Of a stretch of DNA of 64,000 bases, positions 1 through 64,000 are shown one piece after another (the first letter of the stretch is position 1; the number at the start of each line of letters is the position of its first letter). The translations under genes were made by a program, and so were the position numbers. Under the pieces are notes generated by a model. The model saw nothing but the letters and a program-made list of their open reading frames with translations. It was not told the DNA's origin and searched no databases. The stretch spans positions 16,337,809-16,401,808 of the forward strand of contig OX424559.1 of the NCBI GenBank assembly GCA_949152475.1. The letters run 5' to 3'. This stretch comes from Terebella lapidaria. Lineage: Eukaryota > Annelida > Polychaeta > Terebellida > Terebellidae.

Positions 1-51
1 TTCAGAGTAAATTCCACTGTGAAGATTAAAAATATGTAAGACCGATTGAGT

Positions 52-107
52 ATGACATTCATTCAGTGGGTGAGTAGTATTAGTTTAGTACAGTGTGCCA
101 CTTGGGC
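52..107. mobile_element. Fragment of a small inverted-repeat element
   Basis: This stretch resembles the right half of the short element at 50201-50323: both run from ATTCA-TTAGTGG-type sequence to a terminal CAGTGT...ACTTGGGCC. Only this half is recognisable here. The rest of 1-550 holds no convincing exon; an open minus-strand frame at 117-452 has no recognisable protein signature. Confidence 0.45.
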
Positions 108-551
108 CAAAGAACTTCATGACCCCCACAAGATTTTGTGCATTTGCTTGATTTTTGAGAGCAACTTATTCGTGTTGAATACACCCCAAATGTCTTCTGG
201 TCCAAAATTATAACAATACTTCAATTCCTGGTGGATGTACACATAACTAAACACGGAAATATGCTCAGATTCCGGAGATCTCGTTTTGGGCTGGAATTGG
301 ACAATGGGGTAGATTGCCAACTTTTCCAATTTTCGCAATAGAACTCTGAAATTTGTTAGAAAATTGCCGCTTGACTCCCATATGAAATATGTCAAATTAT
401 AATATGAAACTATGCAGCATCGCAGAGATATCCCCAAAAACGGTGTATACACATAGTTTTACTTGCATTACCCTTGCAAAAATGTGTCAAATACACTGTT
501 CAATAACAAATGATTGTCTAATTACCTCCATTTCGACCTCTATCGCTGAAG

Positions 552-575
552 TCGTCGAACCAATCAATGTGAGAA
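552..575 (+). CDS. Possible short stalk/linker exon of the upstream receptor (partial gene 1)
   Basis: A 24-nt stretch lies between a pyrimidine-rich AG acceptor and a GTAAGT donor. Read in phase 1 it gives V-V-E-P-I-N-V-R, and it joins in frame to the transmembrane exon at 1833. Its position and E-P content match the 51-nt linker exons at 44703 and 56413, but it is shorter and the acceptor is a guess. The frame is open upstream to 389, so a longer exon is possible. Confidence 0.25.
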
Positions 576-639
576 GTAAGTAATCAGTAATAAAACAGCA
601 TGTATTGAATTTATCGCTCAATATATTCACCTTGTGAAT

Positions 640-922
640 AATCCGTTACCTACATCTTACCACACACGTTACCTACATCTTCTTGTTAGCGAACCTTTCC
701 GTTACCTACATCCCTTCGAAAAAAACAATCGCTCTAAACGCACGTTTCCAGCTTGTTAAATGAACAACGACGCTTGTATGTCAAGAACTATAACCAGTAT
801 TATGTAATTATACACAGTTCTTCAACCAAAGCCTCGTAAATAATCTGTAATCGCCAATAGCAATTTGAAGCGTTCTGTCCCATGGCCATCTTGGGATGTA
901 GGTAACTTAGTTACCTACATCA
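640..922. repeat. Dispersed 12-bp word GTTACCTACATC, including a perfect palindrome
   Basis: GTTACCTACATC occurs three times at about 647-705. It then occurs as a perfect inverted pair centred near 907, where GATGTAGGTAACT and AGTTACCTACATC are separated by one base. No gene is visible in this stretch. It precedes the minisatellite-rich intron and may be the relic of a small foldback element. Confidence 0.6.
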
Positions 923-929
923 GGTTTAC

Positions 930-1790
930 ACCCAGTGATAAGGATGGCTTGAAACGTCCGTGAAAGCCTGGTATGCACGTATTAGCTTCTGAATCCAAAA
1001 CACTTGTACATAGAAATTATGTTTGTCCTACAGGCATATCGAAGTTATATATGGTGCATCTTCTGGTGACATTGAATTTGACCTCAGATGACCTTGAAGG
1101 TTGAGTCTGAGGGTCTAGCTTTACCGGAAATGTGTACGCTGGCCTATACAGACAAAATGCCTATTGGCTCCTGAAGCCAAAACACTTGTACATAGAAGTT
1201 ATGTTTGTATCATAGGCATATAGAAGTCATACATGGTGCATCTTCTGGTGACCTCGAACTTACCTCAGATGACCTTGAAGGCTGAATCTCAGGGTCTAGC
1301 TTAACCGGAAATGTGTAGGCTGGCCTATACAGACAAGATGCTTGTATAGCTATCTTCTATTTGTATTATGATCATATATGAAATCATATATAGCATGATT
1401 AATTGTGTCTTTTGAATTTGATCTCTGATGACCTTGTGTGCTCAATCTGATGTCTGATGTGATATGTGTAGATTGGCTTCTGAGGCTACTACTCTTGCCG
1501 TAACAGTTTGGTTTCCTAATACAAGCGTATAGGGAGTTTTACATTGCACATCGTAATGAAATTGAAGACTAAATCTCAAGGTCACTCCTGACATCAAATA
1601 TTTATTAGCCGCCACAGACAAAATGGTTGAGCTTATTTATTGTATTATAAGCATATAGAAAATCATATAATGTCTCTTTTGGTGACCCTCACCAAGATGA
1701 CCTTGACCTTGATGAATATCAAGGTCATACCTGCAATCGTTAAAACTAAGATTGTCCGATTACTTCTCTTAGCTCTTGGGTTATTTTGTT
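930..1790. repeat. Decayed minisatellite with Helitron-like 3' end
   Basis: Two clear monomers of about 184 bp (about 967-1150 and 1151-1335) share the block from CTTGTACATAGAA to GACAAAATGC. More degenerate monomers follow to about 1740. Each carries TGACCTTGAA-type sequence. The array ends with GTCCGATTACTTCTCTTAGC and TCTTGGGTTATTTTG. This matches the hairpin 3' ends of the better preserved elements ending at 19610, 21310 and 32504, so this is probably an old copy of the same family. Confidence 0.6.
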
Positions 1791-1832
1791 TTTAACATTT
1801 CTCACGCATATATGTACATTTATTTCGGACAG

Positions 1833-1905
1833 GTACCATTGTCAGTATAGTGGTTGGAGTCATCTGCGTTGTGTTGACTGCACTAATCACAGCGTTCATA
1901 ACTAG
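1833..1905 (+). CDS. Transmembrane exon of receptor gene 1
   Basis: This 73-nt exon has an AG acceptor and a GT donor. With one incoming base it encodes T-I-V-S-I-V-V-G-V-I-C-V-V-L-T-A-L-I-T-A-(F-I-T), a clean single membrane span ending in R encoded across the junction. It enters in phase 1 and leaves in phase 2, exactly like the transmembrane exon at 45229-45307. That shared phase pattern identifies it as the same position in a paralogous receptor gene. The ectodomain exons lie upstream of the window. The next exon with a compatible phase is the cytoplasmic tail at 3812. Confidence 0.8.
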
Positions 1906-2207
1906 GTAGGTGCATTGGCATTGCATTAATTGGGATTCCTCTTCCAATTTTGAGCCATATAATTATTGCATTCTTCGAAAACATAATTTCTTCATCAAAT
2001 ATAATAAACTGTCTGAACTCGAAGCCCCATTTCGTAGCTCATTAGCAATATATGTCATTGAGCCATTCAACATCCGACTTCGTGCTTGTCTTCATCCGTT
2101 AAGAGCATTTCCTGGTGGTCTTCTTCAGGATCACCTGATATAATCTACTGAATCTGTGTATGGTAGTAGGGATAGTCTCATAAACTGACTGAATTATTTT
2201 GTTGTAG

Positions 2208-2229
2208 GTACAAGAGACGTTTTGCATGA
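2208..2229 (+). CDS. Possible alternative terminal exon (short basic tail) of gene 1
   Basis: A TTGTAG acceptor precedes a reading in the phase left by the 1833-1905 exon. It gives R-Y-K-R-R-F-A and then TGA. Used instead of the exon at 3812, it would replace the tyrosine-rich signalling tail by a very short basic one. It is also possible that this is a chance acceptor in the intron. There is no transcript evidence. Confidence 0.25.
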
Positions 2230-2600
2230 TGGATGTAAAAAAAATCAGTTATAACTATTGCTTACAATTGGACCTTTGATGGCCATGAGTGGTAAACTTG
2301 AGATAAAATGGCCTAGAGTAATGAGGTGTCATGTGTTGGTGACTTCCAAATAGATTTACCAAATAGATTTATAAAGATGACTTTGAGTGCTTAACGCAAA
2401 ATTATTTGAACTAAAATTTATGTCTGTGGAATTCAGGTCTTCGCATAAAAGACCTAAATCTTTGTGTTATGAGCACATAGAAAGCCGTGCGAGTTGCGTC
2501 TTTCAGTGACCTTGAACTTGACTACAATGACTTTCGGCACTCAGGTTCAAGGTTATGGTCATCCAACAAATTAAATAGATTTGAAGGAAATATTTTAGGA
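2230..2600. repeat. Degenerate minisatellite monomers in intron
   Basis: Decayed copies of the TGACCTTGAA minisatellite are visible, for example the block with TTGTGTTATGAGCACATAG followed by CTTTCAGTGACCTTGAAC. No exon is seen. Confidence 0.5.
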
Positions 2601-2603
2601 ATA

Positions 2604-3160
2604 TTAAAGCAGCTGCCTTCGAATGTGTGCAATATTTTCTTCAAAACTAAATCTTAGTGCAACACATCTAATACAAGATACTAAAACATGTGCACATTGA
2701 TTTTGACGATTACACTCCATCCGAGTTGTCTTTTCATCCGATTTAACACACAGTGTATGCCAGTTTTGTATATAAACAAACGAACTGTATCCATCACACG
2801 CAGTTGTAAACAGAGCGTAAAATGCAAGATGGACTGACAATTCCACACACAAAAAGGTATATCACTAATTATTCTTCTCATAACTACACCATATATGCAG
2901 ATACAAATGGAAAATGTACTAAATGTGGAATTTTAAGGCCAATTCGGGCATCTGTTTACATTCGAGTTTGATGGATACACTTCGTTTGTTTATAAACAAA
3001 ACTGGCTTGAAATGTGTGTTAAATCGGTTGAAAAAACCAATCGGACGGACTGTAATCCTCAAAATCAGTGTGCACATGTTTTATTATCTTGTATTAGATG
3101 TGTTGCACTGAGATTTATTTTGAAGAAAACATTGCATATATTCGGAGGCAGCTGCTTTAA
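2604..3160. mobile_element. Foldback MITE with TTAA ends (557 bp)
   Basis: The left arm (about 2604-2815) and the right arm (about 2950-3160) are inverted copies of each other, at roughly 85-90% identity by eye, around a spacer of about 135 bp. The outermost bases are TTAA-AGCAGC and GCTGCT-TTAA, so TTAA lies at both ends, as for piggyBac-type target duplications. Open frames on both strands here are mirror images caused by the inverted repeat and are not genes. A second, partial copy lies at 50442-50770. Confidence 0.75.
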
Positions 3161-3770
3161 GCTGCATCATTTGGTGAATAGAACACGACCTTGAATCAAT
3201 CTGAGTAATCAAATCCAAATGTTGTATGCACCATAAAGGTGTGATTTGGTCTTTGGAGATAAAACTTTTGAAGTTTGAGCTCATGTTCGTATTATGAATA
3301 ACCAGAAAGTCACATATGGTGCGTCTTTTCAGCGGCTTTGAATGTTACCTACGATGAATTTGCGTGCTCAAATTGAAAATTATGTCCACTACAAAGCTCA
3401 AACAGTGATTTTATGCGGCAACACTCTTGGCAGAGCTCATGGTCGTATTTTGAACATACATGAAGACACATTAGTATACCTTTTGGCGACCTGAGATGGC
3501 ATTTATCACTCAAATTCAAATGTCCACCACAAATGTGTGACTTGTTCTGCGAGCGCAAATCGGAGAAGAAGAGGTCAAGTTTGTATTATTAGTAATGCAT
3601 TGAGCATATGAAATATTTTGGTGACCTTTTACTCGAACATAAATGATAATTAGTGCTCTAATGCTGAGTTATGAGAGCCACAATATCTACAAGTTGGTAT
3701 TTGAATAAATGAATCATGGTGTAACCTGCTCATGAGGTACTCGACCCTTTAATCAAAAACATTAATAACT
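3161..3770. repeat. Degenerate minisatellite, no exon seen
   Basis: Faded monomers carrying CACATATGGTGCGTCTTTT-like blocks and GTGACCTTTTACTCGAAC-like blocks run up to the terminal exon. No coding signal is visible. Confidence 0.4.
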
Positions 3771-3811
3771 TTCAAATCAAATTAGGAGCAAGTTTGAAAC
3801 CAATCTTTCAG

Positions 3812-4151
3812 AAAGAAATATGCAGGAAAAGAACATTACGACGAATCTCAAGGTGGGACTCCTCTCGCCGTCAATACGACCTCGACTGCTGTAACCCCAG
3901 GACACGTAGCAGAACTCCAAGTTGGAGGTGATTATGAAACTATCCAAGGCACAATGGGAGAACGTCATCAAGATGTAGGAGAGTATATCAGAACAGCCAA
4001 TGATGTGGGGGAGTATATCAGAAAAGCCAATGTCGATGACGTGCAACCCGATTGGAATGTTCGCGATGGAACAAAGGACTACGAGGGAATTGTTGCTGCA
4101 ACTGTTGATGAACCTAGCTTAGCTAACGCGTACCAAGCTCTGAATGTGTGA
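3812..4151 (+). CDS. Cytoplasmic tail, terminal exon of receptor gene 1
   Basis: A CTTTCAG acceptor opens a frame that fits the AG left by the transmembrane exon at 1905. It encodes about 112 residues starting R-K-K-Y and ending N-A-Y-Q-A-L-N-V-stop. The tail has at least five tyrosines in short signalling-like contexts: DYETI, two tandem GEYIR(T/K)AN units, DYEGIV and the final AYQALNV. The start R-K-K is the usual stop-transfer positive cluster. The last residues match the tails ending at 51727 (AYEPLQV) and 57063 (TYAPLQV), which ties the three loci together as paralogues. Function is inferred: YxxL/I/V tyrosines commonly recruit SH2 proteins or clathrin adaptors. No named domain is present. 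Confidence 0.8.
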
Positions 4152-4297
4152 ATGTTTTGAGAAATCTAAATGAATAACCGAGCGTTAACTGAGATTTGTG
4201 AATGACTTACGGCTCTGAGTGACTAATTAAGTGAATTGTGATATGGAAGAATAGTGTGGAAGAGTTAGCTTCGAACTTGCAAAGCTAACACGCGTAA

Positions 4298-4940
4298 TGC
4301 CCCTATTCCACACCGACCACGAATCCCACGAATCACCCCGAATTGATAAATTTTAAGATTCGTAAAGAATCGTGGAATTTCGCAAATTTCTTGTCCCAAT
4401 CGTGACGCTCTACGATTCTGTTACGACACAGGTACGAGACATTACGACTATTCGTGGGATTATGCTGGAGTAACGGAAAATATTGCCAAGAATCAATTCC
4501 GGTTTACAAGAATTGATAAAGAATACTGCAATAACGTTAGGAATAATTTAAGATGTCTATTCGTGGGAGTCGTGACAATTTTCGTATCTAATTCGTGGTC
4601 TAGCCACGAATTGACGAACCACGAATGACTTAAGAATACCTATGAATGTCTACGAATCTATTACGATTCAGTTACGAAGCCTAAGAAGCCAAAGAATGAA
4701 CTACATGTACGAATTGGTTACGAATTAACTACGATATTTTGGAACTGGGAGTTCGTGGCCAAAATTTTGAACAGCTCAAAACTTTGGCCACGAATTCCCG
4801 ATCGCTCAAGAATTGCAAGAACGCACTAAAATACGAATCAGTTAAGAACTTCACGAACTGTTTACTTTTCAACTACGAATCCCAAAAAATATCAATTCGT
4901 AGCGATTCGTGGGATTCTTGGTCGGTGTGGAATAGGGGCA
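4298..4940. mobile_element. Harbinger/Tourist-like MITE with TAA target duplication (643 bp)
   Basis: The ends are inverted repeats of about 50 bp starting TGCCCCTATTCCACACCGAC. TAA flanks both ends (4295-4297 and 4941-4943), the TWA-type duplication typical of PIF/Harbinger elements. The interior is dense in CACGAAT and ATTCGTG words on both strands and would fold extensively. No transposase is encoded, so it is non-autonomous. An open frame at 4739-5041 is a by-product of the repeat. Confidence 0.8.
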
Positions 4941-5043
4941 TAACATTAAATCCGAGCTTTACCATTAAAACAACTAACAAATCTTATGGCGACACAACAG
5001 AAGAAATATATAATAGAGGTCTATGTTGGGTCCGGCAATAGTA

Positions 5044-5659
5044 ACAAACCTTAACCACTAAATTTCTCAATGCCTAAACGGCCAGTAATATGTTTACATC
5101 AACAGTAACAAAGCACCCATCTACACCAATAGATCAAGTCGTTGTCAGCAGTTTTAACACATGGAATTTTGAATGAAGTTGATCCATTTGAAATGATATT
5201 CTACAAGCTAGATACGGACCAGGTTGCACAATATTTATCAACATGCTAGAGGAATTGATTTTCTTAAATAGTATTACTATTATATTATTACTATTTGGTG
5301 GCTGTATATTTCAACAAATATTTGGAGTGCTTTTGACATCTACATGACGAACCTCAATCCGAAACTGAACCCTCCTAATTATTATTTACAATGTTTATCA
5401 TGCAGTAATATTGGTGATATTCGGATGCTATATCTTGAGATAAAAAATATATATACTGCAATTTTCTAACATTTTCATCGAATGTTTATGCATCTGAATT
5501 TATGGGTGGAAAGTTGTGAGAATTTGAAGCTTCAACTCCATAGTAAGACGGACGTCATGACAGGCCTGACTGAACTAAAGGGATATTTTGGTGATACCGC
5601 GATATGCACGTTGCTGATTATCAACCCTTTGATATCTGAGCAGTCCGGAATAATATCTC
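5044..5659. other. Intergenic stretch, nothing recognisable
   Basis: This is AT-rich sequence downstream of gene 1. A 74-codon open frame at 5482-5706 has no recognisable signature and extends into the triplicated block. I see no repeat family or gene. Confidence 0.4.
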
Positions 5660-6883
5660 TGTCATCTTCATTTGTTCATTTGCAAACGTTTATTAAATAC
5701 TTATAAGAAAAAGTACAAAAACATTTTGTAATGTAGCTGCTCAACTTATACATGTATGGATTTGCATTCTCTTGTCTGACCAATAAAATATAACAACCTT
5801 GTGATGAGTTTGATCAATATGAAACTCAAGTACAAAATCGAACTCGCACTACGTCTTTCGAATTTTATAGGTGAAACTGTTAAATAAAGTCATTTACTAT
5901 TATTCCTCAGGTAAACAGTTCTATTGTATGGCGTTATGTTAGTAATGTATGTTGTTCGTATTCCACTTATCTGGCGACCTCTCATGATATTCATTCAGTA
6001 GAATTATGTGACAGTTTGCATTACGCTCCAGCAAGAAAGGAGGGTGGGATACAAAAACCAAACCTGGCGAGCAGCCAATAGCAAACGGCTGCTGATAGTG
6101 TAACACTTTCCTGCAGTAGAATGCGGACAATTTAATGATATGTCTGTGGTTAGATATAATATGCCACTCGATGACGATGGCAATGAAGTTAGAATGTAAA
6201 ACTGTAACTATGAGATCATGAAGTGAATTACTTTTGAAAAAAATCGCGTATACATTAGCGTATTTTATGCTTGTATGTGGGGGCGGGGGTGGGCAGGCTT
6301 CCTCGGCATCATATGCACCTTTATAGCCTAAAAGACAAGTATGATACCAAACACCAAACAATCCGCAAGACTAAACTCAAAATCCATGGACAAAATTTAC
6401 ACAATCGGTATTTTAAGGTTGGACAAAAATTCAAAATTGGTGATCAAGGTCCGAGCAATTTGAATATCACAGACATCCGGCGAAGCCAAATGTGAGATCA
6501 GGTGTACCAGTAAGAGTAAGCTTCTCTTGCCTCGCATGCGACACCCACTGTGATATCCAAAATAAATGCCATCGAGATGAAGGACATAGTTAGGTTATAA
6601 TAACGACTCTACAAGTACCAATCAACATGATGTGATAATATCTCCCATCATCTGAGTTACAGAAAGACCGAAATGGTCTATTAATTCCTGATGACGACCA
6701 TAAAACTTCTTAAAGGCATTTTTAGGGAAAACCTATATACTTCAAATGTATGGTAATTGTGATATGTGACCATCATCACCATCAAACACTTAACACATTG
6801 TTTGAGTATTACTTTTGGTGCTCATAGTTTGGAATAATGTCTTAAATTCATTTCTGGAATATGCGTGATGAAATTACATGTAT

Positions 6884-7451
6884 TTACCCTTTGCCGTGTA
6901 TTATTGAAGTGTATATAACATTTCTCGATAACTGTACAAAATTGTGGTACAAGAACAGGTTGACAAGCTTGAAATTAAAATGATTTATCAAATTTCCAGA
7001 CACAGTGTTCCACATATGGGGAGCGATGTCAGGGAAGGCCCGCTGTCCAAAGGTTGCATATACCATATACCGAACCGTAGGTTTCTGCAGTAGACCTTGC
7101 GTTTCTGGTCGTAGGCCTCGGCGAGAAGAATGATGAAGGTTAACAATATCCAGGAGATATTGTAGTCCATGGCCGTTCAGCATCAGAGAAGTGCAATTTT
7201 ATATGTAATGCGATGCTCGACAGGGAGCCAATGCAGCACAGAGGATGTGTGGTCGTATAAACGACACAATAAATTATTCCTATATCATGCATTTGCGTGA
7301 TGAACATAAAACGGGTGAGAGTTTTCAATGCCAACAAAAGATAGAAAATCACGACATGTATCTGGGGGTTTGTGAAATATGGAGTGTTCATGTAAGTGCG
7401 TCGTGACTGACATCTCCTAAAACATACTTTAACGACCCTTTCTAATAACAC
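6884..7451 (-). pseudogene. LINE reverse-transcriptase C-terminal fragment (copy 1)
   Basis: On the minus strand, pieces in different frames resemble the region after the polymerase domain of CR1/Jockey-like non-LTR retrotransposons. They include a stretch like GQRAFPDIAPHMWNTVSGNL, the equivalent of the common G-R-A-F-x-x-A-P-x-L-W-N-x-L motif. The frame is broken in several places and nothing upstream of the C-terminus remains. The fragment was present before the triplication, because it recurs at 10688-11255 and 13317-13773. Confidence 0.6.
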
Positions 7452-7774
7452 ACTATGGGCGAGTATTGCTACTTCTCTGGTGGTCAGAATATCTTTTAAT
7501 TCAGTTCATGTGAGTACGGAAACAGAATGCAATTCAACGTATCTTGGATTATGTGTAAGTAAACCATTTACATATATTCACAAGTAGCACAATAGCTAGG
7601 GCTCCATTCAGGGAGTAAGACATATATGAGCAATACGACATAATGTGATGTCAGAGTGCATGTACAAGCAAGTTTAAACGGCGTTCCACTCTCCGAACTT
7701 TCAGGAAACGTTCATACTCCTTTGGTTTTACCGCTGCAGGCTATCAGTACGCTCCTTAAAACTCTGGACACATA

Positions 7775-8936
7775 CACCCTGCCAAATGGCATAGAGCGTT
7801 GTCCGACCTAGTTCTTTTGTTTAGGGGTCAGGTCATGTTATTGTCAACGCTGTAAGGCGAACTTTTTCTGAACTGATTACGACACATGGTGAGTAAAATA
7901 TTTTTTCTGTAAAATATTGACCATATTACTTTAGAACGAGTTTTCGATGCAGTGTGTGAGATACAAATGTATAATCCTGTGCTGTCCAGTTATCCATTGG
8001 AGTCTGGTTTGTTAAGAAATAGGCCCTCGCCCACGGATGTGGCCCACAATATGTAGTGTCCAAAGATTGATCGCAATGTATTCGATACTCACGGCCCGCG
8101 TACAGCAACACTGTATGAACTGGAGGTTTCAAATACTCTAAACTTCAATTGTGAGCAAAATAAATGCACACCGTCATCTAAATAGGGCTGTAATAATTTA
8201 TAATTGTAATGCTTTTGGCGTGTCAACGCTCTAAGGACATGGTCTACGCTCTAACGCTATCTGGTCAAAGTTACATATACCTTCTCCAGGAAGTATAAAC
8301 AGTCAATGGGAATGTCTTTTTGGTTGTTTGATGAACAAGTAACGATTTTCTGAAGCGTTTTATGTGAAGTTTCCATGAACCCGTTTTGGATATTCCACCC
8401 AAAGACTAATCCAGACTGTAAGCAAATCCAGACTGTAAACATTCACCAGGCAGCTTTAGAGCGTACACCACGTCCTTAGAGCGTTGACACGCCACAAGCG
8501 ATTCAATAATAAATTATTAGAACCCTATTTAGATGACGTTAGACCTTTATATTGTTCACAATTGAAGTTTGAAGTATTTGACACCTCCAGTTCATACAAT
8601 GTTGCTGTACATGGACCATAAGTTTTGAAAACATTGTGATCAATGTTTGGACACTACATATTTGTGGACCACGTCTGTGGGCGAGGGCCCATTTCTGAAC
8701 GAATCAGTTTCCTATGGATAATTAGACAGCATAAAGTTGTACATTAGTATCTCTTACACTGCATCCAACCCCCGATCTAAGGATATATGGTCCGAATTTT
8801 ACAGAAAAAATGCTTTACTCCCCATGTGTCGGCATCAGCTGCCAAAAAGTTAGCATGACAGCGTTGACAGCAGCATGACCTGACCCCTAAACAAAAGAAC
8901 TAGGCCGGACAACGCTCTATGCCATTTGGCAGGGTG
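7775..8936. mobile_element. Foldback element, 1162 bp, 4-bp target duplication CATA
   Basis: The element begins CACCCTGCCAAATGGCATAG and ends with its inverse. The two halves are long inverted arms of about 450 bp around a central block at about 8240-8460. CATA is found on both sides (7771-7774 and 8937-8940). In the next tandem copy the same place reads GGACACATAGGCCGAGG without the element (about 11570-11586), so the empty site is preserved and the boundaries are firm. There is no coding capacity. It inserted after, or in only one lineage of, the tandem duplication. Confidence 0.85.
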
Positions 8937-9585
8937 CATAGGCCGAGGGTAGGAATCAGAATAAGAAGTATGTGTGGGTGTGAACGGTGGCGGTACGAAC
9001 ATTATCTGTGGACTGGCTGGCCTGCTGTTCTTGACAGAGCATGTTGATTATTATCATTTATGAAAACATGTATAGTATACCATTCTATTCTCATTTTCAT
9101 ACAAAAAACATGTATGGTTGGAGATGACATAAACAGTACGTGGTTCTAAAACAAACCCCTGTTTTACTCTGAATCATCATAGTCAGAATAATCGTCAGTG
9201 CATCGTCAGTGCTGACAAGTAAGGCGACTAAATTTTGTCAACAATATTGACTTCGCTATGCATGAAAGATTTTCCCAGAGAAGAGGGCATGAAATGCAAG
9301 TTGGGTCTTTACCGAATGATTTCAGTGAGTTTGCAATCGACGCCGGGTGGTCCCCATTACATGCACATTAACGAAGTCATATGACATACATTATTATACA
9401 TAGATTAATGAAAAAAATCTCACAATATGAACCCGTGTTCACAAATTGTTAGTGTGGCTTCCGGTGTGGATGTATTGTCGGGCTTCATTCTTTTTTTTAT
9501 TTTACTGGCATTCATCATGGATTTCTGAATGTTTTTCATCAGGATTATGTGTTCTTTATTAATCTCTTGAAATATATATTTAGTC

Positions 9586-12218
9586 ATGTATATCCTGTGT
9601 GAAGAACATTATCATATTCGTTCATTTGCAAATCCTTATCAAATATGTATTGCAAATGAAAACGAGATTTTGAAATGTAAAAACTTAACATGTGGACTTG
9701 TATTCTCTTGGTTGAACAATTAAATATAACCATGGTGTTCGCGTTTCGGTTAATATGGAATTTGTGTACGAAAAAGAACACACATTAGTTTCACTACTAC
9801 TGTTTACATTTAGGTTAACGCCTCTATTGCGTTTTGCTTGTGATGTATGTTGTCCCTAGGCCACTCATCTGGCGATCTTTCAGGGGATTCAATCAGTTCA
9901 ATTATTGGAAATTTTGTTCTACGCGTCAGCAAAAATGAAGATTGCAAGAAAAAACTAACCTGGCCAGCAGCCAATAGTAAACGGCTGTTGATAATGTAAC
10001 ACTTACCTGCAGTAGAATGTGGAAAATTCAATGATATGTCTGTGGTTAGATATAAAATGTCACTCGATGACACTAGCAGCGAAGTTAGAATGTAATTACT
10101 GTAACTTTGTGATCATGAATTGAGTTACTTTTGAAAAAAAAATCGCGTATAAGCGTATTTTATGCTCATATGTGTGGCGGTTGGTGGGGAGGTTTCCTCA
10201 GTATCAATGTGATATATCTTTTAGAAAACAGCATAGAACTATTGAAACCAGTTTTAAGATCAAAATACGCTACTTTCAGCATTTGTTTTATTCCAACACA
10301 TGTGTTTTCACTATGTGTATTCGTTGTTGACTCTGATGGATATTCGTACAGCATAAGTACCTTTATATATAAGTATCAATCTATTACCACCTATACAATC
10401 AGATTTTGATGATGCCAATAAGAAAGGTAAAATACGTTTTAAAATACAACGTATATCTTGCAAGTCATGTCCGAAGTGTTCACACACCACAAAGTGAAAA
10501 TTGAAATGTGTCCAATAGGCATTTTGGGGGGAAAACCTATATACTTCAAATGTATGGTAATTGTGATTTGTGACCATCATCGCCACCAAACACCTAACAC
10601 GTCGTATGAGTATTACTATTGGTGGTCATAGTTTGGAATAATGTCTGATATTCATCTCTGGAATACACGTGATTAAATTACATGTATTTAACCTTTGCCG
10701 TTTATTATTGAAGTGTATCTAACATTTCTCGATATCTGTACAAATTTGTGGTACAAGAACAGGTTGACAAGCTTGAAATTAAAATGATTTATCAAATTTC
10801 CAGACACAGTGTTCCACATTTGGGGAGCGATGTCAGGGAAGGCCCGCTGTCCTAAAGTTGCATATACCATATACCGAACCGTAGGTTCCTGCAGTAGACC
10901 TTGCGTTCCTGATCGTATGCCTTGGCGAGAAGAATGATGAAGGTTAACAATATCCAGGAGATATTGTGGTCCATGGCCGTTCAGCATCAGAGAAGTACAA
11001 TTTTATGTGTGGTGTGATGCTTGACAGGGAGCCAATGCAGCAAAGAGGATGTGTGGTCGTATAAACGACACAATAAATTATTCTTATATCATGCAGTTGT
11101 GTGATGAACATAAAACGGGCGAAAGTTTTCAATGCCAACAAAAGATAGAAAATCACGACATGTATCTGGGGGTTTGTGAAATATGGAGTGTTCATGTAAG
11201 TGCGTCGTGACTGACATCTCCTAAAACATACTTTAACGACCCTTTCTAATAACACACTATGGGCGAGTATTGCTACTTCTCTGGTGGTCAGAATATCTTT
11301 TAATTCAGTTCATGTGAGTACGGATGCAGAATGCAATTCAACGTATCTTGGATTATGTGTAAGTAAACCATTTACATATATTCACAAGTAGCACAATAGC
11401 TAGGCCTCCATTCAGGGAGTAAGACATATATGAGCAATACGACATAATGTGATGTCAGAGTACATGTACAAGCAAGTTTGAACGGCGTTCCACTTTCTGA
11501 ACTTTCAGGAAACGTTCATACTCCTTTGGTTTTACCGCTGCAGGCTATCAGTACGCTCCTTAAAACTCTGGACACATAGGCCGAGGGTAGGAATCAGAAT
11601 AAGAAGTATGTGTGGGTGTGAACGGTGGCGGTACGAACATTATCTGTGGACTGGCTGGCCTGCTGTTCTTGACAGAGCATGTTGATTATTATCATTTATG
11701 AAAACATGTATAGTATACCATTCTATTCTCATTTTCATACAAAAAACATGTATGGTTGGAGATGACATAAACAGTACGTGGTTCTAAAACAAACCCCTGT
11801 TTTACTCTGAATCATAGTCAGAATAATCGTCAGTGCATCGTCAGTGCTGACAAGTAAGGCGACTAAATTTTGTCAACAATATTGACTTCGCTATGCATGA
11901 AAGATTTTCCCAGAGAAGAGGGCATGAAATGCAAGTTGGGTCTTTACCGAATGATTTCATTGAGTTTGCAATCGACGCCGGGTGGTCCCCATTACATGCA
12001 CATTAACGAAGTCATATGACATACATTATTATACATAGATTAATGATAAAAATCTCACAATACCCGTGTTCACAAATTGTTAGTGTGGCTTCCGGTGTGG
12101 ATGTATTGTCGGGCTTCATTCTTTTTTTTTATTTTACTGGCTTTCGTCATGGATTTCTGAATGTCTTTTCATCAGGATTATGTGTTCTTTATTAATCTCT
12201 TGAAATATCTATTTAGTC
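9586..12218. repeat. Tandem triplication, copy 2 (2.64 kb)
   Basis: The spacing between GGCCGAGGGTAGGAATCAG at 8941 and at 11579 is 2638 bp, and the intervening sequence is nearly identical to the following copy. The unit contains a minus-strand open frame of 87 codons (9810-10073) kept almost unchanged in copy 3 (12443-12706). The frame shows no known domain and may be open simply because the copies are young. Confidence 0.85.
10688..11255 (-). pseudogene. LINE reverse-transcriptase C-terminal fragment (copy 2)
   Basis: This is the same fragment as at 6884-7451, carried by the tandem unit. The GQRAFPDIAPQMWNTVSG stretch marks it as the C-terminal part of a CR1/Jockey-like ORF2. It is frameshifted and truncated. 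Confidence 0.6.
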
Positions 12219-14035
12219 ATGTATATACTGTGTGAAGAACATTGGCATATTTGTTCATTTGCAAATGCTTATCAAATATGTATTGCAAATAAAAACAAGA
12301 TTTTGAAATGTAAAAGCTTAACATGTGGACTTGTATTCTCTTGGTTGAACAATAAACCATAACCACGGTGTGGGCGTTTCGGTTAAGATGGAATTTGTGT
12401 ATGGAAAAGAACACACATTAGTTTCACTACTACTGTTTACATTTAGGTTAACACCTCTATTGTGTTTTGCTTGTGATGTATATTGTCCCTAGACCACTCA
12501 TCTGGCGATCTTTCAGGGGATTCAATCAGTTTAATTATTGGAAATTTTGTTCGACGCGTCAGCAAAAATGAAGATTGCAAGAAAAAACTAACCTGGCCAG
12601 CAGCCAATAGTAAACGGCTGTTGATAATGTAACACTTACCTGCAGTAGAATGCGGAAAATTTAATGATATATCTGTGGTTGGATATAAAATGTCACTCGA
12701 TGACACTAGCAGCGAAGTTAGAATGTAATTACTGTAACTGTGTGATCATGAATTGAATTACTTTGAAAAAAAAATCGCGTATAAGCGTATTTTATGCTCA
12801 TATGTGTGGCGGTTGGTGGGGAGGTTTCCTCAGTATCAAGGTATATCTTCTAGAAATCAGCATAGAACTATCGAAACCAGTTTTAAGATCAAAATACGTT
12901 ACTTTCAGCATTTGTTTCATTCCAACACATGTGTTTTCACTATGCGTATTCGTTGTTGACTCTGATGGATATTCGTACAGCATAAGTACCTTTATATCTT
13001 GCAAGTCATGTACGAAGTGTTCACACACCACAAAGTGAAAATTGAAATGTGTCCAATAGGCATTTTTGGGGGAAAAGCTATATACTTTGAATGTATGGTA
13101 ATTGTGATTTATGACCATCATCACCATCAAACACCTAACACGTTGGTTGAGTATCACTTTTGGTGGTCATAGTTTGTAATAATGTCCTAAATTCATTTCT
13201 GGAATACGCGTGATTAAATTACATGTATTTATACTTTGCCGTTGAAGTAGTATATAAGTGTATATAACATTTTTCGATATCTGTACAAAGTTGTGGTACA
13301 AGAACAGGTTGACAAGCTAGAAATTAAAATGATATATCAAATTTTCAGACAGTGTTCCACATATGAGGAGCGATGTTAGGGAAGGCCCGCTGTCCAAAGG
13401 TTGCATATACCATATACCGAACCGTAGGTTTCTGATCATAGGCCTTGGCGAAAATGGTTGGTGGAAAATGGAAAAAATGGAATGATGATGGTTAACAATA
13501 TCCAGGAGATATAATGTGGTCCATGGCCGTTCAGCATCAGAAAAGTGCAATTTTATGTATGGTGTGATGCTCGACAGGGAGCCAATGCAGCACAGAGGAT
13601 GTGTGGTCGTATAAACGACACAATAAATTATTCTTACAACATGCAGTTGTGTGATGAACATAAAACCGGCGAGAGTTTTCAATGCCAACAAAAGATTGAA
13701 AGTCACGACATGTAGGCCTATCTGGGGGGTTGTGAATCATGGGGTGTTCATGAAAGTGCGTCGTGACTGACATCCCCTAAAACATACGTTAACGACCCTT
13801 CCTAGTGACACACTATGGGGGAGTCTTGCTACTTCTCTGGTGGTCAGAATATCTTCCAATTCAGTTCACGTGGGTACGGAAACAGAGTGCAATTCAACCT
13901 ATCTTGGATTATGTGTAAGTAAACCATTTACATATATTTACAGGTGATAAAATAGTTAGGGGAATAAGACATGTATGAGGAATATGACATAATCTGATGT
14001 CAGAGTACATGTACAAGCAAGTTTGAACGGCGTGG
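12219..14035. repeat. Tandem triplication, copy 3 (right-truncated)
   Basis: This matches copy 2 from the AAATATCTATTTAGTCATG region through the LINE fragment to about GTTTGAACGGCGT, then stops. An internal deletion near 13430 shortens the LINE fragment. Confidence 0.75.
13317..13773 (-). pseudogene. LINE reverse-transcriptase C-terminal fragment (copy 3)
   Basis: The minus strand has SSVLHWLPVEHHTIHKIALF, the classic L-H-W-L-P-V motif that follows the polymerase domain in CR1/Jockey-type LINEs. Remnants of the GQRAF...W motif follow. It is frameshifted and has an internal deletion. Confidence 0.65.
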
Positions 14036-14804
14036 GATATGCTGACTGAATGCAGATGTAATGCTGTATTTGGGGTCTGAAGTCCATGATAACGATTATA
14101 TCATTGGATTATATGGAACTCTCCAAAACGCCATCCAGTATTGTCCGCCTGAAGCCCACGATACAGAAACTATGGCGGGGTTGTATCACAGCTGTTCAAA
14201 TACGGCGTGGTATTGTCAGGGAATTGACCAACCAGGATCGCGCATTTTCAGCAATCCGATGGGAAAATAATTTTCGGAGGTTTATCAATGATGTTCTGAT
14301 TACGTCTCGCATCAGTGACCTTAACCTCGGGACTGGTGTCCCACCTGCACGTAGTCAATACAGATATTGATATTTGATTTTTGTGACTCCAATATGTAGC
14401 CATGCATATGTTCATATGAGGGAAGTATATTAGCTGTGGGTTCATTATGGCATCCGGAATCCCATGGCTGCATTCGCCAAAAAAAAGAAGAGATATATCT
14501 CATCACAGAATAGCATGGCATAATAATTATCATGATCCTGATTTATGCCTCCACTAGTGAATAGATTGAACGCATTCGCCGTTTAATATGTGGATGTGAG
14601 TTTTGAAAGCAGAACATGGAATGTAAAGATCAGCTGTCTTCAGAATCTGGTGTACGAAAGCTTATTAGTAACACATACATGTACTCTGTATTACCTCGTG
14701 ATCCAGCCAGTTATGATCTCAATGTTTTGACTTTCATCCAAACAGTAAATATGATAAAAATATACCTGACCGTTTGATATACCAACTCAATACTTGGATA
14801 TTGA
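14036..14804. other. Intergenic region upstream of the lectin gene
   Basis: Two overlapping plus-strand frames of 69 and 94 codons at 14061-14370 have no recognisable family. A TATA-like ATAAAAATATA sits near 14754, about 130 bp before the lectin start codon, but no promoter can be proved. Confidence 0.3.
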
Positions 14805-14882
14805 GTGAATATCTCAAGATATCAATCTAGTTATCACGATATTCACCGATCATTACTAAAATTGGTTACAGATACCACTACA

Positions 14883-15207
14883 ATGTTTCCACTTACTGCG
14901 ACAGTATTATGGGTACTGCTGGTTAATGCTGACGCCCAACTGCAAGAGAGCTGTACTCCCCCGAACGACGGACTTATCACCTGCTACCAGCTGTATGGCT
15001 CGCCGTCAGACTCATACACCTGGCAGCAAGCTTACGACAGCTGTCTGATGTTTGGTAGAGAGTTGGTGACTGTTGAGAGTGAGCACACCCAGGCTACTTT
15101 GGTCAGCCTGGTTGGTACAGTACCTGATGGAGCAGATAGACATGTGTGGATGGCTGGCAGACTGAGCCATGATAGAAACTGGACGTACGTGGACGGACAA
15201 CCAGCAG
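14883..15207 (+). CDS. C-type lectin receptor, exon 1: signal peptide and first half of CTLD1
   Basis: The ATG at 14883 starts a hydrophobic signal peptide (MFPLTATVLWVLLVNADAQ). An upstream in-frame start at 14805 would put extra residues in front of the signal, so 14883 is preferred. Mature sequence follows with ITCYQLYG, WQQAYDSC and then VWMAGRLSHDRNWTYVDGQP. This is the first part of a C-type lectin-like domain, with the W-x-x-A-x-x-x-C helix and the W-x-G-type core. The exon ends in phase 1 at CCA-GCA-G before GTAAAA. The usual sugar-binding EPN/QPD triplet is not seen where it would be expected, so calcium-dependent sugar binding is doubtful. The protein is predicted to enter the secretory pathway. 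Confidence 0.85.
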
Positions 15208-15469
15208 GTAAAATACTGTCACATTTATCATTATGATGGAATACAAAGTAGGAGTATCACACAGATAAAACCACCAGAGCAAATCAAAAGTGTCCACATA
15301 GATAATCTATTGTTGGTTCTTTTTTGTTGTTGTTGACTAACTTCATCAGTATACACAACTTTCCACATTTTAAGTAGCCCCACACAAGAACGGATCGATA
15401 TTTGATCTGCAGCTTCCTTTGAATCCTAAAACAAACCAATCATGAGTGATCTTCGAATATATGTTATAG

Positions 15470-15595
15470 CTGAGCTGTCGTCCGATGAGGCCTGTGCTAT
15501 CATGAACTTGGACGGTTCCGGGGGACGTTTGACTGCACTAGATTGTGAAGGGAACATCACAAGCGCACTATGCCAGTATGATGTTCCTCCAGCAG
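15470..15595 (+). CDS. C-type lectin receptor, exon 2: second half of CTLD1
   Basis: This 126-nt symmetric phase 1-1 exon follows a GTTATAG acceptor and joins exon 1 in frame. It encodes AELSSDEACAIMNLDG, then LTALDCEGNITSALCQYDVP. The spacing of the three cysteines matches the end of a C-type lectin domain. The WND calcium-ligand triplet is replaced by A-L-D-C-E, another sign that this domain is not a canonical sugar binder. It splices in frame into the exon at 16990 to give P-P-A-G-E-C. Confidence 0.85.
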
Positions 15596-16989
15596 GTGAA
15601 TTAAGCAACTTACATGAATATTATGAGCAACCATAAATGCCCAATTGTTAATATATTATTTTACTCTGACTACACTTTGCTTCTATGTGTAGTGTGGAAA
15701 GTTGTGGATTCCTTCAGGCTCCACAGACATATCGCACGGTCGTACACAAACTTAACGCGCTTTGTGATTTTACAATGTCCTTTATTCGGCACGAAAGTAT
15801 CTCAAGGCACGAATGGAATAAGTCACGATCACGGCCAATTCACAATTTAATAATATTCAATCACTTAGGTTAGGTATTCACGTCTATCCACGTGGACGTC
15901 CAAAACTCAACTCAGCATAAGTTCACGTGTCTGCAAGTGCGCTTTCTCGTGGCGTGGTTGGTTGAATATATTGGTTGAATATGCAATAACTGTTTTTAAG
16001 TAGAGCCAAGAACAATCATGCCACGTACAACCAGACGTATACAATTAATAGTACATGTAGAGTAAAGTAACACAGTGACAGAGCAGTTAAACATGATAGA
16101 TGGTGAAATACCGGTGAGCAAGCTTAGGTGTAATATATATATATAGCAAACATCAGTGGCGCTATTTGAACCATATACTGGTATGATATTATTATATGTA
16201 CTATAGACGGGAGAGATGTTGCTGTGAGAGCTTGGACATAACATAAGAAAAATATATTTACATTATATGAGACGAGCAGTGATGTAAGGGACCAGTGAAT
16301 GGTAGTGTTGGCTACTAGTATTTAAACATGTAGGTTACCTAGGATGTATTGTGAGCACTTGGTCTTGACGGTATACTTTTGATATTTCTGATTGATACTG
16401 GTCGGTTGTTCCACATGACTGTACCTTCACTTTTATCATGTGATTTTACATGGTGGTGAGATCGACTGAGGTTGTTGTTACTTTTGGCTCTGGTGTTGTG
16501 GGTATGGGATAACAATTTAGTGACACCTGATAAGTATGTAGGAGTGAGACCGTTGACAATTTTGTACATGAGAACACATTTGTGGAACATTAGGCGCTGT
16601 CTGATGTCAAGCCATTTGAGTGTTGATAACATGACAGATATAGGGGCACGGAAGCTACATTTTATGATTAAACGCATACCTCTTCTTTGAAGACGTTGTA
16701 GCTTAGCCATTTGATAGTCTGAACAATTAGACTATGTGCAAGTATGGACTGTGTTTGAACATGCGCAGTGTATGTAGGGTCAGAGTTCATGTGGGTGACG
16801 GTTATGGGTCGTTACTGTCCCAAAAATATACTACCGGTAATATATCTACCATTGGTATCATGGTAGGTTAATGGGGATTGTTGCCAAGTAAAAAACGATT
16901 GAATACGCGCCGTGCTCATGATTAATGAGAAAGTGCGGTACGATTCATGTTCATATTACCATGGATTTCGTGATCACATTGTTTGGCAG
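15596..16989. other. Intron between the two lectin domains
   Basis: Apart from the minus-strand LINE fragment at 16339-16725 this intron holds only low-complexity AT-rich sequence. Open frames at 15614-15873 do not extend the lectin domain and lack suitable splice phase. Confidence 0.5.
16339..16725 (-). pseudogene. LINE reverse-transcriptase C-terminal fragment in intron
   Basis: A minus-strand frame of 123 codons reads KLQRLQRRGMRLIIK, then LKWLDIRQRLMFHKCVLMYK, then YLSGVTKL and finally a V-M-W-N-N-R-P segment. This is the post-polymerase region of a CR1/Jockey-like non-LTR retrotransposon. It is 5' truncated, and the catalytic domain is absent. Confidence 0.75.
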
Positions 16990-17229
16990 GTGAATGTGCC
17001 GAAGACCTCTTCTACCTTGGGAAATGTTATCGTCTGCTGGAGAATTCCCAAGGTTTCCACTGGAACAAGGCGAGACAGCTGTGTAGATCACATGTTCCTG
17101 GCGGAGATCTCGCTCATACACACATCGACACGGCTGATTTCGGGAGGAGAGTTCAGGTGGACATTGGTCTCGGAGTGGGAAGTCAGATGTGGGTCGGATT
17201 GACCTCGCGACAGTGGATCTGGAAGAAGG
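16990..17229 (+). CDS. C-type lectin receptor, exon 3: first part of CTLD2
   Basis: This 240-nt symmetric phase 1-1 exon has a TTGGCAG acceptor and a GTAATG donor. It encodes GECAEDLFYLGKCYRLL, then W-N-K-A-R-Q-L-C and SQMWVGLTSRQWIWKK. It is a long-form C-type lectin domain start, because C-A-E-D pairs with K-C-Y at the N-terminus. The W-V-G-L core is a family hallmark. It continues in exon 4 at 20001. The intron between them is about 2.8 kb and filled by minisatellite. Confidence 0.85.
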
Positions 17230-17267
17230 GTAATGGTGTATTTTACACATGGAGTCAATCATTTTCA

Positions 17268-17446
17268 GGTGACCGGACCTATGATCCAATAACCTATCGT
17301 CGTGGCGAGGCGCCTGCCACCCGTTTGTTCAACATCTGTCCGTCGCCTGTTATCCGATGCCCACATTTTATCCTCAAATTTCACGTGCGAATCTTCCTGA
17401 AAATTCGGAAAGAAATGTGCTTGAAATAATTCAAAAGGCAGCTTTT
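17268..17446 (+). mobile_element. Truncated head of the Helitron-like minisatellite element
   Basis: This begins GTGACCGGACCTATGATCCA followed by ATAACC, a diverged form of the head hairpin, then a GTCCGTCG-like tract and TCCTGAAAATTC-like sequence. It stops where the fuller copy starts at 17447, so two copies lie head to tail. Confidence 0.55.
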
Positions 17447-19610
17447 TAGGTTACCGGACCTATGGTCCGATAACCTTTTGGCATGGCGTCCGTCGTCTGT
17501 CGTCCGTCGTCGTCCGTCGTCCGTCGTCCGTCGTCGTCGTCGTCCACATTTTTATCTTTTTTGTTTACCGGCGAATTCTTCTGAAATTTTACAGAAAAAT
17601 ACTTAAAAATAATTCAAGAAAGGAATTTTTTAGTTTTTTGATTTTCGCATTTTTTTCAAAATGGCGGCCGTTTTCGACGAAAAATGCCTGATTTTGGACT
17701 TTGGCGGCCATTTTCTCAAAATCTGTTCAGTAACTTTTTTTCTTTTTGATATATAAGACTCCTCATATGTACTTCTATGATGTCTATAAATTTCGTTGCG
17801 CTTGAATCGCTCGAAGTGGGCCATTTTGGCCCAAACTCGGCCCAAATGGGACTTTCCCATGTTAAATTCTCCTATGCTTTATAATGGGACACATTATGCC
17901 TAATATCTCACTTGCTATTGAGATTAGAGACTAGGAATCAATTGTGAACATATAGGAAATGATATATGCTGAATATTCTAGTGACCTTGAATTTGACCTC
18001 TGACCTCAGTTTCAAGGTCAGAGCACAAAATGGCTTATATCTCGCTTATTATCAACTCTACAGCTTAGGAATCAATTGTGGACATATAGGAAATAATATA
18101 TGCTGAATATTCTCGTGACCTTGAATTTGACCTCTGACCTCAGTTTCAAGGTCAGAGCACAAAATGGCTTATATATCGCTTATTATCGACTCTACAGCTT
18201 AGGAATCAATTGTGGACATATAGTAAATGATATATACTGAATATTCTGATGACCTTGAATTTGACCTTCGAACTCATTTCCAAGGTCACAGGACAAAATG
18301 GCTAATATCTCGCTTGTTATCGACTTTACAGTTTAGGAATCAATTGTGAACATATAGGAAATGATATATGCTGAATATTCTCGTGACCTTGAATTTGACC
18401 TCTGACCTCATTTTCAAGGTCACATAACAAAATGGCTAATATCTCGCTTATTATCGACTTTACAGTTTAGGAATCATATAGGAAAGGATATATGCTGAAT
18501 ATTTTCATGACCTTGAATTTGACCTTTGACCTCATTTCCAAGGTCACAGGACAAAATTGCTAATATCTCGCTTATTATCGACTTTACAGCTTAGGAATCA
18601 ATCGTGAACATATAGGAAATGATATATGCTGAATATTCTCGTGACCTTGAATTTGACCTTTGACCTCATTTTCAAGGTCACAGGACAAAATGGCCAATAT
18701 CTTGCTTATTAGCGACTTTACAGCTTAGGAATCAATTGTGAACATATAGGAAATGATATATGCTGAATATTCTCATGACCTTGAATTTGACCTTTGACCT
18801 CATTTTCAAGGTCACATTGCCAATATCTTGCTGATTAGCTACTTTACAGCTTAGGAATCAATTGTGAACATATAGGAAATGATATATGCTGAAAATTCTC
18901 ATGACCTTGAATTTGACTTTTGACCTTATTTTCAAGGTCACATGACAAAATGGCTAATATCTCACTTATTATTGACTTTACAGCTTAGGAATCAATTGTG
19001 AACATATAGGAAATGATATACATTGTAGGCTGAAAATTCTCATGACCCTGAATTTGACCTTTGACCTCATTTTCAAGGTCACATGACAAAATAGCTAATA
19101 TCTTGCTTATTATCGACTTTACAGCTTAGGAATCAATTGTGAACATATAGGAAATGATATACGCTGAATATTCTCATGACCTTGAATTTGACTTTTGACC
19201 TCATTTTCAAGCTCAACAGGACAAAATGGCTAATATCTTGCTTATTATCGACTTTACAGCTTAGGAATCAATTGTGAACATATAGGAAATGAGATATTCT
19301 GAATATTTTAATGATATTGAGTTTGACCTTTGACCTAAATTTCAAGGTCAGTCATTTTATTTTCAAAGTCAGATTACAAAATGGCTTATATCTCGCTTAT
19401 TATCAAATTTACAGCTTAGGGGTCCATAGTGAACGTATAGGAAATGATGTATGCTGAATAGTTTGGTGATCTAGAATTTAACCTTTGATCCCATTTTCAA
19501 GGTTAGAGATATGGCGATTTCAGTGGTCACCTTGAATTTGACCTTCAACTTTCTCGGCTTAACTCTGTATATTTCTCCTTTAACCTTTCTAGCCATTTGG
19601 GCTAATTTTT
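17447..19610 (+). mobile_element. Helitron-like element with 134-bp minisatellite core (copy A)
   Basis: Order of parts: a head hairpin (GGTTACCGGACC and GGTCCGATAACC), a GTCCGTC microsatellite, a block of AAAATGGCGGCC and its inverse, and a block with GAATCGCTCGAAGTGGGCC. About twelve monomers of 134 bp follow (about 17930-19480), then a tail ending TAACCTTTCTAGCC-ATTTGGGCTAATTTTT. The tail hairpin and the GGTTAC word inverted at both ends, with no coding capacity, resemble non-autonomous Helitron-like elements with a tandem-repeat core, such as the pearl elements of bivalves. That assignment is inference. Confidence 0.65.
17930..19480 (+). repeat. 134-bp minisatellite array with nuclear-receptor half-sites
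   Basis: The monomer runs from GAATCAATTGTGAACATATA to TTATCGACTTTACAGCTTAG. The spacing of successive GAATCAATT starts at 18069 and 18203 is 134 bp. Each monomer contains TGACCTTGA, usually TGACCTTTGACCT or TGACCTCTGACCT, and then TCAAGGTCA. These are extended AGGTCA half-sites and a DR1-like pair. Confidence 0.85.
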
Positions 19611-20000
19611 TCAGTTGTTTGATTTTTGAACTTTTCCTCAAAAATGGCGTTTTTATGAAAAAGCCGATATTTTCTTTTCTACTTTGGCGAACATTTCCTT
19701 GAAATCTCTTTATTTACTTTTGTTTTGGACTTTTGGCCACTTTTTTTCCTCACACTGGGAGCTGTGGGTAGTAAATTCGTAGCCTCTTCAAGGAATAACT
19801 CATATTTGGTTAATATATTTCTTCATTTTTGTTTTTGTTTTTCTAGGTAATGGGACCAACGCCAACATGTGGTATAACACTGTATATTTTTCATGTAGCA
19901 TTATATTAGGCCTGGGGCTATTTTTTTTCTGTTGAATATAAATTACAAGTGTGGATTGTAAGTGCTCATGAAAGAATATCCTATTCAACTTGTCAAACAG

Positions 20001-20153
20001 AATCTGGTGATATCCCGATGGTGTACACCAATTTCCGAGGTGGTGTCGGTATCAAATCTTACATCTTCTTGGACGCTGGTGACGACGGAAATTGGGATGC
20101 AAAGGAGACAGCATCGGGCAGATCGCCTTATTACATCTGCAAGAGATTGAAAA
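20001..20153 (+). CDS. C-type lectin receptor, exon 4: second part of CTLD2
   Basis: This 153-nt symmetric phase 1-1 exon follows a CAAACAG acceptor and ends before GTGAGT. It joins exon 3 in frame and encodes ESGDIPMVYTNFRGG, then SYIFLDAGDDGNWDAKE and SPYYICKRLK. The final Y-Y-I-C is the closing cysteine of the domain, and N-W-D-A-K sits where WND is expected. The penultimate cysteine of the family is absent, so the inner disulfide probably does not form. The exon leaves one base (A). The next exon in a compatible phase is at 26753, giving L-K-N-A-S, which is why I suspect a single gene continues there. Confidence 0.85.
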
Positions 20154-20240
20154 GTGAGTACATTGCAGCCATACTCACCAATGAGGGAGCATTTGTTAAA
20201 TGCAATTGTCCAGTAACCAGCAAATGTCTGCCAAGAGTTT

Positions 20241-21310
20241 TTAGGTTACCGGACCTTGGGTCTGAAAACCTGTTGCTGGGTGTTGCGTGCGTCATCCATC
20301 GTCCTTTGTCGTCGTCAGTTGTCCACATTTTTATCTTTGACGTTTGTGGTCGGATTTTTCCAAAATTTCGCACAAAAATACCTAAAAAATTTTCAAGAGG
20401 GAGGTATTATCTGGCGGCCATTTTTTTCGCCTTGAATCCTTGAATCGCTCAAGGTGGGCCATTTTTGCCCAAACTCGGGCCCAAATGAGACTATCCCATG
20501 TAAATATTTCCTGTGCTTCATAATGGGACACATTTTACAGCTCAAGAATCATTTATGAAAATACGAGAACTGATTTATGCAGATTATTGTTGTGACCTTG
20601 AATTTGACCTCTGACCTCATTTTCAATGTCAGAAAACAGAATGGCTAATATATTGCTTATTATCGACTTCACAGTTTGGGGTTCAATTGTGAACATATAG
20701 AAAATGATATATACTGTATATCCTCACGACCTTGATTGTCACCCTATGTTCAAGGTCAGCAACATCTCGCTTGTTATCGAACTTACAGCTTAGGAAGCAG
20801 TCATGAACATATATGAAATGATATATGCCGAATATTGTCATGACCTTGAACTTGACCTTAGACCTTGTTTTCAGAACAAAAAATTATTAATATTTTGTTT
20901 ATTATCTACTCTACAATTGGGGAATTGTCCTTTGGCCTTATACCTTGAAATAGTCCTTTGGCCTTATTTTCAAAGACGAAGCAAAAAATAGCTAACATCT
21001 TGTCTGTTATCAACTTTACGGCTTAGGAAACACTTTTGAACATACGTGAAATAATATATGGTGAGAATTTTCATGCCCTCTTCTTTTTTCCTCAATAATG
21101 GGAGCTGTATGGAGTAAACTTGTAGAACACTTCGAGATAGAGCTTAAATATAGGCAGTATCAAATGGGAAATTTTACATTGCAGTTCCAATGAAGCCTCA
21201 AATTTGACCTTCAATGACTTTGAAAGGTCAATACAGCAATTGCGTGATAAAAGTTATGGTTTATAACTAAACAAATTTCCGGTAATCTTTCTTAGCCCTT
21301 GGGCTAATTA
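20241..21310 (+). mobile_element. Helitron-like minisatellite element (copy B, short)
   Basis: It starts TTAGGTTACCGGACCTTGGG, keeps the GGGCCATTTTTGCCCAAACT block, holds about four degenerate 134-bp monomers and ends GGTAATCTTTCTTAGCCCTT followed by GGGCTAATTA. It begins about 90 bp after lectin exon 4. Confidence 0.65.
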
Positions 21311-23109
21311 TCTTGTTCAAAACATATATCCCCTCGAATTAATTATGTCTATTTGAAATGGTACCATATAAAAGACATGTTTGAATATTTTATATGTAGA
21401 AAAACTTGTATCCCACGATAGACAGTGAAATTGACTCGTGGGAATACAGTTGGAGGATATTTTTATGCTTTTGAAGCGAATATTTGCACCAACTGGCGTG
21501 CCATGTTTCAGCGATGAGAGAAGGTATCATATGTTACATGAACTTTAGATTATATAATAACAATTATATATTACGCCAGACGAGAATAAGTATCTAAACT
21601 TCATGTTCGATAGGCCAATCATCATACATTAGGTGGAGAGGGGGGGGGGGACCGGGGGAAGGGGTTTATTACTTTTAATGTCATCATAATTAATGGGATT
21701 ACCATACTTTTATTTCTTAATTGACTGGTGGGGGTCTCACCAGGATGATTTGCTGTCAGAAACACATAATTATAGACATTACAGAAAGGTCGATCATATG
21801 ACCACACCAACTTTCCGCACCAAAACGTTGTCATCCTGGATCAACTCTGAACCAAACACAGCAACATTAAGGCTGAGCATAGTGCCAACAAGTGTGAACG
21901 CAGACCAGTAAGGCATTTACATGTAAATCAGATATAGATATTTGGAGCCAGTAGTAATGAACCCGGACAAACATGTCAGAAAAAGTGAACGATCTTCCCA
22001 CCCAACACGATATTAACATTATGACCACGCGAGATGCAAGATTATCCTTGATGAGCAAATATATACACAGCCACAAACCATCATGGAACATTTCATACCC
22101 ATCATGGACGAGTAAAAAGAGTTTCTGATGTGAATGTTTACTTCCAGTCCAGATGAATTTATCAATCCTAAATCTTATCATTACTATGAGCTATTATTGG
22201 AACAAACAATCATGTTTCAACTGTGTAAATGAGTTTTTGATTCATGTGACTTGTTTAGTACCTTACAGCTATCATGCTGTAGTAATTTGACAGTTTATTG
22301 ACATGTAGCGCTGATAGTTTTTGATATGTATGATATGTTGATATGTGTGTTGCTGTTTGGAGACAATACTTGTATGTACCCACATTGTGTTACTCTTTTT
22401 ATTGTGCTGAATTTATCTCATTCTGGCATTCAGGGTTACATTTGAAAATACACAGCATATATGCATGAAATTGTCTGTGTAGGTGTGTGTGTGTGGTGTG
22501 TGTTTTCAACTATTTATTCTCTGCTGGGATTCTTGCAACAATTGTGCATTTCATTCTCATACATGTGTGTATTTTCATCTACAAAGTGTCTACAAGTTCA
22601 TAACAACAGTGTGACATGGGATTATCTCTCTGAGCTAATAATGTTCTGATAGATTATCAAAAACATTGTTTACTTAAAGTACAGATATATATCTATACAC
22701 ATTTGTGTATCTCATAATTATGTTTCTATGTGTGCTAAACATGTTATTACATTGTCAGACCTAGCTTCTGACTAGATATGATATTATTGGAACAAACATG
22801 CCTGGTGGCCTGATAACAGTTAAAACTGTACATGAAATACTGTTTCTATCTATCTAGAATGTAAATACCGATCACTTCCATCTTCAGTGTGTTAACAAAT
22901 GTCTGACTAAAAATTGTAGTCGTAAACATATGTAAACTCTTGATCATATTACAAGTGTAAGGGCTAGATATTTGTACATATGTGTATCCTTGTATTATCA
23001 GTCACATGTACTTCAAAATTATGCTGAACAGCAATTTTCCATGTGAGACCTGTTCAAACGGGAATTTACATACAGGGACTTGCGTTAACAGGTTCTGTTC
23101 ATTATATAT
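21311..23109. other. Intron or 3' flank; one weak possible exon
   Basis: A stretch at 21744-21909, after a CTCACCAG acceptor, stays open for about 55 codons to TAA and reads DDLLSETHNYRHYRK and so on. It is in phase 0 and does not fit lectin exon 4, so I do not call it an exon. A run of 11 G occurs at 21640-21650. The rest is AT-rich unique-looking sequence. Confidence 0.3.
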
Positions 23110-26100
23110 CATTTCATTTCATTCATTTCATAAGCACATAACTGATGGGAGTTTCATTGGACCAATACAGAGCTGCAATTGGTTCTTTCAAATGTAAGTG
23201 TTGTTTTGGCACAGATTGTGTTGATTTTTCCAAGTGTGATAGGTCATATGCACCGAACATTGAACTTGGCCTAGTTGGTAGTCCATTATTGTTGTTGTTC
23301 GTTTTAATAGTGCTATTCAAACTCCTGAGTTGGTTTGGTAACATTGAGCTGCACCCGGGTCCTAGAAACAACTCTGAAATCAACTCATGCAGTCACGTTT
23401 CCGGTGAATTGTCGCTATGTCATGTGCTGAGGGACTTCAACTTCTGAACTTTATAGATTCGTATGGCCTTTCTAAACATATTAACCAGCCGACTCGGGTA
23501 ACACAGACTGCTGCATCTGAACTAGACCAAATTATATCTAATTGTCCTCGGTTGATCAACAGAGTAAATGTACTTGATCCTTTTTCATATAACGACCATC
23601 ATACAGTCGCAGCCTGGGTGGAATTTCATGTGAAGAAAAGAACAACTTATACTAGAATGATATGGGACTATAGCAGTGGTGGTTATGTTGGGTTTCTCGA
23701 TAAGTTGAGTATCACAAACTGGGACGATTGTTTGAATACCAATGATATTAATGTAGCTGAACGAAGATGGACCGAATGTTTTTTATCTGCTGCTCGCGAA
23801 AACAAAGTGGTCCCCAACAAAGTGGTCACAATCAGGCCACACGATAAACCTTTCTATAATAATTATTTGCGTAGGTTAAAGCGATACAAGAATAGAGCAC
23901 ATAGAATAGCAAAATTAGACAATACAACAGAAGCCTGGCAGTTATTTCGTGAATGCCGAAATAAATATTTCTCGGCTATCAAGGAATACAAAGCAAAATA
24001 CGAGCAGAAGCTTTTGAACACCATCGCATCTAATGTTACAAAAAATCCCAATAAATGGTGGGGACTGACGAAAAACCTGTTAAATAAAACAAAGTATTCC
24101 TACATTGAAATATGGTGGAACTTATATTGATTGTGACGAGGAAAAAGCGCGCGCTTTCAACGAATATTTTGTTCAAGCTTCTATATTAGATTGTACAGGA
24201 GTATCATTACCTGATCACTATCTAGATCGCACTGATTCGTGTTTGAGCCTCTTACGATTTGATGAAGAGGATGTTGAAAAGGTTTTACTATCGTTAGACC
24301 CAAATAAATTAATTGGTCCTGATGGCATTAGTCCTCGTTTGTTAAAAGTCTCCGCGCCTGTAATCAAATCCAGTATTAGCGAACTTTTCAATATGTCAAT
24401 GTCCATGATGTCTGCTGGTCAATTTCCCAATAATTGGAAACTCGCGAACGTTACCCCTCTATTTAAGAAAGATGATAGAGCTATTATTTCTAATTATAGA
24501 CCGGTATCGCTGTTGAGCACGGTCGGCAAAGTAATGGAGCGCTTAGTTTTCAGATTCTTATACATTTATTTCAAGGAAAATTTCCTCATTTCCGTGTGGC
24601 AATCTGGTTTCACACCAGGTAGCTCAACTGTAACGCAGTTAATCGAGCTGTATCACGTATTTTGTGAGTCTCTAGATAAAAATAAGGAAGTCCGAGTTGT
24701 GTTCCTTGACATCTCTAAAGCGTTCGACAAAGTAGCCATGGCACGAAGGTTTATTATTTAAACTGAAGAAAAATGGGATTAAGGGTGAGTTACTTCATTG
24801 GCTTTCCGATTATCTACACACAATAGGAAGCAACGCGTCGTGATGAACGGAAAATCCTCTGATTGGTCCAATATATGTGCTGGGGTTCCTCAAGGCTCTG
24901 TCCTTGGGCCTTTGCTATTTTTAGTATTTATTGATGATATTTCTTTTGCTGTCAATCACTGCCGCATAAGATTATTTGCGGATGATACGTCATTATTTAT
25001 TGAAGTTGACGATGCAGCACACACAGCCCTGAAAATTAATGCCGATTTGTCATCAATCAATGATTGGTCCAAGAAATGGTTAGTCTCTTTTAATGCATCC
25101 AAATTCGAATCTTTGCTGATTTCCAACAAACGCACTTTAAGTCAACATCCCCCGGTCATTCTAGCCGATGAGGAAATCACAGAGGTGAAAAAGCACAAAC
25201 ATCTTGGGGTAACTCTTACAAGGGATTTATCTTGGTCTGCCCATATAAACGAAATATATGATAAAGCCAACAAACTTATTGCGCTTTTCAAATCCTTTAA
25301 ATTTCGACTCGACAGGAAATCATTAGAACTGTTTTACATGTCGATGATTCGACCTACGATAGAATATGCCGACGTTGTGTGGGCCGGCGCCACACAGTCC
25401 GATTTATCCAAACTCGACAGGCTACAAATAGAGGCTGCCAGAGTTGTGACCGGTGCAACCGCTCGCTGTAATACCTCAGCATTACTGAGTGATGTTAACT
25501 GGCTTACTCTCTCCGAACGACGGAGGAGACGTAGACTGTGTTTGTTTTATAAAATTATCAATGGTCTGAATCCACCTTATTTGTCAATTATTATGCCATC
25601 TACAGTCCGAGAGCGATCTTCGTATAATTTAAAATCAGCTGGTGATATCAGTTTAGGCAATGCTCGGCTGAGATGTTCAAGTACCTCATTTATCCACAAT
25701 ACCACCAGTGAATGGAATTTATTATCATCGGTGCAGAAAAATGCAGACTCCGTCAGCTCTTTTGAAGCACAACTCAAGCCACGAGACCCACAGTCAAATA
25801 ACCTATTTTATATGGGGCCACGCCATGCAAATATTATTTTATCCCGACTGAGGATACGGTGTAGCTTGTTAAATTATGATTTATGTATGAATTTACATGT
25901 CATTGACACAACGTCATGTCGCTGCGGCCATAATAAGGAAGATCTTTCTCATTTCTTGCTAAATTGTCCGTTATATAGTGATGCACGGCGTTCGCTGTTT
26001 GTCAACATCGGCGACACAATCACTGACCCTTACATTCTACTAAATGGATGTACTGGCCTTTCTTCTGATGCAAACTGTGCCATATTCAACGCAGTAATTC

Positions 26101-26360
26101 AATACATACTAGAAACCAATCGATTTCGATTCTTCCATTTTACATCGATTCATTCAGTTATAATCCACCCATCAATCATCCCATCCAATCATCTCAGTAT
26201 CTCATTATGTAAATAATTTAACGTAAATAATCTCGTATGTGATTCCTTTGTTTGTACAGTTTTTTTCTCTCTATGTTGTGTTGAAACCCATTAATATACG
26301 CTTTTGTGTGTTTGGAAATCGGAAAACAAAGTTTACACAAAAAAAAAGAACAAAAAAAAG
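23110..26360 (+). mobile_element. Non-LTR retrotransposon (CR1/Jockey-like LINE), internally deleted and frameshifted
   Basis: The plus strand starts near 23145 with MGVSLDQYRAAIGSF and NIELHPGP, the usual beginning of ORF2 in this group. Most of the endonuclease is missing: the frame jumps from HPGPR to the DFN motif near 23440. Frames then shift at about 24110 and again at about 24745. Reverse transcriptase motifs are clear: GPDGISPRLLK, NWKLANVTPLFKK, YRPVSLLSTVGK, VFLDISKAFD, AGVPQGSVLGPLLFL and RLFADDTSLF. A C-terminal C-x-C-x(6)-H-x(4)-C zinc-finger-like segment (near 25918-25970) follows. The 3' end near 26360 is A-rich. It lies in the sense orientation within the putative receptor gene, in the intron before 26753. 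Confidence 0.85.
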
Positions 26361-26590
26361 AGTTGTGCCCTGCTGTAAAGGATTGCGCCCTGCTCTGCTA
26401 GGAAAGTTTTCACCCTGCTCAAATAATTTGTGCTTTGCAAAGTTCCGTGCCATGCTAGAAAGGTTCGAGCCCTGCTGAATAGATTTGTTCCCTGCTAGAA
26501 GTTCGTGTCATACTAAAAAGGTTCGCGCCAGGCTAAAATCGTTTGTATCGCATGTGAAGTGTATGCACCATGCTAGAAACTAGTTTCATA
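26361..26590. repeat. Degenerate tandem repeat built on GCCCTGCT
   Basis: About nine imperfect units of 22-28 bp follow the pattern (G)CCCTGCTAGAAAGGTTCG. They start directly after the LINE 3' end. No coding meaning is seen. Confidence 0.6.
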
Positions 26591-26752
26591 ACAGATTTCA
26601 AATTTACAGATTTCAAAACTTAACTTTTAACTCTGTCATAAAAATAGCAGCATATGGCCCGTATATTCATATTCATATAAATAAAAAATATGTATTTGTC
26701 TAGTATAAAAAATATTGATATTTATCTAGTATCATTCTTTTGCGTTATCTAG

Positions 26753-27003
26753 ATGCCTCGCAGCGAGTCCAGCGAGTGGGCAACTCACTGAAGCCGTCCA
26801 AAACTGGCGTAGACAACGACGGAGTGTCGTTCTTGCTTCACGACGCCGTGCTACAGGAAGGGGTGCTATTCGCGTTCTCCGCGTTCTTTCGCTACGAGAC
26901 CAAGGTGCGCTTCCAGGTGTGGCGACCTGAAGCCGAGGACAGGACCTTCACCTTGATAAAGGAGCTACCGGTCACGGCGACGGCGAGCTTCCAGCGGGAA
27001 GAT
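26753..27003 (+). CDS. Extracellular beta-rich domain, first exon
   Basis: A TTATCTAG acceptor and a GTGAGT donor bound 251 nt. GC content and codon use are clearly higher than the flanks. The translation includes RVGNSLKPSKTGVDNDGVSF, GVLFAFSAFFRYETKVRFQV, then W-R-P and FTLIKELPVTATASFQ. The alternating hydrophobic pattern and the F-Q-V-W-R-P signature recall an unnamed beta-sandwich module I associate with extracellular proteins of marine invertebrates. I cannot give it a Pfam name. The exon starts in phase 1, compatible with lectin exon 4 (20153), and ends in phase 0 for the next exon at 28115. Confidence 0.75.
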
Positions 27004-28114
27004 GTGAGTAATGTGATATGAACAGGTGAAATAATGGAGGAAAAATCACAGCACTGAGCCATCTATGAGGTCGCAAGAGTGAGATTGAAGAGAGTGGTTA
27101 TTTCATTCAGTTACTAGTTGTCTATATTATATGGGGTTATTGAATATGTGTTATTGAATAAAATATCTCAAATAAATACGACGTGGGAGAAAGCGTTGTC
27201 AAGTACTGTCACTTACACGTAGCCCCAACACAAGTAGCCCCTACCGGGTCTGCGCTCTATCTGGTTAGGACCACTCTTACCGTCGTCTATCCAGTATACA
27301 TTCTTTCAGCAAGGGGGTTTATTTGCGTGCTCGATGCATTCAGGAAACTCTTCTGAAGAATAACTTGTTTATGAGTTTGAGTTACATTGGTACAGACTTT
27401 TTTCTACGTGCTATTACTTCCTCAAAATCACGTCCCTGCATATACTCCCACTTTACATTCAATTTGGGCAAGACGTATTAATCTTTGCGAGAATATCTCG
27501 CACTTTCTGATGGAAACAATACGAATGCATCCACCAGAGCCTGAGCATTAACGCTTGCTGGCAGTGCTTGAGCGGGACTGTCGTTCATTAGGCTGTTTAT
27601 TAGCCTGAAACTGTCTTTGCAATCGGCGTTCAACAATTCTACGTGGAAAAAAATGTGCGTTGTACTGTTTGATTTTAAATTGAATTTTTCAGCGAAGATT
27701 TGCTTATGAATAAAAACAACTTTTTCCGTTGTGTTCAAGCTCTAGCTTCCTTCGCTCGACCACTGGCTGCATGTATTTCATCACAAGCCATGCTTTCATA
27801 TATGTCTGGCTCCCGACACTCAAGTATCTGGTGGGCTCCACCTAGTTAGTTACATATAATTTAATTGGCGCTCGCCAGATAAATATATTTTCACATGTCA
27901 CACTAACGGGTTCTGTCATTGGTACACTATATAGTTTAAATCTACAATAAATGTATATCAAATCATTTACCCATCAATGGCTTGATTGATTGCGTGATGA
28001 AGCCTTTGCAGAGGAAAATATAATATGGAAGCCTAACAGTTATATCAACATTGACATAATAATATCATTTTGTCAGTTACTATAATGAAATATACCATTG
28101 TCCGGTCGTTGCAG
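27004..28114. other. Intron, nothing recognisable
   Basis: This is AT-rich sequence without a known repeat. An open minus-strand frame at 27478-27738 shows no family signature. Confidence 0.5.
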
Positions 28115-28415
28115 ATTTATCTGGAGTCGAAGTCCGCTGACTGCGTGTTGGTGGATGTTGGTGACCGGGTTGGAGTCTACCTTGAGGAGTCCCCAGGCGC
28201 GATCGCGTACATCTTCGACAGGAATAACCCAACGTTCGCGCATACACTGGAGAACAAGAGCTTGCCGAACAGCGTTGGAGATGAGGTTGTCTTTGATCCG
28301 CTGACATTCCCGTATGATTTCACACTGGCAGCCTACGTCGACACGAACCTGACGGGAATCAACAAGAATATCACGAACCAGCCTTGTCCGAAGGGGCTCC
28401 TCATCCCGGAAAATA
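28115..28415 (+). CDS. Extracellular beta-rich domain, second exon
   Basis: This exon follows GTTGCAG in phase 0 and ends in phase 1 before GTAAGA. It continues the preceding exon: IYLESKSADCVLVDVGDRVG, then VYLEESPGAIAYIF, FDPLTFPYDFTLAAYVDTNL and NQPCPKGLLIPEN. The GDRVGVYL turn followed by AIAYIF matches the second half of the W-R-P module. Two N-glycosylation sequons, one N-L-T and one N-I-T, and two cysteines are visible. The base left over combines with the first stalk exon to give R-T-D. Together the two exons make one domain of about 180 residues. Confidence 0.8.
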
Positions 28416-29080
28416 GTAAGACTACTTCTCTGCCGGTCACCACAGTACCCTCACGTGAACTCCCCGAGTCCCCAAATTGTGTAAATTGTTGGGGAAACGA
28501 TGTCATAATATGGTCATTTGCAAGATTCTATCGGCACCTTCAATAATTCAATCATGGGCCCAGTGTGTGCTTAGAATTCAGCACAGAGTAACTATACACA
28601 GTCAGCTTCTGGGGCCTGCAGGGGTCGGGCGGGTGTCAGATCCCCCGCCAATGTGTGCTGTCGCTAGATTAGACATTTATATCATGGATTCCATTCAAAA
28701 CTGACCTTGTCTATCAAAACGTACTGATCAAATGTTATCATTGAGTCTTCATTCAGTGCATTGCAGCGGATTAAATATTATTTTCGATTCAAGTGCTGTG
28801 TATCAGTCATTGCTTCGGTATATATTCCCAATGACTGAAAACAATGACATACCTAAGTTGGGAAGGAATTTCGTGTAAACAGAGAACTCCATATGAATAT
28901 GTTTGGAATTAAATCATGTAATTCTCATATTAACAACGCGAAGTCATCAGAAATGTTAATATGCTTTCAAATTTGTATAAATTCACACAAAAATATGAAT
29001 TAGCATGCCTAATTTATATTATCAAATAATTTATCCGGACATTACATTTCATCATTAAACCATGTAGTATTGAATTACAG
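28416..29080. other. Intron, nothing recognisable
   Basis: Unique AT-rich sequence. Its right end (TTATCCGGACATTACATTTC onward) is shared with the introns preceding the other stalk exons. Confidence 0.5.
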
Positions 29081-29131
29081 GAACAGATGTAACAACCATC
29101 CCTGTGCCACTGATACCTTTGACAGAGACTG
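29081..29131 (+). CDS. Stalk exon 1 (51 nt, Thr/Pro-rich)
   Basis: AATTACAG acceptor, GTATGT donor, exactly 51 nt, phase 1-1. It encodes T-D-V-T-T-I-P-V-P-L-I-P-L-T-E-T. Because it is symmetric it can be skipped or multiplied without frameshift. The Thr/Pro content suggests an extended, possibly O-glycosylated membrane-proximal stalk. Confidence 0.8.
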
Positions 29132-29783
29132 GTATGTTTATTATCATTTATTTTACAATATACATGTTCATACAATAATTTGAGAATAGTAACGAATAAC
29201 AGTATTAGTAAGGTTCATTGGTGTAGCACTTTTTTTCTGACTGTGACGACCCAAAACCCTCTCCCGCACTGAATCACGCTTTTCGTATATACACACGGTC
29301 ACATCACCATCTATAAATTACTTCCCTCCTTGGGGGTGTTGGCCACTCTTCAGAATTACACGCCAAGCATGACACATAGTCCTATACAGTACAACCACGC
29401 CATGAACATGGAAACAATACCCAAGTATGAAGTGTCCGAGCAAACAAAACCGAGTCCATTATCATATCTCAAAGTCCGATGTCAGGCAAAATCTAGAAAA
29501 TGTTATTGAACTTCATGAACCCCCACATTTGGCCATTGTGGGGTGAAATCAGATGTCTAGAAAGAGTGAGCATGTCCTGTCCCACATGTGGCAGCCGTCA
29601 TGAATTCCAAACATGTTGCATATTAATGTAATGCTTGCTGCATACTGGTGACAGATTTTGTGTACATATCAACTAGATTGTGATAACATCCAGAGACTTT
29701 CTCGAAGCTGAGACTTTAGTTCTGAATTATGTATTGTGGTGTAGAGAGTGGAAAAGTCTAATGTTTTGATAGACGCCACTTTT

Positions 29784-32504
29784 GAGGTTACCGGACCTAT
29801 GGCCCAATAACCTTTTGGCATGGTGTTTTGTCCGTCGTCCATCATCTGTCGTCATCTTCGTCGTCCACATTTTTATCTGTTTTGTTTAAGGGCAATTTTT
29901 TTCTGAAATTTTGCACAAAAATGCCCAAAAATATTTCAAGAAGGAAGTTTTGTTTAGTTTTTTCGTTTTCACTATTATTTGAAAATGGCGACCGTTTTTG
30001 ATGAAAAATGGCCAATTTTGGACTTTGATGGCCGTTTTATCAAAATCTGGTCAGATTTTTTTCTCTTATTGATGCATAACACTCCTCATATATACCCTCT
30101 GTGATTTTTATCAGTTTCGCTGCCTTTGAATCAATCGAAGTGGGCCATTTTGGCCCAAACTCGGCCTAAATGGGACTTTCCCATGTTAAATTCACTTAAT
30201 ATTGAAATTAGAGACTAGGAATCTATTATGGACATATAGGAAATGATATATGCTGAATATTCTCGTGACCTTGAATACGACCTCTGACCTTATTTTCAAG
30301 GTCAGAGCACAAAATGGCTTATATCTCACTTATTATCGACATTTTAGCTTAGGGATAAATTGTGGACATATAGGAAATGATATATGCCGAATATTTTGAT
30401 GACCTTGAATTTGACCTTTGACCTCATTTTCAAGCTAGGTCGCAGAACAAAATGGCTAATATATCGCTTCTTATTGATTTTACAGCTTAGGAATCAATAT
30501 TGAACATATAGGAAATGACATATGCAGATTATTGTCATGACCTTGAATTTGACCTTTGACCTCATTTTCAAGGTCACAGGACAAAATGAGTAATATCTAA
30601 CTGATCAATTTTACAGCTTAGGAATCAACTGTAGACATAAAGGAAAGGATATATGCTGTACGTTCTCTTGACCTTGAATTTGACCTCTGACCTCATTTTC
30701 AAGGTCAAGAGCACAAAATGGCTAATATCTCCCTTGTTATCGACTTTACAGCTTAGGAATCAATTGTGGACATATAGGAAATGATATGTTCTGAATATTG
30801 TCATGACCTTGAATATGACCTTTGACCCAATGTTCAAAGTCACAGGACAAAATGGCTAATATCTTGCTTATTATCGACTTTACAGCTTAGCAATCAATTA
30901 TAAACATATAAACCCTTATCATGAACTTGAATTTGACCTTTGACCTAATTTTCAAGGTCACAGGACGAAATGACAAATATCACACTTATTATCGATTTTG
31001 CAGCTTTCAATCAATTCTGAACATATAGAAAATTATATATGCTGAATATTGCCATGACATTGAATTCGATCTTTGACCTCATTTTCAAGGACAAAATGGC
31101 TAATATCTTGCTTCCTCATTGACTTTATAGTTTGGGAACCAATTGTGGACATATAGAAAATGATTTACATTGAATATTTTGCTGACCTTGAATTTGACCT
31201 TGACCTTATTTTCGAGGTCAGAGCACAAAATGGCTAATAATTCACTTCTTATCAACTTTGCAGCTTAGGAATCCATAGTGAACATGTAGGAAATGATATA
31301 TGCTGAACATCGTCAACCTAAAGCAAATATGGCGTAACTCAGTGGGACATACTAAAGCAAAGCTTGACATATCCCTTATCTGCTCGTAGATCACTTCTGG
31401 TTGAATTCAACACCATTTAATAAGTAGAAGCCTATAACATAATGGCGCACCTCGTGGCTTGACTTACGCCATTTTGATCTTGAGTTATGCCAAAACTGTT
31501 CTAGTGTTTGTGATGAGTTATGCCCAAAACGTCACTAGTGTGTAATGACTTACGCCAAAAAAGCATTAGCTGATTAGTTACGCCATTTATGCTTTAGGAC
31601 CTTCGGGAGATACGCCAAAATTGCATTAGTGATTATGTCCAGTAGGTTTTCAACGAGAACATCTTTCGTATAAGTCATGGTAATCTTAGTTAATTAGCCA
31701 TTTACTTATAAATAAGAAGAACATTGATGGTAAGTGAAATACAGTGGTAAACTCCTTGAACATTCACGCCATAAGTCGTTCGGAAGCTTTCACTTAAAAT
31801 TTAAAGGCAAGAAACTTTTTAAACTGATTATCTCAAAACCACCGAAAATGACTTACGCCATTTTTGCTTTAGGGGCTCGATATTTTGGTGACCTTGAGTT
31901 CAACCTTTGACCTCATTTTCAAGGTCAGAGAACAAAATGGCTAATATCTCGCTTATTGTCGACTTTACAGCTTACGAATCAACCGTGAACAGAAAATGAT
32001 ATATGCTGAATATTCTCATGACCTTGAACTTGATTTTTGACCTCATTTTCAAAGTCAGATCACAAATGGCTAATATTTCACTTACTATCAATTTTACAGC
32101 TTAGGAATCAATTGTGGTCAAACTCCAAATGATATATGCCAAATATTCTCGTGACCTCGACTTGACCAATGACCTTATTTTCAAGTTTCCGTTGATCTGA
32201 TTTTCAAGGTGATAGGACAAAATGGTGTGGGAATCAATGATGGACATATAGGAAATGTTATACGCCAAATATTCTGATGACCTTGAATTTGACATTTGCC
32301 TTCATTTTCAAGGCCACGGGACGAAATTGCTAATATTTCTCTGATTATTGAATTTACAGCTTAGCAATCAACTGTGGACATGAAATATGCCTAATATTAT
32401 ATATGCTGAATATTCTCTTGACCTTGAATTTAACAACTGACCTGGCTAACATCTAAAATATTAACATATATTGTAACCTATCTTTGGCCCTTCGCCTAAT
32501 TTTT
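29784..32504 (+). mobile_element. Helitron-like minisatellite element (copy C)
   Basis: It begins GAGGTTACCGGACCTATGGC, has the AAAATGGCGACC and GTGGGCCATTTTGGCCC blocks, about sixteen 134-bp monomers, and a tail reading TAACCTATCTTTGGCCCTTC then GCCTAATTTTT. A 557-bp element (31317-31873) is inserted in the array. The flanks, CGCCACTTTT on the left and AAAGATTGTGAGCATG on the right, are joined directly in the third segmental copy near 39393. Confidence 0.7.
31317..31873. mobile_element. Inverted-repeat element (MITE) inside the minisatellite
   Basis: It begins CCTAAAGCAAATATGGCGTAA-like and ends with the inverse, TTACGCCATTTTTGCTTTAGG-like. Inside are several more GACTTACGCCA/GAGTTATGCC words. 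There is no coding capacity. It is duplicated with the segment at 35960-36402, where it has an internal deletion. Confidence 0.65.
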
Positions 32505-32539
32505 AAAGATTGTGAGCATGATCATATTCCAACGAAAAA

Positions 32540-33020
32540 TTTGATTTTTTTTAAATCCACATTTGGTTGATACCACTTCTATAGTCATGATAGTAGACCC
32601 TTTCACAGTATTTCTGGATAAATTGCTTAATCTTTGACAATATAACAGTTAGTACCTTAGAAAGACCTTTGGTGAAACATGATGTGGAGCCTGAAATATA
32701 CCTTTGTTTGTATGGATTTTTGTGTAACTTTGGAATAAACTGGGCAGTTTTCAATCTTCACAGGAAGCAGTGATACCAAAAGAATGCAATACAGGCATAT
32801 GATAAGATAATATATCCTGTTCAGAAATAGTAATATCCTGGTATGTACTGTTAGAATGTTTTTTACCAAGTTCATTTAATAGACACTGAATTAGCATGTT
32901 TTACAAACAAACACACCATTATTTGATGCTTGATCAGCAGGAACAATGACAAATTTTTCTCGGAGTTTCAACAAACTATCAGCAAGCATCGGATCATCAA
33001 AGAGAGAGATTGTAAATTGT
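32540..33020 (-). pseudogene. Reverse-transcriptase fragment, probably Penelope-like (copy 1)
   Basis: Minus-strand frames contain PKLHKNPYKQRYISGSTSC, then KGLSKVLTVILSKIKQF and YRSGINQMWI. Another frame has EKFVIVPADQASNN. This combination is typical of an invertebrate reverse-transcriptase family that I assign tentatively to Penelope-like elements. The fragment is incomplete and repeated at 37490-37980. A longer stretch lies at 39400-40140. Confidence 0.6.
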
Positions 33021-33083
33021 AATATCAAATAATTTATCCGGACCTTCCATTTCACCATTAAACCATGTGATTTTGAATTACAG

Positions 33084-33134
33084 AAACAGATGGAGCAACG
33101 ATTCCGGTGACGCTGATATCTTTGACAGAAACTG
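33084..33134 (+). CDS. Stalk exon 2 (51 nt, type b)
   Basis: 51 nt, phase 1-1, AATTACAG acceptor and GTATGT donor. It encodes (E)-T-D-G-A-T-I-P-V-T-L-I-S-L-T-E-T. It differs from type-a exons at several codons but has the same length and phase. Confidence 0.8.
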
Positions 33135-33727
33135 GTATGTTCAAACACTAAATTGGCAATAGTAACAGTAATAGTAATGATTTTGTGTAGCATTTTTTTT
33201 TTTACTGTAATGACCCAAAAACCCTCTCCCGCACTGATTCACACTTTTCATACATACACACGCTTACATCACCATTTATAAATTACTTCCCTCCTTGGGG
33301 GTGCTGTGCACTCCTCAGAATTAGGCGTCAAAGATGACAAATATTCCTACACAGTACAGCCAAGTCATAAACATGGAAACATCTAAATCATTCAATGTTT
33401 GTTTGTAATTGAATATTTTGGATATAATAGGCTTTGTATATGAGTAAGAAACCGACGGAGTACCATTATCAGTAAAGTATGACAAACCTAGTGTGGTCGA
33501 AGTTGGGAAGGAATGTCATGTAAACAAAGAACGCCATATGGAGATGTTTTTGAAATTATATCATGAAATGCTTAAATTAACAACGGAATGTCATCAGAAA
33601 TTTTATTATGCTTCCAAATTTGTAAAAATTCACACAAAAGTATGAATTAACATACCTAAATTGTGATATCAAATAATTTATCCGGACCTTACATTTCACC
33701 AATAAACCAGGTGGTATTGAATTACAG

Positions 33728-33778
33728 GAACAGATGGAACAACCATCCCGGTGCCACTGATACCTTTGACAGAGACTG
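33728..33778 (+). CDS. Stalk exon 3 (51 nt, type a)
   Basis: 51 nt, phase 1-1, encoding (G)-T-D-G-T-T-I-P-V-P-L-I-P-L-T-E-T, with the same splice sites as exon 1. It is the first exon of the second segmental unit. Confidence 0.8.
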
Positions 33779-35959
33779 GTATGTTTATCATCATTTATAT
33801 TACAATATACGTGTTCATACAATAGATTGAGAATAATAACGAATAACAGTAACAATAAGGCTTATTGGTGTAGCATTTTTTCTGACTGTAATGACCCAAA
33901 AACCCTCTCTCGCACTGAATCACACTTTCCATACATACACAAGCTTACATCACCATTTATAAATTACTTCCCTCCTTGGGGGTGCTGTGCACTCCTCAGA
34001 ATTAGGCGTCAAAGATGACACATAGTCCTACACAGTACAGTCACGCCATAAACATGAATCAATACCCAAGTATAAAGTATCCGAGCAAACAAAATCGAGT
34101 TCATTATCCATCTCAAAGTCCATTGTCAGGCAAAATCTAGAAAATGTTATGGAACTTCATGAACCCCCACATTTGGCCATTGTGGGGTGAAATCAGATGT
34201 CTAGAAAGAGTGAGCATGTCCTGTCCCACATGTGGCAGCCGTCATGAATTCCAAACATGTTGCATATTAATGTAATGCTTGCTGCATACTGGTGACAGAT
34301 TTTGTGTACATATCAACTAGATTGTGATAACATCCATAGACTTTCTCGAAGCTGAGACTTTAGTTCTGAATTATGTATTGTGGTGTAGAGAGTGGAAAAG
34401 TCTAATGTTTTGATAGACGCCACTTTTGAGGTTACCGGACCTATGGCCCAATAACCTTTTGGCATGGTGTTTTGTCCGTCGTCCATCATCTGTCGTCATC
34501 TTCGTCGTCCACATTTTTATCTGTTTTGTTTAAGGGCAATTTTTTCTGAAATTTTGCACAAAAATGCCTGAAAATATTTCAAGAAGGAAGTTTTGTTTAG
34601 TTTTTTCGTTTTCACTATTATTTCAAAATGGCGACCGTTTTTGATGAAAAATGGCCAATTTTGGACTTTGATGGCCGTTTTATCAGAATCTGGTCAGATT
34701 TTTTTCTCTTATTGATGCATAACACTCCTCATATATACCCTCTGTGATTTTTATCAGTTTCGCTGCCTTTGAATCGCTCGAAGTGGGCCATTTTGGCCCA
34801 AACTCGGCCTAAATGGGACTTTCCCATGTTAAATTCACTTAATATTGAAATTAGAGACTAGGAATCTATTATGGACATATAGGAAATGATATATGCTGAA
34901 TATTCTCGTGACCTTGAATACGACCTCTTACCTCATTTTCAAGGTCAGAGCACAAAATGGCTTATATCTCACTTATTATCGACATTTTAGCTTAGGGATA
35001 AATTGTGGACATATAGGGAATGATATATGCCGAATATTCTGATGACCTTGAATTTGACCTTTGACCTCATTTTCAAGCTAGGTCGCAGAACAAAATGGCT
35101 AATATATCGCTTCTCATTGATTTTACAGCTTAGGAATCAATAATGAACATATAGGAAATGACATATGCAGATTATTGTCATGACCTTGAATTTGACCTTT
35201 GACCTCATTTTCAAGGTCACAGGACAAAATGGGTAATATCTAACTTATCAATTTTACAGCTTAGGAATCAACTGTAGACATAAAGGAAAGGATATATGCT
35301 GTACGTTCTCTTGACCTTGAATTTGACCTCTGACCTCATTTTCAAGGTCAAGAGCACAAAATGGCTAATATCTCCCTTGTTATCGACTTTACAGCTTAGG
35401 AATCAATTGTGGACATATAGGAAATGATATGTTCTGAATATTGTCATGACCTTGAATATGACCTTTGACCCAATGTTCAAAGTCACAGGACAAAATGGCT
35501 AATATCTTGCTTATTATCGACTTTACAGCTTAGCAATCGATTATAAACATATAAACCCTTATCATGAACTTGAATTTGACCTTTCATCTAATTTTCAAGG
35601 TCACAGGACGAAATGACAAATATCACACTTATTATCGATTTTGCAGCTTGGAATCAATTCTGAACATATAGAAAATTATATATGCTGAATATTGCCATGA
35701 CCTTGAATTCGATCTTTGACCTCATTTTCAAGGACAAAATGGCTAATATCTTGCTTCCTCATTGACTTTATAGTTTGGGAACCAATTGTGGACATATAGA
35801 AAATGATTTACATTGAATATTTTGCTGACCTTGAATTTGACCTTGACCTTATTTTCAAGGTCAGAGCACAAAATGGCTAATAATTCACTTCTTATCAACT
35901 TTGCAGCTTAGGAATCCATAGTGAACATATAGGAAATGATATATGCTGAACATCGTCAA

Positions 35960-36402
35960 CCTAAAGCAAATATGGCGTAACTCAGTGGGACATACTAAAG
36001 CAAAGCTTGACATGTCCCCTATCTGCTCGTAGATCACTTCTGGTTGAATTCAACACCATTTAATAAGTAGAAGCCTATAACATAATGGCGCACCTCGTGG
36101 CTTGACTTACGCCATTTTGATCTTGAGTTATGCCAAAACTGTTCTAGTGTTTGTGATGAGTTATGCCCAAAACGTCACTAGTGTGTAATGACTTACGCCA
36201 AAAAAGCATTAGCTGATGAGTTACGCCATTTATGCTTTAGGACCTTCGGTCTTAGAACATTGATGGTAAGTGAAATACAGTGGTAAACTCCTTGAACATT
36301 CACGCCATAAATCGTTCGGAAGCTTTCACTTAAAATTTAAAGGCAAGAAACTTTTTAAACTGATTATCTCAAAACCACCGAAAATGACTTTTTTGCTTTA
36401 GG
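35960..36402. mobile_element. Inverted-repeat element, second copy (internally deleted)
   Basis: Duplicate of 31317-31873 carried by the segmental duplication. About 100 bp are missing after 36248, and the right terminal word GCTTTAGGGGCTCGATAT is duplicated. Confidence 0.6.
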
Positions 36403-36960
36403 GGCTCGATATTTGCTTTAGGGGCTCGATATTTTGGTGACCTTGAGTTCGACCTTTGACCTCATTTTCAAGGTCAGAGAACAAAATGGCTAATATCTCG
36501 CTTATTGTCGACTTTACAGCTTACGAATCAACCGTGAACAGAAAATGATATATGCTGAATATTCTCATGACCTTGAACTTGATTTTTGACCTTATTTTCA
36601 AAGTCAGATCACAAATGGCTAATATTTCACTTACTATCAATTTTACAGCTTAGGAATCAATTGTGGTCAAACTCCAAATGATATATGCCAAATATTCTCG
36701 TGACCTCGACTTGACCAATGACCTTATTTTCAAGTTTCCGTTGATCTGATTTTCAAGGTGATAGGACAAAATGGTGTGGGAATCAATGATGGACATATAG
36801 GAAATGTTATACGCCAAATATTCTGATGATTTTGAATTTGACATTTGCCCTCATTTTCAAGGCGACGGGACGAAATTGCTAATATTTCTCTGATTATTGA
36901 ATTTACAGCTTAGCAATCAACTGTGGACATGAAATATGCCTAATATTATATATGCTGAAT

Positions 36961-37366
36961 AGAATAGAATAGAATAATGTTTATTCAGCAATCTCTGAAA
37001 GGGATGCATAATATACAGTAACAATACACCAAAAAATAAACGAATCTAATAATATACTCTGTTTTGATACATAGGTTAAATTCAGAGAAATGCTGAGAGA
37101 CACATACAAAGCCTAGGGGCTGTATTACGTATGGCCTCAACTAATAATTGAAGGAAAATACGACAATTTTAAGACATAGACTACTAACAAATTGAAATTA
37201 AGCTGAACAAAAAAAAAATGTACAAATACCCTTGCACTGTGGATGAAAGAGTGAAATCGGGACTTGGCGAAAGACAACATATTTATGAATAATGATAATG
37301 AGTATGTTAGATGAGATGGGTTGGTATGAAATCTGACACTGGAGCGAAAGACGAAATATTTATCAG
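36961..37366 (-). mobile_element. 5'-truncated LINE insertion with 8-bp target duplication
   Basis: On the minus strand this ends ATAAACATTATTCTATTCT and a short ATTCT repeat tail, as LINE 3' ends do. TGCTGAAT is present on both sides (36953-36960 and 37367-37374). The corresponding place in the first segmental unit (near 32410) is empty, so the insertion happened after the duplication. Confidence 0.8.
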
Positions 37367-37489
37367 TGCTGAATATTCTCTTGACCTTGAATTTAACAAC
37401 TGACCTGGCTAACATCTAAAATATTAACATATATTGTAACCTACCTTTGGCCCTTCGCCTAATTTTTAAAGATTGTGAGCATGATCATA

Positions 37490-37980
37490 TTCCAACGAAA
37501 AATTTGATTTTTTTAATATCCACATTTGGTTGATACCACTTCTATAGTAGACACTTTCACAGTATTTCTGGATAAATTGCTTAATCTTTGACAATATAAC
37601 AGTTAGTACCTTGGAAAGACCTTTGGTGAAACATGATGTGGAGCCTGAAATATACCTTTGTATGGATTTTTGTGTAACTTTGGAATAAACTGGGCAGTTT
37701 TCAATCTTCACAGGAAGCAGTGATACCAAAAGAATGCAATACAGGCATATGATAAGATAATATATCCTGTTCAGAAATAGTAATATCCTGGTATGTACTG
37801 TTAGAATGTTTTTTACCTAGTTCATTTAATAGACACTGAATTAGCATGCTTTACAAACAAACACACCATTATTTGATGCTTGATCAGCAGGAACAATGAC
37901 AAATTTTTCTCGGAGTTTCAACAAACTATCAGCAAGCATCGGATCATCAAAGAGAGATTGTAAATTGTAATATCAAATAA
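37490..37980 (-). pseudogene. Reverse-transcriptase fragment, probably Penelope-like (copy 2)
   Basis: Segmental duplicate of 32540-33020, with the same QRYISGSTSCFTKGLSKVLT stretch. Incomplete. Confidence 0.6.
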
Positions 37981-38031
37981 TTTATCCGGACCTTCCATTT
38001 CACCATTAAACCATGTGATTTTGAATTACAG

Positions 38032-38082
38032 AAACAGATGGAGCAACGATTCCGGTGACGCTGATACCTTTGACAGAAACTG
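38032..38082 (+). CDS. Stalk exon 4 (51 nt, type b)
   Basis: 51 nt, phase 1-1, encoding (E)-T-D-G-A-T-I-P-V-T-L-I-P-L-T-E-T. It has one replacement relative to exon 2 (S to P). Confidence 0.8.
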
Positions 38083-38679
38083 GTATGTTCAAACACTAAA
38101 TTGGCAATAGTAACGAGTAACAGTAATAGTGATGATTTTGTGTAGCTTTTTTTTTTTACTGTAATGACCCAAAAACCCTCTCCCGCACTGATTCACACTT
38201 TCCATACATACACACGCTTAATTCACCATTTATAAATTACTTCCCTCCTTGGGGGTGCTGTGCACTCCTCAGAATTAGGCGTCAAAGATGACAAATAGTC
38301 CTACACAGAACAGCCAAGTCATAAACATGGAAACATCTAAATCATTCAATGTTTGTTTGTAATTGAATATTTTGGATATAATAGGCTTTGTATATGAGTA
38401 AGAAACCGACGGAGTACCATTATCAGTAAAGTATGACAAACCTAGTGTGGTCGAAGTTGGGAAGGAATGTCATGTAAACAAAGAACTCCATATGAACATG
38501 TTTGGAATTATATCATGAAATGCTTATATTAACAACGGAATGTCATCAGAAATTTTATTATGCTTCCAAATTTGTAAAAACTCACACAAAAATATGAATT
38601 AACATACCTAAATTGTGATATCAAATAATTTATCCGGACCTTACATTTCACCAATAAACCATGTGGTATTGAATTACAG

Positions 38680-38730
38680 GAACAGATGGAACAACCATCT
38701 CGGTGCCACTGATACCTTTGACAGAGACTG
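38680..38730 (+). CDS. Stalk exon 5 (51 nt, type a)
   Basis: 51 nt, phase 1-1, encoding (G)-T-D-G-T-T-I-S-V-P-L-I-P-L-T-E-T. The donor and acceptor are intact. It starts a third, shorter segmental unit of 1.8 kb that lacks the Helitron-like element. Confidence 0.8.
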
Positions 38731-39399
38731 GTATGTTTATCATCATTTATATTACAATATACGTGTTCATACAATAGATTGAGAATAATAACGAATAACA
38801 GTAACAATAAGGCTTATTGGTGTAGCATTTTTTCTGACTGTAATGACCCAAAAACCCTCTCTCGCACTGAATCACACTTTCCATACATACACAAGCTTAC
38901 ATCACCATTTATAAATTACGTCCCTCCTTGGGGGTGCTGTGCACTCCTCAAAATTAGGCGTCAAAGATGACACATAGTCCTACACAGTACAGTCACGCCA
39001 TAAACATGAATCAATACCCAAGTATAAAGTATCCGAGCAAACAAAACCGAGTTCATTATCCAATCTCAAAGTCCATTGTCAGGCAAAATCTAGAAGATTT
39101 TATAGAACTTCATAACCCCCATATATGGCCATAGTTTGGTGAAATCAGGTGTCTGGAAAGAGTGAGCATTTCTTGCTCCACATGTGGCATCCGTCATGAA
39201 TTCCAAAATATCAACATGCAATCAGATGCATGTTATTGTAATGCTTGCTGCATACTGATGACAGATTTTGTGTACATATCAACTCGATTGTGATGACGTC
39301 CATAGAATTTATTGAAGTTGAGAATTTAGTTGTGAATGATGTATTGTGGTATAGAGGGTGGAAATGTCAAATGTTTCGATAGAGGTCACTTTTCAAAGA

Positions 39400-40140
39400 G
39401 TGTGAGCATGTACATATTCCAACAAAATAGTATCCACATTTGGTTGATACCACAGTTTCACAGTATTCCTGGAGACCGTGCTTAATCTTTGACAATATAG
39501 CAGTTAGTACCTTAGAAAGCCCTTTGATAAACATGATGCCGAGCCTGAAATTTACCTTTGTTTGTATGGATTTTTGTGTAACTTTGTGATCCAGTATAAA
39601 CTAGGCAGTTTATAATCTTCACAGGAAGCAGTGATACCAAAAGAATGCAATACAGGCATATGATTAGATAATATATCATGTTCAGATATAGTAATATTCT
39701 GGTATGTATTGTTAGAATGGTTCTTACCAAGTTCATTAAATAGGCACTGAATATAGTATGCTCTACAAACAAAGACAACATTATTGGATGCTTGATCAGC
39801 AGGAACAATGACAAATTTTTCTCGGAATTTCAACAAACTATCAGCAACAAATAAATCATCAAAGAGAGTCCATATTTAGTACTGACTGCCTTCCACAAAA
39901 AAGGAATGCGTCTAGCTACCAATGACCTAATTTGTTTAACCCATTCTGACAGAGAATAAGTTCCTGCCTTTGCTCGCTTTGTCCACTTTCTGGCATGTTC
40001 CTCAACTGCATCCATGATTAACTTGAAATTGTATCGCCATGAAAATGCATTCGGCTCCCAATATTTGGGACCTTCGGACAATATATGTTTCAACCATTCA
40101 TTGTCTCCTAAATCGAGGTATATTGAAATAATATGCACTA
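39400..40140 (-). pseudogene. Reverse-transcriptase fragment, probably Penelope-like (copy 3, longest)
   Basis: The minus strand reads, in separate frames, WLKHILSEGPKYWEPNAFSW, LSEWVKQIRSLVARRI, EKFVIVPADQASNNVVFV and YKLPSLYWITKLHKNPYKQR. These are the N-terminal and early polymerase parts of the same family as 32540-33020. The fragment is incomplete at both ends and no longer functional. Confidence 0.65.
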
Positions 40141-40482
40141 CTGGTTTCTGTTTGATTGGAGAACTAGTGCAAGTACAGGAGTCTGGGTTTGTAATAGGTC
40201 ATCAATTTGTAAATCATTCAATGTTTGTTTGTACTAGAATATCTTGGATGCAAAAGGCTTTGTATATGAGTAGGAAACCAACGGAGTACCATTATCAGTA
40301 AAGTATGACATACCTAGTGTGGTCGAAGTTATGAAGGAATTTCATGTTAACAAAGAACTCCATATGAATATGTTTGGAATTGAATCATGAAATGCTTATA
40401 TCAACAACAGAATGTCATCAGAAATTTTATTATGCTTTCAAATTTGTTTAAATTCACACAACCATGTGGTATTGAAATACAG

Positions 40483-40533
40483 GAACAGATGGAACAACCA
40501 TCCCGGTGCCACTGATACCTTTGACAGAGACTG
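40483..40533 (+). CDS. Stalk exon 6 (51 nt, type a)
   Basis: 51 nt, phase 1-1, same encoded peptide as exon 3. The acceptor is AAATACAG and the donor GTATGT. It is followed at the usual distance by another Helitron-like element (41192). Confidence 0.8.
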
Positions 40534-41191
40534 GTATGTTTATGATCATTTAATTTACAATATACATGTTCATACAATAAATTGAGAATAGTAACGAATA
40601 ACAGTAATAGTAAGGTTTATTGGTGTAGCACTTTTTTTTCTGACTGTGACGACCCAAAACCCTGTCCCGCACTGAATCACGCTTTTCGTATATACACACG
40701 GTCACATCACCATCTATAAATTACTTCCCTCCTTGGGGGTGTTGGCCACTCTTCAGAATTACACGCCAAGCATGACACATAGTCCTAAACAGTACAGCCA
40801 CGCCATGAACATGGAAACAATACCCAAGTATGAAGTATCAGAGCAAACAAAACCGAGTCCATTATCATATCTCAAAGTCTGATGTCAGGCAAAATTTAGA
40901 AAATTTCATGGAACTTCATGAACCCCATATATGGCAATAGTGGGGTGAAATCAGATGTCCAGAAAGAGTGAGCATTTCCTACCCCACATGTGACAGCCGT
41001 CATGAATTCAAAAACATGTTGCATGTTAATGTAATGCTAGCTGCATACTGGTGTCTGATTTTGTGTACTTGATACATCAACTAGATTGTGATAACGTCCA
41101 TAGACATTCTCGAAGCTGAGGCTTTAGTTCTGACTTATGTATCATGGTGTAGAGAGTGGAAAAGTCGAATGTTTCGATAGACGTCACTTTT

Positions 41192-43880
41192 TAGGTTACC
41201 GGACCTATGGTCCGATAACCTATCGGCATGGTGTTGCATCTGTCGTGTGTCGTTTGTCATCGTCGTCCACATTTTTATCTTTTTTGTTTGAGGGCATTCT
41301 TTTTAAATTTTGCACAAAAATGTCTGAAAATATTTTAAGAGTAGTTTTGTTTAGATTTTTATATTTTCGCTGTTATTTCAAATGGCGGCCATTTTTGATG
41401 ACAAGTGGCCAATTTTGGACTTTAATGGCCTTTTTCTCAAAAACTGTTCAGAAATGTTTTTTCTTATTGATGCAGAACACTCCTCATATACACCCCTGTA
41501 ATTTTTATCAGTTTCGTTGCCCTTGAATTGTTCGAAGTGGGCCATTTTGGTCCAGACTCCCATGTTAAATTCTCCTGTGCTTTATAGTGGGACACATGAT
41601 GCCTAATATTTCACTTAATATTGAAATTAGAGACTAGGAATCAATTGTGGACATATAGGATATGATATATGCTGAATATTCTCGTGACCTTGAATTTGAC
41701 CTCTGACCTAAGTTTCAAGGTCAGAGCACGCAACGGCTTATATCTCACTCATCATCCACATTATATCTTAGGGATAAATTGTGGACATATAGGATATGAT
41801 ATATGCCTAATATTCTGATGACCTTGAATTGGACCTTTGACCTCGTTTTCAAGGTCACAGGAGAAAATGGCTCGCTACTTAACAAAGTTAAAAAGAAACT
41901 AGTTAGCGAATTATTTGTCATAACCAAAGTAAAGAAAATAATAAAAACAAACAAATCTAGTTGCTCTATATTATACACTTGTATATCCATACTTAACTTA
42001 CGGCATTACTTTAGGGGGGGGGGGGCAGCCTACAATACGCATATCCAAAAATTAGTAATCATGCAGAAAATAATTATAAGAGTCATTTCGAATACATCTT
42101 ACAATACACACACCAGTGCGTTATTTATAAAATTAAAACTTCCAGAACTCGTGGACATATATGAATTTGTATGTCTGTAAATATGTTCTGTCATTATTCA
42201 ACCATTCTCTGCGGGTACGTTAAACAACCTATTTATCTTGAATCGCTCGAAGTGGGCCATTTTGGGCCCAAATTCGGCCCAAATAGGACTTTCCCATGTT
42301 AAATTCTCCTATCCTCATAATGGGACACATTAAGCCTGATATCTCACTTAATATTGAGATTGGAGACTAGGAATCAATTGTGGACATATAGGAAATGATA
42401 TATGCTGAATATTCTTGTGACCTTGAATTTGACCTCTGACCTCTGTTTCAAAGTCAGAGCGGCCATTTTCGTCGAAACAATGGCCAATTTTGGACTTTGA
42501 ATGCTGCTCAGTAACTTTTTTTTATTGATACATAACACTCCTCACATGTATCCCTGTGACATGTATAAATTTCGTTGCCCTTAAATCGCTCGAAGTATGC
42601 CATTTTGGGCCCAAACTCGGCCCAAATGGGACTTTCCCATGGTCAATTTTCCTATGGTTTATAATGGGACACATTAAGCCTTATATCTGACTTGATATTG
42701 AGATTAGAGACTAGGAATCAATTGTGGACATATAGGAAATGATATATGCCGAATATTCTGATGACCTTGAATTTGACCTTTAACCTCATTTTCAAGGTCA
42801 CAGGACAAAATGGCTGATATATCACTTATTATCGATTTTATAGCTTAGGGATCAATTGTGAACGTATAGGAAATGATAAATGCTGATTATTCTCGTGACC
42901 ATGAATTTGACCTCTGACATCGGTTTTAAGGTCACAGCACAAAATGTCTAATATCTCGCTTATTATCGACTTTACAGCTTAGTAATCAATTGTGGACATA
43001 TAAGAAATGATATATGCCGATCATTCTGATGACCTTGAATTTGACCTTTGACCCCATTTCAAGGTCACATGACGAAATGGCTAATATCTCACTTATCGAT
43101 TTTATAGCTTTGGGATCAATTGTGAACATATAGGAAATGATATATGCTGAATATTCTCGTTACTTTGAATTTGATCTCTGATCTCAGTTCAAAGGTCAGA
43201 TCACAAAATGGCTTTTACCTCGCTTATTATTGACTTTAAAGCTTATGAATCAATTGTGGACATATAGGAAATGATATATGCCGAATGTTCTGATGACCTT
43301 GGATTGACCATTGACCTTATTTTCAAGGTCACGGGACAAAATGGCTAATATCTCAGTTTTAATCGACTTTACAGTTTAGGATCCAATTATGAACATATAG
43401 GAAATGATATATGCAGATTATTGTCAAGACCTTGAATTTTACCTTTGACCATGTTGACCTCATTTTCAAAGTCACAGGACAAAATGGCTAATATCTCATT
43501 TGTTATCGATTTTACAGCTGAGGGAGCAATTGTGGACTCATAGGAAATGACATAATATTATGCTGAATATTCTCGTGAGCTTGAATTTGACCTCCGACCT
43601 CACTTTCAAGGTCAAGAGCACAAAATGGCTAATATCTCGCGTGTTATCGACTTTACAGCTCAGGAATCAATTGTGGACATTTAGGAAGTGATATACGCCG
43701 AATATTTTGATGACCTTGAATTTGACCTCCGACCTCACTTTCAAGGTCAAGAGCACAAAATGGCTAATATCTCGCATATTATCGACTTTACAGCTTAGGA
43801 ATCAATTAACATATAGGAAATGATATATGAAGATTATTGCCATGACCTTTAATTTGACCTTCGACTATGTTTTGAAGACC
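41192..43880 (+). mobile_element. Helitron-like minisatellite element (copy E, 3' truncated)
   Basis: It starts TTAGGTTACCGGACCTATGG after ACGTCACTTT, the same site used by copies C and D. It is interrupted by a LINE fragment (41873-42235), has a rearranged second block of AAATGGCC/GGGCCCAAACTCGGCCC, and about twelve monomers. The characteristic tail is missing. Confidence 0.65.
41873..42235 (+). pseudogene. LINE reverse-transcriptase C-terminal fragment inside copy E
   Basis: The frame gives GGAAYNTHIQKLVIMQKIII, then R-V-I-S-N-T-S-Y-N-T-H-T and ALFIKLKLPELVDIY. This is the post-polymerase segment of a LINE. A run of 12 G (42014-42025) interrupts it. It is 5' and 3' truncated. Confidence 0.65.
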
Positions 43881-44702
43881 ACAGGAATCAATATGAAATG
43901 TGAATTTCACGTTATTTATCATATTATATTGAGTCTGAACGATGATCATTTTGTCAGCGGGTGGAAGATGAATGTATGAATCTATAAAATTGTGTATTCA
44001 CTACTACTTGTCAGTACATGTACTGTGGTTATTATTGTTATTGTTGAATAAATTGCAAAAAAAAAACCTGGCACGAGTACCTCTGCATCCGTAACTGCCG
44101 AATCGAACCATGTCTCAGTCACAGAAATGATGTGGGCACCGGTCTTCTCCGATATTAGAGCAAGTTCAGACACTTTATGTCGTAGGGAGCGAGCGTTAAC
44201 ATCGAGTATGTGAAGTCCTTTTCGTTTGAAGCATTCGTAGCTGTCATCATCATGTAAATGGGTGTTGGTGGTGGCAGATGGGCTCAGTGGAACTTGCCCA
44301 TCCTCTGATCCGTCGTCAGAGTCAGGGTCGGTTGTGGGGCCGAGGGGCAGTTCTGTCAAATGGCAGTGGCAGCAGCGGTAATGGCAACCCTTCGACCATC
44401 CTGGTGTAGGCTGCAACAGGAATTTATTAGCACAAATGATCAGCACATATGATTTATACATTTATACATTTATACACATTTATTAGCACAGATGCTATAA
44501 TGATGGTGATGTTGGATCAGAAATATCGATATCATATTGTAATTAAGTATATGGATTATAGTTCAAATGATACTGAATCTCAACTTCCTGCCTATATATT
44601 TCTTTGACTACACAGTGTATCAGAAAGACATACATCTATGGAATTTCTTGTGGTTAATACATTCTACTCCTAGTAATTTTGTCACTTTTTGTCTGATTAC
44701 AG
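43881..44702. other. Intron with a LINE endonuclease fragment
   Basis: Apart from the fragment at 44062-44461, this part of the intron before the linker exon is AT-rich and unremarkable. The right end (from about 44590) is duplicated at 56300. Confidence 0.5.
44062..44461 (-). pseudogene. LINE endonuclease N-terminal fragment
   Basis: The minus-strand frame contains LHILDVNARSLRHKVSELAL, then ISEKTGAHIISVTETWFD. This is the start of the endonuclease domain of a CR1/Jockey-like ORF2 (the N-x-R-S-L and E-T-W motifs). It is preceded by a Cys/His-rich stretch and stops abruptly at an A-run near 44060. Confidence 0.7.
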
Positions 44703-44753
44703 AACCAATGATGGAATTCACTAGTAGCACAGAGTCACGTGAACCAGAACCAA
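44703..44753 (+). CDS. Linker exon (51 nt) before the transmembrane exon
   Basis: GATTACAG acceptor, GTAAGA donor, 51 nt, phase 1-1. It encodes (E)-P-M-M-E-F-T-S-S-T-E-S-R-E-P-E-P. It has the same length and phase as the stalk exons, so it probably belongs to the same duplicated-exon series. Its acidic Ser/Thr/Pro composition suits a membrane-proximal linker. It has a close paralogue at 56413-56463. Confidence 0.75.
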
Positions 44754-45228
44754 GTAAGACCACGAATATACTGGTATTGTTGTTTCATATGCATATTCAA
44801 ATCAATTCATCTACAACTCCAAATCAGCTGGAATTAACAAATTTACAAATTGTGTGTGTTTTGATATGAATTTCTATCCAGATCTACACCGTTTATACAA
44901 GGAATAAACACATGCACAGCTGATAAAAATGCAATTTATTCATAGATGATGGCTCAGAAAGGTGCAAAGTCGATACATTATCATCAGGTTGGTAAACATT
45001 CGTTGATATGTGTGTAATCATCGTGCAAACAAAAGAACTATCCAACATTTGTAATAGTACGATAGCATGTAGTCGGTGTGCAAACAAAAGAAGCATCCAA
45101 TATAGTACGTTGACCTTTAACAATGACCTGTTTTTCTGGCAATGTTTCTGGCAACATTTGTTGTTATGCAGGATTGGATAGGATGAAACACTAAGTTTGT
45201 GATGCCATTCTATTAATTACATTTACAG

Positions 45229-45307
45229 AGTTCGTCGTGGCGATCGCTGTAGTTGTGGCAGTGGTGGCAATTGTTGTAACAGCTGCATTGACCTTTGTCT
45301 TAACAAG
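45229..45307 (+). CDS. Transmembrane exon of the mosaic receptor
   Basis: This 79-nt exon after TTTACAG enters in phase 1 and leaves in phase 2. It encodes K-F-V-V-A-I-A-V-V-V-A-V-V-A-I-V-V-T-A-A, then L-T-F-V-L-T-R. This is a single strongly hydrophobic helix of about 24 residues closed by arginine. The phase pattern is identical to that of the transmembrane exon at 1833-1905. The 5.6-kb intron that follows is full of foldback elements. Confidence 0.85.
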
Positions 45308-45839
45308 GTACTGAACCCATATGGAATTGGTTGATTTGTAATATGTTGATGGGTTGAGAAAATGATACCTGTCTCTGCAATCCATACTGGTCGAGTAATT
45401 TTGTTCGATGATCAATACATATTGCATCATTTGTAATATTACAAGATATTTCATCATCATACATGTCTGTTTAATGTCGCATGTAATGTCCCTACATGTA
45501 CGTAAGAAACATGGAACCAATACATAAGTACAAAATATTCCGAGCAAACAAAACCGAGTCGGTTATCCAATTTCAAAGTCCAGTGTCAAGCAAAATCGAT
45601 AAAATTGTATGGAACTTCATGAACTCCAATTATGGTGATGAAGAGGTGAAATAAGGTGTTCCGGAGATAGTGAGTTTCCTGCCCCACATGTGGCGACCAT
45701 CGTGAATTCCAAAAGATTACCATGCAAACAGGTCTTGCTGCATGCTGGTGACAGATTTTTTGTACTTATCAACCAGATTTTGATGACGTCCACATAATTT
45801 CTTGAATGCAGCTAACACATATCCTTCTCGCAGCAGTTT

Positions 45840-47295
45840 GGTGGCTTATTACCGCCAACTACGTTCGTGTATTTCTCACCCCATTTATAATTACCACCTC
45901 ATAATATTCACCGCGTTTATAATTTCCACCCCGTTCATAATCATCACCTCAGAATTATCACCGCGTTTGTAATTTCCTTGTTTATAATTATCACCTCACA
46001 ATTTTCACCCAGTTTATAATTTCCACCCCGTTTATAATTATCACCTCACAATTTTAACCCCATTCATAATTTCCACCCCGTCTATTATTAACACCTCAGG
46101 ATTATCATCGAGTTTATAATTATGAATTGAACACAATCATTACTGGGTACAGAATTTCAATTAGTGCATTGAGTCTTAGTATGGACACTCTTGGCATTCT
46201 GTGTACCGTATTGACGCGCATATAAGGACATGTCCTCATATATGAGCACTTCCTTATGTCCAGACATAAGACCATGTCCTTATATGTGAAATTTTTTAGA
46301 AGCTGCCTGTAAAACATATGACCCACATATGAGGACATTTTGCATGTCGATGACTATAAGTTGTGAAAAATGACGCAACTACAACACGTGTAGCACGTAC
46401 CACTACGTATACCATATTCAGCATATTAATCTCGAATATTCTTGTGGTCTTGAAATTAAATTGTATTCATGTCCGATGTATGTGTTATAGACCCACAGGG
46501 AATTGTGTGTCACTCAAAGGGACAGAATTAATTGCGCCAATAATTTAATTAGGCCCCCATTCTTCAGTTTATAGTAGTGCATATAGTGTCCTTATATATG
46601 AATAAACGGGGTGTTTTTATGTCTGGATAAAAGCCACGTCCTTATAAGGGAATTTTCGATATATTGTGAAAATGCACAAATCCACATTTAAGGACATGCC
46701 CTTATATGCGCTTCAATGCGATAGCTATAGAGGCGTTCCCACAAGCGTCTTCTTGCTCTAGAGCTGCAGATGTTCATGAAGTGAGGTGATAATTATAAAC
46801 AGGGTGGAAATTATAAATACGGTGAAAATTACGAGGTGATAATTATAGATGGGGTGGATATTATACACTCGGTGAATATTGTGAGGTGATAATTATAGAT
46901 GGGGTGGATATTTTAAACTCGGTGAATATTGTGAGGTGATAATTATAGACGGGGTGAAAATTATGAAAGCGATGATTATTCTGAGGTGGTAATTATAGAT
47001 GGGGTGGATATTATAAACTTGGTGAATATTGTGAGGTGATAATCATAGATAGGGTGGAAATTATAAACGCGGTAAAAATTATGAGGTGATGATTATAGAT
47101 GGGGTGGATATTATAAACTTGGTGAATATTGTGAGGTGATAAAATACAGATGGGGTGGAAAATTATGAACGCGTTGAAAATTATAAGGTGATAATTATAG
47201 ATGGGGTGGATATTATAAACTCCGTGAATATTGTGAGGTGATAATTATAGACGGGGTGAGAAATGCACAAATATAATTGGCGGTAATGAGCCACC
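45840..47295. mobile_element. Foldback element with minisatellite arms (1.46 kb)
   Basis: Ends are inverted: GGTGGCTTATTACCGCC at the left, GGCGGTAATGAGCCACC at the right. Both arms are tandem repeats with a unit of about 50 bp. The left arm (45870-46120) reads TTATAATTATCACCTCACAA and so on. The right arm (46780-47270) is the inverse, GAGGTGATAATTATAGA. The centre (46123-46780) contains further inverted words around GTCCTTATAT and ATGAGGACAT. AGTTT occurs just outside both ends, but a clean target duplication is not certain. There is no coding capacity. Confidence 0.75.
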
Positions 47296-47548
47296 GTAGT
47301 TTGGGGATTATCTGGGAACTTCGGTGAATAAAGTTCTCATATGTGCGACTGGTTCTTAAATAGCATATGAATTGTGAGAAAAACTCGTCTTATGCTGGGG
47401 ACACAGGAATATTGCTGCTTGGAAAAGGGAAATTGACAAGTTGGAATTTTTATCGATTTCCAACCTTAGATGTAAATAGTTGGAAAAAGGGGTCTGTAGT
47501 ATCTTTAATTTCAATTTCCTTGGGATATAGCCGATGATTGGCGGTAAC

Positions 47549-48409
47549 CTACGGAAGCGCAGTGCTGCCACATGAGAAAAAAATTAAGTCGTTTTAAGGA
47601 GATAATAAGTCGATTTAACGAGATAATTAAGTCGATTTAACGAGATAATTAAGTCGTTTTAACGAGATAATAAGTCAATTTAACGAGAAAATAAGTCGAT
47701 TTAACGAGATAGTAAGTTGATTTAACGAGATAATTAAGTCGTTTTAACGAGTTAATAAGTCGTTTTATCGAGATAAATAAGTCGCTTTCACGAGATAAGT
47801 CGTTTTAACGAGATAATATCTCGTTAAATCGACTTATTATCTCGTTAAAACGACTTATTATCTCGTTAAATCGACTTGTTATTTTTCTCCCTTCGAGCGC
47901 AGTGCTACGGAAGGAAGCGCAGTGCTGCCACATGAGAAAAAAAATTAAGTCGTTTTAACGAGATGATAAGTCGTTTTAACGAGATATTATCTCGTTAAAT
48001 CGACTTGATTATCTCGTTAAATCGACTTATTATCACGTTAAAACGACTTAATATTTTACGGAAGCGCAGTGCTGCCACATGAGAAAAAAATTAAGTCGTT
48101 TTAAGGAGATAATAAGTCGATTTAACGAGATAATTAAGTCGATTTAACGAGATAATTAAGTCGTTTTAACGAGATAATCACTGCGCTTCAGTGATAATTA
48201 AGTCGCTCGTTAAATCGACTTAACTATCTCGTTAAATCGACTTATTATCTCGTTAAACGACTTATTATCTCGTTAAAACGACTTAATTATCTCGTTAAAT
48301 TGACTTATTATCTCATTAAATCGACTTAATTATCTCGTTAAAACGACTTATTATCTCGTTAAAACGACTTAATTTTTTTTTCTCATGTGGCAGCACTGCG
48401 CTCCCGTAG
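47549..48409. mobile_element. Foldback element with 21-bp repeat arms and TAAC target duplication
   Basis: It begins CTACGGAAGCGCAGTGCTGC and ends with the inverse. TAAC flanks both ends (47545-47548 and 48410-48413). Inside are dozens of copies of AAGTCGWTTTAACGAGATAAT in one orientation, followed by the same in the other orientation. Two internal copies of the terminal repeat (about 47911-47947 and 48057-48100) show it is a compound of at least three units. The sequence can form very long hairpins. No genes are present. Confidence 0.8.
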
Positions 48410-48548
48410 TAACCAGACAGCGGTCAATAGCTGGGATAATATTTACCAGCAGTAGTGCTACTATGGGCGAGTAATATTGGTTGGAACAAGAGTAATTGTA
48501 TGTGCTGGCTGTGACAGCGCCTACCCGCAGGATATCCGTAGCCGGTTA

Positions 48549-49700
48549 ATAATCTTTTATTTCTCGTGATGGCGACCCCTTACAGGGGTATGAGAGAACA
48601 TAGGTACAAAAATTAACAATGAGCTAGACACAACCTGTGTATATCACACATATACGTGAATTGATCAAGTATTACTAGCATAATAGTGTTATGGCCAGCC
48701 ATCAATGGCATGGAGAAAAGAGCCAATCTGGCTAACATCAGAAAAAAAGGGAAGTGATTGAACATACATTGTCAGTACACATACATCTCAACGTGCAAAT
48801 TATCATACTTAATCATTCATACATCCTTCCTAATACACCTAATCATTTTTGATAGATTTTTTAACCGTTTTATGCTTGTAGTATTAAACAATTCGCTCAT
48901 TTTCACTGAATTTGGATTCACTCGATAGTATCTATCAATATATTTTTTCGACAGTCAGAAAAAATTTATCACAAGTAAATAAATAATTAAATTCATTCCC
49001 TAATTCACCTGATTGACATTACATACATTTCTTATTTTTGTAGGATCAGCATGACTCTTACAAACGGGTAATTCACTATTTTGACATTTAAATTTACAAA
49101 CTTGCGAGTGCATCAGGACAGCTCAATTGAGACAAATATGTTTTCAAATTTTAATTCCTTTTTAAAAATTCTGTAGTTCAGGCAATTTTTTCTGATTCCA
49201 AACTGTACTCTGCCAATTTTGGGTACAAATATCAGACCCTCGTAGCTTAATACTGTTTTTGAACCATTCTTCAGACGGTTGAGATATTGTGAAATCTAAA
49301 TACAACAAATCGGAATAACCTCTATAATCTAGGATATTATTCACTGCTGATAACCATTTGGAGTGATGAACATCTCTATTTTGCAAATTAAGCATACATT
49401 CATACATGAGACATGAAAGTTTGTGCTGGTTTCCAGTTACAAGCCTGAACCAGAAGCTTAACATTCTATTCTCAGCATACAACGACAACTCGTGCTCCCC
49501 AGTCTCACCATATATCATACAATTAGTTGTGCAATTTTTCAAGTGTAATATATTTTTTAGAAATTTTCTGTGGAAGACATTTGTATGATTCCAATTTTCA
49601 AAACCCCACACCTCACTACCATACACTAATATAGGGACAATTAGCTGGCGAAATAATTTGATTTGTAAATCAACTGGCAAGCTTAATTTTTTCCGCACTT
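48549..49700 (-). pseudogene. LINE 3' part: reverse-transcriptase C-terminus and 3' UTR
   Basis: A 178-codon minus-strand frame (49162-49698) reads KLSLPVDLQIKLFRQLIVPI, then LVYGSEVWGFENW and so on. This is the post-polymerase domain of a LINE group related to the one at 52890-54410. The 3' UTR runs to a GAAATAAAAG signal near 48555. It is 5' truncated. Confidence 0.75.
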
Positions 49701-50200
49701 AACAGCCATGCTTCAGAGGGCTCTCTTTGCTTGCATGACCAGTCTACTATTGTCTTCTGGAAAGAATTAGTGGTGGAACATTGTAGGTGCTGGTTCACGG
49801 AATATCGATAGCCGGTTATAGACTAATCAGACAGCGGTCACCATCAGGGATATTTGTGCGAGCAGCGCCAACACAGGAGATTTGTGTAGTGTTAAAAACA
49901 GGTCTGCAAAAAAAAGTGTCTGCCAATAATGGTAAATTTGTACCCAATGGAATATCAATAGTTTGTTGAAGCATTCAACAACCAATCTCCATAAAGATAA
50001 TATCAATCAGAAAACCAAGCATATTCACAAGATCCGTTTCTGTATATGTATATGGAGTATTTGAATCATCCTGCACAAAATAAGCTATATCATATTTGAC
50101 TTCATTATGAAGATGACGACGTTGCCTTTTTTTAGAGAAAAAGATATTATGTATTGGCAATATTTTTTTTTGAAAACTATATTTCATAATAAACATGTGA

Positions 50201-50323
50201 CCCAAGTATCATACACTGCACCTTCTTCTATATTCAATAAGGATTAAAAAGGTGACAGATGGATTAAATGGTATTCATTTAGTGGACGAGTAGCATTAAG
50301 ACGCAGTGTATGATACTTGGGCC
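50201..50323. mobile_element. Short MITE with 10-bp target duplication
   Basis: Terminal inverted repeats CCCAAGTATCATACACTG and CAGTGTATGATACTTGGG enclose about 85 bp. AAACATGTGA is found immediately on the left (50191-50200) and on the right (50324-50333). A 9-10 bp duplication is typical of Mutator-like elements. A related fragment lies at 52-107. Confidence 0.75.
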
Positions 50324-50441
50324 AAACATGTGAAATTAATTGAATGAGACGTACTCACATCAAATGCTATGGCTACAACTAGTCCTTTGGGGGGGGGGGG
50401 GGGTCGCTCATTTGAGCAGGTCGTTCACGCGTCAATTCAGG

Positions 50442-50770
50442 AACTGTATTCATCACACGCAGATGTAAACAAAGCATAAAAGTGCAAAATGGACTGACAA
50501 TTCCACGCACACCATCGTATATCACTGATTATTTTCTCATAACTACACTATATATGCAGACACAAACTGGAAAATGTGCTCGATTTGACTTTCAAAGCCA
50601 ATTTGGACATGTTTACAATCGGGCTTGATGGATACATCTCGTTTCGTTATATATTTATCATGTTTATCATGTTTGTAGTCTGGCATAAAATGTGTGTTGA
50701 AACGGATGGAAAAAACGACTCGGACGGGGTGTAGTCGTGAAAATCAATGTACATATATGTTTTTGTTTTA
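50442..50770. mobile_element. Second copy of the TTAA foldback MITE (partial)
   Basis: This matches the centre and inner right arm of 2604-3160: ATCACACGCAGATGTAAACA, ACTACACTATATATGCAGAC, CTTGATGGATACATCTCGTT and so on. The outer ends are missing. A run of 15 G (50389-50403) lies about 40 bp upstream. Confidence 0.65.
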
Positions 50771-50961
50771 CATCGTATTAGATGAGTTCAAGATTTGGAT
50801 TTTCCAATATCCACATCTAGTGCATGCCACTTCTAGAATAGACAGTTTCACAGTGTATGTGTATTTGTATTACGGGAATGTAAGTATTAGTATTAACGTG
50901 TAGTAGATACGGGAATGTAAGTATTTGTATTAGTATTCACGTGTATGTGTATTTGTCATAG

Positions 50962-51727
50962 GCACAAATGTCCGGGATCCGCTGCCGAAACGCCAGATAC
51001 CGTTGACTTTCCGAGGACAGGAAGTGGATTTGTATTAGTGTATGATAATGAAACTGTGTCTCTGCGAACCACAGAACCTGGGATGCAAGACGGAACAGTC
51101 ATTGAATATGAACAGGTTCTCCAGACCAGAAATGGAAACATAATTGCTTCTCGGATACAAAACAGTGCACATTATCAGGAAGTACAACTGCAAAATGTTC
51201 CCGAGGTACTTGACGTCACTACTCATGAACAAAACTTGACAACAACGAATGATGTGGTGGCAGGGAATGCAACAGCAGCTGAGAATGGACATGAACACAT
51301 AACTGAATCTGGGATACAAATAAGTGCGGATTACCGGAAAGTGCAACTGCACAATGGGTCTGAGGATCTCGACACCACTTCTCCTAAAGAACACTTGACA
51401 ACAATGAACGATGTGGTGACAGAGAATGCAACAGCAACTGAGAGTGGATATGAACACATGACTGGATCTGGAATACAAAGTAGTGCACATTATCAAGGAG
51501 CAACACTGTACATTGGGTGTGAAGATCTTGACACCACTACTCCTAAACAACACTTGACGACAACGGGTGATGAGAGGGTGGAGAATGTAACAGCAGCTGG
51601 TAGTATGGGGGAGGAGCACGGAACAGCCCATGACGCTCGTCAGTACGAGCCTTTGATTCAGGACAGAAGCCAGAGAGACGACAGGAATGCTGACAGGATC
51701 AACGCATATGAACCACTGCAAGTGTGA
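50962..51727 (+). CDS. Cytoplasmic tail, terminal exon of the mosaic receptor
   Basis: A GTCATAG acceptor follows. The first base completes the AG left by 45307 to give R-H-K-C. About 255 residues end in N-A-Y-E-P-L-Q-V-stop. Three tandem repeats of 53 residues (starting near 51147, 51306 and 51465) share SGIQxSAxY, then LTTxNDVV and NATA. The first tyrosine motif, VIEYEQVL, fits the ITIM consensus. Each repeat carries one related tyrosine (HYQEVQL, DYRKVQL, HYQGATL), and two more sit at the end (QYEPLI, AYEPLQV). Tyrosines of this type usually recruit SH2-domain phosphatases or adaptors, so an inhibitory or endocytic role is inferred. A long minus-strand open frame over the exon is a shadow. 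Confidence 0.85.
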
Positions 51728-51834
51728 ACTATATTTAAAATTACCAATTAGCTCTATAATGTCTGTATATAATATTATTGAATGAACAACACTGCGTTCA
51801 AATTATGTGGTTCAGTATAGTTCATAATCCAAGA

Positions 51835-51840
51835 AATAAA
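51835..51840 (+). terminator. Polyadenylation signal AATAAA
   Basis: AATAAA, followed by AATAAATTG, occurs about 110 bp after the stop codon of the receptor tail. It is the first canonical signal downstream. Confidence 0.55.
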
Positions 51841-51844
51841 AATA

Positions 51845-52889
51845 AATTGTTTTGTTTTTTGGCAAGGCTACATTTTAAACTCAGTATTATTTATAACTCT
51901 TTCAAACAAAAACTTTATTTCATGTGATATAGTGAGATAAAGACAGATTAGATAAGACCTACCCTACTGCCACACAATTGAGGTCTTATCTAAGGGGGGT
52001 AGTCTCATTAGAAGGGTTCACTAACAATTTATAGTCATACTAGCGCCACAAGAAAAAGTTTTTACAGAGGGTGAAGTATTTTTTGAGTGGGGTCCTATCT
52101 GAGGGGTACCGCAGTAATAATATGTGTTATTCCAGCATTTATACTCTACCTGCAGACACACTGTATATATGTATTTATCAAGTGTAGCTCAACATAAACA
52201 GGAAAAGAGAAAATATCCACCTACATTGTGGGCTATATAAATGCATGTATTTGAAACAAGTTACGTAATGTTTACTTGTATTTTGTGTAGATTCCATTTA
52301 TTACAAACCTATTGAAACACACCCTGTATCTATTGTGAATAAATATGACCAATTGGCTTGTATCTTAATCATCGATTTTTGTCTAGTTTATATCAGCACA
52401 ATTTACTCGGATGATTTACGAATTATCATGGTTGAAATTCCACATTCGTGTTATCTCACGATGGCCCCTACATGAGGTGCCGGGCATTATGACAAACTAT
52501 CCAAATAGTAAACTAACTATAGGCTGTTTGCATTCAGTGCTTCCATGCCTCAAGCATCTTTAATATATCATGTCAATAATTAATTCCAATGTGTTGAATC
52601 ATATTGCACTGACTCGTCATCATTTACCATTTGAAGTTACGACTATAACAGAGGATGTATAATATATATTAAGCTACATACCACTTCTATTTTGAATGCA
52701 AAATAGCTCAGATATCCCACTCTCGTGTCACGACTATCATCTTCATTATAGTGTCTTTTGGATGGGTGTTATACTGAGTAGTTTCTATGATTTCATAGGC
52801 ACTTAAGTCTACGTGTACGCTCTCGCGCGTGACAATGTCTTTGTGGCTAGTCACTCATTGCCAGACACGTGCACATCTCAAATCGGGTA
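51845..52889. other. Intergenic region, no gene seen
   Basis: Unique-looking AT-rich sequence between the receptor 3' end and the next LINE fragment. Confidence 0.5.
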
Positions 52890-54410
52890 ATTCGTTATGA
52901 ATGAATGAATGAATGAATGAATGACTTTATTTCATGAAAGGCCTTAGGCCCATATACATGGTATATATACAATGAGAGTCGTTGCAGTAGATGTACAAAA
53001 TACCATCATAATGACAACTACATCATAACGTGCATCAAAACATAATGTATTACCTCTTCACTGGCTACTAAGTGCACTAAGGGTTTTATGTATAAAAGCT
53101 GACAAGTTATAATACAAGATTCATTTTGATAGGACATAGTATTTTTTGAAACTGTTAATTGCATAGTGTTTCGTCGTGTCATTTATATGATTCACGAGAA
53201 AACGTTGTCTGATTTCAGTATATTGTGGACATGATGATAAAAAATGCATTTCATCTTCAACAAAATCCAAGTGTAACTCCCTCTTACAAAACAAACGAAA
53301 TGGTGAATTTTCAGTGTTTTCCCTATATTGATCATATGCCAAATTAATATGTGAGCAACGAAATTTTGCCAAAGCTATACAATGCTTGTAGTATAAATTG
53401 CACGACAGGTACTTCTCATATACAAGTATGTCTGGTATTTAGATTAGATTCTAGATTTAGATTCTATATTAAGTTTGGTATTTCTTAATAAATATAAGGG
53501 TATTTCTTAATAATCTTTATGCCACATTTGACAGGATACATCAATTACTTTTTGCTTGAAATTACAAATGAATAAATCTCAATTTGATACACTTTGCTGC
53601 AACCAAACATCTCCAAACCCATGAGAACATAGCATAACTCTAATGTCTGCGACCCAGTTTTCATACCAATTGATCACACTCTTTCATGAACTGATGCAGA
53701 GAGTTTCTCAATCTAGTACTAGTATTGTTGATTGAATCATGTACAATGGACAACAGTATTCTTAACACATTCCGTCTTATACTTCACATGACGGGGTAAT
53801 CTACCCAAATATCCCAGGACCGCTGCATTCGAAGTGCTATAAGACAATGACAATGTGTATTTACAAAGTTTCCTATGTATTAGTTCAAATTTTTTTTGTG
53901 ATTTTATACCCCAAATTTCTGCACCATATGTCAAAATAGGTACAACAATTTTATCGAACAGGTCGAGGCACAATTTATAGGAAGGCCACCAACATTTTTG
54001 ATAAGTCGTTTTAACATAAACACTGCTTTCTCAGCCTGCGCACATAAGGTTGACAATGCTACAGACCAGGACAATTTTGATGAGAAAATAATGCCAAGAT
54101 ACTTGTAATATGTTACACATTCTAATTTTGTGTTGTTGGAATGAAATTTTTCATTTTGTCGCAGGGAACCACCATTTCTAAAGACCATAACCCTAGTTTT
54201 TGAAACATTAACTGTCAGACCACTTTCCATGCAGAATGCACTCAAAACATTCAACTGATTATGTAACCATTCCACAGTTTCATTGACTACACATATATCA
54301 TCAGCATACATCAACATGTGGACATTTGGAAAGTTTTCGTCCACATAAATACCAGGACAGACAGACTCAACAAAATGCAGACTGAACAAGAAAATTGAGG
54401 TCAAGGTCAA
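52890..54410 (-). pseudogene. LINE: polymerase and C-terminal part, 5' truncated
   Basis: On the minus strand, 53931-54410 reads GIYVDENFPNVHMLMYADDI (the Y-A-D-D active site) and LECVTYYKYLGIIFSSKLSW. 53737-53973 reads DKIVVPILTYGAEIWGI. 53121-53372 has FCKRELHLDFVEDEMHFLSS followed by C-P, a Cys/His finger. Frames are shifted between these pieces. The 3' end has a GAAATAAAG signal and a TTCA-repeat tail (52896-52925), as expected for a target-primed insertion. The 5' end stops at 54410 in the minisatellite-like block. Confidence 0.8.
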
Positions 54411-55034
54411 AGTTCATCCATAATAACCCTAAGACATGTTTGTTTAGGGTGACAACTCACCAAACAAATTTGAGGCCAAGGTCAAAGGTCATCTATTAAA
54501 GATGCCGACTGGGCCAAAAAAAATAGATGCCATGGTCAAAGTTCATTCATCAAGATTTCAACCTGGCGATAGTTATGCTTGCAACAAATGCTACCTTTGA
54601 GTCTTCATTCAGTGTATTGTGGCGGATGAAAGCATATTTTTAGGTTACCGAACTTTTGGTCCGATAACCTATTGAAGTGTTTGAGGTCAAGGTCAAAGTT
54701 CATCCATAATAATCCTAAGACATGGTTGTTTAGGGTGACAAGTCCGAAAATAACATCCGTTATGCTCTAAGACGTACCGTTTCTGAGATATCATCGAAAA
54801 CGAAAAATGCCGACTCAGTATACAAATTTTAGGCCAAGGTCAAAGCTCATCTATTAAAGATGCCGACTGGGCCAAAAAAAATAGATGTCTTGGTCAAAGT
54901 TCATCCATCAAGATTTCAACCTGGCGTTAGTTATGCTTGCAACAAATGCTACCTTTGAGTCTTCAATCAGTGTATTGTGGCGGATGAAAGCATATTTTTA
55001 GGTTACCGAACTTTTGGTCCGATAACCTATTGAA
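54411..55034. repeat. Tandem duplicate of about 358 bp carrying the Helitron-like head
   Basis: The block from GAGGTCAAGGTCAAAGTTCA to AGGTTACCGAACTTTTGGTC then CGATAACCTATTGAAGTG occurs twice, with heads at 54640 and 54998. The first copy is cut right after the head hairpin. The two copies are nearly identical. Confidence 0.75.
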
Positions 55035-55812
55035 GTGGCGTTGCGTCCGTCACTTGTCAGTGTCAGCATCCTCGGCGTTGTCCGTCAAATTTTTTTATTC
55101 TGAAAGATTACAGTCGAATAATTCTGAATTTTGCCAAAAAATGTCGGCCATTTTGTCGAAAAAATGGCCAATTTTGGACTTTGGTGGCCATTTTCACAGA
55201 AGCTGTCTGATTTGAGATGATTTCTCTCATATACCTCTCTGACTTGCCCTTGAACCGCCGGTCTGCGTGTGGCTGCCATTTTTTTTCTCGACAGGTCCCA
55301 ATGGAGATTTTCCCATGGCGAATTCTCATTTGTTTTATAATGGGACATATTTTTCCTACTATCTCACATAATACTGTGATTAGGGATAAATTGTGGATAT
55401 ACAGGACATGATATATGCTGAACATTTTTGTGACCTTAAATTTGACCTTTGACCTTATTTTCAATATCACAGAACAAAATGGCTGATATCTCGCGTTTAG
55501 GAACTTTGCTCGTTATTGACTTTACAGCTTGGAACTCAATTATGTGCATATAGGAAATGACATACGCTGAATATTCTCATGGGCTTGAACTTGTCCTTCG
55601 ACCTTAATTCCAATATCAGAGCACAAGATGGCTAATATTTTCCTTATTATCGACTTTACAGTTTGAGAATAAATTATGACTTACAGGAAATGATATATGT
55701 CGAATATCCTTGTGACCTCGAATTAGTCCAGGTCACGGGACGAGAGGACTGATATCTAATGTCTAAAACATATATTGTCTAGTAACCTTGCTTAGCATTT
55801 AGGCTATTTTTT
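54997..55812 (+). mobile_element. Helitron-like minisatellite element (copy F)
   Basis: It runs from TTAGGTTACCGAACTTTTGG through AAATGGCCAATTTTGGACTT blocks and about three 134-bp monomers to TCTAGTAACCTTGCTTAGCA followed by TTTAGGCTATTTTTTG. Confidence 0.65.
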
Positions 55813-56412
55813 GTACTTTCGAATTTGTATAAATTCACACAACAATATGACTTGAACATGGGCTAGATCTTTTACTACGATAGTAGTATAATACTGGAAC
55901 AACAATTCATGTGAAACGAATACCTTTAAAGCGGCTCTTTCACTTCTTTCCACTTCCCAGAATATTTTTTGGGCCTATGTATATTTTGAGTCGTATCAAC
56001 TGATAGACATGTCAGTTGCAAAACAGTGACAATAAAACAGCACACACGGGTCTTGTAAGCTAAAATATCGAAGTATTTCCTCGGTCACTTCCTCGGTTCA
56101 CTCGATGGCCTAGCACATTTGCATATCCATGAGCTTGGTGAGTGTTGATGTCTCACATACGGTGCCCATTCGTTTCGCGTCGTTGCTAGTTAAAAAAACG
56201 AATTCCGCGCATTTTCAGCAGTGTCATGAAAAATCAACATTCCGAGAAACTGGTGTACCCCAATATTTTATGTATGAATTATCGCATTTTACCAGGACCA
56301 TGTTATATTTCTTTGACTATAAACAACATTTTAGAAAGGCATACATGTTGAAACTTTTTTGTGGTTCGTACATTCTACTCCTGGCGATTCTCGTCACTTT
56401 CCCTGAAAACAG
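55813..56412. other. Region upstream of the partial receptor paralogue
   Basis: From about 56300 this is a diverged copy of the intron before the linker exon at 44703 (ATATTTCTTTGACTA, then ACATTCTACTCCT). No ectodomain exon is visible upstream. Confidence 0.5.
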
Positions 56413-56463
56413 AACCGATGAAAGAAGTGATCATTGGCACAGAGGCGCAGGAACCAGAACCAA
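56413..56463 (+). CDS. Linker exon of the partial receptor paralogue
   Basis: AAAACAG acceptor, GTAAGA donor, 51 nt, phase 1-1. It encodes (x)-P-M-K-E-V-I-I-G-T-E-A-Q-E-P-E-P. It is a clear paralogue of 44703-44753, and the flanking introns are also homologous. The gene is partial: no ectodomain exons were found before it. Confidence 0.6.
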
Positions 56464-56788
56464 GTAAGACCAAGAACACACTGGTTGTTGTTGTTCCATA
56501 TCCAAATTCAAATCAATTCATCCACAACTCCATATCAGCTGGAGTTGACAAATTTTCAGTTGCTTGTGATTTGATATGAATTTCCCTCCAGAACTACACA
56601 TTTTATACAAGACATGAAATACATGCATATCTGATATCGAATAAAAAATTGCACTTTATCAACAGGTTTGTAAGTATTTATTGCTGTGCATGTGATCGGT
56701 GTGCACAGGCTAATTATAGTGACCCTGCTTTTAACCAATGGGTGTTTAGAATATTAGTATAAGTAATAATACTACACGATAATATTAG

Positions 56789-57063
56789 ACACCAGGAATG
56801 AAAATACATTTGCTTCTGGAACACAAAACAGTGTAAATCATCAGGAAGTACAACTGAAAAATGGTTGTGAAAGACTTGACATCACTACGCCTGACCAGTA
56901 CTTGACAACAACAAATGGCGTGGTGGCGGAGAAAGAAACAGCAGCTGGTAGTTTGGTTGAAGAGCACCCAGCAGCCTCGCAGTACCAGACTTTGGTTGAC
57001 GACAGAAGCCAGAGAGACAGAAATGCTGACAGGATCAATACATACGCACCACTACAAGTGTGA
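56789..57063 (+). CDS. Short cytoplasmic-type terminal exon of the paralogue
   Basis: It is open from an ATATTAG acceptor to TGA, with (N)-T-R-N-E-N-T-F-A-S-G-T-Q-N-S first and N-T-Y-A-P-L-Q-V last. It corresponds to one 53-residue repeat plus the C-terminus of the tail at 50962-51727. The tyrosine of that repeat is lost (NHQEVQL), but QYQTLV and TYAPLQV remain. No transmembrane exon lies between 56464 and 56788, and splicing directly from the linker exon stays in frame. It may be a degenerating partial gene copy, or it may encode a tail-only or soluble product. AATAAA occurs near 57125. Confidence 0.6.
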
Positions 57064-58299
57064 ACAGTATACATAAATCCCAGTCAGCTGTATATGTTAT
57101 TCATGACTGTAAAAAAAATATAATAATAAAAATAATAATAATATATATTATATAAATATATAAAATATTAAATAACTATTATAAAAATCATTATATTATG
57201 CATGTAATTGCAATAGTGGTTATTGGAATATCCCTTGAACTCATCTAATAGAATGAAGCAGTTATGTCCGTGCGAGAGGTTTCGAGTTCTAGTCTCTGTC
57301 AGGCCTGCTGTATTGTATTATGGAAAGTTAAGAATTATTACCACTTCCAAGCCGTAAATATACATTTGATGAAAATGTTATAAGCCTGCAGTATCATTTT
57401 TATGTGAGCATATATATCATTGAAATAATCCAATTCAGTGATATTCCAGGGTGATTCACCAACAAATCACTTCGGAAACGTTACCGTAACTTATCGTGAC
57501 GTTATTGATATATTCCACCGATCATATCATACAAAGTAGTTCTACACAAATGTTTATGCTATATGGTTAATAAACACATAATTTTTTGAATTCCTCTCTA
57601 GAAAATCCCGATATATTTTTACATGTGGCACCAATGGCGGAAACAAATTGGCCGCCAAAGACGTCACATGACTTTTTCGCGATGGCTCCACATCTGAAAA
57701 TATTCAGTAGGCTGTATTTTACAATTGTGCCAATTTTTATGCTTTTATGATAAAACCCACGATTTATCAAAAATTGTGCCTTAATCGCCTGGACTACTTT
57801 TGATATAAAACAAAACACGTTCGAGTTGGTCTGTTCTGGTTTATTATGGCAAGAACAGTGATTGTTTTTTTATATATTCCGAATTGGTTCAAAATATAAT
57901 CTGCCAGCCGAACAGACATCCAGCGAAAAAAGGTATCATGTAAACACGTTCCTGATATTTTGATATTCCTGCGATATTCAATGCATACATCCAGTGAATA
58001 TCACGTTTATTCCGGATATATTTCGATATTCCCGAGATACTCGAGATATGCGCATCCAGAAGCATTTTGCACATTCTCTGCGAATATACATATGAGTATA
58101 TAAACAGAACAGTATACAAGTTGGACAATTTTATATGCAACATGGAGAATAGTGCATCTACAATTTCGAACAGAACGCGTGGAAATAAATATATGGCTTG
58201 CATCACTATAACATACCACATGTATGCGAGTTTCAAGTGAGGGTTGTGTATTTTCCTATATTTTCAGCTATTTTTGTTTAAATTTGCATCACTGCATGG
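57064..58299. other. Intergenic region, AT-rich
   Basis: A simple AATAAT/TATATA tract lies at 57110-57190. Minus-strand open frames at 57567-57818 and 57889-58236 show no family signature. Confidence 0.4.
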
Positions 58300-58412
58300 G
58301 AACCGTTAAAGGCGAAACTAATTCTAGCTCACTGGCGCGTCCGTCCGTCCGTCCAGCGGACGACGGACGCAACGCCATGGCAATAGGTTATCGTAACCTA
58401 ATTATATTCATA
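58300..58412 (-). mobile_element. Inverted, truncated head of the Helitron-like element
   Basis: Reading the minus strand: TTAGGTTACGATAACCTATT, then GCCATGGCGTTGCGTCCGTC and a GTCC-rich microsatellite. Only the head remains, in the opposite orientation to all the other copies. Confidence 0.6.
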
Positions 58413-58820
58413 AATTTATTTCGTACGAAATATGTACAATGTGAGCATAATAGAAGTTAATTCACACACATATCCACAAGTAATATGCCATTGAATTGGT
58501 TATTGATTAGATATCTTTATTAAACAGATACAATTCATCCCAAAATATGTGCATTGAAACAAAAAAAAAACATATTATAAATGTATGGACATAACGTGGG
58601 AATACGTAGTATCCATATGTGAAGAATATCGTTCACGGCCGATATCAAGCCGAATTAATCTAGAGCGTCGTGTGATTTAAAAGGCCGGCAGATTAGTTCA
58701 ATGATTTATTCCGATGATAAGAGTCCAATGTCTCATGTATCCCACAATATAAAGGCCGTTCACACCTATGTCGACGATACTCCCAGTCAAATCGTATATT
58801 CCGTATACTCAGTTCTTCTT

Positions 58821-58890
58821 ATATCACAGTGTATATATCCAATTTATATATCACAGTTTATATATCCAATTTATATATCACAGTTTGTAT
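58821..58890. repeat. 28-bp tandem repeat, about 2.5 copies
   Basis: The unit TATATCACAGTTTATATATC followed by CAATTTA is repeated. It is a small local array with no coding meaning. Confidence 0.7.
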
Positions 58891-58959
58891 TTAGTCCATA
58901 GATATTCTATATGTTACTCGCCAATCTTCTAAACACGTCTATTCACTGGGAAGTCTCAA

Positions 58960-61900
58960 CTCTTCTGCGCGGGGCCGACAGGGAAGCACGTGGAAGTTTT
59001 CCCGCCTCGTGTATGCGGTGTTGTGATTGGTTGGTGTATGCTGATCTCACCGGGCAAGTGGAATTCCCCGGTGCGTGTCTTGACTTGTATGGTCTGTAAC
59101 TGTGCACGTGATGTGGGTGTTATGCGTGTCATGTTCTATGTTTAGAAGTCAGTGCATGTGAAGGTCAAGGCCGAACTTACTGGGTCGCATGTACTGTATA
59201 ACGGGGCCGAAAGTGCACGTGATCTGACCTCTGTTTGTATACATGGTTCCGGTGTTATTTATGCTTGTGGTCGTATAGTTTGTACCTGAACTGTAAGTCA
59301 TGTAGAATGTATATATTGTGATAGGAATGTGTAGTGCGCGGGAGGGACGGGAGTTACTGTCACTAAAATTACTACATCACACCCCTTCATTAATTCTACG
59401 CCCTCGGAATTACCTTCCCCGGACCCTACCGTCGCCAAAAACTAAACAATAAAAAGCTAAGAAGTCCTAAAAGGTCAAACCCCGACACTCACACACACAC
59501 CGCGCGGCAATTCATAAAATAAAAATTTCCTAACTGTCAAAATAAACGTCAGTAGTCAGTCCGTCATCAGTCACTACGATGATACATTTACAAATACATG
59601 CATAACAATGAATAATGAGATGATATGGAATGTATAAACAAAACTCCTCGACATTTCATAGTGAAATGGAAACTATTTAAAGTCTATGAACTGAAAAAGA
59701 AAAGTCTGGATTAACCTTAACTAATTACATGAATAAAATGCCGTGACTAGGATATTGAATTATATACAAATATATACAACGTGACCAGGATTACCTATTT
59801 ACAACTATTTACAATGCAGGGCCGACATGATGCTGGGCCGACAGTTCAGGGCCGAGCGACTCAGTGTGACCCGAATCCCTGAGTCATGATCCTGTGGGGC
59901 CGACACAACAGGGCGGAAGTGTTACTTCTCCCGGCCGCGTTTGCTGGCGGGAGGTGGTGGCGGTGCCGGCGACGCCTGCCGCATGAGCTGTTGTTGTTCT
60001 TCCGGCGGCAGACGGGGCAGAATCGACACTATGGTGGCGAGCAAATCGCCAGGGATGGTTGGGCCGGCGTCGCTTTGTGTCGTGGCCGACACTGTAGGGG
60101 CCGGAGTCGGGGCCGACTGCTCTAGGTGTGTCACCCGGGCACGTAGCTGTTCGTTTTCCTGCCGCAAACCTTCGTTTTCGTGTTCCAGCCGAGACAATCT
60201 CCGACGTAAGTGGTCGGTCTCTTCCTCCAGTCGATCGGGGAAGGTCGGTAAGTGCCGTTCATGAAGGGCACCCATCCCAAAACCAACAGAAAGGCCGTTG
60301 AACTCGGCTTGCCGGACATGCTGGTCCATAGCTTCCAAGTAGAAACGCCGGATCTCCCGAAAATGTTGGTTCGCCATGTCATTGGCGCGGCCCAGATACA
60401 AAGTTGGAATATGTTCACTCTTCCGGGCCGGCAAGATTAGCGGGTCGGCGTTGTGGGCCGCTTGGGCGATGTGGGACGGCCAATGTTCCTCGTGGACACG
60501 GGGAATGTTGGGAAGCTGGTTCGCCTCCCGACTTCTGAGGGGGTTGGCCAAATCCGGATTCTGTCCTGGCAGGGCCTGTAGGCCGGGAATCATCCGGGTT
60601 GAGAATCGCGTCCCATGCTGCCGAACAAACTGTACATCGGCCGCAAATTCTCCTGACCCGTGCAACGGGAGCCGCTCATCTAAGTCCCTGTGGAGAGGTT
60701 CCAGAGACTCAGGTTCATCATAACGTAGCAGAGGCCGATCGGCGGTCGAATCCTTTGTGACGACCGTCTGCATTGCCTCCATACTGTCATCCAGGTAGGG
60801 AGGTTCGTCCGTCTGGAGGACCATTCGCCTGGACGATAGAGGCGAATCTTCACGGTCGCTAACCGAAGCCGAAACCAAATCTTGGGGAACTTCCCCATCA
60901 GCCAGTTGCAGAGGTGGAGGAGAGTCCCGTGGCTGGGCCGTCACTGCTTTCTGGTCGGTCTCCTGACCTGTCGAAGGCCGTGCCGACAAGGGGGGAAATT
61001 CCTCTGGTGGGGGAACTAATCCCTCCCTCACCCGATAATCGGTGACATTAGTTGCCGTAGGCCGTTCCACCACAATTTTCCGTGGGATGATGTCCGAGGG
61101 TCGCGTCTGTACAGGGGTCGTCACGGGAGTGGACGAGCCCGATGGTTCCGAAACCGCGGGGCCGGTAGGCTTGAGGCCGTCAGTCTGGTAGGTGACCGGT
61201 CGAGTGAAGAAAACTGTGCTCGGCCGACGTATTCTCACCCAACGATTCATGGCCATAATGTCATTTGTCATTCGGGCTAGGCGCTCCTCCTCCGCTAGGG
61301 TCGTAGGCCAGATGTATTCAATTCGCCGGAGCACTTGCCGAATTTCCGGAGCCGAATTTGGGGGATATTGGTCGAATAGTGCGGGGGCCATGTGCCAAAT
61401 CCCATAGGTGAGCACCCTGTTGACATCCCGTTGAAAGATTGGGATGTCGGCCGGAACACGAGGAGGCCGGTAATTTGGATTGGGCTGCATATCTACGCGG
61501 CAGCGCAGCGCGAACCGTTGCAGCATGGGGCCGGAAGCATTTAATTGTCCTCGTTCGAACAACGGAAGAATGCCAACGTGAGTCTGAGTTGCCTCGCTCA
61601 GGTGCCGAATCATGTCTTCCAACGTGAGAGTAAAGTAATTATCCTTGGCCGGACAAACAAAGTACCGCAACAGTGGGAAATGATACGCCAAGACGTGGGC
61701 GTCCAAATCCGAGGCCGAACGGAAAGGGCCACGGCGGGGTACCGTAGGCCATGCCCTCCTTTCCTCTTCATCCTCCTCACCGATACAAAAAGGGCATAAG
61801 TACCAGCCGTCCTCCTTCTGTAGCGGCGCCAAGGTCACCAAGTTTCCCTCCGTCAGTCGAGAGGGCGCGCCGAAATTATGTTCATGTCCGTAGCCATCAT

Positions 61901-62180
61901 GCCGATTTCGAAGACGGAATGGCACGTCATTCCAACAAATCGGCTGAGTTCCGTACGGGGTGATTGGGGCTGGAACTAGAGCCATAAGCTCCTCTGTCTG
62001 CCGACGGTATGCCGAAGCGCGTGTCACGGGGCCGGAACTGGAGCGTCGCGAACTCCTCGCTGATGCGTGTGGGCTCTTGTCGGACGACGAACTGACTGAT
62101 GAGGCCGAAGAATTTGCCGGAGATGTGACGGCACGGGGCCGAACTACTGGCGTTGACGGGTCAACTGAAAGCTCACCAAA
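58960..62180. other. GC-rich island enriched in the word GGCCG
   Basis: GGCCGA, GGCCGG and GGGGCCG occur dozens of times on the plus strand, both in non-coding sequence (58968, 59166, 59202, 59818, 59836, 59848, 59897) and across the long minus-strand ORF in different frames. The rest of the window has almost none. The composition shift suggests a foreign or differently constrained segment. Confidence 0.6.
59024..59383 (-). mobile_element. Possible LTR-like repeat next to the long ORF (tentative fossil)
   Basis: On the minus strand a purine run (GAAGGGG) is followed by TGTGATGTAGTAATTTTAGT, and about 360 bp later by CCAATCACAACA. This is the look of an LTR with a polypurine tract before it. 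The far end resembles sequence at 63890-64000 (TGTTGTGATTGGT, then CTGTAACT), but similarity there is partial and the rest would lie outside the window. No reverse transcriptase is visible in between. The call is weak; age and family are undetermined. Confidence 0.25.
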
Positions 62181-62213
62181 CGGTCCACCATATATGACTT
62201 CCAATATGCTCAT
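59922..62213 (-). CDS. 763-residue orphan protein: possible zinc finger, disordered middle, leucine zipper
   Basis: A single uninterrupted frame, with GC-rich codons unlike its AT-rich surroundings. Residues about 1-75 are Ser/Arg-rich and low complexity. At about 140-180 W-Y-L-C-P-F-C is followed by LDAHVLAYHF, a possible C2H2 finger with a long spacer. A second C...H set (RYFVCPAKD, then MIRHLSEATQTH) comes next. Residues about 180-345 look globular (YGIWHMAPALFDQYPP; RRIEYIWPTTLAEEERLARM). About 345-560 is Pro/Ser/Thr-rich and probably disordered. A C-terminal heptad segment (RLEEETDHLRRRLSRLEHEN, then EGLRQENEQLRARV) predicts a coiled coil, and the end is basic (K-R-G-R-E-K). The first codons appear minisatellite-derived, so the Met at about residue 76 (MALVPAPITPYG) is an alternative start. 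I do not recognise the family. Either a host orphan gene or an element-encoded DNA- or RNA-binding protein is possible. Confidence 0.7.
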   Translation of the reverse strand: MSILEVIYGGPFGELSVDPSTPVVRPRAVTSPANSSASSVSSSSDKSPHASARSSRRSSSGPVTRASAYRRQTEELMALVPAPITPYGTQPICWNDVPFRLRNRHDGYGHEHNFGAPSRLTEGNLVTLAPLQKEDGWYLCPFCIGEEDEEERRAWPTVPRRGPFRSASDLDAHVLAYHFPLLRYFVCPAKDNYFTLTLEDMIRHLSEATQTHVGILPLFERGQLNASGPMLQRFALRCRVDMQPNPNYRPPRVPADIPIFQRDVNRVLTYGIWHMAPALFDQYPPNSAPEIRQVLRRIEYIWPTTLAEEERLARMTNDIMAMNRWVRIRRPSTVFFTRPVTYQTDGLKPTGPAVSEPSGSSTPVTTPVQTRPSDIIPRKIVVERPTATNVTDYRVREGLVPPPEEFPPLSARPSTGQETDQKAVTAQPRDSPPPLQLADGEVPQDLVSASVSDREDSPLSSRRMVLQTDEPPYLDDSMEAMQTVVTKDSTADRPLLRYDEPESLEPLHRDLDERLPLHGSGEFAADVQFVRQHGTRFSTRMIPGLQALPGQNPDLANPLRSREANQLPNIPRVHEEHWPSHIAQAAHNADPLILPARKSEHIPTLYLGRANDMANQHFREIRRFYLEAMDQHVRQAEFNGLSVGFGMGALHERHLPTFPDRLEEETDHLRRRLSRLEHENEGLRQENEQLRARVTHLEQSAPTPAPTVSATTQSDAGPTIPGDLLATIVSILPRLPPEEQQQLMRQASPAPPPPPASKRGREK

Positions 62214-62441
62214 AACGCAAACCTGTATCTACAGCCGTTTTCTATGCATATTTCAATGTATACATTTCAAGTAAGATGCGGCTTCGACTTGACCACTCGA
62301 GTTCATCTGAACTCAACTTCAACAATATATAACTTTCTATATGTTCATAATACAAAACCAAGCTCTGTCTCTCTCCAGTCGTCTCAGATATAGAAGTCAA
62401 TTTACCCATTCCGGTGTGGACATTATCTTGATATTTGAGGG
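62214..62441. repeat. Decayed minisatellite monomers upstream of the 763-codon ORF
   Basis: Read on the minus strand, TATTATGAACATATAGAAAG and GTTATATATTG recur in a weaker form as TTATGAGCATATTGGAAGTC at the ORF start. Both correspond to the monomer block seen at 2460-2520 and 1020-1300. Confidence 0.55.
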
Positions 62442-62711
62442 TCATGTGAGGTCAATATTGTAGTAATATCCAACCTCGTAGTTGTTGTCAGCCTCCACGA
62501 AGGTAGAATAGTAGGCAGACAAGTCAGCTGTGTTCCTTGTAGGTGTTGCGGTTTGCACACGGCACGAATGTTGGTTGTTGTTGTCCAGCAGGTCGCGCCA
62601 CTTGCTACGGGCAGATACCGGCTGGATTCGCCAGGTGGCAGCAGCTCCTGGCGTTCTCACAACACTCTCCCCAACTTTCTGGAGGCAGACATCCCGTTCT
62701 CTTCTATCTTC
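62442..62711 (-). CDS. Possible coding exon, unknown protein
   Basis: On the minus strand a GCTGTCAACAG acceptor precedes an open stretch of about 90 codons ending in TGA: RERDVCLQKVGESVVRTPGA, then RSKWRDLLDNNNQHSCRVQT and YYSTFVEADNNYEVGYYY. GC content is higher than the neighbourhood and the composition is protein-like. No family is recognised and the splice partner is unknown. It could also be the relic of a mobile element. Confidence 0.3.
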   Translation of the reverse strand, partial: EDRRERDVCLQKVGESVVRTPGAAATWRIQPVSARSKWRDLLDNNNQHSCRVQTATPTRNTADLSAYYSTFVEADNNYEVGYYYNIDLT

Positions 62712-62786
62712 TGTTGACAGCCGTTAAATGTGATCGTAATTTCGAATTTGGAAGATAAAACGTTATGAATTAACAAAATAAGCCTG

Positions 62787-62905
62787 GAGGGGTCTCAAGT
62801 GGCAGCAGACGCGAGGTTGCGACACACTTGAGGATACAGTGCTGGTGAGTCTCCCATGAGTGGCAACAGACACGTGGTCGCGACACACCCAGGGAAGAAC
62901 AATCG
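62787..62905. repeat. Two copies of a repeat of about 63 bp
   Basis: GTGGCAGCAGACGCGAGGTT and GCGACACACTT are repeated as GTGGCAACAGACACGTGGTC and GCGACACACCC. No function is evident. Confidence 0.6.
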
Positions 62906-63490
62906 TGAGACACATAAGTGTATAACTTCATATAACTTCATATAACCAATACGGCTTGATATCTACCTGAAGTCACCATATACCACGAGGCCGCAGGCCG
63001 AGGTACTTACATTCGTTTGATGCCACTGAACCTTGATCGATGCCAATATAATGTAGATGAGAAGGTGAACAATGAATGTGGTGTTACTGTTGAGTCCCAA
63101 TTCTAAATTCACCAAGAAAATGAAGGTGGCAGCACACGCAGTGGGCATAAATGTAAAACCCTGTTCGTATTCATGATACATAATCAGGGATTGATATGGT
63201 AATCGTTATCATGCAAACCATTCATTAGATGCAGACATCAGTTAGCAAAATGTGGTGAATACCGTGTTGTATATCGTTGAATATTACGAGAATAGCAAGT
63301 GGACATGTGCTTGTATTCTCATGATATAATAATGGTGAAAAAGTTGGGCATCACAAATTCAGACAGTGTCGCCCTCAGCTTCTAAACACTGTTCAAGTGT
63401 GACGGTATAGTTGTACACGCAGATTACTACTCGCAGGTGCATATGCCGGCGGAGATTTAGTTGAGTTGAGGGGGAACCGAGAACTAAGCT

Positions 63491-63589
63491 GGATAAGCGC
63501 TTCGGTGTCGCGCCTCTGCCAAATAATCGACTCCGCCTGCGGCGTCGTCGATTATTTTCCAGAGGCGCTCCACCTCAGCGCTTATCCCT
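63491..63589. repeat. Strong 49-bp-arm palindrome (hairpin)
   Basis: GGATAAGCGCTTCGGTG pairs with the inverse CACCTCAGCGCTTATCC at the other end. Inner parts GCGCCTCTG and AATAATCGAC pair with GTCGATTATT and CAGAGGCGC. The loop is only a few bases. It may be a small palindromic element or a structured RNA. Confidence 0.7.
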
Positions 63590-63648
63590 TACATAGTGCG
63601 GTGTACAGCAAAACAACTCTGGTAGTAGGTATTTATTTTCACATTTAC

Positions 63649-63855
63649 TCCCGATAGTTCAATGAGCCTCCAAATAGCCTTGCCGATTCCGGGCCGTTTA
63701 CAGTCTTGGTCGTCACCATGATAATTTAAATAGTTAGTTCTTCTTAGATATTCCGGTAAGTTTCTGTCACTAATCTTCTCGATACCATCACAACCATCCG
63801 TTTCAACCACTTCCTCCAGACTCAAGATGGAGGGTCTAAATTTCGGTGTAAGCAT
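63649..63855 (-). CDS. Possible first coding exon of a minus-strand gene
   Basis: An ATG at 63855 starts 69 codons ending at a GGA|GTAAAT donor-like site: MLTPKFRPSILSLEEVVETD, then EKISDRNLPEYLRRTNYLNY and RPGIGKAIWRLIELSG. The sequence looks like a real soluble protein start but I do not recognise a family. Upstream on the minus strand (63880-63940) a CCAAT box (ATTGG on plus) and a CRE-like TGACGTAA word could be promoter elements. Later exons are not identified. Confidence 0.35.
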
Positions 63856-64000
63856 AAATTATCCCTCTCGTGATAGGCTATGGAAATTGTGTTGTGATTG
63901 GTGGGTGATGACGTAATGTGCTCACACGCGATGTGCGTGTTTGAGAGTTGCCTGTAACTATGGTGTCATGTGCGTAGTATATCTATGGTTTCATAATAGT

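Follow-up and report, generated by a model that had tools for sequence, protein, structure and literature searches.

Six exons of exactly 51 nt follow one another on a contig of the polychaete Terebella lapidaria, raising the questions of which gene carries such an array and how it grew. We analyzed the window around it, a stretch of 64,000 nucleotides (GenBank assembly GCA_949152475.1, contig OX424559.1, positions 16,337,809 to 16,401,808 of the forward strand; coordinates below are window positions unless another locus is named). We consider it likely that the array encodes the stalk of a chimeric membrane receptor, that it grew by intron exchange, and that the gene arose by shuffling with loss of a collagen part.

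An array of six homologous 51-nt exons

The exons, all on the plus strand, are b1 (29081 to 29131), a1 (33084 to 33134), b2 (33728 to 33778), a2 (38032 to 38082), b3 (38680 to 38730), and b4 (40483 to 40533). As the first-pass annotation had proposed, each has both splice sites intact (preceded by AG and followed by GT) and phase 1 at both ends; each is also open and fits an in-frame gene model. They fall into two sequence classes, a and b, arranged as b a b a b b and not in the strict alternation described earlier. An ungapped scan of both strands of the window with the b2 exon (at least 30 of 51 matches) returned just these six. The array is beyond chance because the flanking introns are also homologous; with adjacent homologous exons, homologous introns, and a maintained frame, these are tandemly duplicated exons.

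A seventh 51-nt exon, EPMMEFTSSTESREPEP (44703 to 44753; plus strand, phase 1-1), is unlike the six in sequence and directly precedes the exon for the membrane segment. A relative of it lies at 56413 to 56463, past the stop codon of the gene.

The modelled receptor and its stalk

In our model, the gene of the array encodes a single lectin-like cell-surface receptor of 878 amino acids, whose frame all six exons fit. The model comprises 15 exons on the plus strand and is open throughout, with splice sites picked by eye for consensus and frame. The predicted order of domains is two C-type lectin domains, a domain matching no known family, the stalk, a membrane segment, and a tyrosine-bearing tail. 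Exon 1 (14883 to 15207) holds the start codon, a hydrophobic leader (judged by eye), and the first half of lectin domain 1, with a Pfam Lectin_C match; exon 2 (15470 to 15595; phase 1-1) holds the second half. Lectin domain 2 is encoded by exon 3 (16990 to 17268; phase 1-1) and ends in exon 4 (20001 to 20153; phase 1-1). The unmatched extracellular domain is divided between exon 5 (26753 to 27003; phase 1-0) and exon 6 (28115 to 28415; phase 0-1). Downstream of the stalk, the model continues with the membrane-segment exon (45229 to 45307; phase 1-2) and the last exon (50962 to 51727), which encodes a cytoplasmic tail with nine tyrosines and contains a 159-nt tandem repeat. The model thus supports the earlier assignment of the array to the stalk of a membrane receptor, with membrane anchoring predicted from the hydrophobic stretch that we recognized by eye in the exon at 45229 to 45307.

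The Pfam Lectin_C match of the model (E value, 6.9e-9; 36.8 bits against a cut-off of 22.6) covers two stretches and carries the signature of the C-type lectin fold. EPN or QPD, together with WND, are the calcium- and sugar-binding motifs of C-type lectins. None of the three occurs in the 878-amino-acid model, and we therefore call the receptor lectin-like and make no claim of classical sugar binding. Because exons 4 and 5 are separated by 6.6 kb containing a reverse-transcriptase element, a separate gene or isoform could instead account for exons 5 and 6 and the stalk.

Every unit of the array has phase 1 at both ends in the model, in agreement with the frame neutrality noted previously, so gain, loss, or skipping of exons would alter the length of the stalk alone. 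Phase 1 is common for animal extracellular modules, and duplicated exons are copied with their introns, the frame being kept. Each exon would lengthen by 17 residues a stalk that is extended and rich in threonine and that would space the lectin and unmatched domains away from the membrane. The description of this stalk as mucin-like is moderately apt: threonine, serine, and proline make up 46 of the 102 residues of the six repeats, but isoleucine, leucine, valine, and glutamate are also numerous. The shared 1-1 phase of all units and the existence of two sequence classes would also suit a stalk tuned by alternative or graded splicing of types a and b instead of their full inclusion, which we regard as unlikely.

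The latest expansion by unequal exchange

The array had been attributed to recent tandem segmental duplication of nearly identical 4.65-kb units. Near identity holds for one pair of units and fails for the rest, since the b3-b4 interval is shorter (1.8 kb) and its homologous blocks are 83 to 89% identical to the first unit. The near-identical pair differs by 64 substitutions in 4,499 aligned sites (K2P distance, 1.4%) after a crossover point, and its first 0.8 kb is only 66 to 89% identical. Measured in 200-column windows, identity stands at about 89% in the three that precede the crossover and at 96.8 to 100% in those that follow it. The crossover is confined to 19 bases (34124 to 34142, matching 29480 to 29498 and 39077 to 39095), where diagnostic sites flip from b3-like to b1-like: in the intron after b2, the 16 diagnostic sites listed between 34005 and 34123 are all b3-like, and those from 34143 to 34445 are all b1-like except one (34337). 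The second copy alone contains an insertion of 414 bases (36962 to 37375) with TGCTGAATA at both edges.

The doubling of a 4.6-kb [a,b] block, with a crossover placed within 19 bases, bears out the recent tandem duplication. Read from these alignments, the array last grew when the intron following b1 and the one following the next b exon underwent unequal exchange; this doubled the block and would have taken the array from four exons to six. A divergence of 64 in 4,499 sites plus a one-copy insertion could also be seen between two alleles of an outbred invertebrate, and the tandem pair could then be an assembly artefact in which two haplotypes (about 1.4% and one insertion apart) were placed in tandem, the true gene having four such exons. 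We find this improbable: the junction falls, with a clean 19-base switch, at a paralogous point of introns that are about 90% alike, whereas joined haplotypes need no break there. Moreover, a genome search with a b exon and its downstream intron as the query found no second array elsewhere, all six matches lying within this array (a1 was not among the matches, and the search is thus non-exhaustive).

Older steps and the origin of type a

Before this unequal exchange, an earlier tandem step would have produced b-type units about 12 to 13% apart. The b3-b4 interval lacks an a exon and has 341 bases of other filling in its place. A block on the plus strand with a1 and its splice sites (33007 to 33383) occupies the place of positions 39869 to 40209 in that interval. 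The alignments suggest that type a probably originated when this block of about 0.37 kb, bearing one exon and both splice sites, was substituted for part of an older intron. Loss of an a exon from the b3-b4 interval was considered first; the opposite direction was preferred because the interval continues the reading of the same antisense reverse-transcriptase-like relic, albeit with a frame change; the relic may be Penelope-like. The direction of replacement thus depends on our reading of a mobile-element relic, two pieces of which had no match in a Pfam search. Immediately downstream of b1 and b4, only 8 of 299 sites differ over the first 300 bases, and farther on the two are 76 to 93% identical; this pattern means that other exchanges blurred the history, leaving the order of the early duplications uncertain.

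Selection on the 51-nt exons

The earlier observation that all splice sites are kept is correct as far as AG and GT are concerned in all six exons, but it is a weak sign of selection: when neutral evolution was simulated on a tree set by hand, all six copies remained open with AG and GT in 20% of runs. Summed exon divergence was not clearly low compared with the neutral expectation (P = 0.12). The b2 and b4 exons are identical over 51 sites, while their introns differ at 35 of 296 (Fisher P = 0.0045, uncorrected; four of the 15 pairs were tested); the other three pairs tested gave P values of 0.10, 0.56, and 0.64. The case that the stalk exons are under selection is weak. The acceptors of the b exons have 5 or 6 pyrimidines per 13 positions, compared with 7 for the a exons and 9 for the seventh exon, and, compared with b3, the intron upstream of b4 has lost about 69 bases, beginning 22 bases before the acceptor end. 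Either the pyrimidine-poor b acceptors or the loss in the b4 flank could weaken exon use. These features and the simulation would fit 51-nt exons that are roleless passengers, intact merely through youth and seldom or never included. The frame and the AG and GT kept in every copy, and the identity of the b2 and b4 exons between diverged introns, argue against this passenger reading, which we consider unlikely.

A probable chimera with a collagen-stalked receptor

Genome searches with two members as queries found the unmatched domain of exons 5 and 6 at five loci. At the other four (C5, 16.71 Mb; C15, 18.005 and 18.010 Mb; C12, 16.83 Mb), a single open frame extends from the domain through collagen-type repeats to a membrane segment. 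These paralogues and our gene have in common the extracellular domain as well as a hydrophobic segment resembling a membrane span; they differ in that the stalk of the paralogues is a collagen-type repeat in frame with the end of the domain, and no lectin match lies beside them at E values up to 0.001 among the best candidates scored. Conversely, no match to the unmatched domain was found beside the lectin paralogues at the same threshold, again among the best candidates scored. None of the five members matches Pfam at E values up to 5, and a profile of the members matched no PDB chain at E values up to 10, and this extracellular domain merits attention in itself.

Exon 5 shares 87% amino acid identity with C5:16719284-16719538. 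The coding sequence of the nearest paralogue aligns 53 bases beyond the exon 6 donor site, so that this donor falls within what is coding sequence in the paralogue and the start of intron 6 (28416 to 28468; plus strand) is homologous to coding sequence. The dN/dS ratios against that paralogue are 0.11 for exon 6 (99 codons) and 0.37 for exon 5 (83 codons), and the domain therefore looks constrained. Because the four other genes with this domain carry collagen-type stalks, the gene looks, from sequence comparison, like a shuffled chimera with its collagen part lost. Shuffling probably combined lectin exons from a small family with two exons from a collagen-stalked receptor, and a new donor site probably severed the collagen part of the latter. 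More tentatively, and on balance doubtfully, this could be a young chimeric receptor that switched its stalk type and still expands by unequal exchange, such that receptor length differs among animals in the population.

Comparison with known systems and related sequences

One close likeness is to human L-SIGN (CLEC4M) and DC-SIGN, C-type lectin receptors whose stalk is also built of repeats. According to the account in PMC11122574, the L-SIGN/DC-SIGN neck consists of 69-nt repeats inside exon 4, and the repeat number of L-SIGN differs between people (5, 6, 7, or 9 repeats). The worm array is not such a single-exon neck VNTR, since each 51-nt repeat forms a separate exon in the model; the repeats are separated by long introns, have diverged in sequence, and are known from one genome. 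Should the number of copies differ within the species, the array would be an invertebrate counterpart of lectin neck-length variation, in exon-sized steps.

The array also resembles tandem exon duplication by unequal intron exchange, with exons copied together with their introns, in frame and in phase 1. Nothing differs in kind; here the exchange point lies within 19 bases, and one copy seemingly moved as a short block. The array is thus ordinary in kind and well resolved in detail, a case of a known route of protein lengthening. A limited literature search turned up no published account of stalk exon arrays, and their absence from print is unproven. The gene shows array growth near base resolution (i.e., older tandem copies, an apparent short-block exon transfer into a neighboring intron, and a recent intron exchange), together with a change of stalk type between close paralogues.

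Stalk-like exons were also sought near other lectin genes. The region of the upstream gene (contig positions 16327801 to 16337800 plus window positions 1 to 5000) yielded none among 22 open AG-51-GT candidates (best score, 6), and one 10-kb stretch of C3 (plus strand) yielded none among 8 (best score, -4), whereas the six true copies score 72 to 83. A search of plasmid sequences with one of the exons returned no match, an uninformative result. A composition filter is a poor detector, its looser form recovering three of the seven known exons (a1, a2, and the seventh). Those lectin genes may possess stalk exons of another length. Stalk matches at C11:293-302 kb were rejected because they belong to a 51-bp satellite of 177 copies, in several frames and some with stops; in our view, its equal period of 51 is a coincidence.

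The gene model and its stalk exons

The receptor gene was modeled with 15 exons (14883 to 51727) encoding 878 residues with no internal stop, its splice sites having been picked by eye on consensus and frame. Lectin_C was its sole Pfam match (E up to 0.1), and because EPN, QPD, and WND motifs are absent from the 878 residues, classical sugar binding is not claimed. The cytoplasmic tail contains nine tyrosines, one of which fits [ILVS]xYxx[LVI] (IEYEQV), and an in-frame 159-nt tandem repeat of 2.7 copies (51138 to 51565).

The six small stalk exons proposed by the first-pass annotation, starting at 29081 (b1), 33084 (a1), 33728 (b2), 38032 (a2), 38680 (b3), and 40483 (b4) on the forward strand, are indeed each 51 nt long, preceded by AG and followed by GT, and open in the frame set by their neighbors. 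Translated with a prefixed G, they encode GTDVTTIPVPLIPLTET (b1), ETDGATIPVTLISLTET (a1), GTDGTTIPVPLIPLTET (b2 and, identically, b4), ETDGATIPVTLIPLTET (a2), and GTDGTTISVPLIPLTET (b3); the first repeat starts with R in the gene model, as exon 6 ends in A. A seventh 51-nt exon of phase 1-1 lies downstream (44703 to 44753) and is unlike the six in sequence. Phase 1 introns bound the units from exon 2 through this seventh exon (exons 5 and 6 counted as one). The two other lectin regions searched contained no relatives of the small exons. A 51-bp satellite elsewhere in the assembly (C11:293001-303000; 177 copies) matches the stalk peptide, which we think is a coincidence. At 56304 to 57094, the 3' end of the gene recurs in decayed form, with a relative of the seventh exon (56413 to 56463) and tail pieces and with no match to the membrane exon (45229 to 45307) between them.

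In L-SIGN, the 69-nt repeats of exon 4 make neck length variable among people (PMC11122574). By analogy, repeat number would set stalk length here, although the repeats of this gene, known from one genome, are separate exons rather than repeats within a single exon. As read from the assembly, the array is real, well resolved, and ordinary in kind; the exchange point described below is the best-supported part of this reading, and whatever concerns cellular use of the array is the weakest.

A recent unequal exchange

Within the b2 intron, sites distinguishing b1 from b3 are b3-like up to 34123 and b1-like from 34143, with four exceptions before and two after the switch over the whole comparison; beyond approximately 34450 the b3 side is mostly unaligned, and those columns are uninformative for the switch. 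Identity between the first two units (b1-a1-b2 and b2-a2-b3) is 66 to 89% in windows before the switch and 96.8 to 100% in windows after it. On sequence grounds, this pattern is the trace of an unequal exchange in which the introns downstream of b1 and of the following b exon recombined. The identity jump and the exchange point bear out the proposed recent tandem segmental duplication. The exchange products (29499 to 34123 versus 34143 to 39076) differ at 64 of 4,499 sites (K2P, 0.0144), so that the earlier description of near-identical units holds for the first two units past the switch but not for the b3-b4 interval, which reaches 83 to 89% in blocks. Their alignment has 12 gaps, the largest being 414 bases; TGCTGAATA stands at each edge of this insertion and only once in the other copy, and the insertion is therefore postduplication or polymorphic.

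An older layer between b3 and b4

The b3-b4 interval matches the first unit in blocks only: 38454 to 39393 versus 28855 to 29783 (86% identity), 39390 to 39868 versus 32500 to 33006 (83%), and 40210 to 40461 versus 33384 to 33637 (89%). It lacks the 2.7-kb repeat-bearing stretch at 29784 to 32499, and its positions 39869 to 40209 occupy the place of 33007 to 33383, which holds exon a1. We read the b3-b4 stretch there as carrying on an antisense relic of a reverse-transcriptase element; two relic pieces had no Pfam match at E up to 0.01. The a block is approximately 80% like the b block (33013 to 33375 versus 38609 to 39008). Most simply read, a block bearing an exon and its splice sites displaced part of the relic and became type a; the replacement may instead have run in the opposite direction. 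A repeated element that starts near AGGTTACCGGACCTATGG and contains 134-bp tandem repeats occurs at approximately 17449 to 19600, 29784 to 32499, 34434 to 37440, and 41175 to 43900 (bounds by eye) and is absent from the b3 intron.

Constraint on the stalk exons

Exon and flank differences were compared for four of the 15 pairs, with b4 counts excluding the upstream flank: 2/51 versus 56/447 for b1-b2 (Fisher P = 0.10), 0/51 versus 35/296 for b2-b4 (P = 0.0045), 7/51 versus 73/403 for b2-a2 (P = 0.56), and 2/51 versus 8/299 for b1-b4 (P = 0.64). Of 20,000 neutral simulations, run on an approximate tree set by hand, 20% left all six copies open and with AG/GT, and 12% gave summed exon differences at or below the observed 76. 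Given these tests and runs, constraint on the stalk exons is at most suggested; the earlier claim of similar codons and kept splice sites stands as a description (AG/GT in six of six), but a fifth of the neutral runs also keep all six copies intact.

Origin of the unmatched domain

The extracellular domain encoded by exons 5 and 6 (26753 to 27003 and 28115 to 28415) had no Pfam match in any of five members and no PDB match. Searches with two members, which may miss more distant ones, placed it at at least five loci: this gene, C5:16.71-16.72 Mb, C15:18.005 Mb, C15:18.010 Mb, and C12:16.83 Mb. At the other four, a single open frame runs on from the domain through collagen-type repeats to a hydrophobic segment. 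The nearest paralogue, approximately 0.34 Mb away on C5 and on the opposite strand, has 79 to 87% protein identity, and its coding sequence aligns 53 bases past the exon-6 donor (AATA/GTAAGA), the GT of which is GC in the paralogue. Upstream of exon 5, DNA likeness ends after approximately 25 bases. The 53 matches to the lectin domains include relatives at C5:16.319 and 16.324 Mb, C3:17.52 Mb, and C5:15.43 Mb, and searches with the two domain members found no match at these loci. Judging from the collagen-stalked paralogues, the donor-site difference, and the separate lectin and domain loci, the gene appears to combine lectin exons with those of a collagen-stalked receptor, whose collagen part would have been lost and replaced by a stalk of small exons.

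Neighboring features and assembly

The end of an upstream gene lies at 1838 to 4151; it has an exon-like hydrophobic stretch (GTIVSIVVGVICVVLTALITAFITR) plus a tail rich in tyrosine and may belong to the lectin paralogue starting near C5:16323668. Reverse-transcriptase frames at 24084 to 26216 (Pfam RVT_1, two frames) lie within the exon 4-5 intron. A 768-aa open frame on the minus strand (59922 to 62228) sits in a G+C-rich stretch (0.573 at 60001 to 62000), and its Pfam matches all fall below curated cutoffs. The genome assembly, likely that of an annelid to judge by the mitochondrial gene order given below, comprises 762 Mb in 438 contigs, with the window on C5. Its mitochondrial contig (C438; 15,973 bases) has TGA within the cox1 frame, and TGA is thus not a stop there. 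The long frames all lie on one strand in the order nad4L, nad4, nad1, nad3, nad2, cox1, cox2, cox3, nad6, cob, atp6, and nad5 (names other than cox1 are our own reading), which we take to agree with the usual annelid order.
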